Source: Membranipora membranacea
Taxonomy: Eukaryota; Bryozoa; Gymnolaemata; Cheilostomatida; Membraniporidae
Direction: 5' to 3'
DNA: 64,000 bases
Assembly (NCBI GenBank): GCA_914767715.1
Contig: OU612072.1
Coordinates: 1,736,001-1,800,000 of the forward strand
The translations under genes and the position numbers were made by a program. Positions 1-64,000 of the stretch are shown here, one piece after another (positions within the stretch are counted from its first letter, which is position 1; each line of letters begins with the position of its first letter). The notes under the pieces were generated by a model that searched no databases, was not told where the DNA came from, and saw only the letters and a program-made list of their open reading frames with translations.

Positions 1-302
1 ACAGAGTACTTGAGATATACTCATTGCTCAGGTTTGAATGAAATGAAAGGTTTTGTGGAATGCAACATGATCACAATCAAATTTTACTATGCCAACAAAG
101 AAAGCCCACAAAATGGTAGGTGTGAAACAAGGATTTGACAGTATGTGATCCTTCTGACGATGGGTTATCTGATAGGGCATCTCCTATATGAGAGCCCTCT
201 GAATGTCACACTAACACATACCATAAACCAAACCATACCATAACATGTATGCGAAATACAAGGACAAATTATAGTACTCTTTGGTATAACTAAGACAACA
301 TA
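1..302. other. No gene seen
   Basis: AT-rich sequence with no convincing exon on either strand. It is probably spacer, or intron of a gene that begins outside the window. Confidence 0.4.
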
Positions 303-637
303 ATGCCTATTATAATAAATCAGCCGTCCCTTCCGCCGTCCCATCAGCCACTACTCACCAACAGTACAACATGTAGACCCGTTATATGTAATGCACCGCT
401 CAGTATGCAGGTGCAAGAATACTGTCAATATTTGAAAGCAACGAACAAAATTGATCACTCCATTTTTGTGCAAACATTAAGACAAATGAAAGCGTCACCA
501 AGCTGAGTGGCGTAAAAAAAAAAGGGAGGAAGAGGATGAGAAACTTAGGTTACAGGTATTGGATGAAGCTTGGTACAAAGAGCATACCTGGGAGAAATTC
601 GGACATGATTTATTCACTATGTCACCTCCCTCTGTAG
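303..637 (+). pseudogene. Frameshifted coding-like block, possible 5' exon of EML
   Basis: An open frame runs from the ATG at 303 to a TGA at 504-506 (67 residues, Gln/Tyr/Lys-rich near its end). From about 502 the adjacent frame takes over with a charged, helix-like stretch (EWRKKKREEEDEK, then LRLQVLDEAWYKEHTWEKF) and stays open past a GTAGGT donor at 638. The two halves read like one protein with a one-base shift at about 500, since no intron fits there. Ending at 637 gives phase 1, which is what the next exon at 1662 needs, so this may be an upstream exon of the EML gene. One phase match in three is expected by chance. I do not recognise the family. A pseudogene, an assembly indel or a real exon are all possible. 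Confidence 0.3.
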
Positions 638-1661
638 GTAGGTGTGGAACGCTGGCATGGCTACTTCCCGCTTCGATCACTAATATGACAATCTAGAGCT
701 AGGCTATAAGGAGGAACCAACCCAATATGTGGTCAATGGCTGTCTAAGATAAATTATAAAAGTCTGATCATTTGGGGTTGCATTATGATCTCCTGCACAG
801 AGCAATATATAGTAATCGTGAGCACCATGTGTGTGTTGGGCAGAATGATTGGGTCGGATGTTTTCTTTCCTTCCCCATGTCCTATACGTGATCACAGTAC
901 ACAGAGTAAGGATCCTTACTCTGTGATGTGATAATGAGATAATGGCTGGAGACAGCAATGATAATATGATATGCACAGGATAATTAATAATCAGTCAGAA
1001 TAATTTCAGTGTGTATAAATCTCAAGCGAGCGCCATCTTCTTTGCTCTGCTCTCTCTATGCACACAATCATAAGGAACTCAGAGTGAATGATTCATGACA
1101 GGTGGGGATTTCTGGTAATAATCTATAAACCTGTACTATCTGTGCCCAAGATCACATTCTCTCATTGCCTAGGTGATGAAGCTGTTATATTTTAGTGGAA
1201 GTTAATGGTTACCACTCTTGATTGCTATGTTGTGGTTTTGTATAGCGGTTTTGCGATAAATCTCATCCTAAATAGTCACTATAACTACAAGCTAGTTGTA
1301 GCACTACTAATGGTAGTAAAACTTAAACTTCAACGAACTTCAGCCCAGTACTGTACTTATACTAATACTGGCTGTTATCAGAAAATTTTGAAACCAGAGT
1401 CATAGCTCAGAATTTATGGGGTTTGGTGCAACTGTGAGTGCTATATTCTCTATTCAACGGTCTGACCTATGGCAGTCTGATTGCTGTGACGAAAGTACCG
1501 GGGGGGGGGGGGGGGTTAACCATCTTCACTGTAACCACCACTAAAAACTTGCTAACCAAACCCCATCTCCCCACCTCTCTGACATAAAATAATTTTTTGC
1601 ACTCAACATAATTACAAAATGAATACATCTTGATTTTAAACCAGATATTTTTTTTTTTCAG
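638..1661. other. Non-coding, probably EML 5' intron or spacer
   Basis: No supported exon. It holds a run of 16 G at about 1500-1515 and ends in a strong polypyrimidine tract and CAG acceptor at 1650-1661. Confidence 0.4.
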
Positions 1662-4600
1662 CGGCTGATAAAACTGGTAAGACTAAAGCACACTGGCCTC
1701 CTCCCCGAAGTGCCCCTCCTGCCTCGTCACGCAGACAGACTCTGGACCCCCGAGCTGTGAGGGGTGATGTGGCTGATAGTAAGCCCAGCAGACGTAGTGC
1801 TATGCCTCCCAGTCTCAGCAAACGATTCACCTCAAGAGAGAGACTACCAGCTAAGTGAGTGTAAATCATGGATTTATTGTCAAATGTTCTCAGGCTAGCT
1901 ACATATACCAGTCGCTAGTTAACACCGGCTTAGTTAGCACCCATGTATTTGTTATTTTGCTAGGCTTGGCCTTGTTATCGATAATAACTGAATGGGACTG
2001 ACGATGCCAGCGATGCCAACTCGCTCTTGTTATTTGCTGTAAATTAAATTTTGATCTCCACAAAGTGAAGTTCAGAGACCCCAGCTTTATGTACACGGCG
2101 CTGTGAATACATTGATTGGAGTGTTGTTGAGTTGATCCTGTTCGGATAATTAGTCACTGGGTTCTGTGTATACATGAACCCCAGACAAATCCCCTTATCA
2201 CTGAACTGTAGAATCTAGGCTAGCTCGATAAAAGGTCCCTTGTTGGATCGATTTTAGCTCGGTGTTGCTACATGATTAATTCTGCCTGCACTAGTATTAG
2301 TGGTATCATGGGCCTTGTTTGCAAATTTAGCCCACAAAATCAATGACTTTGTGACTGTATGTTCTAAAGTTGATGGTTGGAGAGATAGCGTTTGATATAA
2401 TTCAGCATTTGCGCTTGACTGTGAGTTGATATTTCTGCAAAATCTCTGAACACGAACACGCCATCTTGTAACGGCAAGCCAACAGCATCTGGTTTACAAA
2501 TATTTTTTTGGAACTCATCAGTCGTGCTCTGATTGTACACTGTCCCTAAACTACAACCTCTCTATTTTCTTTCCTCTGTTTGACCGAGTTTGACTTATTT
2601 TACCTCCACTTATAGAGAGAAGGATGAGCCAGGTACCTACAGAATGTACATAGCTGGCAGACCGATATCATTCAGACTACCAGAGGGGTATGAGCAGCCA
2701 GCTAATCCTGACCCTGCTCCAGCACCTAAAGCTAAACTACAACTAGACTGGGTGTATCCTTTATTGCTCACCAAACTGGGCTCAAATAATGAATCGTTCA
2801 GAGATAATGCTTGCTGGCTTAGCACGATGATGACAGAAAAGTTTTTCCTATCCCACGTCACCTTATTGTGTGCAGCGCAATAACCTCCGTCATGTGAAAA
2901 TTGGTCCATTATTTTGGAGCATGCACGGAATTCAGTTGATATGTCAGCCGTGGGTAGCAGGCATTTCTTTCTTACAGTAACAACAGGGTACCATCATAAT
3001 TCATCCTCCCAGAACCAAATACTTTTCATACTGATCTTAATTATAGAAGCTCAGACTCGGAGCTAAAAAGTAAGCTGTTAATGTCTTAGCATTCAAATGA
3101 TTATCAGCTTCTGTAGATTATAATCAGGGCTAAATACTCTGCCGTTTGTGACAACATGACTATAAAATGCCGGTACTCAACTTGGTGAATCATGTTTGTC
3201 AAGTAGAGCATGTTTTAGCGGTAAAATTTGAACCTTGGTCAATGAGCTACGCTACACTAGAGGGAGAGCGTTAACCCTGACTGAGCATTAGGAATTCGTG
3301 GGCTGTGTAATCACTCATAGGAATGATGGGATGGGTAGAAATTATAAAGGAATGCAAGTTTGTATATTCTACCAAACAATCTATTAGCCATGTATGTGTA
3401 ACCTGAGGTAATTCTCATACATCGTAGCAGCTGTTTAAAAATTACTCATGACTAAGTAGATTACTCACTGGTTGAGTTTCTCTAAAATATCACTGTAGAT
3501 GAAAAGTACATGGAAGGGAAGAGTCTTATTATCTAATTCCAATGCAGTGCATAGTTTTGGATGGTTGATAAAGCAAAAATACTGTGACTTGTCTTTTCCC
3601 CACAAAACAAACTTACGGCAGCCTGAACATGGCTGAGATACCATGAGATCTCGGAGGCTAGGTATAGGCTCTTTTAGCACAAATTGGCTCCCTAAGTTGG
3701 TGAGATAGAAGCAGAGAAGGAGGTCACCTATTATCGCTTCCTAAGTCATCTATCAGTACTGAATTGGTCTATGGGTGTTTTTTGACACAGTAATATCATG
3801 CTTTGTGATAAGACGATGTCACTAATGTGTACACAAAGGCTAACCTATTACAAAAGTGTGACTAAATCTTCCTTATCCTCTCAATGAGTCAACATTACTC
3901 AATCAAGATAGCCAGTTAAAGTCTGATCCACCGTGTGAGTGCAGGGCCGGCCCTGTCACACACAGTGCAGGGGCGGTAACATACAGTTATATGTGAGATG
4001 GCTATCTATCCTTGTCACAGTCAAGGATCAACTTAGTAATGTAGTTAGTTAGGGGATTGGTATTTCCTGTCGGTAAGCTCAGGACAGAATTAGTTAGTGA
4101 CTTAGTCAATGTGCATCCTCTCATAACTAATGATTGAATATTTATCTGTTAATGAATATTCATGACCAGAACCAAAGCTACCAAATCGCCAGAAGCATTT
4201 GGAAAAGAAACATGGATACATGTTGAATAGATTGTCACAAAAATATTGATAGCCAATGTACAGTAATAACCAATAATACAGTTATGAAATTTGCCCAGTA
4301 TTACAGTAGTATTGTATTTCCTTGACTACATGCCCTCTCACAGATATGGATATCGAGGTAGAGATTGTCGTAATAACATCCTACTGCTGGGTAATGGAGA
4401 GATTGTATACTTCACTGCCGCTGTATGTGTCGTATATAATCCCGACACTAATACACAGAGACACTATGTCGAACACACTGATGATGTCAAATCTATCGCC
4501 TTACATCCTGATGGTGTCACTGTTGCCTCTGGACAAGTAGCAGGGCATGGCAAAACTGGCAGGGTAATATTACTCCCCCTGTTCTTGTATGGCTATATGT

Positions 4601-7600
4601 TTATAGCACAGACCTAGTATGGGGCATGTTTACATACATAATAGTTGTCCACTCACTATATTTCATCACAGGCCGATCAGCTTTAGTATCAGTTTGACAA
4701 AGTTGTGATCAGCCAATCAAAAATGGTCTAAGTGCTGAAATATTGGTGAGCCCAACAATTTGGAAAACCCAATATGTGAACATGCCCTATTCATGGCTGT
4801 ATACCTCATTTTCTGGGACCCACTTCTGTTGTTAATTATTTCACACATATATGTGCCTCAGACAAGCTACTAAGGGAAGCCCCCTCGGGATTGTGATATT
4901 ATGGCTACAAATCGAATTTGCGGCAAGATCGAGGGTATCAGGTTTACTTAATGCCTCATCGCAGAGTACTTTTCCAATTATAATACCGCACATCATATAT
5001 ATTCTACATTTCGACCTTGGTGGTAGTTTACCGTGTTTTTTTGCAGTGCTGATTATTAACTGATATCCATTTGCTGTCATTCGCTCTGCCGCATTACCAA
5101 CCATCAACGTCGCTTTGGTTAAAGGGAGTTGTTTAAAAATGCAGATACCATCACTGTCAGCGCAATTATCTGGACGGTTGTGTACAAAGATTCTGGCGTG
5201 ATTTACCATCAGGAGAAATCATTGTCCACTCTAGCTGCAATATCCTTTAACTCCACCTGACCTCTGACCTATGTGTAGTATATCATGGCGACCTCTGACC
5301 TATGTGTAGTATATCATGGCGATGCTAGGTTTATTGAATACCCATGTTATAACTGTATTGGTGTAATGTTTTCTGTCCTGTCTCTAGGCAACTAAGTCCG
5401 GATCCAAGTCTGCCCCTCCAGATCCAAAACTTCTGGTGAGATGATTATTCATATCCTCTACTGTATATATGACGACAAAGTCTCTGACTCCATGCTGTGT
5501 ATCTGTATGTCGTACTAAGGCGGAGCATTTTTAAAATTTTTGTGCAACTGTTTGGTACCAGACATCTTGTCCTGCAAAATAATGGTGAAACAAACACTGC
5601 TTTGGTGAGCCGTCATGTTCCAGAGGTTGGGTCGTGACCTCTCCCGCCATACACGCTTTTGCACCACTGTAACGACCATGGTTAGTCTGATGAGCATTAT
5701 TGCCATGCTGGCTCATATTAAATCCTCAATGCGATACCACTATTAACCATTCAGACTCACAGCATGAGCTTATGACCACCATGATCACATTCCCTCACCG
5801 CATACTGACCATGTGTTATGATGTATAATATAGCCTCATGTACGTATCTGGAACTCTTCGACCCTGGAGACCCTGAAGGTTATCGGAGCCGGAGTGTTTG
5901 ATCGCGCTGTGGCCTGTCTGAGCTTCAGTAAGGTAGATAACGGAGCACTGCTCTGTGCTGTAGATGATCACAATGATCATATGATGAGTATATGGGAGTG
6001 GAGTAAGGGAGCGCGCGGTAATAAGGTCGCTGAGATGAAGGTTAGTCAAACTCTTTCTGTATAGTGTCGATGTAAAAAGTAAGCGTAAAGTAAGCAAGTA
6101 AACATGGGATCAAAGTGAGCAATCCTGCTCATAATTATTGAACCCACAGAGATAGTAAAGGAAAGTTTTCTGTTGTTATTAAAACCAAAACAGTCAGAAT
6201 TTTAATTCCAGCAACATTTTTCCCTACATTTAGGGAAAAATTACCGGCAAGTTGAGCTCTCTGGAAAATGAGTCATTACAAAAGGAAATGTAACACTGAA
6301 GCTGTATGATGGATCAGCATTCGCAACCACCAGACAAGTAATGTTCGTTTGTGATTGTTGTAGACATCTAAGGACGCTGTCTTCCAGGCAGAATTCCACC
6401 CAACTGAAGCTAACTCTCTGGTATGCTGTGGTAAGAACCAGCTGTCATTCTGGACTCAGGATGGTAAAATCCTCACCAAGAAGATGGCTCTCTTCGAGGT
6501 AAGCACAAACCTTTGGTTCATTTTCATGTAACATATCTCATAATTTGTGAAAACCAAAAATATTCTTACCCTTGAATTAAACCCGGAATACAAGCAGTTG
6601 TCCTGCCTGCTTATTCTACCATTTGTGCAAAAATAAATGTCTGGCAGGACATAATATGATGTCACACTCCTGTGGAAATTCTCTGTGAGAAAAAGATCTT
6701 TGCAGCATAGCACCAGTGCCATAAGTTATATCTTTTGTCATCTGAAGCTTTCTTCTTCTTCTTATTTTGGACTGGTCAAGTTTTCAGTTTAGGACCTCGC
6801 AAGGAATTATTTGCAGATAACCTGCATTTATTGTCCGCAAAACAATATTTTAATGAAATTTAATTGTTTTGTTTGTTGTAGAAACACGACAAGCCTAAGT
6901 TTGTGACCTGTTTCACATTCACTGCTGAGGGTAGTGTAGTTACTGGTGATAGTAACGGTAATCTCTTTATATGGAACAAAGGTTAGTTATTCCTCTGTAC
7001 CGCTTCACTCTGTTTTATCTATGAAATTAACTACTATGACTTTACAGAGTAAACGTATGAGGGAGTTTCTTTACAAAAAAACAAGTGTTCTATAATTTGG
7101 CTTAACACTAGACACGCTGTCAAATATTTTGTGAGTCAATATTTACCGCTTTAGTTATCTTAGGAGTTATTTACTCTCTGAACATGATGGTCAATGAGAG
7201 GACAACTCCAAAGTATTATAAGCTGTCAAAGATTGAATCAAAGAATAGGCTCCTAATATGTAGCCAATGAGTTGCCTCTGATTTGTCGGGGTTGAGCCAA
7301 CAGATTGGACAATTGTGTGTGGCTGTGTGATATTAATCATTCGAATATCGAAAACACTACCATGGTTGAAGTTTGAAATCTTTAACATATTATTACTTAT
7401 CACTCTTATCAAAATTCCTCCCTTACCTTTGCCTAACTTCCTATTGATTACCCTGTTGAATTGTGTGGTTGTTGTTCAAAGGAAGTAACAAGATTGGAGG
7501 TGCTATCACCGGAGCACATGAAGGTGTCATATTCAGTGTCACTGTGCTAGAGAATGGCTCTCTTATGTCTGGAGGTGGTAAAGATCGACTCATCAAAACC

Positions 7601-10600
7601 TGGGACCTCAAAGAGAAGACTGAGACTAGCAGCATGGAGGTGAGTCATAATATATGTGACTAACATAATCCCAGGTGCATTTTTGCAATGGTCCAAATGG
7701 CTAAAATTAATTCAAGTTAACATTTACCGTCTAGCTTACATAGACATACATTACATAGAATCTCACCTCAGCTAGCTAAACTTTACAGATAGTAAACATA
7801 AAGTCTCTCCAAAGTTAGCTCAACTAAACTCAAGCTAACATTTGCGTTATGAAATCATCATTTCTATTCAGGTGTGTACTATAAAACCTTGGATATAATT
7901 TACATATCATGTCTCTCTGACTACTTGTTATAGATCGATGAGGCTCACGGTCCTTGTAGAGCCGTAGTTCAGTCGGGAGAGAATTACATTGTAGGAACAA
8001 CTAAGAACTCTATAATATGTGGAGCTGATATGTCCAGTCCTAATGTCATCACACAGGTTAGTAAAGCTTATCATTCTGGTCAGTACAAACAGCACAAAGC
8101 TGAGCAAGAGCACAATGCTGCTTTACATTGTTGCCTTAAATGGTGAGGTTTAAAAAAGAGATTTTACTTAGGCCTAAAGTAATTTGTACGAGACGTTTGA
8201 GCACTGTCACTTACAGACATATGGTCCTACCATAGACTTAATAATAAACCTAGACAGGACACTATATGGAACATTAGCATTGAGGCACTGAGGCATTTAA
8301 TTGTGGGCGACGTAACGACATTGGAAGGTGTAGAAGCAATGATACTTTCATTGGTTTACTGTCCACAATCCAGGATTTTTGTCATTAACTAGATCAATTT
8401 TGATCGGATTTAAAGTTTGAAAATTACAATAGATTTACCAGCTTGTCCTCAACAGTTTGATACTAATTTTCTGATCGTAAAGCAATTTTCAAATTCAAAA
8501 TCTGGTCAAAATTGATCGAGTTATGAAGAAAAAACCTGGATTATGGACAGCAAATCAACGATAGCAACTTCTACACCTTCCAATGACGTTACGTCGCCCC
8601 ACACTTAGAGGGCAACCAAGGTTTCAAACAACTTCTCATTGATGGCCATTGATTAATAGCAGATCGCACCTTCTGCATGGGGAAAAAGACGAAATATAAT
8701 TCGGATGATTATTCAGCCAGAATTCTTGTGAAACATTTCTTCCATCAGGTACTCAAACTCAGCTAAAAGAGAATACCACATAGCAGTTTCCTGTTCCTGT
8801 TATTATTTAGCCTGTGCTCTATAATTATTACAGCAAAGTCTTCGAACCTGCCCTAAACTGAAGTGTTACCCAGCTTAGAGTCAGCAACTACTTTGAGTTT
8901 CGCATCGCGTAATGCACAAAGCTGATGCTGCCCAGCACATTATTTGCTACCCATTAATGCATTGCTGCGAAACCTTGGTTGCCCTTTAAAGGGCAACCAA
9001 GGTTTCGCAGCAATGCATTAATGGGTAGTAAATAATGTGCTAGTCAGCATCAGCTTTGTGCATTACGCGATGCAAAACTCAAACTAGTTGCTGACTCTAA
9101 GCTGGGTAACACTTCGGTTTAGGGGAGGTTCCAAGACATTGCTGTAATGATGATGGAGCACAGGCTAAATAATAACAGGAACAGGAAACTGCTATGTGGT
9201 ATTCTCTTTTAGCTGAGTTTGAGTGCCTGATGGAAGAAATGTTTCACAAGAATTCTGGCTGAATAATCATCCTAATTAGATTTTGTCTTTTTCCCTCCGC
9301 AGAAGGTGCAATCTGCTATTAATCAATGAGGTCCAATGAGAAGTTGTTTGAAACCCTGGTTGCCCTTTAAGTGCCTCACTTCAGCTGTATATAGTGTCCT
9401 GGCTAGGTTTATTACTGTCGTCTATGGGTCCTACTCAAACCTCCTTGATATTAACATGTCATGTTCCTCCATATCTAACCTAATCTGAACCAAGCTGTTA
9501 TTGAGTAAACATGAGACATGTTTACTCAAGGATTTCAAGAATCTTGAAATCCTTGGTTTACTGTGGAGAAAAATTTCTTGTTTTCCAAAATATTTAATAT
9601 TTCTATGCATGAGCGAACATTCGAGTGGTTAATATGACATCATGATATATTACAGGGTCACTACGGGGAGACATGGGGACTCTGTGAACAAAAGGCAGAG
9701 AATCAATTTATCACATGTGCTTATGATAACCATGTTAGGATGTGGGACGCTGCTGAACACAAAGCATTGTGGGATATCGAGCTGGAGGTAAGTTATAGCT
9801 TGTTTGCTGATTAGTTGTGGTTGAGGCTCGCGACTTAAATTTTGTGCATTTACCAGGCTTTTACTTATTTACACGTTTGTAACGGTATGTGAAAATAACA
9901 TTCCATTGATTGGTACGTAACTCACATAATATAACACCTAGTACGAAAATCAATCTGATGTAACAGCTTCTAAACGTTGGTTTTATGTCATTCAATCTAG
10001 TAGGCTTTTAATTTCTGTGCTTCATTCCTATCCTGACGTAAATTTGTTTCATCTCTCTTCACCTGTAGGAACCTGTACACTGCGTAGCTCTGAACCAGTC
10101 AGGAGATAAGATAGCTGTAGGATCTCGTACTCCTAACTTCTACATCTATAACACAGCAGACCAACAGCAGGTTAACAGTGGATCATGTGGGTCTGAGCAG
10201 ATAGAGTGTGCTGAGTTCTCTCCTGGTAAGACTCTATTAGTATAAATCATTTTCAAACACTATATGGAATATATAAGATCATATATATCTAGGTCCATGT
10301 AATATATATAAGACCATATGATATATATAAGACCATATAATATACATAAGACCATATAATATACATAAGACCATATGATATATATAAGACCATATAATAT
10401 ATATAAGACCATATAATATATATAAGACCATATAATATATATAAGTCCCTATAATATACATAAGACCATATAATATACATAAGACCATATAATATACATA
10501 AGACCATATGATATATATAAGACCATATAATATATATAAGACCATATAATATATATAAGACCATATAATATATACTGGACCGTATCATTTTTTTTTTCTG

Positions 10601-13600
10601 TGATAGCTCATGTTTTTCTCTTACCGATGAAGGATTTTTCCCAGGATTTTCACGTCCTTCATTTTCAATTCACTCACACTCAAATCAGAATTAAAAAAAT
10701 TTATCATTGAAACTTTGAAGAAATGAAGTTAGTGCGCTTGGTTGACTCAAATCAATATAGCATTTCATTACCTCTCTTTATTGAACCCATCCATACCATC
10801 TAACAAGTGATATGTTTTTCTTGAATTATCGTTATCGAGTGGGCTGTTGTGCAAATCCAGCGATGATTTCTTATTTTAGATGGAAGCCATGTTGCCTTTG
10901 GATCCAGAGATAACAGTATATACGTATATAAGATGGATGGCGCTGTGCTGACCTGTCTAGGTGAGTAGCCAGTGTAATTGATCGGTTAAAGTGTTTTATT
11001 ATTCAGCTGACTTTTTTGAATTGTCAGGTATGTATCATTAGCGTAAGAAACTTTTCAGTGGAGGGGAAGATAAGAGATCATCTCTCAGTGATTAATGTGA
11101 CCTGCTACCAGGGAGTTATGTCCCAAACTTGCGTCTGCTACTGGCGGGGGAGTTTGATGAAAGCTCCCTGCTCCTGATACATGATCTGTCCTAATTCGGA
11201 GTTGCTCCCCCTCTGATATCAGCCTGTTCATTATTAGTGGTAATATTGGTGACACTTTATTTGTAGGTAAATGTTCAGGACATACTAGTTTCATCACACA
11301 CATAGATTGGTCTACAGACAGTAGCTATCTAAGAAGTAACTCTGGAGATTATGAGCTTCTCTACTGGGAGGTGCCTTCATGTAAACAGCACACTGATGTA
11401 AGTACTCTCATATACATACACTGATATAAGTACAGCTATCACAGTGTACCGACTTAATTCAGACTTTATAATCCAGAACTCCTGTTAATTCTGACTTGGA
11501 ATATCAGCCCTAACCATAGAGGGGATAACTCTATGGCCCTAACAGCATAAACTCAATTTATTCACGTGCCATTAATCCACACTTTGCTTAATCAGGACAG
11601 CATCCGGTGGTCCCCAGGGGTTTGAATTGAGTGAAATGCACCGTATTTACATGTATAATAGCAAGGAGTAACCCTGTTACTCCTTGGTAATAGTCAAACA
11701 TACATGTTGTATGTGCATTTGTGAGTTGTACGAGATTAAAACTATATGAATTTCAACTCCACACAAGTCCATACTCAAACTTTTGGGATGACTTCTGTAA
11801 AATAAACTTATTAGCAATAGTAACAAGCCAGATGCTTTTGTTTACAGCACATGAAAAAGCTCATGTATCATCTTGCTTAATGATTTGATTTTACATTCCT
11901 TTTGTAGTCATCGGTTGGTATTTACACTCATAATATTAATTTGATTGTATATATTTCACTCGTAGCTAAATATATTAGTTCTTCCTGGCATTTCACAGAG
12001 CGCAGATCTCTGATTTCCCTAGTTAGTTATCGCCAGATTGCAGATTGATCTCCTTGCTTCATTGGTCTGACAAGATTGTGACATCCTATGTCCATAAAAA
12101 TTGGCCACATGAACAAAGTGAGAGACAGCACCATCCCCTCCTCCGCTTTTTTCGCATCAAATTTCTGATTTCTGTCTTGTTTCCTTCAAATCGTAAATGA
12201 ATAAGATTTACTAACTTATTGTGTATTGTGTGTATATGTGAAACGCATTCTCCTCACTGTCAAAGCTTCATCACTCACACCTTATACTTATCGCTGTGTG
12301 TATGTGTGTGCTGAGATTGTTACTGACTAGACCACCTGAATGTCAGATTGATCTACTACTACAAGTGATTATAATTTGCATGTCCTCCATCACAGCCAGC
12401 ATATCAGTTAGTCCTAATGTATAATCATTTCTGTCATTGTTTGTGTGTGATGACCTGTAACTCATCTTATGCTTATCTGAGTATAAACTGTCTGTTGTGA
12501 ACTTAACGATGTCATCGAGCACCACAAGCCTCTCGATTGTCTTTGACATGGAGTGAATATTGCCTTTGGCAATGATATTTTGGTCAGAATGATGTTCTTT
12601 AACCGTAAGTTTGTGATATTTCAGGGAGAATCAATCAGGGATCTGGAGTTTGTTACACAGAACTGTGTCCTCTCCCTAAACACCATCGGTGAGTTAAACA
12701 AACATTATAACCATATAAGTGGGTACATAATCATCAGTCGCTAACTCGCCTTCAGTCCCCCTAACTCGCCTTCAGTCCCCCTAACTAGCCTTCAGTCCCC
12801 CTAACTAGCCCTCAGTCGCTAACTAGCCCTCAGTCCCCCAAGCTTAGCCTTCAGTCACACAATCTTAGCCTTCAATCACACAAGCTTAGCCTTCAGTCCC
12901 TCACTAGCCCTCAGTCACACAATCTTAGCCTCAGTCCCTAACTAGCCCTCAGTCGCTAACTAGCCCTCAGTCCCCCTAACTAGCCTTCAGTCCCTAACTA
13001 GCCCTCAGTCGCTAACTAGCCCTCAGTCCCCCAAGCTTAGCCTCAGTCACACAATCTTAGTCTCCCCTTGACTGACGATATACGTTTGTTGGAAATATGT
13101 CAGTAAAATTTTTGTTAATTGCAATCAATTTGATGGTAAGACCTCTTTCTCAACTCTCACCTACATTAGTTATAATGTACAGTGGTATGGTTTTGTTGAC
13201 AAGCGGTTTACTCTTACAGGTATTTGGCCTTCTGGAGCTGATGGTACTGATGTTAATGGCTGCTGTATGAATGCTGGTCAGAGTCTGGTGGCCAGTGCTG
13301 ATGACTTTGGAAAGGTTAACCTGTATGCCTATCCTAGCCGCACACCACAAGTATGTATACATTTTTGTTACAGCCTACTGAATCATCTCATAGATATGAT
13401 GTAAATTATAAAGATGTCCAAGGTTAAACCGTAATGAAAATTTTTACTCCCACTCTGTCACCAAGACTCTCATAATCTGACTATTGTTGACGCCGAGTAA
13501 ATGTTCTGATGGTGGCCCTTTGTTAGACTGGTCTCACTGAACCGGAGTGGATGGAACTAGAGACCCCACCCCTCCCCCCTGAGTCATCAATGTAATCCAA

Positions 13601-13815
13601 AATGGTGTCCGAAGTTGTTCCGAGATTTCTGTGTTTTCACTTTGTCTTAATAATATGCCCACAATGATCACTCTATTATAAATTTGCAGGCTAACGGCCA
13701 CATATATGCGGGACACTCGAGCCATGTGACCAGAGTTAGATTCAGCACTGCTGGAGATCTGCTCTTCTCTGCCGGAGGTAAAGACTCTACTATTTTACAG
13801 TGGAATGTAGTATGA
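1662..13815 (+). CDS. EML: EML-type microtubule-associated protein (HELP + WD40), 5' incomplete
   Basis: Echinoderm microtubule-associated protein-like, a cytoskeletal protein whose HELP motif and tandem beta-propellers bind tubulin. Exons: 1662-1854, 2616-2753, 4344-4563, 5388-5435, 5834-6040, 6364-6498, 6882-6981, 7482-7639, 7934-8056, 9656-9787, 10069-10225, 10880-10960, 11267-11397, 12625-12688, 13220-13350, 13690-13815. The phases chain without a break to give 713 residues before the TGA. The first visible exon is basic and Ser/Pro-rich (PPPRSAPPASSRRQ). HELP follows in exons 2-3 (YRMYIAGRPISFRLP, then DWVYGYRGRDCRNN). WD units include the HTDDVKSIALHPDGVTVASG and PHVRIWNS blocks, and the family signature GIWPSGADGTDVNG is in exon 15. 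The first exon opens in mid-codon, so the N-terminus, including the coiled coil of EML1-4, is missing or lies upstream. The gene is closest to the EML1/2/4 group. It converges with JTB, and an AATAAA lies at 14477. Confidence 0.95.
5262..5325. repeat. Two-copy direct repeat, about 31 bp
   Basis: The block GACCTCTGACCTATGTGTAG plus 11 more bases occurs twice head to tail in an EML intron. It looks like a recent local duplication. Confidence 0.8.
8221..9434. mobile_element. 1.2-kb nested palindrome (foldback element)
   Basis: The core 8605-9370 is a near-perfect inverted repeat with arms of about 383 bp, centred on CCCTTTAAAGGG at 8987/8988 with no spacer. Outer arms continue the symmetry: GTCCTACCATAGAC near 8224 pairs with GTCTATGGGTCCTAC near 9419, and AATAAACCTAG pairs with CTAGGTTTATT. 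The left arm is interrupted between the outer and core parts by a second foldback unit at about 8305-8600. No coding capacity is seen. It lies wholly inside the EML intron 8057-9655. The family is unknown, and no target duplication could be assigned. Confidence 0.85.
8305..8600. mobile_element. Foldback MITE inside the larger palindrome
   Basis: Terminal inverted repeats start GGGCGACGTAACG and end CGTTACGTCGCCC. The pairing continues inward (ATTGGAAGGTGTAGAAG with CTTCTACACCTTCCAAT, then CTGTCCACAATCCAGG with CCTGGATTATGGACAG). About 296 bp, no open frame. It breaks the symmetry of the 8221-9434 palindrome, so it inserted later. Confidence 0.8.
9501..9529. repeat. Perfect hairpin abutting the next one
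   Basis: Arms TTGAGTAAACATG and CATGTTTACTCAA around an AGA loop. It overlaps the left flank of the 9527-9555 hairpin. I found no target duplication of its own. Confidence 0.7.
9527..9555. mobile_element. Micro-hairpin with perfect 7-bp target duplication
   Basis: 29-bp palindrome with arms CAAGGATTTCAAGA and TCTTGAAATCCTTG around one base. The 7 bp on the left (GTTTACT, 9520-9526) are repeated exactly on the right (9556-9562). This is one of the clearest members of the family described in the findings. It lies in an EML intron. Confidence 0.8.
10279..10580. repeat. AT-rich minisatellite, 19-bp unit
   Basis: About 15 tandem copies of a unit containing AAGACCATATAATATATAT. It begins some 55 nt after the EML donor at 10226. 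Reverse-strand open frames here translate only the repeat (MVLYILYG units) and are not genes. Confidence 0.95.
11514..11535. mobile_element. Micro-hairpin with perfect 7-bp target duplication
   Basis: 22-bp unit with arms CATAGAG and CTCTATG around a 7-base loop. It is flanked by GCCCTAA at 11507-11513 and again at 11536-11542. It lies in an EML intron. Confidence 0.7.
11662..11686. mobile_element. Micro-hairpin, CAAGGAGTAAC type
   Basis: 25-bp palindrome with perfect arms CAAGGAGTAAC and GTTACTCCTTG around CCT. The flanks ATAATAG (11655-11661) and GTAATAG (11687-11693) match at 6 of 7 positions. It lies in an EML intron. Confidence 0.75.
12735..13075. repeat. Minisatellite, 19-20-bp unit
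   Basis: About 17 imperfect copies of a CTAGCCTTCAGTCCC-containing unit, with variants CTCAGTCGCTAA and CACACAATCTTAGC. It starts about 47 nt after the EML donor at 12689. Confidence 0.9.
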
Positions 13816-14679
13816 TCCTACATGGTTATATGATAGCAGATTATCGTCTTATCTCCCCCTGTCTGTACACTCTGTTATGTGTAGTGTCGAGTCGGTCAAA
13901 CATTTTGCGTTTTACATTGATTTTTCTATAAAATGTTAAAAGATGGGCTGCCGACTAGTTTGAGTGAAGAGCTCACTTTTTAAATTGGGATTGCACTCGA
14001 TATCAATTTGTTTACAGTTTATAAAAAAATCCTATTTCCATATTTGCGTTCCTAGGCTGTCTTCAAGTTGCATGTCTCAATGTTTCTGTTGTTTATACAA
14101 TAAGCCTATCACAGCATTATTATTTCATATGGTATGTCTCATATTTGTCTCATAGAAATGCTTGAACTGCATTGTTACAAAAAAAAATACTACAAAACAT
14201 TTCCATTTAGAAATTAGCATGTCTTCCTTAACTTTATTTTCTGTACATTCTGTTTACATTGATGGTTGGCTACACAAGGATTGCTCCTATAGGACTGTAG
14301 ACTCTTGCCTTCTAAGTTTTCACCATTGCCAATGCTTGCGGTATCAGAGAGGCATTATATACTGGTAGCTAAATTGAATTTCTAATAACAAATTGCTAGT
14401 CTAAAAGTGGAAAAATTTATGTTAGTATCTTCTGTTTTATTATTTTGCCTGTAAAAACATCATAGACAATATTTGTAATAAAATGATAGCCGAACTGCTA
14501 AATCAAGTATTGTGAGCACCTTAGACCTGATCTAGGACTAGTTTTAGAGCAAAGCACCACAGTATAAGGGAAGGCCCTTCATGCGCCCACTAAACCTTGT
14601 GTTCCCTTGAGATGATATTGGAGCTGAGCACAGACGCCAATACTGTAGTTGTTACAACATCCCAATACATCTATGTCTG
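13816..14679. other. Convergent 3' region between EML and JTB
   Basis: No exon. A plus-strand AATAAA at 14477-14482 and its minus-strand counterpart (TTTATT, 14436-14441) could end the EML and JTB transcripts respectively. If both are used, the two 3' UTRs overlap. Confidence 0.4.
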
Positions 14680-16445
14680 TCAAACACCAGATGCGATCTG
14701 TTTATTGACTTTGTCTAACACTTTTTGGTCTAGTGAGCTTCGTCTGAAGTGTACATATAAATAAGAGATAATTCCTATACCAAACCAAACTCCCTCATGG
14801 ACCCAGAAACTTCTCTGCTTCTCGTGTGCTGGCTCCTCACAACTACAAACGGAAAACGTTACATTGATCACACACTGAACTGTATACATGATTAGATGAG
14901 TTTACCCTGACACGAGTACTGTACTGAACGCAGTTTTCAATAGATGATGCCTGGGGTTGGTAATTATAATATGATTCGGATCTTACAACCTTCTTTGCAA
15001 ATCGCATAAAAGTAATCGAACGGTGAAGTTCCAATTGCCATAAATAATGCAAAAGTTGTCTGATCATGAATAAGTTGTGAGCAGACAACTCTATGCGAGT
15101 ATTTAAAAATACACACTCTTTCGAAGTTGAATATATAATAAATACTATTGTATAACATAATGAACATACCTGACAGTAATAACTTGCGTATCAGTGCATT
15201 TCACCTGAGCAATAAAACCTGTCTTTTCACACGCTGCTAACCCACTCTGTAAAACAACATTCCGGAATATAATACTTGGCTAGTAATAATATGGTGTCAT
15301 CAATGTTATGGTCATTTATCTGTGACCAGCAAGAAAGACCGACTTACAATCAATACATTACTGAGTTCCCACATAGCCAATAGCATTGTATCACTGCATA
15401 TAGCCATTGCACAATAAGCTAGACTACCATATTTATATATATATATACTTACTTCAAGCTGCAGCGCTGTACATTTTTTACATTTATAATGTTCTAAAGT
15501 ACTGTTATCTATAAGCGGACAAGTAGTCGGTTCTATTGTGTGATTCTCAGTATCACTTGCACCAGTATAACCAGCATCTGAAAATAACAGTAATATCAGT
15601 GAATCCTTCTTAATTCAATGACTTACAAAATGATGTCAGTTAAAGATTTAACTTAAAAATTGGTTTATCACAGATTTAATTCATCAACCGCGTCATAATA
15701 ACAATAAAAGTTCTCTTTTGTGCAGCATGTTCTACCCCGTGTTGTTTAGCCGAGGAGTTAGACTAACTCCTTGGTTTAGCTTTATCACACTATTGAAACA
15801 TGAAAAATAATGACAGCTTTCTTGGAGCTCTGAAGTGTATGCGGCTTTGTTAGTGATAATAATAGATAAATAACAAAACATCATCATCATGTACGACCTC
15901 ACTCTGATTCGTTCTATTCCCTCACCTGGTTTAGATTTACCGATATGTTTGTTTTCTGGCTCATACTTTGTCTCTATAACAACGCTTATGATTGTCACCC
16001 TAGAAATAATTAACAAGTTAACAAATTACACGTAGCTTACTGTAGGCTCTTCGGTCGGCTCATAAAGTTAAAGTTTCGATCCTATAACTTGGGTACTGGA
16101 GAAAGATGTATAGTGATACTTTTTAAAGTAACCAAAAACTAATTTCATATATTGGAATTTACCAATAAAAGTTTGGTAAGCTGTGTCGGAGAGTGAGAAC
16201 CAGGCAAATAAATGGTTTGAACATGGCAAAGTAAGTAGCCTGTTTTAAGGTACGCAGCACATACCTTTGGAAAGGTCTCTCAAGAACAAGTACTATCATT
16301 GATAGCTAAAAGTTAATCAATAAGCAGATTGTGAAGTAGAAGGCTTACGATCAGTAGGCCTACTTACATTCCTAAAAAAATGATGGTGGCAACCATCCTC
16401 CGAACAGTACAGAATTCTATCATCGCTGCAGTATGAAGTGCACAC
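14680..16445 (-). CDS. JTB: JTB-like small membrane protein
   Basis: Homologue of the jumping translocation breakpoint protein, a type I membrane protein linked in vertebrates to mitochondria and cytokinesis. Exons, 5' to 3': 16445-16368 (ATG 16423-16421), 15999-15926, 15577-15453, 15246-15170, 14842-14680. All phases fit and give 164 residues. In order: a hydrophobic N-terminal signal (about 10-27), a cysteine-rich ectodomain (TTCPLI, YKCKKCT, ACEKTGFIAQVKC, SCEEP) matching the spacing of the human C-x-PTGYVEKITC region, the family motif EKQRSFWVHEG at 118-128, a membrane segment (about 129-141) and a basic tail (LDQKVLDKVNKQI) matching the human LDRKALEKVRKQI. The 5' end of the first exon looks like an acceptor, so an untranslated exon probably lies upstream. 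It is divergent from SPATA6 and easy to miss because the exons are tiny. Confidence 0.88.
15751..15773. mobile_element. Micro-hairpin with perfect 7-bp target duplication
   Basis: 23-bp unit with arms CGAGGAGTTAG and CTAACTCCTTG (one mismatch) around a single base. It is flanked by GTTTAGC at 15744-15750 and 15774-15780. It lies in a JTB intron and is closely related to the 11662 and 62766 copies. Confidence 0.8.
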
Positions 16446-17543
16446 CTGGATAATATAGAAATAGAAGGTGATATTAAATAGCACACATGTCAGCAGTTCT
16501 AAGGAATCTAACAGCGGTACGACAGTAAATTGCCCTTTGCACGAAACCTTGAATTACAAATAAGCATGTATATGACTTCACAGGCAGTCAAGAAAATTAC
16601 AAGCTATCGTTGTGGAACTGTTTATTTGGTATGGCCTTAGTATGATTATATCGAATTCAAGGCATTACAATGATGATTCAGGGTTATTGTGCAGGATGTA
16701 GACATAGTTTAAAATTGTACTCACAACATCATGATCATATCACTACTTAGTCAGCCCTAGGGCTCAACAATGGATGGGAGTATATAGGTTAACATATATG
16801 TTCATTCTATCAGTTACCCACTGCTCACATCAACATCTATAGGTTAGGTAGGTAGTAAGTTAGATTTGCTACTTACTCAACTGGTGGTGCTCCTGTTTGT
16901 CAAATGTCCTGGATCAACCTTCTTGAACTCCAATTGAGCTCCACTAACTCTACTCTCTCTTCTCTTCTGTATATGATATCATATGTGCTGTCTAGTGTCT
17001 AGTAGTTCTTCCTATTACTCTAACTCTCTACTACTACTATTACTTTACTGTCTGTGTATTGCTAATGAATAATGTCTTTTACTCACACAGGTTAAGTACT
17101 TAAAATGTAGCCCTATATAATTTCTTATGTCTGATATTGTTTTGGTGTAGCCTACAAGTTAATGATGATCACTGGTGAGTGTAGGCCTTCTCCTAAACAA
17201 TTTCAAGGTGTGTGACTCACTCCTAGCCAAATCATTGACCAATGATTCACTATTTCTCTTGACTTTAGAGGCGATGAAAATCCAAGTTATAGCTGATTGG
17301 AGAAGTTACTGACCAATGAAACTGCTTCATTTCCATGATAAGCCAATCAATGGGTGGATGACAAATTTATCTTTTGTTGCTACGGGGACGAATGACGCTT
17401 TGGCCATCCTACATAGTTTCCGGTTTGGCATGCCAAGGGTTTTCACAATAACATAGCATATAAACCAAGTGTTGTATTGGCTCCTAACATCTGGAGATTA
17501 AACTCTATATTTTGTGAGTGCTGCAATATCACATAGACAGAAA
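16446..17543. promoter_or_regulatory. Divergent JTB/SPATA6 spacer, presumed promoters
   Basis: 1.1 kb between the JTB first coding exon (minus) and the SPATA6 ATG (plus). It must hold both promoters and the JTB 5' UTR exon. I see no clear core promoter element. This is inferred from gene order only. Confidence 0.4.
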
Positions 17544-20500
17544 ATGCCTAGAAAGGCTCAGAAGTTGACTTTGGATCTCAATGTTAACAAGGTTAGTTCA
17601 AGGAGCATCAAAAGTAGGTTAGACAAGTTCTTGTTGGCTCAGTTTTGTTAGTCTTTCTTTCTTATACTGCTGATAATATGAGTATATGGGCAGCTATGTA
17701 GGCATAGGCAAGGGCATGTATAAAAGCCTAGGCTGACAATGCTTGAAGCATGTACCTGTTGGCATTGCCAAAAATTCTAATATTTCAATGTTTTTACAAC
17801 CAAGGACTGGAGTAACAGTCCTAACTGTCCAATCTGTCTCACTCACCCACATTACAAAATAAAGTACAGTTGTGAAATACCCTTTACCAGTGGTTCCTAC
17901 ATATCGTAGCTGCGGGTGGATTGCGTATACCCACAAATGAGTGTAGCGAAAGTGGAGAATTGAGCCTAGCATACACGCACCCCAGCATGCAATCACACGA
18001 ATCCAACATGTATTCAGGCAAGCACACTTTGCCTGCCATTGTACTCCTTTGTTCACCAAACAAAAGGCCTTTTGTTACACAACTCTCATAGGTGCATTGG
18101 GGCATGTCTCCCTGACATCGGCCCCCAGGGCCTATCCAACATACTACAGCATAACTGTACTTTATTTTGTAATGAAGTTTCCCCGCACAAGATTTGGTGT
18201 TCAGGCACAAATTGTTGACTTTTCATTGTTTGGCTGTGTTTGAGAGTCTTTTTGCCAAGTCTGTCAGCCAGGAACTCTTCATTCAACTGAGAACCATTAG
18301 ATGTCGGGTGAATCTGACTGACTGGCTGACTCAGTTTCCTTCTTGATGTTGATAGACATAACATCCTACTATATTGAAATATCAGGTTGCACCGCTGTCA
18401 TTTCAGATCGCTCACCACATTATGCATAATTCCGTTGCATTCACATTCACCAATGGCGACGGCGGCAACCCAACTTGAGCTGCAACAAGGGAGGGGACGC
18501 CTAATCTTCGAAGTATAAATCATCAACCTTTCACTTTTATGGTATATTTATTACCTAATACCTTTATTCACTAATTCACTTGATTTAATTGGTTTTTTTA
18601 AACTTTATTGAATGACGCGTGATTATTCTGCAGGTATCTTGTCCAGGAGTTTGGCTCAGGAGTAACAATGAGATCTACCTCACTATTTGCCTTTTTGGGA
18701 AGTATCAGAGGACATCGCTCATTGAACCTGTATTTCCTTTAGTCGTCATGGAGAGGTTCAAATTCGAGAAGATATTCTACACTGCCATAGACCCTGCTGA
18801 AGTCTCTGACATGCTTGAAGGTTAGTCAGATTTAGTGAACTCAAACACATGTGTGAGATCAACTGTCAATAAATAATGTCCGCCTCCGACCCAACATAAA
18901 TCATCACGTCACCCTCTCTCCTGAATGCATATTTTCTCATCTGTATCATGAGAAATAATTTATGATTTAATTGTTATAGATGAAGACGTTTTGTTTGAGC
19001 TTGTACAGCTTGCTCCTGACTCTCCAGAGGGCGCTGTCTTACTCGCCTCATTTCAGCGCAATGTCCGGGATTTTCTATACCCGTATCCACAACTCCTACC
19101 CTCATATGGCTCAGCTGATAGAGAAATACTCATGGAGAAAAGCTGGGACTTTCCAGTAAGATTTAAGCAGAACATTGATATGTGAGCGCTTTGCTACAGA
19201 CAGTGGTATTTGGGGGATGCTCATGGTAATTAATTGATGCTTGAGTTCCAAAACTGTCCTTTAATCTTCTTTCATAACAAATCAGGAAAAGGGTTACTTT
19301 GGCGCATAGAATAGTTTGCTGTTGTGAGCATTGAGTGGTTACTCTGTTTCAGTGGTATATTATGTTCATTGTAGGGCATTTCACCTAAACTAGAATTTGG
19401 ATCTCAGGCTAAAGTAAAAGAGGTTAAAGTGCCTAAACACGTAAGGTCGGCTCTCAGCACAGAGTTCTCGGTAAGTGGTCAAATTCTTTAAATGGCTATT
19501 GAGAATTTGTCAGTGTGGTTGTATAGACAGTTTTCTGAGCTCTTATTTATGCCTCAATTCGGAGTTATCCTCTCTCCAGTTTGGTACTCTTAACCCACGC
19601 CGCATAGGAAAAACCTGCTGAAAGAGGGTTATATTGAAAACCGCTAATGTTAGTATAAAAATGATTTTTGATTCAGAGTCTTATCAGCACCATTGAAAAC
19701 CATTGGAGGCTTGAATGTTGATTGTTTTAGTGACAAAACTCATGACAGATTCTGCCAAATTGTCCGCAAAACAGGCCGAAAATGCTATAATTGACTATCC
19801 AAATACTAAAATTATTTCCCAAACTATGTCCATATGAGTTTTCAATGTTGCAGATTCTGAATCAAAAATCATTTTTATCCTATCATAAGCGGTTTTCAAG
19901 ATAACCCTCTTTTCAGCAGGTCTTTCCTATGCGGCGTGTTAAAAGTACCAAACTGGAGAGAGAACAACTCCAAATTGAGGCCTGAATCAGAGCTCAGAAA
20001 ACTGTCTATTATATAGTATGGTAATTGATGAGTAAGGAAAACAATTTCTCTGATCACATAGCCTATAGCAAAAAGCCCTGCATCAATCTATCATGATTGG
20101 ATGTTTTTGTAGTATTTTGTATTGCATTTTTTGTAGACGATCTCACTCAATCCATAGCGCAATGATATCATTCTTCTCAGTTGTAATCTTTATAATAATT
20201 ATGATAATTTAGTACTGATTTGTAGACTGTGGGTCGCAGTGAAAGATCATACATGAGGAGCTCCTCACCCCGTACCTTCCTCTACCCTGACTCTGATGAA
20301 GAGGTCAAGGGCTATCAGGAGCCTACTGTATCATCAATCACCAGATCTCGATCCCTGTCACCCAGACAGAGAGCTAAACTCTCTAATCTTGCTGACAGAC
20401 CTCCTTTTATAATCAAGAAGGTAATAATATAATATATAAGTTATTATCTGTGAGCTGAAACAAGACACCGCATAATGGAGCTTGTGCATATAAGGTTCTG

Positions 20501-23154
20501 CCATGCTGGTTATGTAAGGTCTGTTTAGTTTATTATCAGATTCAATATTACAGGATAATGATAATGTGATAATAACTTGGGTAAAATTTTTTGTCATTGT
20601 ACGACATAAAAAATTAAATAAGTTGCGACGTCTCTTCTCAGTGCAACATCGTCTTGGTCCAAAGGTGCTGACTGTGTGACAAGATGTTTGTGAGGTGTTA
20701 TTGAAAATACAAATCAAGTGACTTTGTCATATCGTCTGCAGACTGGAACAAAGGCTATTGGACTTTTCATTAATCAGTACCATTTGATTGGAAAACGCAG
20801 CAAAACCTCAATCAGAGTCTAAAATTAGCCTGTTGGCCGTACTTACCCTAACAACTAAAATCTTTTGTTTACTTAGACGGACGAGTCGATGATTCACAGG
20901 AAGGTTGGTACACCAAACTCACGAGGTAAGAAGGTGAAGAAGAGAACTCAGTCAGCTCAGGCTTCCGTTATCAGCAGCAGCAGAGCAGGAACACCAATCA
21001 GACATTGTGATAGAGTAAGTCTTACTTAACTTGTCTCAATAAATGAGCAGCCAAGTGGTTCCTCAAAATTGGCGGAACTAAAATTCTAATTTATTCCAAA
21101 TGAGTGTGGTACAGGAAATCCAAAGTTAAAAACTAAGATGTAGGGGGGGGGGGGAACTAAATGTATTTTGGTCATCTGAAACCCCTACCACAAAATTTGG
21201 GTTTAGTTACTCAACTTGCAAATGATATAATATATCATTTGCAAGTTATGTATATAACTCAGCTATGTATATTATACATGGCTGAGATAAAATAGGTTAT
21301 ATTTGGGTTTGAGTTGTGCTCTCACTGACGTTGAGAAAGCAACTCTAAGTCATCTTATCACCAAGTTTGCAACTTCGTCTGGTCCAGGGAGGGTAGTCAC
21401 CCTCCCTGGTCTGGGCTATCACCTGTTCTTATCTGAGTTTATTCCAATTATTAAGCCACTCACTTCTAAGGTAGACACTTAGTATAGACACATCTGTTTC
21501 TTCTCCATTCCATGGTTTTCTTGTTTGTAACAACAGTATTCAGGCTGCTCTGAGTCGGAGATTATAAATGTTACGTTTGATTGCAGGTGCTGAGATCTGC
21601 TGCCTCCGCCCCCTATTATTCTGACGAAGGTAAGTGGAATGTTTGATACACATTAGTTGCATCAATCAGTAGAGTCTGTGTGACAAACATGTAATTTTTA
21701 TTGTCAAATACTTGAATATGGGATTACCGTCCCATGATTTGACAAATTTAGTACGATATACAACTATATCAATCGAGATTTAGTTATATCACATAAGTTT
21801 CAGGTGTCCTGCAGCCCCCCCCCCCCTCCTGTAATCACCTTTGCTCTTTACAAATGAAGAAAAGTATCAATGGGGACATAATTACAAACCCGTACTGAAT
21901 TCTACCAATCTCTTCTCAATCTAATTTTGAAAATGATATGACATGTAGAGTCTGATGTGGAGTACACAGGAAGTTACCGCAGGCGACAGACTAGATCAGT
22001 TCCCGAATCATATGATTTACCTGCAAGACGTTCAGTTAGTCCAACATTCTACAGGCGAACCTTACGTGAGAGGTGGGTCAAGGTTGTTAGTGCACATATT
22101 ATATGTAACAGACAGACAGACAGACAGTAGATACTATCTACGGGGGGGGGGGGACTATTTGAGTAGTATACTCGGTCAAATGCATCTCCACTTTTTATAT
22201 GAAATGTCACAAGGGATATTTGCTTGATTGACACAACTTCTAAGAACGCCAGCCATTGAAATGCGTCCTACAATGATTGACCATATAGTGACTTTTGGTC
22301 ATTGTACATGTCATCTGATTGAAAGGAAAATGATCAGGTTTGAGTAAAAGTTTAGGCTTCATGGAATCTATGGACACATTTTTGTTTTCTTCATGTTTAG
22401 CTGCGGTTTTGATACAGCGGTATGTTTTATTCTCTTACGTTGATATCTTGGTTTTATTATATTCTATAAGAAGTTGGTAAAGGGAGTCTCCCAGTACAGT
22501 ATGATTTATATCAGTTATTCGTTGTTTCATTGTTTGAGTTGTCCGATCCTGTATTCAAAGTACTCGGTACAAATTTAGGTACAAAGATCTCAGCTCAGTT
22601 GATGAGTGATGCTAGCCTAGTTTAGTATTGTTAGGCTGCACAGTCAGTTATTCTGAAGATATTATACTTGTAGGTATCTGGACAATGAGACAATAGATGA
22701 GGAATGGAGAAGACGTCGTGTAGAGAGGGCTGAGAGGGCACTGGCTTCTTCTCTCGCTACAGTATGTTACACTTTACTGAATAAATACCATTGATGACAT
22801 ATTCTAACTAACTGTCCTCTAGTGAAAGTGATGAGGTTCTGAACAAAAACATTTCATCCACTTACATGAAGATTGAGCTGTAAGGAAATGCAAAGCAGAT
22901 CTTATATGAAGTCAATGTATTGCTTTGGATAAGGATATCAATTCGAAGCAAATGAGGTTTTTGAGTTCTAGTCTGATTGATCATGGAAATCTTACTAAGA
23001 CGTTGACATAAAAAAAGTGCTTTTATTGGTGGGATTAGCTAATTATCAATAATACATGTATTTTTTTCTACTATAGAGATCATTGCTGAGTTACAGCGAT
23101 TCACTGGATGATCTTGCGGATGAGTTTGATCGCTCACGACTCCTCGGTTACTGA
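17544..23154 (+). CDS. SPATA6: SPATA6 (spermatogenesis-associated protein 6)
   Basis: In mammals SPATA6 is needed to build the sperm head-tail coupling apparatus, so a role in flagellated sperm or basal bodies is likely. Exons: 17544-17591, 18634-18820, 18980-19155, 19375-19470, 20226-20420, 20877-21014, 21587-21629, 21949-22072, 22674-22761, 23077-23154. They sum to 1173 nt, or 390 residues. The start ATG opens MPRKAQKLTLDLNVNK, which aligns with the mammalian start, and the next exon continues VSCPGVWLRSNNEIYLTICL. The N-terminal SPATA6 domain spans about residues 1-125 (FPLVVMERFKFEKIF, then FELVQLAPDS). The rest is a basic Ser/Arg-rich tail including RPPFIIKK, which matches the mammalian KPPFVIRH. 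It is shorter than the human protein (about 490), mainly in the tail. An AATAAA lies about 640 nt downstream. Confidence 0.92.
17851..18174. mobile_element. Possible MITE with about 20-bp inverted ends
   Basis: ATTACAAAATAAAGTACAGT at 17851 is mirrored by ACTGTACTTTATTTTGTAAT near 18154-18174. The interior lacks a recognisable gene, and the open frames here match nothing I know. It lies in SPATA6 intron 1. Confidence 0.5.
19524..20008. mobile_element. Long-armed MITE, copy 1 (TA-flanked)
   Basis: Termini TAGACAGTTTTCTG and CAGAAAACTGTCTA. Inverted arms of about 190 bp carry TCCTCTCTCCAGTTTGGTAC, ACGCCGCATAGGAAAAACC and a GATTTTTGATTCAGA block. The ends and possible TA target suggest a Tc1/mariner-type non-autonomous element. 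It lies in a SPATA6 intron. The second copy is at 61430-61940. Confidence 0.88.
21213..21247. repeat. Perfect 35-bp palindrome
   Basis: Arms AACTTGCAAATGATATA and TATATCATTTGCAAGTT around one base, in a SPATA6 intron. A second hairpin (CTCAGCTATGTATA with TATACATGGCTGAG, one mismatch) follows at about 21258-21286. No 7-bp duplication is seen. Confidence 0.7.
21384..21408. mobile_element. Micro-hairpin, CAGGGAGGGT type
   Basis: Arms CAGGGAGGGT and ACCCTCCCTG around AGTC. The flanks GTCTGGT (21377-21383) and GTCTGGG (21409-21415) match at 6 of 7 positions. It shares its arm sequence with the hairpin at 45706. It lies in a SPATA6 intron. Confidence 0.7.
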
Positions 23155-24580
23155 GAGCTCTTATCACAGAACCCTGGTCACATGACAGGTTAAACAGATC
23201 AAAATCTCAAACCACCATACTCTTACTCAGTGATCATTTGAACGCATACCTAATGAGAATTTTTTTCAACACCAAAATATCCAAAATACTGTGCCACCAA
23301 CATCGTGTCTTCTCATCACTATACACACTCAGGACGGAGTGATTGAACCAAGGAGACGACCAAAATCATATTGTGGTCGAGCAAATATTATATGCCACTG
23401 CCTAGGTCAGGCATTACTGAGTCAGAGGTTTTCTTTTACTGCTGACCGACTCACTCCTGACAGCAGCTTTTATGATACATTGACGAAATTTGAAACTATT
23501 GTAGAAATGTAACTCCATAATAATAGCTATTATACTTACTCTTCGCTGACAATAAGCTGTTAAACTATTAATTATCATTATTAAGTATGTATGTGTTTGT
23601 TTACAAACTGAGCCTATGAATGAAACTGCAAGCAATCTGTGATGTTTTATTATATGCACCTACTCTTGACTGTAGAAGTAGCTTATTTTTCTCTTATTTT
23701 TGAATTTAGCAGTAGGATTTTCAGAGTGTTATTTTGATGCAAAATTTATTTAGATGATAAAGATATAATTCCTTGGGTCTGTCATACATCTAAAATAAAT
23801 TTTTCAAGACATAGTAGCACTTATTGACATTACTTACCTCCTCTTTGCTTCTCACTTTTAATTTTCATGAACACTTGTGTGCACCTTAAATAATTCAGCT
23901 TTTGGGAATTTTTTTATTTTAATAGGCAAAAGCGCGACCTGTTCAACTGTAATAAAATTGATTATTAATAATCAATGTAAAATCCCATACCAGTGGAACA
24001 GGTCGCGCTTTTGTCTATTGGGTGGTGATAGGTTAAATTTTTACTGTGGTTTACCAGACACTAGGACTGGGGCTATGAGTTGGTCGATATTGGGATCTGA
24101 TATAACATGTCAAGTTAACTTCAACAACTGTAACTGTGTGCACAACTCTGAATTCATTAAACCATCCCCCCTCCTGTGGCGGCCCATAGCACCTAATTAC
24201 TGCGCATTAGTTAACATGCTAACTCGCTAAGTCGCTAATGCGCATTCCCTCCAGTATTATAAATATTCTGTTTGAGGGGAGAATAGTTCTGTCACTCCTT
24301 GCTCTAACTATTCATTATCTGATCATAATTTGAGATTTGAAAATTCCGATCGCGTTGAATAACTCACATTCTGTTATAGTTGTAGAGTTATAGAGATAAA
24401 TGATAAATGACTCAGCATTCCGGAAATTCCAAAGGGAAATCCCTTGAATGTGTATCAATTGGGAATTTTACATTGGAAATCCCATATTTATCATAATCTT
24501 GTACCTTGAACTTTGACTGAACAAAGAAGTGTAGGCTGCTGTACTGTATCAGTCATTATTTACCTTGAACTGAGAGAGCA
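23155..24580. other. Spacer between SPATA6 and the TRIM-like gene
   Basis: 3' end of SPATA6 (candidate AATAAA near 23795) and promoter side of the TRIM-like gene. The only structured element is the 98-bp inverted repeat at 23921. An open frame from 23877 to 24230 simply runs through that repeat and is not supported. Confidence 0.4.
23921..24019. mobile_element. 98-bp foldback element with GC-rich ends
   Basis: AATAGGCAAAAGCGCGACC is mirrored by GGTCGCGCTTTTGTCTATT, and the pairing continues to GTTC/GAAC. The arms are far more GC-rich than their surroundings and enclose an AT-rich middle. No clear target duplication. Confidence 0.7.
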
Positions 24581-27500
24581 ATGGCGGCTTCTGCTTCTCA
24601 TGAATTGGAGATAGAAGAGGATTCAGATAACTTAGTTGAATGTCAGACATGCTGTGAGATAGAGGGGTATCTTCTAAACCCCAAACTGCTACCATGTGGG
24701 CATATATTCTGTGTGCCCTGTATTACTGATCATCAAAAAGACCCAGCGCAGATTATTTGCTCCAAATGCAAGTAAGTCGTACTTTGTATGCCTGTTTTGC
24801 TGTTACTAACGGGACCCTAAATAAATTCTTGAAGCTGGCAGAGGATTATGTAACACGCAGTCAAGTTAGTGTGCGAGCTTAAAGCCTACACACTCACTCG
24901 ACAGCTTATAGGATATGGCTGAGGGTGTCTCTTTCAAGAGAAGTACTTGCAGGAAACTATCTGCAGTTGTTTTGCTACACCACACTCTGAAGCTAAATGT
25001 GCTTTCTACTGTTGGTATATGATTACTGCATGGTACATCGTCAATGTGCATATTTGTAGGAATAGTACCCAAACCAGTCTAGATGAATTAGAATCAGCTT
25101 TAAAAGGGATGAAGACATTCTGCGACACTTGCACAAAGATTGAGGGAGAAATGTTCATGACAGCTAATGTTTACTGCCCTCAATGTGATATGAAGTATTG
25201 TAACAGGCATCACAAGGTACTTACGCACGATAAATCTGAGATAAAAGGCTTGACAACGATGTGGGTACGACAACAATACAAAGATTGTTATCTGAGCATA
25301 AATTTTTATGCTATTGCAGATTGTTGTCAAGCTCAATCATGTCGCAATTTTTGAAAAAGATAACAAACTAAGTTGCCAAAATTAGTTCCAACTAGTGATG
25401 GCAATGTCTCGGTCCCGGCCTTGTGAGACTTGTCTCGTCAAGACACTGTCTCGTCTCGACGAGACAGACCCTCATGTCAAGACTTGTTCATTATAAACAT
25501 TGTTATGATGATTACCTATTAGGCCATACGTACAGTCAACACGTAACCATACTGTATTATGATGTATTCTCGTGACTTATGTAATATCAAAATCAATAAA
25601 GTCATTTCTGTACTATATTCATTTTTCAGACGCCAATGAAGTGACAGTTTTCCAATTTTATCGGCATCGATATATGTCTTGGTCTCAATTCTCTTGAATC
25701 TTTTGACAGTGTGAAATAACACATATTTTTGGCAGTTTTTCGATAAAAGCTTATATGAAAGAAAATGAGGCCAATTATTTTTTTGGAAAAACCAAACAAG
25801 ATAATCTGCAGTGTAAATGCAGCCAAACACAAGGGATTTGTTACAAGTCAGCTACACTCCTCAACGGTTCTTGTAAAGTGGGGGAGGGGGGTCAGTGAAT
25901 TCATCTGTGACGCAGGTTGATGTCAGAATGAAAATAACAATAAACATGTTTACTATATTAGGTAACTTAAAACACAATTGGTAATCAATTCTGATGTTTC
26001 ATGTAGTCCATTCATGCATGAGCCGATGATCGGTGACAGTTGTGCGGTGCATCTCATTGGTAAAGCCCACATAAAGTAAATCTGAATCTGAACCAGTTAG
26101 TGGTTACAATTTAACCAAGAACTCTCTTGATTTAACCATGTTGGTTTGTTATGTAGGTTCATGACTCACTCAATAGTCATAACATGATGTCAATAAAAGA
26201 GTATCTCAGATCGTCGTTAGCTGAGGAGCTGCGCTACTGTACTGAACACAAATCAGAGATATACTGCTTAGGATGTGAGAAGTGCTATGTGATGTTCTGT
26301 TCTGAATGTGTCAATACCCCAACCTGTTGCAGCATTGGTAATGAAAATGTCTTCACTCTTATCAACAAATAGTCCAGTGAAGTGTGGTCTGTTGTGCTAA
26401 ATCTTACATCAATTTCAAAGTGTGAATTTCACAAATGTTGCAGCTGGATGGCTTTGTGGCATCAATAATTTTGTATGTCAAACACATCCGGATGGGTATT
26501 TGGCAGCTGTTGATTGCAAAATAGTCATGCGGACAGGTTCTTATCACAGAAAACTGATCTGGATAGGTTTGTTGACCGGATGATGAGCGTCTAAAACTAT
26601 CCGTCTCTGTTACAAACCCACTGGCCTCTATGAAATCCATATCCCGATGCGTTTATTGTGCAACCAGATGCCTATTGGCATTCGGTGGTTGCAACAAGTG
26701 GCTGCCAAATAGGCTGGGTTCTCATCGCAGCATGGTCTAGGCTCACTATGTTTCTTCTATTTGATCAAATATCACAAATAGTCTGGATGAGCTTGTATAC
26801 TTGGGAATGTTGCAAAAGTTAGATATCGAGGCACTGTGATACCCTAAATTTGTAATATATTTCGTCTGCAGTTCTAAGAAAGCAAACTTGTTCTAGGGTT
26901 CCACCTCAATTCACCATTGCGTTATAGGCATCTTTAGCGTTTCATGTGACATTCTTTGTATACTTGATGTGCAGGTGAAGGCCACAAAATCATTTCGCTG
27001 AAGAAACTTGCAGAAAAAGTGAAAGCTTCTGTTGAGCCTCAGAAGGCCAAAGTGGAAGACAAGCTTGATGAGGTGTCAGCTGTGGTAAAGGAAGCCACAA
27101 TATTATTATCAGAATGGGACACGGATACTCAACATGGAGTGAGGCTTCTAAATCAGACCAGCGCACAGCAGGTAGGCGTAGACCTCGATAATAGATAGGA
27201 GTGAATGTAACTTTAATCAACATCATTATTCTCAGACATTGTGGATATGACCAAAGACACTAAATAACTTGATCATATCCATACACATACATTATTATAA
27301 CTTGCAGCTTCTGGAGATCAATGAGAAGTATGACAGCTTGAAGAAGGAGTATATGGACAGCAGAGAGGCTGATAAAGAGAGGATATCGGATTTCATTGCA
27401 GAGGAAGCTGGAGTGATTCAGGCTGAGTACTTGAAACAGCTGAAGGTTCTCCGTGCGGACCTCTCATATAAACATCCAGTAAGACTAGCCTACAAAATTA

Positions 27501-30097
27501 AGAAACTTTAAGGAACTTGACTTGATGGTACGAAGTTGTTTGCTTGTGCAACTTAAGAAGACGACTTCCTAAGCAGCTAATTCTAACTATTTTTCTATAC
27601 CATCGGCCACATCTTATCTGTGGGTGAGGACATTGTTTTGGCCAGTCAGAGGCAAACAGATAAACTTGGAGATGAACTACAATCATTGTTCGCTATTATC
27701 AGAGCCTCAAATCTCTGGGCTATGCTCACAACTTGTACGGAGGTTGAGCGACTCTACATCTAGCATAATCCCTGCATGCTGATGCAAAATTTGACCAAAT
27801 TCATATAATGACCATGAGGATTTGAAAATATACCAGCTCCGATATAGAATAATGGATGTGATGTATATTGGTTGTCTTCTGCTTTCAACCATAGGGACCC
27901 GTCGGTCCACTCAATCCTTTGCCAAGAATAATATCTGTTGCCCTCATCTACGACGGTTTTGCCTCAAACAAACATATCTAGAATCACAACACAAGTGTAT
28001 TTATTTATTTATATTGATGCAACCGATAATTGTGACATTTTAATTTACAGGTAGATGTAGTGACAGAGAGGCTTGAGACTGATGAGAGGATTCAAGAGCT
28101 GGGAGAACAGCAGTTTCCGTGTCTTGTACTCAATATGGTCAGACTCGCCACTAATGGTACGTCCATGTTAATATGGTTATGAATTAATGTAGGTTGCTCG
28201 TTAATACAAAATTCAAACCCAATCAAGAAATGCTTTGAACAGTTTGAAGTTAGGTGTATTTTCTTATAAATCTCAATTCGGGGCCCAGCTGAGATAGAGT
28301 GGGCAATCTAAATTATCTCTCACACTCGCTCCTGACAGACTGAGATGTTTTTTTTTTATTGCATGATAATACCTGGAGTGCCTGTCAACAAGTCCTGAAT
28401 AGTTTTACAAATATTTGGCAACACTGATATGTCAGTGGAATACAGGTGATATGGATGGTGGTAGAACAAGATTGTTCACTCTGTTATGGCACATTGATAT
28501 TTAAAAAGCTGTGCATCAAAGCTCTATAATCGACAAAGTTACAAACCTCTTCTAGGATGGTTGGACTACTACTGACCACTTTAAAAATCAATGCTGATTA
28601 AAATGGTTGTCCTGTAAGTCTGTTCAGACTTAGTTCATGACGTAAATCAGCCTTGATTAGACATGAAAAACTCTGCGACTTGTCTCTCGTTAATTTCCTC
28701 TGCTCTGGTTTACCTAGAATATTAGATATAATGTTTGTATATGTGTTTGTTTTTAGACGAGGTAATGCCAAGCCCTGCACGATTGAGCCTGATTCCAGGC
28801 CCTGACTTAGTACTTGGGAAAAGGCCACCAGTACACTGTCCTAGTGCACTCGGTCTTGTGCATCACGAAAAGAGTAAAGACAGCCCTCTTGCTGTATGTC
28901 ATCATGAGTTCATAACATACATAGGGCACACCGGCAACGCCATCGATAGAGTCGACGCCGAAAGTGGTTTGACTAAGAACTTTATAAAATTGAAAAATGC
29001 AGTCATAAGTGTACGAGCTCACAAAGATCAGATTTTTGTTTTGGTGTATGGTCAACCATATAAAATCAACACATACGATCTATCAGGTCAGCTCATCAGC
29101 AGCCGAGCCCATGGGGACAGAAATGAAACATCGATATCAGGGAATAAGATGTGCATCACGCAAGAGCATCTTGTTGTCTGCAATTTATCACATCAGAAAA
29201 TCGACTGCTATCCACTGCAGTACTTTGCAAATACTTGTCCAGAAGTATTAAATTTGGGCAAGGGATTTAATTGTCCCCTCATAGGGAAGGGCACACATGT
29301 TAGCATGTGCAAAATCAATGATTCTTCGGTTGTTATCACCAACTACGTGTCTAACTGTGTGTTTCGGTTCAGTTTTGATATAAAATGTGATCAGACTGAA
29401 AGCATGGCCAACGAAGGGAAGGTGGACTGGGTGACAAAGGAGGTGATTAAGCCTGAGGGCGTGGCTTGTTATGGAGAAAAGTATATTCTTGTTACGGCAG
29501 CACCCTTTCCTGAGACAAGAATCTGGATCATTGACTCTGAGACAGGTAAATTTATTTTCAATCATCAATTCATTATAAAGAACTCTCTAGCTATTCAACT
29601 TGAACAAGATAAATGATATCATCATAAAAAACTCAATTTATAATCATGCGCATACAGGTATTGATATATATTTACACAGCATCTGGCCTACTACATACAT
29701 ATCAAGAGCAGATTGTCATGTTTGCCGATCAGCATCAATGCTTGGCAGATTGACTCCAACCCGCTGTGTCAGCTACTAGTGTTAATGCTGATAGTTTGGA
29801 TGCAGTTTCAAACTCTAAGAATCATAGTTGTACGTAACTATCATATAACTATAAAATGACAGAATCATCTAAATTTGGTGTAATTTTTACATTTCAGGAA
29901 TCTTCATAAGGAATATCGCAGCCCCAGCACAAGTGATCTCCCACGTTTACGACCTGCACCTAGTCGGTGATTTTCTGGTTGTACCCAGGCGCAATGAGAA
30001 TAGAGTATACTACTATTACCTGATGTGTGAGATGAAGAAACGTGGCTCTGAATATTTTGGCAGCCAGCTAATCACTGCTGTGAACGATCTAAGTTGA
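24581..30097 (+). CDS. TRIM-type RING / B-box / coiled-coil protein
   Basis: Probable E3 ubiquitin ligase or cytoplasmic scaffold. Exons: 24581-24771, 25060-25216, 26157-26337, 26975-27171, 27308-27478, 28051-28156, 28757-29545, 29898-30097. The total is 1992 nt, or 663 residues. RING at about 21-64 (CQTCCEIEG, LPCGHIFCVPCITDH, CSKC). First B-box at about 85-125 (CDTC, CPQCDMKYCNRHHK). Second B-box at about 140-180 (CTEHKSEIYCLGC, MFCSEC, GHK). A coiled coil of roughly 150 residues follows, then about 320 residues of short repeating beta-type segments (AVISVRAHKDQIFVLVYG, EHLVVCNLSHQKIDCYPLQ) that could form a propeller. I see no clear NHL consensus, SPRY or filamin domain. A TRIM2/56-like architecture is possible. 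The exact orthologue cannot be named. Polyadenylation signal AATAAA at 30237. Confidence 0.87.
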
Positions 30098-30749
30098 AAG
30101 TTATCTGCCTTTACCTTGTAATAAGACATTTAATATTGGGCAGTCAAATGGTTGATGTTTGACCATTAGTTATGAAAGCAGGTACGCAGACACTCATCTT
30201 TACAACTAAACTTCAACTTCTCTGTCAATAAAATAATGTATATACTAAATAATCAAAGCATGCTGTTGGGCATGATATGATGCCCCCTATAATTGTAATA
30301 ATTGTTCAAAGGGAAAATTGTGGTCACTCTATGTAAGAAACATGGTATAACCACTGATATATATTCAATCAATGGGTATAACCAATTTATCTACAAAAAA
30401 CAATAGCTTTCAAGACCAAGTATAATCATAGCTTATAATCATAGTTATGCTTTGAAGATGATTTAAAAGCACTTGATGCTGGTGCTCTCATATTTTTGCT
30501 GAGTATTGGTAAAAAAAAAAGTAATGTGGGTGTGACATAAACAAAATAGAACCGCAGCAGTCAGTTTAAAAGGGCAGAAAATAGCTCCTCTTTGGTAAAG
30601 TAAAAATCTGTTTTTCTTTCAACTCTGTATCAGTGTTTGGTTGCAAATGACAAAAAAACATTCACAATGGTGCATTTAGCTCATTTATGCTGTTGGTTAA
30701 TGTATGAATTCTAGTCTAGTCCAGTCTTAAAGCTGGTAATAGAAAAAAG
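30098..30749. other. Convergent 3' spacer
   Basis: 3' UTR of the TRIM-like gene (AATAAA 30237-30242), then AT-rich sequence to the stop of the minus-strand gene at 30750. No exon seen. Confidence 0.45.
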
Positions 30750-33253
30750 TTAAAAATGAAGACTTTGGAGAAGTAAATATAGGCTAGACAAACACAAAAC
30801 CAGAGTAAATCCTACTAGGTATTCAATATCGATCTCCCGCCATCTTTGCTTCTCAACCTTTTGAGTTTTATGACTGTTAGCGCTAGGTCTGCATTCAGGG
30901 TTTTCCGCAGTGACATTTTGCTTTCTCTGAACTGATCCCATTAGCTCGGTATCCGGATACACATTTTTATTGTCATCACATCTTGTTTCCATAGCAGGGG
31001 CAGAGGCAGGTCCTTCATTGTGCTCTGTCTTTCCTTCCATCAGACAGCTTTCTATCGCAGTAGCCATTGCTGTCGAGGATACAACCTGAACATCAGGTTG
31101 TTCAGGATATGAGATATTGACACAGCTGGATTTGGAACCTATTGTAAGGTTCTCAAGGGACATGTCGTGGTCCGACTTTCTGGATGCTAGCTCCGTCAGT
31201 TTATCATTCTCTGCACAAAGTTCTGCATTCTTTTGCTTTAGCGCCTCACACAAATCCTGACAACCCTTTTTATCCCTGATTAGACTTGCCACTTTCTCTT
31301 GAGTCCTTTCTCTGTCCATTTCAAGTTTCTCTATTGCTGATTGAGCTCCTTTAAACGAGTTTTCAGAGCTTCGAAGCTCTTTCTGCAAGCTTTTCACCAC
31401 AGCTTCTGATTCATCCTTGCTTTCTTTTAATTTTATTTGCAGTTGTGTGCACTTCTCTTTCCACTCGGTCACTTTTCCCTGGAGAATGTGGCCTTAGTCC
31501 AAGTCGCCAAGCTCTCTTTTGTTTTTGTTTATTTCTTCCTGCATCAAGTTGCTATGCCTGAAAATTAATCAGTGGTGGGAACATCAATTCAAATACATGG
31601 AATCGGTAATAAAGCGGTTTGTTTTACTCCGGGCTGGGTCTATGGTTGTACATGGGCCACATGCTGGGTGGAAAATTGTTTGGAAAATAATGGTAAAACA
31701 TGAAGGCAATCTGGGACGCTTGTTGTCGTCTATATATCAAACCTCTTGTTTTATCTAACCAAAAACTTCGAGTCAATGTAAGGCAACGGACACTGGATAT
31801 GGATGAATAACGTTATCTTGACGATGAACAGATAAGATTTGAAATAGAATATGACACTGAATTATGAGCATGTGACCAGGAAGAATGCCAGCAATGTTGA
31901 ACTTACTAGGTATACAACCAAACTTGAAATCTATGATGATTTATTATCATTTACAATATAACAAAAGTGGCATAATACCCAATACCTAGCCTTGTCAGCT
32001 GCCACGGTTTTTGGTAATTTTTGTCCAAGAAAAACCACAAACCATGGCTGCATGACAAGGCTACCAAAAACCCTCAACTTAATGTCCACACATTCGACAT
32101 GATTGCCCTTATTTTATTGACTTGCTAATTACCTGCTACACTCATCAAATCTCCTCTTGGCCTCAGCTAGCTGCTCATGTAGAGCTTCCAGTACAGCTCT
32201 AAAATCCTCGATCTAAGTTACCGCCAAGAATTGTCGGCGCATCTGAACAACACACACACATCAATACAGTTAGGTACATGACCGACCCAAGAGGATCTTA
32301 AAAATGATGCCTTTTACAGAGAGAAAGCTCACATTATTTACCACCAGATATCATTGATCAACAGACTAGGAAACAGACTCACAACAACATTGCACTATTA
32401 GCAGGTGCATCTCTGTTCGTTAGAGTCAATTTAGTGTGAGTGTCCCATGTGCACCCGACCGTAATTCTAAAAACTGACTTCGGGTTTTCCCAACGAACTT
32501 CCTCAGAAGATATATGAATTAATTCATGATCTAGTGATCAGGAATATACATGCAATCAGAGTAGATATAAGGGTAGGGTAGTAAAAAATAAACATCCAAT
32601 ATCAACTTGGCGTCAATGGGTGCCAAAGTGTAATGCACCAGGCACCATGGTTAACTGAATAAGTGATCTTACCTGATTGAGATCCTCCGAGAATGCTGTG
32701 CGAAATGTTTTGCTCTGCTTTATGATATACCCATAGTCTGTTATTATACCTCGCCGCTCTTCGTTGGTAAGATGTCCCAATACCGAGGAAGCATCTATTT
32801 CCTTGCCGTAGTGCGCAATCTTAGAGCGCAGCTTGTTGATCTTTCGGAATCGAGACTCCTCATCTTTATCCAAGCCCCAATAGTCTGCAGGCGATTTCAT
32901 ATCATCCCTGCCATCTGGGTTTTGGTTCTCAAACACTTCATGTATCAAAGTTCCTAGAGTCATTTTGCAGCGATCTTTCAAGATGCTCGAATACTTTCTC
33001 TGCCTCATATCTGACAAAGCATTCTTCATACTGTACTGCCCATTAAACTTTGTGAGATAATAGAGGATCAGATCCTCAGACTGGCTTCGCAGAACTGTGC
33101 TAATAGTTCATTGAGCACAGCTTCCAACTTCAAACATACCAGTACAACCAAACCAGAATCGTTATAAGCATCCAAAATTTCTTTATTAAAGTCCTCGTTA
33201 TCCTCCTCATCAAACGAAGTCTCAACAGGCTGTTGAGAGGTCCAGTGAGTCAT
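30750..33253 (-). pseudogene. HEPN-like, coiled-coil, tail-anchored protein with in-frame stop
   Basis: Exons, 5' to 3': 33253-33140, 33080-32673, 32212-32133, 31557-30750. The first two exons encode an all-helical region that ends in FRKINKLRSKIAHYG. Its R-x4-H fits the HEPN RNase/nucleotide-binding motif. Exon 3 and the start of exon 4 are coiled coil (ALHEQLAEAKRRFDECSR). At 31496-31494 an in-frame TAA closes a 221-residue product. The same frame then stays open for another 247 codons: more coiled coil (CTQLQIKLKESKDESEAVVK, KNAELCAENDKLTELASRK), then a Ser/Pro-rich linker and a C-terminal membrane helix (LVGFTLVLCLSSLYLLL). The 59-bp intron 33139-33081 restores phase. Read through, it also encodes plausible helix (CLKLEAVLNELLAQF), so a frameshift is an alternative. 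The function is unknown. The gene may be recently disabled, use stop readthrough, or carry an assembly error. Confidence 0.65.
31983..32066. repeat. Imperfect hairpin, about 84 bp
   Basis: TAGCCTTGTCAGCTGCC on the left pairs imperfectly with GGCTGCATGACAAGGCTA on the right, around a GGTTTTTGG-like loop. It lies in the last intron of the HEPN-like gene. Confidence 0.55.
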
Positions 33254-33679
33254 TTTGTACGGATGAGAAGCGTAAAAGAGGGCTAAGTTGTATCACATTT
33301 TGTTTTAGATTTAGCACTGTTTTGTAGCTGCCTGATGCTCCGTCCTCTCACGTACCAGGAAGTACAACTCTTGTTAATATTTTAAAACCTACCTAATCAT
33401 GTCATCTGCTATCAGTAGATAATAGTGGAATAGATTTGGTTTTTCCAGTTTCATCCATATAAGTCTTCGGGTACAGAGTGACTGGGTCTATAGGTAAACG
33501 TAGCCTGTATTGAGAAGCTTTGCTGTTGGCAGACAGGCCAGGATAAATGATACATACCAAATAATCTGATCAACATTTGTTCTTTTGTAAAAGTAAAGCT
33601 GCCTTCTGAAAATACAATGCAGAATAATTCAAGTAGAATGCTAGTTTTCATCATTATTATATTATTTAGTCAATCCCGG
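33254..33679. promoter_or_regulatory. Short spacer between two minus-strand genes
   Basis: About 430 bp that must hold the promoter of the HEPN-like gene and the 3' end of the next gene. No core motif was identified. Confidence 0.35.
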
Positions 33680-36600
33680 TCAGCCTACTTTGAGTTCTGA
33701 CCCTGATAACCCAGAGTTCGCCAGTGCTGTTTCCATCAGTAAGCTACCGTCTGCTGCCAGAGTTACAAGCTCTATAATTGTTCCTGAATTTGACGTCACG
33801 ACAGAGCTAATATTAGATAGGGTAGTATGGCCGTCAACGGTATCATCATCAGTTACAGGATTAGCTGTAGGTATTGTCGTGTTAAAGCCAGCGGGGGTTG
33901 TATCATCGTAGTTGTTTGTGTGTACATCCTGAGTGTTTGGTAACTGTGTCTGATGTGACTCCATCTTTTTCTTTTTTCTTTCGGCTAATTCGTTGCTGTA
34001 AAAAATAAATGAAACAAGTTGTTACGCAAAACGTATATCAGGACATGTCGGTCACACAAATAATGTTACTCGCTGGATTTCAAGGTCTGGTACTATAACG
34101 ACACTGCACTACTGAACCTTTTAGATCCCTCCTCCCCCATCACTGATGGGATAAATCTGGCGATGTTGTGAGATCTGTGCTGTCACATGGTTAAGTGAGG
34201 GGCAGCAATAATATCTACCTTACTTCTCATAACCTCATAAAGAATCATCCACAGTGCAATAGAGATTTACAATGATATAAATACCAATATTGTATATCGT
34301 GTGCTCTGAGAAAATAAAGAAGGCATGGCAACAGGATCTGATTCTCAAAGTCACACTAGTACAGGGTGATACATACACTGTATAGAGTAACATATACATT
34401 TGACAGAGGCATATATATATACTGTAAATAGTAATATTTACACCTATGAATAGTTATTTATATACATCCATACAAGCTAATATATACAATTTTTACAGAG
34501 CTATATCCTACACTTGTACAGAGTTACTTACCTTGGTTCACCTGCGGATCTCTTGCAGTGATTAATAAGACATCTGATTTTAGCTCTTGAGGGTTTGAAG
34601 CGTTTAGAGTTGTCAGCGTGTTCTATCTCATCAGACATACAGTCTAAGTACCCAGCTATGTAGTCTAGATTATCTATACCTCTCTCTATAACAAGCTTTC
34701 TAACTGTCTGTGTGAGACGTTTATCTGTCACCACTCCTGATGTGTTCGTCTGAAACAAAGCATGAATACAATACGAGATTACAACTGGCTTGTATAATCC
34801 TCAATACAGTCTCTGTTTAAAAATTGTGCACACTTTTAACCCAAAAGAGCACACAACCTGCTATTTCTGGCACAATTTGAGACGAGCAAATAAATTTTTT
34901 TTAACAAAATAGAAGTTGTCCCCTCAGTGATTTAGAAAAGACTACTCCCATTTGACATGATTCGATTTGATACTCGTGAACCGCAGTATGAATGAACTTG
35001 TGTGTATCACCCTTTACACTGGTAATCATCATATGAGTCATTTAAGACTCCTACACGGTGGAGGAGGAGGAGCCCAGCTATCTTACCGCTCCTGTCTTGT
35101 GATACTGATGACATCCTCTCTCCACCACTAAGTAAAGTCTATTAGTAGCGAGTCCAGTACTCAAAGTCATACAATCCTTGAGCTGATCTTTTAGTTCCTG
35201 CATTCGCCATTTCTTACAGGTGGCTGAGATCTGAAATATGAAACATTTGCTTAATGAGCTTAATGAATTAAAGTAATTCGCCTGATTGTCTAAGAATCCA
35301 GTTGACTGATTTATTTGACTATAACCCAATTTAACTAACACTTTGATTAACAAAATTAATCCGATGTAAATCAAGTTGATGGGACAAGAAGGTTAATTTC
35401 TTTGGTCAGATGGGTGAGATTGAGAAATTAGCTCACAAACTGAATTGCTTGATATTTCAACAGAATGCAATCCCTTGATTTTCAAAATTAGAAATTGCCA
35501 CGTTCTCATAAAACTGCTAAGTCAAAATTTACCGATACATTTATTTTGCATTTGGATGACATAACAAACCGCACCAAAGTAATCATGACAAAACCATTAA
35601 TTGGAATAAATATGCTTGTGGTATTTCCCTTTCACCACGGCACCAACGCTTCAACCACGCGGCAACTTTGCTTGGTATTTTTGGTTTCGGTTTTCCAAAA
35701 CAAAAAAATCCAAACAAAGTGGCCGAGTGAGAAGGCTACTACCACAACCTTAGCTTGAGTGTACCATGATTGGGAGGTCCACCAGACATCCCTGACACAA
35801 CAGAGGGATCACTCAGGCTGCACTTACCTCAAACTGAGGAAAGCTGATTATCTCTTTGACTATGACCTGAGCCTGACAGCCGATCTTCTTAGTACGATTA
35901 GCTGGTAACTCAAACACTATCTCTCCTCTAACTTCTCCTGTCTTCTTCAGAAAATTCTAAAAACAATCAGCAGCGTTTAGTCTTTGTAAAAGAAGCGATG
36001 TAATTGTGGTAAAATCAAAGTTTAATCGAAGAAATCAGCTGGGTGACTTATCTATGTGCATGCCTTCCATTACAAGCAATTCACACTTGTAAGGCTTACT
36101 AGTATCTAGTATCACACTTGTAAGACTTACTAGTATCTAGTATCACACTTGTAAGACTTACTAGTATCTAGTATCACACTTGTAAGGCTTACTAGTATCT
36201 AGTATCACACTTGTAAGACTTACTAGTACCTAGTATCACACTTGTAAGGCTTACTAGTATCTAGTATCACACTTGTAAGTCTTACTAGTATCTACCATCA
36301 CACATTGGCAATACATAAATGGGCATGTCAGGAATTGAGGTTAATTGACCTGAATTTTACGAGTCTGTTTGATGGCTCTCTGACGATCTGGTCCCTGCGA
36401 ACATTCATACAGACGACTACCTAAGTATACATAGAGACAGGTGTGACTTCTGTGCATCAGCTTGTGCTTTCTCTCTGAATATGTGGCTAAAATGTATGAT
36501 GGAATATAATTGTGATCAATCAGGTAACAATACAAACTAGAAAGAACCTTTGGTAACAATACATCTAGCTCTATAAAGAAGAGGTTCATGAGTGGCTTCA

Positions 36601-36829
36601 AAAATCTGGATGGGAAACATCACACACTTAATGATTAACCTCAGAAGGTTTACTTGGAAGGCTTTCCAAACGTCTTCTCTAACTCACCTTCTTTACCAAA
36701 CTGATCATTATCCCTTCTCCATACAAAGCGAACTCCACATTCGACCTCTCGTTTCTCTATAAAGTCTTTCACTTCTTCCATACAATGAAACGTATGTGTG
36801 ACATCCTCAACTTGCTCTCTAGTCTCCAT
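33680..36829 (-). CDS. Putative DNA-binding protein, CARF/ALS2CR8-like domain
   Basis: Exons, 5' to 3': 36829-36688, 36486-36350, 35956-35828, 35230-35087, 34749-34532, 33995-33680. The phases close at 1086 nt, or 361 residues. Residues about 10-150 look like the zinc-binding ALS2CR8/FAR1-type fold: THTFHCMEEVKDFIEKRE, KHKLMHRSHTC, RLYECSQG, KKIGCQAQVIVKEIISFPQF, then a Lys/Arg-rich helix and a His/Cys pair (GCHQYH). A helical basic region follows (KRFKPSRAKIRCLINHCKR), then a Ser/Thr/Asn-rich acidic tail that could be an activation domain. Calcium-responsive transcription factor (CARF) has a similar layout. A domesticated MULE-type DNA-binding domain is the alternative. I am confident the gene is real and less sure of the family. 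An array of 31-bp repeats sits in intron 2. Confidence 0.72.
36085..36302. repeat. Minisatellite, 31-bp unit
   Basis: About 7 copies of a unit containing CTTACTAGTATCTAGTATCA and CACTTGTAAG. In the transcribed (minus) orientation each unit carries a GTAAG donor-like motif. The array begins about 50 nt downstream of the donor at 36349. Confidence 0.92.
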
Positions 36830-36916
36830 ACTAGTCGAATACTAATTGTACATATCACCAGCCATTCTATTTATTATAAAGGGAATGATGTTGGAATGAG
36901 GCAAACTGAATGTAAC

Positions 36917-36943
36917 CAAGGACTAAGTTAGACTCCTTGATTG
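36917..36943. mobile_element. Degenerate micro-hairpin
   Basis: CAAGGACTAAGTTAGACTCCTTG plus four bases, flanked by ATGTAAC at 36910-36916 and 36944-36950. It has the same termini as the family, but the stem is imperfect. Confidence 0.5.
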
Positions 36944-37010
36944 ATGTAACGAGCTCCTGCTTGTCAACACATGCCATTTGTAGGTCGAGAAAGTCAAGTG
37001 GTCGTGTGCC

Positions 37011-37262
37011 CCAGTGGTCGAGGCCTCAACCACTGGGGCACACGACCACTGGGGCACACGACCACTTGGGCACACGACCACTGGGGCACACGACCACTGG
37101 GTAACATGACCACTGGGGCACACGACCACTGGGGCACATGACCACTTGGGCACACGACCACTGGGGAACACGACCACTGGGGCACACGACCACTGGGACA
37201 CACGACCACTGGGGCACACGACCACTGGGGCACACGACCACTGGGGCACACGACCACTGGAA
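37011..37262. repeat. Minisatellite, 18-bp unit
   Basis: About 14 copies of CACTGGGGCACACGACCA, upstream of the CARF-like gene. Reverse-strand frames through it (VVVCPSGRVPQWSCAP repeats) are artefacts of the repeat. Confidence 0.95.
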
Positions 37263-37581
37263 TTGCATGAACTGTAGAAAGCCTGTGCTTGCCAATTAAC
37301 TACAGGTGTGCAAGTCAACCATTTACTATCAAATAACCATATAAACATATTATTCCTTCATCCGCTGTTACTCCTAGCTAACATGTAAGGGTCCTATTGG
37401 ATTAATTACAATTTTACTTTAATAATGCAGGTGAGGCAAGAAGGAAGGGCACAGGTATTTCTTGGACTTGGTTGGGGCCATTGTACTACTCTACTGCATT
37501 TCCATTTGGTATGGATTTCTTAGGAAGTGCAGTAAAGTACTCTTTGAATTGTTGAGGCCATAATAAACTAGTAGTATTAAT

Positions 37582-37619
37582 CAAGGAGTTAGAGTAGAGG
37601 GAACTAACTCCAACTCCTT
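37582..37619. mobile_element. Micro-hairpin with extra internal bases
   Basis: CAAGGAGTTAGAGTAG on the left and CTAACTCCAACTCCTTA on the right form a partly paired stem related to the 15751 unit. The flanking repeats are weak. Confidence 0.45.
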
Positions 37620-39295
37620 ACATCAATCATGATTTCATGTACACTTCTTGAGTGTTTTTTGGGGTGGTTGATACTGGACATTGGCAAAGTAAGGCATGAT
37701 GATCAGGTATGTCTCAGGGGTAGCCTGTCTTGACAAGCTTTGTTCGGGGGGGGGGGGGGGTGGGGGGTGAGGCCAATGAACTCAACCTAGTTCATTGGAC
37801 TGGTTTAGTTCATTGGTGAGGCCATCTAATTTGTGTTGTGGTTTACTTACTATATTATATATACATATATATTATGCTGTCTTGACAAGCTTAGAGAGGT
37901 GCAAACTACAACAAAGATTGCCAAAACAGGCTAATATGCTATATGACAGCTAAAATAATTATATATGTATTATACTTTGACTTTTATTTATAGAATTTTT
38001 TGTTTATAAATCAAAAATGGGAAAATTGTAATAGCTGATTTGATCAGTTCTTAACATTGTGACCTGATTGGCCACACATTTTAATGTGCGAGAACACAAA
38101 TCCTCACAGAACCATATTATTTGCTTGAGTTGACCAAGGATAGTTTTGTCTTGACAAGCTTTGTAGGGAGAGGGGGAGAACCTATCAAGACAGCTATCTA
38201 CAGGGGAAATCTCAGGGGTTGTTCAGTGGTTCATGAGCCCAGGACCCAATTTGGAACGGTCAGTCACCGGAATGAGTTAACTACCTGGTTTGGCTGTCCA
38301 AGGCCATTGACATTAGCTGACAAGGGATAAAATCACCGATAATGATAAGCCACATGATCAAAATCTTCAACCATCATGATGCGCAAATAATACTCTGATT
38401 GTCATGTCATGTAACCTTGGTGTTAAAATAGTCCCAAGCTCTCTGCAGGTGCGCTGCGCCCCAATTTCAGTTATGAACAGCCAGGTGAAGAAGGAGGTTA
38501 AAAACGTGTTAGGTTTAATGGAATCAAGTGCTTCACATGTTCACTGAGAGAAGAAAGCCTTTGAAGAGTGTTAGCATTTCTAACTAATTTATAAAAACCA
38601 CCATATCTTCAAACAAATATGCTTGTTCGACTCAAAAACTAAACTAATAGAATATTCTAAGTGTTTTATTTTTTGTATTCTGCAGATTTTTCACTTGTTT
38701 ATACAACTCTCACCAAGGAAAACACAATCATTTGGAGTTATACCCTCCTATAAATACAAAACAAAATGGAAGTCAGCAGTGTTTGATTGCTGCGAGGAGC
38801 TGCATGACTGTCCCGTACCATGTCATGGTGGGAATAATTGCTTCTCCTGTACCCTCTACGGTAGTCACACAACTCTGATGAAATACGTAGATGTGTAAAA
38901 ACGCAACAAAAACGTTCTTGGACATAATTACTTGGCACCACACTGATTAAGTGACAATTAAATGACAAAAGAAAACAGCAAAAAGAACCAGAAAAGATCA
39001 TGAAGAGAGATTTGAAAAAACTACCATTCAAAAATGGTATGGAAGCATTCATTTGGACTTGAAATTACTGCGATGTCTGACCATGTAAAGGCTCATTATA
39101 ATCTTTAGTGTAACAGTAAGTCACTGTGTGGGTGATCGAGCATTAATTTCAATTTGAGTGTAAAAAAACATACACTCATGTTTCAGCTCGACCCTGAGAC
39201 GTTATCACTATAACAAGCCTTGTTAGGCTAATTCTGTGGTTGGATACCAACCAAACCAACTATCCAGAAGTGTCAGATATTATACATCATTCAGA

Positions 39296-46643
<7,348 letters not shown>

Positions 46644-49600
46644 GATTTCCAAGTGCAATGCTTTTATAACGCTCCTCCGATGTGTAAGTCAATCAGGCAG
46701 AGATAAGGTCTTTCACAGCTGTTTATTTGTCTACAGATACCACAATCACTCCTACCACTGTTTACTCTGTGCCTCAGAGTCAACTTATAATAATTAGTTA
46801 TACTGATGATGTTAAGTGGATTAGCCAGGGTTGAGGTTAATTCAGTCTAGCTGAGACTGGATGCATACCCGCTGTATCTGGTGTGCTCTGTGAGTGATGT
46901 CCAAGGTACACTGCGATATCCTGATCTGCTTAGTGTTACACTGTTGATGAGAGCGTGTTATCTGTTGTTGATGTGTACTGATGTCCAAAGAAAGGTCAAC
47001 CTCCGTCAATAATACAATATAAAGCTGAGTAAACCACAAGTCGGAGAGTAGATGACTGGCACTTCTCCAGGCTTGACACTTTTCCCCGATTATTGAAAGC
47101 ACACAAGAGGCCAATGTACTCTCTATACCCTTACACCAGTTATATTTATCCTCCAGTGGTTTCAAAGTTTGTTGAGCACAAAAATAATCCTGTATACTTT
47201 TAGCCAAGACTGAGAGGCTTGTGCTGCAGCAATCAGCTGACTAGAGCTGCAGCATGCTCACCTTATAACTTATACTACAGCGGCAGCGGCAGCAGCGAGT
47301 TAAACTATAAAATCAATACATTCATAATGAAGTACTTTGCTACGCCTATCAATTGTTAATCGATAACTCCTTATAGTCTATATAGCTTATATTATGTAGC
47401 CGGTACTGCATACAAACGAATATAAGAAGGTTTCATATGTGCCTTTCCAGGCAGCGCACACACATGGTTTAGAGTATAGGAACAGTTATACATCAAGAAG
47501 GTGATATCACACTTCAGGTATAACATGGTTTTTTTCCTCTTACATCTACAGGGCAGAATGTTAAACGCCACATTTCACCTCATCACATCACACATCTTCT
47601 CATTACACGGTCTCTTCACACCTCGTATTTTTTTATTTTAAAACATCTGTACTGAGGGTAATTTTCTACTGAGGGTTATTTTGCGCTGAACCTAACTAAT
47701 GAAACATACATACAAAATAACTATGTAGCTGAATTGAACCCTCTATGGTCACTATTTTGAAGTAATGAAATTAGAAGAATATGACCGTTTATGTTACCCA
47801 GCATCAACTCTGGCGTCAGTACCTCTCCAAATGAATGGGATAAAGTTAATTTTCTCCTGCCCTCACCACATCTGGTCTAACATTGTATATAGAACGGAAT
47901 TGGTTAAATATTGCAAGTTCATTGCCTTCATGCCTTCATCTGAACACAGTTACCAGTCCAACTGCCCCAGAGTTCAACTTCCTTCATTTTACCTCAGCAA
48001 CAACACAATTGTATTGTATTGCATATGGTTAGCAAAATTAAAGTTATTAAACCTGAAACAATCAGCCCTGAATTACAACACTCAACAACCTCTTTGCAAT
48101 CATAGGCAATACCTATAATATTATCAAACACATTATAGGATTATGAAAACAATAGACTGTGTTTGACATATTGTGTAATCAATGTTGTGGTATATCGGAT
48201 AGATTGTACTTTGGACTCAAAAATATTAGTAAACGACTCAACAGCTTCGTTAAGGCGTTTTGTGATATAGGAAGGAACAAAGCACCACTATAAATATCAA
48301 ATCAAAGCTAAGACTCTAGGGAATAAAAATATATTGGTATTAAACATTTTAAATTGGGGGGCGCACCCAATTCGGAGGGGAGAAGAGGGGAAAACTACAA
48401 ATTTGTGAAAAATTCGCCTCTTCACATTACACATCACACTAAGTTTTCCTGTAACAAAGAATGTAATCTGCAGAATTATTACAGATCACAACATAGTGGG
48501 TGACATAAAAATAGTTGGAAAAACTTTCTCTGATTTTTATACTGCCGGATATTTCAAGGGCACCAAAAAATTAGTAATATTAATTAGTAACGTTCCATGT
48601 TTCCATCAGTGAAAAAAACCAAATTCAAGATCCAACAAAAATTTTCATCCTGTATGGTACTGCACTGCCTGAAATGGTGGTGCGAGCCTATGCATTGAAA
48701 AAATAAAAATCCCATTGTCATGTTGCCTGCCAGATACCAATATATATATTTATCATCTATATATATATCGCCGAACAAATTCATAAATTTGATAGAGGAG
48801 TAATTTTTTAGTTATATTAGATTACACTGTGACCCTTATTGGTCACACTGACACCAACTATCACAATCACACCGGCTAACAGCCCAGTAAAATAACTGAT
48901 TTTTTTATCATCAATCCCATCAGGGAGTTTTGTCTCAAACTCTCTGTTCTCATGCTACCAGGAATACCTGATGCAGATGCTAAATTGACACATCTCCAAT
49001 CATAATTACATTCTTTCACTATTGCAATGCTTAAATTTTTTGTATTGGTTGTTCATCAATGTAAACCCACTGCAAACCAACAATAGCGAGGATAACTCCC
49101 AGATCTTGAAGGTAAAAACTTAGCAGGCAGTGGTTGAATCAGGGAGGTTGGGAGGAGCTTGCATTAACACAAATTGACCAATCAGAGCTCAGCACTTGTT
49201 TTCAATCATGGGTACTGGACTGAAGATATAAAGATTTTTTTCAGTCTGACATGATATTTAGTAAGTGGTTATCTCACTCATATCTCACCCTCCTGGTTGA
49301 ATGTCTGTCACATTCATCGAAGATCAAAGATGTAGAATCTAAATAAGTTCCGTCCTGGAGCCATTCAGAACCATGTGCTTTTCTTTCAGGCTTCCACGAG
49401 TAAAAGAAGGATTATAATTTTACAAAACCCATTTATAATAATTGAAACGTTGAATATGAATATTATATCATAAGAAAAAAAGGCTGATTCATAGGACATT
49501 GTAGTATGTATGCTATTTACATGTTGTGTACATTGGTCACATCTATAAGGCGCTGAAAACCAATGGCTGTAAGTCCAATATATGGCAGTTACATATTTAC

Positions 49601-49922
49601 AAAATGAATCTTAGTGACCTCTTTACTGATCTCTGCAGTGAATAAGAAGCACCTTAAACAAGTCTTTGCCATGTCAGGACATGTGTATATACATGTCAGG
49701 ACATGTGTATATACATATATTGCAGTGAATAGACCACCTGGTAAAAATCATGTAGTCATGTAGACATGTTCAAGAGGGAAATCTTCCAAATCAGATCACA
49801 CATTTAAAGTCAATGTTTATTATTATGACTAGCTCACTGAGGTGTAGTCGAGTCTGCATTAGAGAGAGAGGCGATAACAGCACCGGGTCAATGTTTTAGG
49901 TCAAAGTTCACAGCAGTGGGTG
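46644..49922. other. Intergenic region between ETNPPL-type gene and FCP1
   Basis: 3.3 kb with no supported gene. A minus-strand open frame at 46842-47207 (121 codons, no ATG at its start) and a plus-strand one at 47765-48118 (117 codons) show no family resemblance or splice context. It holds a degenerate hairpin at 48921 and a likely FCP1 polyadenylation signal (TTTATT, 49816-49821) 102 nt after the FCP1 stop. Confidence 0.45.
48921..48946. mobile_element. Decayed micro-hairpin, CAGGGAG type
   Basis: CAGGGAGTTT pairs imperfectly with AAACTCTCTG. The flanks ATCCCAT and TTCTCAT agree at 5 of 7 positions. It is probably an old copy of the hairpin family. Confidence 0.45.
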
Positions 49923-52900
49923 TTAATTGAAGGCTCGGTCCAGAGCTGCAGCTATCTCATCATCATCAGAGTCACCCTCTGAGCTGCTCGTCAGAATCTC
50001 CATCGGCTGCAATAACAAGATAGAACATACACTGAGAGGCTGGGAGCGAGAATAACGATATGCATTATGACAAGGGCATTTATTGGGTATCTATCTCATC
50101 ATGAATTACTTGGACATTCCTTATGTCATGATTTTCGGCGATGAACTACAGAGATTACCCGGATGAGAGCTTATTTTAGAATAGCAGGTTTAAAGTGACC
50201 TGAAACTTTCTAACATCCACAACACCATGGCCTCATGTACTGTCTACTCTTAGTGCTAAGAAATGATGTTCCGAAGCCTTTTTTGATGACATGTTTAGAA
50301 CATACAGAAATAATCAAGAGATCGAAGATGAACTGACTTTAATTTAGAAAGCGGGTGCGAATATCAAAAGTAAATAAATTTGGGAAATTTCTGTCGTTGA
50401 AAAATTTTATAATAAATTTGCACCTACTAGTAACCATGAAGTGGTATTTAGATTCAACAATTTTTGTAATAAGTAGAATTTGTTTTTGATACTTCTGGAT
50501 TGTCATCTTGGATGGTCATCCTGGATTATCATCCTGGATAACCTTGAAACGGTATTAAGATTCAACAATTCTTTCAATTTTTTAATAAGTAGAATTTGTT
50601 TTTGATAATCCTGGATTATCATCTTGGATGACCTTGAAATGGTATTAAGATTTAATTTTTTTTTTAATAAATAGAAATTGTTTTTGATAATTGTGGATTA
50701 TCATCCAGGATGACCATCGAAGATGATAATCCTGGATGGTCCTCCTGGATTATCATCTTGGATAACCTTGAAGTGGTATTAAGATTTAACAATTTATGGA
50801 TTGTGGAGCTGTAACAATTTAACTTGATGGCCTTGATGACAAATTTATATTCAAAAAATTTATGTTTGATTCAACTGTATGAGATGTAGTTAACAGTAAC
50901 AAACTAGTATTAGATGTACTATTGCGACTTACAAACTAGTATTAGATGTACTATTGCGACTTACTAACTAATATTAGATGTACTATTGCGACTTACTAAC
51001 TAATATTAGATGTACTATTGCGACTTACTAACTAGTATTAGATGTACTATTAAGACATACTAACTAGTATTAGATGTACTAGTAAGACTTACAGACTAGT
51101 ATTAGATGTACTATTAAGACTTACGCTGTTCTCTGCAGCTTCCTGGAGCCTCACAATATCCTCCTCCTCCAGGCCTTCATGGTAAGCCTCAGGATCATGG
51201 TGTGGAGGTGAGGATTTTCGTCGGTGTGATGGACCCCACCCCTTAGGATAGTCATTACTGAGAGACTCCTCAGAGTCTGAGTTTCCTTCATCTGACGATG
51301 ATAAAACTTTTTTACCTGTTAAAGAGAAAAGTAACTGAAGATTAGCTTCAGAATTCAGAGATGAATAGGATATCACCATCATCCGGCTGTTTACTGCTCT
51401 TTCTACCAGCAAAGGTGGAGGATAGGGAGGCGCCAAAGCTTTATACCTCCTTAGACCGAGGGGTTGGATTGCGTTTTTGTCAGTAACTACAATCATCATC
51501 TGTTCTCTGGTGAAGGTAGTAGTCCTACCTGACCAGAATCATTTCAAACAACAACACATAGCCTAGGCCGATCGATCATTGAAATAGTGAGTTTATCAAC
51601 TTTCTCAAGATTGCATTTTTTAAAGTCGTTGCATTTCTGATATCAAGAAGTTTATATCTTACGGAGCTCTTTGTCTCTTGTTGTATCTTCATCTTCGCCT
51701 TCAGAGGAGCTGTCACCATCAAAAGCATCATCAATCTCAGCGTCCATTGCAGTGATGTCATCGTTATCAAACATCATGAGAGGATTAAAACTATCAGAGA
51801 ATCTCCTATTAGCCTCTTCCTCAGTTCTCTTCACCGCATCTGTAATGACATTAGTCTGAGTAAGGACCAACTTCATCTTCAAAAAATATGCTTGCTTGCT
51901 TTATGCTGGACAATAGCCGAGCTGGTAAGTCCCTAAAGTGCTGAGATGTTGGGTGTTCATGTGAGCAAAGCTACAGAATCTTACACTCAGATCAATCTGA
52001 ACTGTGGAAATTATCCGTAACTGTGAGCTGTGAGGTCACAACATACCATCGAGTGATTCTCCATCCTCCACTATGATAGTATCATCGTCACATCCGAGCT
52101 GATAATCCGACTCTATATCTGTAAGCTTCACTCGTCGTATCTCCTCATTATCTATCTCTGATGTGTCTATTACTTTACGCTTACGTCCGAACGATGGATC
52201 ATAACTCTGTGAGAAAATACACAGTGTATGTATGGTATACTACATAATCACAGTGCAGGCTCAGCATCAGCAGGGGAGGACAAAGGTTACACCGAGAAGA
52301 GTAAGCAAGTATTTGTATGTATCATCAATGCCCATGTGTGCTTCATTCTTATAATTGGTAGTTATGATTTTATAGCAATTACACAATCTAATACCACATT
52401 TCAGATCTATACAGTAAGGCTAGGGGGATTAATATACTCACCCCACACATCTGTAGCACTGGTGGAGCGCCCTTCTTAGGCTCTGGTATCTCATTCTGCG
52501 ATGTAAGAAGGTGTTTTATCTCATTCTGTCTCTCAAAGTTATACCAGCTAACCCACAGCCAATCAGGATGTACTATAGTACAGTTCTCCTTGGTCGCTGC
52601 TTGTCTCACCTTTTTGGTTCCTATAGTCAATTGAATATAAATAATAATGTTATGGAGATTGTACCAAACTGCTGACATCGAGCAAAAATATAAAAAGCCT
52701 TTAATTGTTTGATGGATTTCGCTCTGACTGGGTGCAAGATGATTACGCTATATCCGATCGTGTCCAACAACTATAACTACTAAAATTAGGACTACAGCTG
52801 CTACACCTAGGACTTAGTCTCCTGGATATACTTAATACCTTAAGGATATAAAAGGTGAGCTGATGCGAAGTGTTGGGGCGTTCGCCGAAGACCAGACCAT

Positions 52901-55900
52901 TGACTAACTAGGACATGAGATCCACATGTATTAGGTTACAATCAACAAACAAATAACCTTAAAATGTTACACTTATTTGCGCTGAGATTACAGATTTATT
53001 TGTATTGCACTGCGAAATTGGATATAATAAAAATTCCGTTCCTATCATTGAAAAAAGATTTTCTGCATTTTGCAGTATTTGCCTTGACCAAAAATTGTCC
53101 TTCAGTGGACTAGAGCAGGGGTGCCCAACCTTTTCATTGAGCAGGCCGCATCCACATATTGCAATGTCCCTTGGTCCAGCAACCTCGCCATAAATCAAAC
53201 ATTCATATATGGGTGTGCAGTATTTTCATCTCTGCAGTGAGGAATTTATTTATTAGAGCTCACTCAAATGCAATAGTTGGGGAATTCCAAAATACTGTTA
53301 CTAGATGTAGAGCGGTCTATTATTGTACAAATGAGGAATGTAATAAATATAGGGGTGAAATTTGTTTTCGCGGCTATGCGATTTTTTCGGACGGGTCGGG
53401 GGCCGCATAAAATTGGGTCAGGGGGCCACTCTTTGGGCAGCCCTGGACTTGAGTGTTTATACTGTGACAATATGTTAAATCTCATAAGTCATATGAATGA
53501 GCTAAGCTCATAGTATACTCACCGAGCCTAGAGGCGACCAGATGTGTAACATTATTCTCAACGTTGATTTGTATTTTAGCACCGAGAGCTATAGCTATAT
53601 GATATGCTGTACTGTGATAGAGTGATATCGACTGAGGAAATAATCCGCTGAACGCCAGCACACATCCTTCTAGAACCTACATCATACAAAGTGAACAAGT
53701 TTCTCTGTGAGCCATCATTATGTTTAGTATGATTATACTGGGTTTGATACAAGATTGGTCAAATCACAAGCCACATCCTGAAGTGTGGGCGGCCAAATAT
53801 TTGATGAGAGGCCTCAATTTCTGTGCCAGCCTGTTTCCTGTTTGCACGCAGGTCGGAGGACACCTCTGGGGCCAACCAAACCCCAGAAGTTGATGGACTG
53901 CAGTGGGATTTGAACCCACGACCTTTAACATTCGCATGCTGAAGCCAACTAAGCCACCTCCAACTCCTGGTTTTATTCAGTTAAGAGTTATTTCACGCTA
54001 TTAATGGATTAATCTCATTTTTGATGAGCAAAATTTTGTTTGATATACGAGTTGTCTTCCCTAAGAGATGAAAGGCACTGCAGGTATTAAAATAACACTA
54101 ATAATTATTAGGCAGCAAGTTTCTAACAGAAAAGTAAAACAAAGGTTTTATACTGAGAGACTACAGACCTGTTTCCTGTGCGATTTGATGACAGATGCGA
54201 CTTTTTGAGGTTCCGGGTCTTTCAGTGCGTTATCTAGTGGTAGTTTACCAATACTAGGATCACTCTTATCAGATTTGTCCCTCCTGTAGAACTCATGGTG
54301 TAAATCAACGAGAATGTTGGTTAGATTCTACAAACATAGATTATATATCTCACTGTTTTGAGGGATGGGATCAATCGATGTTACTGTGCTGAAAAGGCCT
54401 AAAGAGGTTGGTTGACTAAATAAGCAAATGAAGATCTTCAGGAAAAATAGCCATAAATCTATCCATGCTCGTCAAACCAGAACGAAAAGTCTACAAGTGA
54501 TCCCCCCTACCTGTAGATAAGTATCATCATCGGTCCACTCGACTTCTACTTCCTCCTTAGACTCCGCCTCCTCCTCCACTGTCTCAGTCCTGTCCTCAGT
54601 AGGCTGATTCTCTTTATCTGTACTGTCTTCTTCATCGTTAGCCTTACCGTCTTCAGTGACTGTAGTATCAGCTGTCTCAGCCTCGGTTATCTCCGAGTTA
54701 TTTGTTATATTATTTGTTTCAGTTTGTTCTGAATTGACACCAGATTCTGTTGATGTTTCACCAGGCTTACTGGTACTGTCCTCTGCTGATGAATCTCCAG
54801 TTTGTGTTGTTGGGTCCGAGTTTGAGGAATTAGCTTTTTCCTCAGTAGAGCTATTGTCATCAGATTGATGGATGCTTTTCTCAGCTGTCAGCTTAGAGTT
54901 AGAAGAAGATGTGACGTCAGTCTGCCTCTCTTTACTATCACAGTTTGTTACCTCCGTACTGTCTGTGGACTCACCACAGCCTGACTTGTGTTTCTTCTCC
55001 TGCGGTTGACTCTCTGGCCCATCGTTGTTTATGCACGAGTCACTCTCATCTAAACTTCTTTTAGATGAGTTTTTGGCACTGTCTACAGACTCATTGTCCT
55101 TTGTGTCAGACGGAGTAGTATCAGCAATGTTTGAAGTTTTATCGCCATCTGACTGTTGATTACTACTTTCGGTAGAGTTATTTTCTGAGGATTCATCTGT
55201 TTTGGAGTCTGATGACATTTGATTTGGCGCTGCAGCCTTAAGTTTGCTCGGATCATTTATATCACCAGTTGCTGAAACATATCTAGTCATTATAAGCCAT
55301 GTGTACAAACTGTGAAGGGAATGACTGATAACCTGCTAATATACTCTATTGACGAGTGTGTGAAAAATGCTCGTGATGCTGGAAACACATTACCCTGATT
55401 TTCTCTTAGTCACATCAACATGATATATATATTCCCACGGTTATAGGACCACACAGTAATAGTGTTAATCATTACTCATCAGCACTATAACCTCCATACC
55501 CAGCAGTAGCCTCAGTACCATTCAGAGAGGAGATAATAATTATGATTTAGTATTGACCTTTAAAGAATTTATACGGCAGTACAGGTATGAGATTAGGACT
55601 ATAATTCCATACATCCTCTCTATCATCTATAATAGCCACCATATCATCTCCACATGGGAACAGTGATCTGTAATATAGATAGGGCACAAAAGATTTATTA
55701 TGAATGCAAATATTTGACTTCTCTTAGGATAATTCTACGGTTTAGGAGGAGTTTAATATTTTTTCACATTATCGTGTGAGATTGATTCTATGGTTGTTTT
55801 TGGGTGTACTTATTGAGTAGCTATGTCAGCTAAACTCAAGAGATAGACTGAACAAGGGTAACCTTAATTGTTGGTTACTTTAGAAGGGTACAGCGTTTGC

Positions 55901-58900
55901 AGAAGGAAAAGTTTGCAGTTTTCCACAAGCTTGAAATAGGGAAATGTATGGCAAGTTAACATTTTTTGATCTCGTTACTTTATATAAACTCCATCCTCAG
56001 CTAGGGAAAATTAGTGCTAGCTAACACTAAGTGACCCTTAAACAATCTAAACTAAGTTTGAGCAAACCTCGTCACTAAAGGGTACCTAAGGAGGCATTTA
56101 TGAGAAGGCAACTGCAGTTATGCTAGTAAATGATGGCAGCGCTTTAGGTGAGTTCATAATACCTGCTGTACTAATGCTTAGGTCAGATAAGAATACATAC
56201 TTTAGGTTGGCTTTCTTGGTGTTTGGATCGAGGAATTCATCTCTGGAGAGGATTCTGTGAGAGAAGAATTTACCTTCACTGTCCATCATACGAGCTATAG
56301 TATGTGCATAAAGCCTGACACCTGTATATTATCATCATTATCATATAGACATACTGTATTATCATGACATGCTGCTCACATAGCAACCCAACATATTGAT
56401 TCATTATCAAGTTCCAATTAAGGACTTTAGCAAAGAACGAAACATCTGCAAGGAAAAGGACCGTAATGGGTTATCATATTTAAGTAGATTACAACCTATT
56501 ATTTTCGCTTTGGTTAATTAATAGAATAGATTGACTCAACTTTGTCGATACTTATAGTCTGAGTCTTGTTCTAAGTTACCAAATGTGCGAGGCGGATTCC
56601 TCCACCCTGTGTTAACGTGATTTAGGACAAACAAATATGGCTTAGCAGATTTATGTAGAGTTTGAGGTCATTAAAACCGTTTTCCTATCTAACATTCAGG
56701 CCTGAGGCCCCTCTATCTTACCGAACGTGACGATATGCAGCTCGTAGTATTTAGATATCGTCTTTAGAAAATCTTCTGTACCCGGTCTGAATTTAGTGTG
56801 ATACCAGATTCCTCCCATCTGAAAGTGCTTAACTGCCTAACAAAGAATCAAAATCGAATCTTTGTTATGGATACCGACAGAGAATATACAGAAGTTCCTG
56901 AGTAAAGAAAAATATATTATTGATTTTACTCTGTTTTACTCAACTTCAATGTGTCAAATACACTACGAAAATTCATCCTACACAGTTGCTGAGGCAAATG
57001 ACAGGGAGTCAGCTTTATTTATCGAGTACACATAAAATTAAAAATAACTTATTCCCGAATAACTACGCATTAGACACGTTTCTCACCAGTATGTGATAGA
57101 TAACTTACCTTTAGTTTATTAGGTACGTTATCGGTAGTAGATAACTTACCTTTAGTTTATTAGATACATTATCAGTAGTAGATAACTTACCTTTAGTTTA
57201 TTAGGTACGTTATCAGTAGTAGATCACTTACCATTAGTTTATTAGGTACGTTATCAGTAGTAGATAACTTACCTTTAGTTTATTAGGTACGTTATCAGTA
57301 GTAGATAAATTACCTTTAGTTTATTAGGTACGTTATCAGTAGTAGATAACTTACCTTTAGTTTATTAGATACATTATCAGTAGTAGATAACTTACCTTTA
57401 GTTTATTAGGTACGTTATCAGTCGTAGATAACTTACCTTTAGTTTATTAGGTACATTATCAGTAGTAGATAACTTACCTTTAGTTTATTAGGTACATTAT
57501 CAGTAGTACATAACTTACCTTTAGTTTATACGGTACGTTATCAGTCGTAGATAACTTACCTTTAGTTTATTAGGTACATTATCAGTAGTAGATGACTTAC
57601 CATTAGTTTATTAGGTACGTTATCAGTAGTAGATAACTTACCTTTAGTTTATTAGATACATTATCAGTAGTAGATAACTTACCTTTAGTTTATTAGGTAC
57701 GTTATCAGTAGTAGATAACTTACCTTTAGATTATTAGATACATTATCAGTAGTAGATAACTTACCTTTAGTTTATTAGATACATTATCAGTAGTAGATAA
57801 CTTACCTTTAGTTTATTAGGTACATTATCAGTAGTAGATAACTTACCTTTAGTTTATTAGGTACGTTATCAGTAGTAGATGACTTACCATTAGTTTATTA
57901 GGTACGTTATCAGTAGTAGATAACTTACCTTTAGTTTATTAGGTACGTTATCAGTCGTAGATAACTTACCTTTAGTTTATTAGGTACATTATCAGTAGTA
58001 GATGACTTACCATTAGTTTATTAGGTACGTTATCAGTAGTAGATAACTCACCTTTAGTTTATTAGGTACGTTATCAGTAGTAGATAACTTACCTTTAGAT
58101 TATTAGGTACATTATCAGTAGTAGATAACTTACCATTAGTTTATTAGGTACGTTATCAGTAGTAGATAACTTACCTTTAGTTTATTAGGTACATTATCAG
58201 TAGTAGATAACTTACCTTTAGTTTATTAGGTACGTTATCAGTAGTAGATAACTTACCTTTAGTATATTAGATACATTATCAGTAGTAGATAACTTACCTT
58301 TAGTTTATTAGATACATTATCAGTAGTAGATAACTTACCTTTAGTTTATTAGGTACGTTATCAGTAGTAGATAACTTACCTTTAGTTTATTAGGTACATT
58401 ATCAGTAGTAGATGACTTACCATTAGTTTATTAGGTACGTTATCAGTAGAAGATAACTTACCTTTAGTTTATTAGGTACGTTATCAGTCGTAGATAACTT
58501 ACCTTTAGTCTATTAGGTACATTATCAGTAGTAGATGACTTACCATTAGTTTATTAGGTACGTTATCAGTAGTAGATAACTTACCTTTAGTTTATTAGGT
58601 ACGTTATCAGTCGTAGATAACTTACCTTTAGTTTATTAGGTACATTATCAGTAGTAGATAACTTACCTTTAGTTTATTAGGTACGTTATCAGTCGTAGAT
58701 AACTTACCTTTAGTTTATTAGATACATTATCAGTAGTAGATAACTTACCATTAGTTTATTAGGTACGTTATCAGTAGTAGATAACTTACCTTTAGTTTAT
58801 TAGGTACGTTATCGGTAGTAGATAACTTACCATTAGTTTATTAGGTATATTATCAGTAGTAGATAACTTACCTTTAGTTTATTAGGTACGTTATCGGTAG

Positions 58901-61900
58901 TAGATAACTTACCTTTAGTTTATTAGATACATTATCAGTAGTAGATAACTTACCTTTAGTTTATTAGGTACGTTATCGGTAGAAGATAACTTACCATTAG
59001 TTTATTAGGTACATTATCAGTAGTTGATAACTTACCCTTAGTTTATTAGGTACGTTATCAGTAGTAGATAACTTACCATTAGTTTATTAGGTACATTATC
59101 GGTAGTGGATAACTTACCTTTAGTTTATTAGGTACGTTATCAGTAGTAGATAACTTACCCTTAGTTTATTAGGTACATTATCGGTAGTAGATAACTTACC
59201 CTTAGTTTATTAGGTACGTTATCAGTAGTAGATAACTTACCATTAGTTTATTAGATACATTATCAGTAGTAGATAACTTACCTTTAGTTTATTAGGTACA
59301 TTATCAGTAGTAGATGACTTACCATTAGTTTATTAGGTACGTTATCAGTAGTAGATAACTTACCATTAGTTTATTAGGTACATTATCGGTAGTGGATAAC
59401 TTACCTTTAGTTTATTAGGTACGTTATCAGTAGTAGATAACTTACCCTAAGTTTATTAGGTACATTATCGGTAGTAGATAACTTACCTTTAGTTTATTAG
59501 GTACATTATCAGTCGTAGATAACTTACCTTTAGTTTATTAGGTACATTATCAGTAGTAGATAACTTACCATTAGTTTATTAGGTACATTATCGGTAGTGG
59601 ATAACTTACCTTTAGTTTATTAGGTACGTTATCAGTAGTAGATAACTTACCCTTAGTTTATTAGGTACATTATCAGTAGTAGATAACTTACCTTTAGTTT
59701 ATTAGGTACATTATCAGTAGTAGATGACTTACCATTAGTTTATTAGGTACGTTATCAGTAGTAGATAACTTACCTTTAGTTTATTAGGTACATTATCAGT
59801 AGTAGATAACTTACCTTTAGTTTATTAGGTACATTATCAGTAGTAGATCACTTACCATTAGTTTATTAGGTACATTATCAGTAGTAGATCACTTACCATT
59901 AGTTTATTAGGTACGTTATCAGTAGTAGATGACTTACCCTTAGTTTATTAGGTACGTTATCGGTAGTAGATAACTTACCATTAGTTTATTAGGTACGTTA
60001 TCGGTAGTAGATGACTTACCCTTAGTTTATTAGGTACGTTATCAGTAGTAGATAACTTACCATTAGTTTATTAGGAATTTATCGGTAGTAGATGACTTAC
60101 CCTTAGTTTATTAGGTACGTTATCGGTAGTAGATGACTTACCCTTAGTTTATTAGGTACATTATCAGTAGTAGATAACTTACCATTAGTTTATTAGGTAC
60201 GTTATCGGTAGTAGATGACTTACCCTTAGTTTATTAGGTACGTTATCGGTAGTTGTATGGATCAGGGTCTGGTCTAAATCTACTAACAGTACCAATTTCT
60301 TACTCTTTCTAAGTCTCAGCTCATCTTCCTTACCAATCTCCTGAGCATGCTACAAAAATAAGTGAAACAAGTAAGGAATAAAATCATAAATCATTGATCA
60401 ATTGATAGGATAATACCTATATTACATGCATATGATAAGAAATATGGAATATGAATTGCTCTATCAATTGTATCTCATTTTGATAAGTTCTTTGCCTTCC
60501 TGTAACACAGTACAAGTAAGTGCATTATTGTCTGTGTTCAATTATTTTAACAACCATTTTTAAAGTGAGTTGTCAAATAGTGGATGTCTGCTCTAGAACC
60601 ATGATTAGTCAATGGGTACACAACTCCCAATTCTCATTAACAGTGACACAATGTGATTAGGGTTGGTGGTGACGGATGGGGTGCTAAGTCCAAAGTAATG
60701 ATGATACTAAAACCCAAATGACTTGCTTTACTCTATAACAGCCAAGATGGTCATCGCTGACAGGGGCGATAAATGTTCCTCAGGGTTGCAGTAGAGAATT
60801 AGATTTAGTAGCCTAGATAGATGGATGGAATTTTCAAATAAATCTTTAGCATTAGTGTACACTATTCACATTTGTTAATATTGCCTATTAGAAAAAAAAA
60901 CTAAACAATAAATGTTTGCTGTCTGGTATGCAGCTGAATGATTATATGATAACAGTGACCTGGGAGCGAGGGCTCATCACAGAAGTTAATATTTAGGAAG
61001 CTTATATATCAGGGAGTAAAGTAGAGATTTACCTTATCTGTGACCATGAGTTCAGGAACACTGTGTACCATGGATACATTAGCTTTCTTATTAGCAGCAG
61101 GCTTCTTCTTAGCAGGAGCAGACGATTTGCTCGGAATCTGTAACTTCTCATGTGTCTCATCCTGATTACTAAATTATCAGAAAGAAGAAACAGATAATGG
61201 ATATTTAAATTTTCTTCTTACAACTACTCACAATCAGAGATTGGCTTGTATTCCGACTTAACTTTACTTGTGCCACCCAATCTTCAACAAGATTCAACTA
61301 TACCACTTTCAGGTTTGACAGCTATCCTTTTGATTCTCATTTTCAGTGGTTCCCTTGACAAAAGGGCTTAGATGCATTGCGGGCTCCATTGATGGCTCAA
61401 TTTTAAAAATTGATCCGAATGTTGTTCAATAGACAGTTTTCTGTGCTATGATTTAGGCCTCAATTCGGAGTTGTCCTCTCTCCAGTTTGGTACTTTTAAC
61501 CCACGCCGCATAGGAAAAACGTGCTGAAAAGAGGGTTATCTTGATAACCGCTTATAATAGGATAAAAATTATTTTTGATTCAGAATCTGCAGCATTGAAA
61601 ACTGATAAGGACATAGTTTGGGAAATAATTTTAGTATTTGGATAGTCAATTATAGCATTTTCTGTCAGTTTTGCGGACAATTTGGCAGAATTTTGCATGA
61701 GTTTTGTCACTAAAATTAAGATTTATCAACATTCGAAGCCTCCAATGATTTGGACACTCTGTCTCAGGGTCTTCAATGGTGCAGACTCTGAATCAAAACT
61801 CATTTTTATCCTAACATAACCGGTTTTCAAGATAACCCTCTTTCAGCAGGTTTTTCCTATGCGGCGTGGGTTAAAAGTACCAAACTGGAGAGAGGACAAC

Positions 61901-62911
61901 TCCAAATTGAGGGATAAATAAGAGCTCAGAAAACTGTCTATTATTGAAAGATAGGTCTAGAGACAAAATACATTTCTTATGCTTTACCCTAAATGGTCCT
62001 AAATTCATTTTACTCCACACATCTGACCTACCTTTCATCACGTAGATCTTTTCCACATTCCGCACACAAATCCTTGATGACTATGTTATGACTGCAGCCT
62101 GCTAGTTTCAGTAGTTGTTGACTGAAAAGTGAGACCAAATGAGATCGGTTAAACCAGGATAACTTTTGGATATAAATGAAGTTTAAATGCCAAGAAGAAA
62201 TGTTTTCATGTTGCTATTGCTAATAACTAACTACTAAGGATTTTTACCATACTTCTTGACAATCCCATCCGGGCACCCACCAATATTGGCTTGGGTGAAA
62301 TGGACAAGCAGCGCAACAAACCATGTCTCCTTCGCTGTGATTCCTATCAAAGTTGCACAACAGATCTTAACATCCATGACGAGCGTGCCCTTATAGTGTA
62401 GCAGTTGTAACATGTAACCATAGGAGTGGACTGGTTTAAGACTTGTGATCTGCCTCTGCCTCTTTGATGAAAAGACTTGCCGGACAAGGGTATAGGACGC
62501 CGCTCGAGTACCATGGGTCCGAGTAGCTCTACTCTAGAGGGGACAGCCTTCTCCACAATGAAGGCTTAGACTTACTCGTGGTTACTGGATCAGTTTTTTT
62601 ACGGCAGCGTGGCTTTGCATTTGCATAGTAGCAGCACACAAAATAAAAGTCTTGTGTTTTCTATACAGTCTGCATGACATTGTGCATATTGCAACGCCAT
62701 CAGTTAACCACCTGGTAATGACAGTTCTATTTGAAATCGGTCGCGGAGTAGTATAGTGGTTATATCAAGGAGTAACAGACAGGGTGTTACTCGTTGGTTA
62801 TATGATCTATGACACGGACCGATTACCAATAGACGAGCCCGAAACATCGCTGGAACCTTCACCAGATGAAGCGATTAGTCTTCAAGTATCAAGTAAGTAT
62901 AAAGTCAACAG

Positions 62912-62942
<31 letters not shown>

Positions 62943-63374
62943 CATAGGTATTGGTTTTATTATACAAATAATGAAATATATGTTGATTTTTGATATGATA
63001 CAACCTGGCCAAGACTTGACCAGGCACTCCAACCACTGATTATGCACAAAGTGAAGAAGACCTGTGGTGAAAACATAATGAATGATGAGGCTAGGATAGA
63101 ACATGTTGTAAGGGGTACTTACTTTCAAGTATCAGTTTCTTACATTACTACTACAAACTTACTTTGGTTGGACAGCATCTCCCTGGTTCTTGTACACATC
63201 TACAACACTTCCTACTTGCTGTGACTTAAGCTTCTTGACCTCTGAATCCCCCTGAACTTTGTACAGCATCAACACAGAACCAGGGTCTACTTTACTTCCT
63301 TTCCTGACCTTCCATTTTACAATTTCTATAACAGTGTCTGTTGGAGAAGACAGAACTTTTGTGGGGGCTGACAT
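49923..63374 (-). CDS. CTDP1: FCP1/CTDP1, RNA polymerase II CTD phosphatase
   Basis: Dephosphorylates the RNA polymerase II C-terminal domain in the nucleus so the enzyme can be recycled. Exons, 5' to 3': 63374-63163, 62121-62032, 61168-61033, 60349-60224, 56836-56722, 56321-56201, 55667-55558, 55271-54511, 54327-54169, 53676-53523, 52620-52442, 52206-52047, 51839-51663, 51315-51125, 50006-49923. They total 2775 nt, or 924 residues (human 961). Biotinyl/lipoyl-like N-terminus, then GCSHNIVIKDLCAECGKDL (about 78-96). Catalytic DLDQT at 170-174. FCPH domain through SHRILSRDEFLDP and IIDDREDVWNYSPNLIPV (to about 300). A 250-residue Ser/Asp/Glu-rich linker in one exon. BRCT at about 610-700 (GCVLAFSGLFP, VHPDWLWVSWYN). 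The acidic C-terminus DSDDDEIAAALDRAFN is the conserved TFIIF-binding tail. Intron 4 carries the 3.1-kb splice-donor array. Confidence 0.96.
50500..50790. repeat. Degenerate repeats, about 130-bp period
   Basis: Three diverged copies of a segment with AAGTAGAATTTGTTTTTGAT, then CCTGGATTATCATCTTGGAT and CCTTGAAATGGTATTAAGATT, in the last FCP1 intron. Confidence 0.75.
50883..51124. repeat. Minisatellite, 32-bp unit, starting at a splice donor
   Basis: About 8 copies. In the gene's (minus) sense the unit begins GTAAGTC, then AATAGTACATCTAATACTAG. The first unit begins exactly at the donor of FCP1 exon 14 (51125/51124), so every copy repeats a GTAAGT-type motif. Confidence 0.92.
53116..53445. 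mobile_element. hAT-type MITE, 330 bp
   Basis: 5' end CAGGGGTGCCCAACC; the 3' end read inward is CAGGGCTGCCCAAAG. These are hAT-superfamily-style ends. The flanks GACTAGAG (53108-53115) and GACTTGAG (53446-53453) form an 8-bp target duplication with one mismatch, as expected for hAT. No transposase frame. It lies in FCP1 intron 10. Confidence 0.82.
53760..53965 (-). mobile_element. tRNA-derived SINE
   Basis: On the minus strand from about 53965: A-box TGGCTTAGTTGG, then B-box GGTTCAAATCC inside a perfect T-arm (GTGGG/CCCAC, 7-base loop). The anticodon arm is not canonical, so this is not a working tRNA. About 135 bp of unrelated body follows (AGTGTGGGCGGCC on the plus strand). The 3' limit is uncertain. 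It lies in FCP1 intron 9. Confidence 0.72.
57100..60255 (-). repeat. About 77-copy, 41-bp minisatellite carrying an exon end and 5' splice site
   Basis: In the FCP1 sense the unit contains the last coding bases of exon 4 (GATAACGTACCTAATAAACT, then AAAG) directly followed by GTAAGTTATC and CTACTACT. The exon-proximal copy (donor at 60224/60223, ending CTAAGG then GTAAGT) is the true end of the catalytic DLDQT exon. All others lie in intron 4. Variants are single substitutions (ACGT/ACAT, AAAG/AATG/AAGG), and the donor GT looks conserved throughout, once as GTGAGT near 58049. Because 41 is not a multiple of three, using any further copy runs into TAA within one unit, so only the first donor is productive. 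Confidence 0.95.
61430..61940. mobile_element. Long-armed MITE, copy 2
   Basis: Same termini (TAGACAGTTTTCTG / CAGAAAACTGTCTA) and the same inverted arms as 19524-20008, with a slightly longer middle. It lies in FCP1 intron 2. It shows at least two dispersed copies within 42 kb. Confidence 0.88.
62740..62850 (+). other. tRNA-like A-box sequence interrupted by a micro-hairpin
   Basis: GTAGTATAGTGGTTAT resembles a tRNA D-arm/A-box, and GGACCGATTACC near 62816 is a poor B-box. It may be an old SINE head. The hairpin at 62766 is inserted just after the A-box. From 62812 an acidic open stretch (PIDEPETSLEPSPDEAISL) runs to a GTAAGT at 62893, but no partner exon was found. Confidence 0.3.
62766..62796. 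mobile_element. Micro-hairpin with perfect 7-bp target duplication
   Basis: Arms CAAGGAGTAAC and GTTACTCGTTG (one mismatch) around AGACAGGGT. It is flanked by GTTATAT at 62759-62765 and 62797-62803. It is nearly identical in its arms to the hairpin at 11662, 51 kb away. Confidence 0.8.
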
Positions 63375-64000
63375 GTTGGATACAGGTCAACAGGTCATAT
63401 TTTTCACACTATCCAATCAAATTGCAGGAAGCTAGGGATAAAATTATATATGGCGGTATCGAATTGTTACTACTTGATCGCCACTTCACTGCACCGGAAC
63501 AGTAAATTATTTTGTCGATTTTTACTTTTACTGGGAGTTACATTCTCTCCGGGACAGAGTAGACAACTCGATATAATAGATAATTGATTACCTCAGGAGG
63601 CAGGAAATGTACAGGCTCTCTGCACCTTATCATGGCATACATGCCAAGTCTCCCTATTTAGGTGGGACCCTCCAGATTTCCACACCTACTTCTGCCCACT
63701 TCCCACTTTTTGTAATTCTCACTCTTTCCTCCAGATTTTGGACAAACAGCCATAACACAATATTTTAGTAAGTTATTAAGTGAGGGTATATAAGTCCCAG
63801 GGGCCCATGTGTTGATGGTAAGTGTTAAAGTGTATTTCACCTCAATTTGATCTTTTAGTACAGTACAAAGTACAAACATGAATTTATTTGGGATAAAAAA
63901 ATGCTTTCGGAGCATCAGTGGCCGGGGCGTCATCCTGGGCCCCATTTGGGGCTCACACGCCCCCAAGCCCTCAGGTGGATCACTCGGGTGCTTTCCAACC
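63375..64000. promoter_or_regulatory. FCP1 upstream region
   Basis: Presumed promoter and 5' UTR of FCP1, running to the window edge. No convincing exon on either strand. The 102-codon minus-strand frame at 63658-63966 has no recognisable content. Confidence 0.35.

Follow-up and report, generated by a model that had tools for sequence, protein, structure and literature searches.

The window, the whole 64-kb stretch of DNA analysed here, corresponds to C8:1736001-1800000 in an assembly of 339,339,785 bases on 18 contigs (339 Mb). It has 38.3% GC and carries EML-type HELP and beta-propeller exons, together with three bacterial-type frames of at least 200 aa. The EML domains mark it as animal DNA. 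Neither an Rfam family at the gathering threshold nor a tRNA was found.

All ten hairpins listed for this region by the original prediction are present in the window. Five of them had been assigned perfect 7-bp flanking repeats, and for four these were observed, flush with the hairpin. GTTTACT encloses the 29-bp CAAGGATTTCAAGAATCTTGAAATCCTTG (9527-9555; whole feature 9520..9562), GTTTAGC encloses CGAGGAGTTAGACTAACTCCTTG of the CAAGGAGTTA family (15751-15773; 15744..15780), CCTACAC encloses CAGGGAGGGTGGGAG-GTG-CTCCCACCCTCCCTG (45706-45738; 45699..45745), and GTTATAT encloses CAAGGAGTAACAGACAGGGTGTTACTCGTTG (62766-62796; 62759..62803). A second hairpin sharing the first 10 arm nt of the one at 9527 was found at L007:2829, where the flanks are GCTTTAT. 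The fifth case, placed at 11514, proved to be a 21-bp insert, CATAGAGGGGATAACTCTATG (11515-11535), within a flush 8-bp repeat, GCCCTAAC, and is read as a scar of the P-element type (11507..11543). Its right arm equals 15 nt of the inverted repeat of a 5972-bp P element on contig C2, and the whole insert reads as 7 nt of the left tip and 15 nt of the right tip of this element type, with one base common to both.

The imperfect flanks were reproduced in part. The match of 6 of 7 holds at 11662 (CAAGGAGTAACCCTGTTACTCCTTG, 11662-11686, between ATAATAG and GTAATAG; 11655..11693), while the hairpin given as 21384 (CAGGGAGGGTAGTCACCCTCCCTG, 21385-21408, CAGGGAGGG family; 21377..21415) has only an offset 6-bp match (GTCTGG), and the decayed hairpin CAGGGAGTTTTGTCTCAAACTCTCTG (48921..48946) has two flank mismatches. 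The sequence at 36917, described as a decayed hairpin, is a 27-bp insert with an asymmetric right end, CAAGGACTAAGTTAGACTCCTTGATTG (36917-36943), between perfect copies of ATGTAAC (36910..36950). At 37582..37621 lies a complex decayed hairpin of the CAAGGAGTTA family, around which no flanking duplication was recognised by eye.

Further features were absent from the earlier list. These are a 14-bp insert, CAAGAACTCTCTTG (26116-26129), flanked by ATTTAAC (26109..26136); a complex 42-bp insert, CAATGAACT...AGTTCATTG (37774-37815), flanked by GTGAGGC and containing its right-end motif twice (37767..37822); and, on the forward strand, a 156-bp element (49140-49295; 49133..49302) with a 7-bp duplication, GTTGAAT, and ends CAGGGAGGTTGGGAGG (left) and CTCACCCTCCTG (right). 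Two-ended scans missed the 156-bp element owing to a one-base gap in its right end, and a one-ended search recovered it. A CA...TG insert at 39114 lacks inverted ends; its perfect 7-bp flank may be a chance match (controls of that scan average 1.6). The window also holds a composite element of 1196 bp (8231-9426; 8223..9434) with an 8-bp duplication, GGTCCTAC, and no frame of at least 200 aa. Its ends, CATAGACTTAATAATAAACCTAGACAG, are near those of two delimited P elements (L051 and L052, described below), and by these ends it counts as a relative.

The flanks exceed coincidence, as had been claimed. With tandem repeats masked, five CA...TG inserts in the window measure 10-60 bp, have arms of 5 or more and are flanked by exact 7-bp repeats; the 40 Markov controls averaged 0.2 such inserts and never contained more than 1. 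Allowing one flank mismatch gave 6 against a control mean of 1.6 (maximum 5), and allowing two gave 16 against 5.6 (maximum 13); flanks of 6 bp with arms of at least 6 were not found in the masked window. The comparison with random controls that the original prediction had called for was extended to 274,129 bases, made up of the window and 24 loci (L001-L024) picked for a hairpin regardless of flanks. Here, CA...TG hairpins with exact 7-bp flanks numbered 27, against 0 in 10 Markov controls, and the other exact flank lengths were 4 bp (1 case), 5 (2), 6 (1), 8 (2) and 10 (1). Hairpins with other ends gave one case at 7 bp. Of these 27, 16 are the hairpins for which the loci had been picked, and three of the remaining 11 lie in the window (two of them named in the original prediction).

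The same holds genome-wide. The pattern CAAGGAGTTA-N(0-12)-TAACTCCTTG, with exact 10-nt arms, occurs at 353 places, and its reversal at 1. For CATAGAGTTA-N(0-30)-CTCTATG there are 269 forward and 311 reverse rows (palindromes being counted on both strands), with 1 and 1 in the control, and the CATAGACCTA family has 188 and 193 rows, with 2 and 0 in the control. Both target copies are usually kept: an exact 7-bp repeat flanks 16 of the 24 CAAGGAGTTA hairpins that were read with their flanks, and an exact 8-bp repeat flanks 14 of the 20 CATAGAG hairpins fetched, the match in neither set ever being longer. The other CAAGGAGTTA hairpins match at 6 of 7 (five) or less (three, including L014, which lies inside another scar), and the other CATAGAG hairpins at 7 of 8 (four) or less (two). 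The CAAGGAGTTA pattern also occurs at 27 places in 257 Gb of prokaryote contigs plus viral contigs, but at none of these is there a 7-bp flank within one mismatch, versus 21 of 24 in this genome. The duplication length is therefore specific to the family, 7 bp for CAAGGAGTTA and 8 bp for CATAGAG. The 28 distinct 7-bp target-site candidates, a few of which have weak arms and are possibly chance, show T at -3, no G at -1, T at 1 and A at 5, with 1.11 complementary pairs versus 0.79 at random sites, a value reached by 33 of 2000 samples. This palindromic preference is in keeping with the palindromic targets described for Galileo (PMC4168063). Of the proposal that a trans-acting transposase with a 7-bp stagger had been at work, the part that concerns the flanks stands: they behave as true target-site duplications, with 8 bp in some families.

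Larger elements sharing ends with the hairpins, which the original prediction had proposed to look for, were found for some families. The P-type GTP-binding domain PF21788 has at least 102 matches in the genome and PF21787 at least 134, and neither was found in 14 control genomes. Ten P loci were read, in five pairs, and both ends could be delimited in four of the ten, representing three families. All four have CATAGA... ends and an exact 8-bp duplication. The element at L050:161-5848 (5688 bp) has CATAGAGTTATTATATACTCTAGAGTGGAC at both ends and the duplication GTTGGTGT. Those at L051:733-5665 and L052:501-5433 (4933 bp each) have ends CATAGACCTACTAATAATAAACCTAGACAG and different duplications, GTTAGATC and TGCTGATC. 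The 5972-bp element on C2 (L055 and L027) has CATAGAGTTATCCCCCTAGAGC ends and is flanked on either side by AGGAAAAC; the right border was recognised first, and the left side, fetched afterwards, matched. The L051 frame contains THAP, Tnp_P_element, RNaseH_N and GBD domains; that of L027 contains Tnp_P_element, RNaseH_N and GBD, with no THAP in the tested frame; and the single frame tested for L050 gave RNaseH_N and GBD. The CATAGAG/CATAGAC parents thus show P-type RNaseH, GTP-binding insertion and THAP domains, CA-starting terminal inverted repeats and a duplication within the 7-8 bp expected of the P superfamily. At L053 and L054 only one boundary is visible. A 762-aa P frame on C3 and C11, surrounded by four inward CAAGGAGT motifs, was tried as a parent and rejected: the 6.9-kb repeat unit that holds it shows no matching end pair, and its copies have no recognisable pairing of terminal inverted repeat and duplication.

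The availability of parents allowed the length of end retained in each scar to be determined for 66 listed CATAGAG places (132 ends) on contig C1 and part of C2. Fifty-six ends were assignable to the parent CATAGAGTTATTATATACTCTAG, with match lengths of 12 nt (3 ends), 13 (11), 14 (5), 15 (5), 16 (3), 17 (18), 19 (6) and 22 (5). In this parent, where CATAGAGTTATTATATA is followed by CTCTAG, base 17 is kept in 29 of the 32 ends that match 16 nt, and base 18 in 11 of 29. The drop after base 17 points to a cut some 17 nt inside this parent, the position known from Drosophila. Against such a limit, matches run past 17 nt in 11 of the 56 ends, and 15 of the 66 scars exceed 34 bp. The 22-nt matches, five in all, make sense if CTCTATG of the opposite end comes next after base 17, which leaves the six of 19 nt without an explanation. 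Another 22 ends belong to the parent CATAGAGTTATCCCCCT, with a maximum of 18, and 54 have no parent assignment. For the CATAGACCTA family, 26 of 32 ends retain 18-21 nt (from 30 readable scars, where AAT repeats allow other registers), which suggests that 17 nt is not universal, provided that the true parent has the same number of AAT repeats.

The junctions are of three kinds. Of the 66 CATAGAG places, at least one of which may be a chance match, 18 have microhomology, 4 are blunt and 44 need filler; this share of filler exceeds the insertion class of the Drosophila table (PMC2895639), a point against an origin by P-type excision. For 21 CAAGGAGTTAR scars, read under an inferred tip, the numbers are 9, 5 and 7. 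A comparison of 41 joined sites with the fetched sequence gave no paralogous empty site, and neither an empty nor an occupied allele was seen in this one genome.

These measurements bear on two other readings. The first, raised in the original prediction, is a repair process that copies hairpins into staggered breaks, for which the position of the hairpins between direct repeats would speak. In the families with known parents, the hairpins are mostly the rejoined tips of the two parent ends, each contributing ~17 nt at most; copying leaves unexplained both why the arms are transposon tips and why the repeats are 7 or 8 bp according to family, and we consider it extremely improbable. The second is that a P element shrank in place through aborted gap repair, leaving an internal-deletion derivative instead of an end-joined scar. 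Such derivatives seem to exist, the 156-bp element of the window looking like an internally deleted copy of a longer family. When 49140-49295 was used as a query, 33 of 40 scored genome matches began at its base 1-3, and the four copies read, whose other ends lie beyond the 191 bases fetched, begin with CAGGGAGGGTGGGAGAGG or ...GGGG exactly where the flanks diverge. The two 15-nt CAGGGAGGGTGGGAG arms of the hairpin at 45706-45738 are the first 15 nt of this dispersed repeat family. One dispersed family thus has elements, a 7-bp duplication and scar-like hairpins, the duplication of these CAGGGAGG elements being that of one copy, GTTGAAT in the window. Shrinkage in place nevertheless predicts a wide range of retained lengths, and a drop near 17 nt was observed for one parent; moreover, intermediates between 50 and 9000 bp with an exact 7-bp duplication were absent from the results of a 344-kb scan, which required 8 identical bases at the termini and misses the 156-bp element. 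It is therefore a quite improbable origin for the hairpins.

The families with 7-bp duplications resemble those with 8 bp in their construction. Tips are common within a family (CAAGGAGTTARAG, CAAGGAGTAAC, CAAGGATTTC, CAATGAACT, CACAGAGTAAGG and CAGGGAGGGT) and middles are not: many are different, although some forms recur, whereas copies of an ultra-small mobile element would be expected to be identical through the middle. Among 20 sites picked with CAAGGAGTTARAGACTYV, 14 are products of 18-27 bp with a 7-bp flank within one mismatch, and 12 of these are asymmetric, with 21 or 18 bp; two further sites are doubtful and four have no flank repeat. Three of the products (L029-L031) represent one duplicated event, since their flanks are common to all. 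It is hard to see such asymmetric remnants as mobile units.

This argues against the hairpins themselves having moved, as the original prediction had it, that is, as ultra-small elements of 14-33 bp mobilised by a transposase in trans. Such elements would account for the perfect target duplications, for the recurrence of identical 27-bp forms such as CAAGGAGTTAAAG[A/T]CTTTAACTCCTTG, and for CAAGGAG families without an intact parent in the sequence read. They would not account for the varying middles, nor for L037 and L044, which are asymmetric, match one end by only 4 nt and yet have perfect duplications. The CATAGAG set, furthermore, has parents, for one of which the retained length drops after 17 nt, and the recurrent 27-bp form would be expected from two CAAGGAGTTARAGACTY tails joined with a short overlap. 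We regard minute mobile elements as very improbable.

The search for parents of the 7-bp families gave few leads. The predicted tip CAAGGAGTTARAGACTY occurs at 184 + 176 places (control 0), many of them 21-bp scars that end in the bases of the other end; because the last bases of these scars come from the opposite end, the number of places alone is no proof of a 17-nt limit for that family. When the first 100 entries in the list of 360 places were inspected by eye, no inward-facing CAAGGAGTTARAGACTYV pair was seen within 10 kb (the pattern bars T at base 18), which indicates that in this set an intact parent ending in that tip is scarce or already lost. Two CAAGGAGTTARAGACTY sites with no duplication nearby (L058 and L059) were considered as parents, and no partner end was present in ~2.5 kb. 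No coding parent of any 7-bp family was found in 344 kb or at the ten P loci read out of at least 134 P matches, and none of any kind for the CAAGGAG and CAATGAACT families in the sequence read. In the window, a scan for target duplications with inverted repeats passed no 7-bp element of more than 60 bp. Of the candidates above 45 bp in the 274 kb, L017:2626-2842, L018:3783-8741, L021:1549-1610 and W:53750-54038 have short or low-complexity end matches and were judged to be chance, and a fifth weak one, L014:4929-4976, contains a scar. The CAAGGAG families might have been almost wholly purged, excised genome-wide by a host-serving P-type transposase and their sites end-joined, with the open 762-aa frame of the 6.9-kb C3/C11 repeat, which has no recognisable ends, as a candidate for that enzyme; we hold this to be unlikely.

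The 7-bp families could alternatively have been left by cut-and-paste transposons from outside the P superfamily, belonging to a so far unrecognised group whose internal stagger is long. No P transposase was tied to any of these families here, and the genome contains CAG-ended elements with an 8-bp duplication (L015:3720-4239). The CAGGG ends resemble those of hAT elements, and we presume that the CAG-ended type is hAT. Excision of hAT elements leaves palindromes of the flanks, not ~15 nt of each element end; the scars, by contrast, keep ~15 nt of each end. They also match the P-type 8-bp scars in build and in their CA...TG ends, and the palindromic target preference is found in both. A different superfamily thus has a small chance of being correct, and P-type parents are likely for the 7-bp families too.

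Altogether, the hairpins are very probably excision footprints of cut-and-paste transposons of the P superfamily and not minute mobile elements, and for the CATAGAG/CATAGAC scars this origin is close to certain. An element would insert at a roughly palindromic target and generate a duplication of 7 bp (CAAGGAG, CAAGGAT, CAATGAACT and CAGGGAGG families) or 8 bp (CATAGAG/CATAGAC families). On departure, a P-type transposase would cut one strand at the border and the other ~17 nt inside, so that each flank would keep a 3' tail consisting of inverted-repeat tip sequence. The two tails would then be united by end joining through short microhomology, bluntly or with filler bases. The predicted residue consists of two target copies and, between them, no more than ~17 nt from the left tip followed by no more than ~17 nt from the right. 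Being inverted repeats, the joined tips fold into a hairpin, and since each end-joined hop leaves one scar, scars can outnumber elements. The family-specific duplication length, the common tips with variable middles, the asymmetric 18- and 21-bp products with their duplications, the presence of P transposase domains in elements with 8-bp duplications and the abrupt fall after 17 nt seen with one parent all support this origin.

If the hairpins are scars, former element positions and the way in which the elements were cut can still be read from the genome, and one assembly serves as a natural excision-and-repair assay. The retained-end lengths would report the cut position of each P family, and the junctions the end-joining route of the germ line. 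Long-stagger cleavage with 17-nt 3' tails has been described for the Drosophila P transposase (PMC7776569). The present data point to 17 nt in one family and possibly to some 20 in another, and the conservation of the stagger becomes directly testable. Caution is also advised with short hairpins in animal genomes, some of which may be transposon scars and not elements or regulatory structures. Among the open-access titles and abstracts listed, none describes natural P-type footprints as a genome-scale class of hairpins.

Several known systems can be compared with the scars. The repetitive hairpin elements of sponge mitochondria are likewise repeated hairpins, but mitochondrial, and the likeness is one of description only (PMC2800124). 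Zebrafish Pdre2 and THAP9 share with the present elements a P-type transposase, CAT... ends, an 8-bp duplication and imprecise excision products; they differ in their 13-bp terminal repeats and in the larger flanking deletions seen with zfTHAP9 in S2 cells (PMC10983969). Galileo, of the P superfamily, makes 7-bp duplications (8 in three D. willistoni copies) at a palindromic target motif with the consensus GTANTAC, the resemblance concerning duplication and target (PMC2775673, PMC4168063).

The closest counterpart is the excision of the Drosophila P element. Its transposase cuts 17 nt inside on one strand and leaves 17-nt 3' inverted-repeat tails on the donor flanks (PMC7776569, PMC2895639), and end joining then produces a target copy, the joined tails and a target copy (PMC2895639, section 7 and Table 1). 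By analogy, the same steps probably took place in this genome. Most listed P{wa} products, like the scars of this genome, keep target copies on both sides, many are inverted repeats, and the 17-nt tails are joined via short microhomology, bluntly or with insertions of 1-15 nt (PMC2895639). A further P{wa} class, with long microhomology, loses most of the tail and part of the target copy and is of a kind that the present search misses (PMC2895639). The P{wa} junctions were made in the laboratory, in spn-A flies, from one element with an 8-bp duplication (PMC2895639); the scars described here, in contrast, are natural, occur at hundreds of places per pattern and include several families with 7-bp duplications.

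A 762-aa open P transposase frame was observed within a 6.9-kb unit present in two places of the M. membranacea genome (loci L025 and L026, C3:34637000-34642000 and C11:7306500-7311500), with 99.4% identity across 6.4 kb. The frame is surrounded by four CAAGGAGT motifs, all pointing inward; a search for a terminal repeat pair of the 6.9-kb unit found none.

The 160-bp element at L009:8248-8407, another locus of this genome, bears CATAGAGTTATTATATA at its ends, is bordered by a mismatch-free 8-bp duplication (TTTACAAC) and is likely a small parent of P type. Within the window, a nested set of repeats occupies 8231-9426, 8602-9373 and 8305-8599, where the outermost element, of 1,196 bp, bears P-type ends and encloses a palindrome with 386-nt arms (93% complementarity, no spacer), together with further inverted repeats with arms of 32 and 81 nt. 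A piece resembling the centre of this palindrome occurs a second time at L058:944-1115. At 30352-30374 of the window, the 23-bp CACTGATATATATTCAATCAATG is flanked by perfect 8-bp copies of GGTATAAC.

Compound arrangements of the hairpins were also found. At L014:4929-4976, 48 bp flanked by CTCTAAG copies contain a complete 26-bp hairpin, and this is one scar nested in another. At G000:C1:24037743-24037796, two complete CAAGGAGTTA hairpins abut head to tail with zero bases separating them.

The stretch hosting the scar at 62766 (window 62735-62810; GTAGTATAGTGGTTA) resembles by eye the 5' portion of a tRNA; ARAGORN made no call there, and Rfam made none either. A tandem array of 77 copies of a 41-bp unit (93% matches) spans 57097-60253 of the window.

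Inverted-repeat elements beginning with CAG and bordered by 8-bp duplications were observed at L015:3720-4239, L015:6284-7388, L018:7987-8326 and L022:2751-3791, the duplications being perfect for both L015 copies and carrying one mismatch each in L018 and L022. These CAG-ended elements are probably hAT-like.
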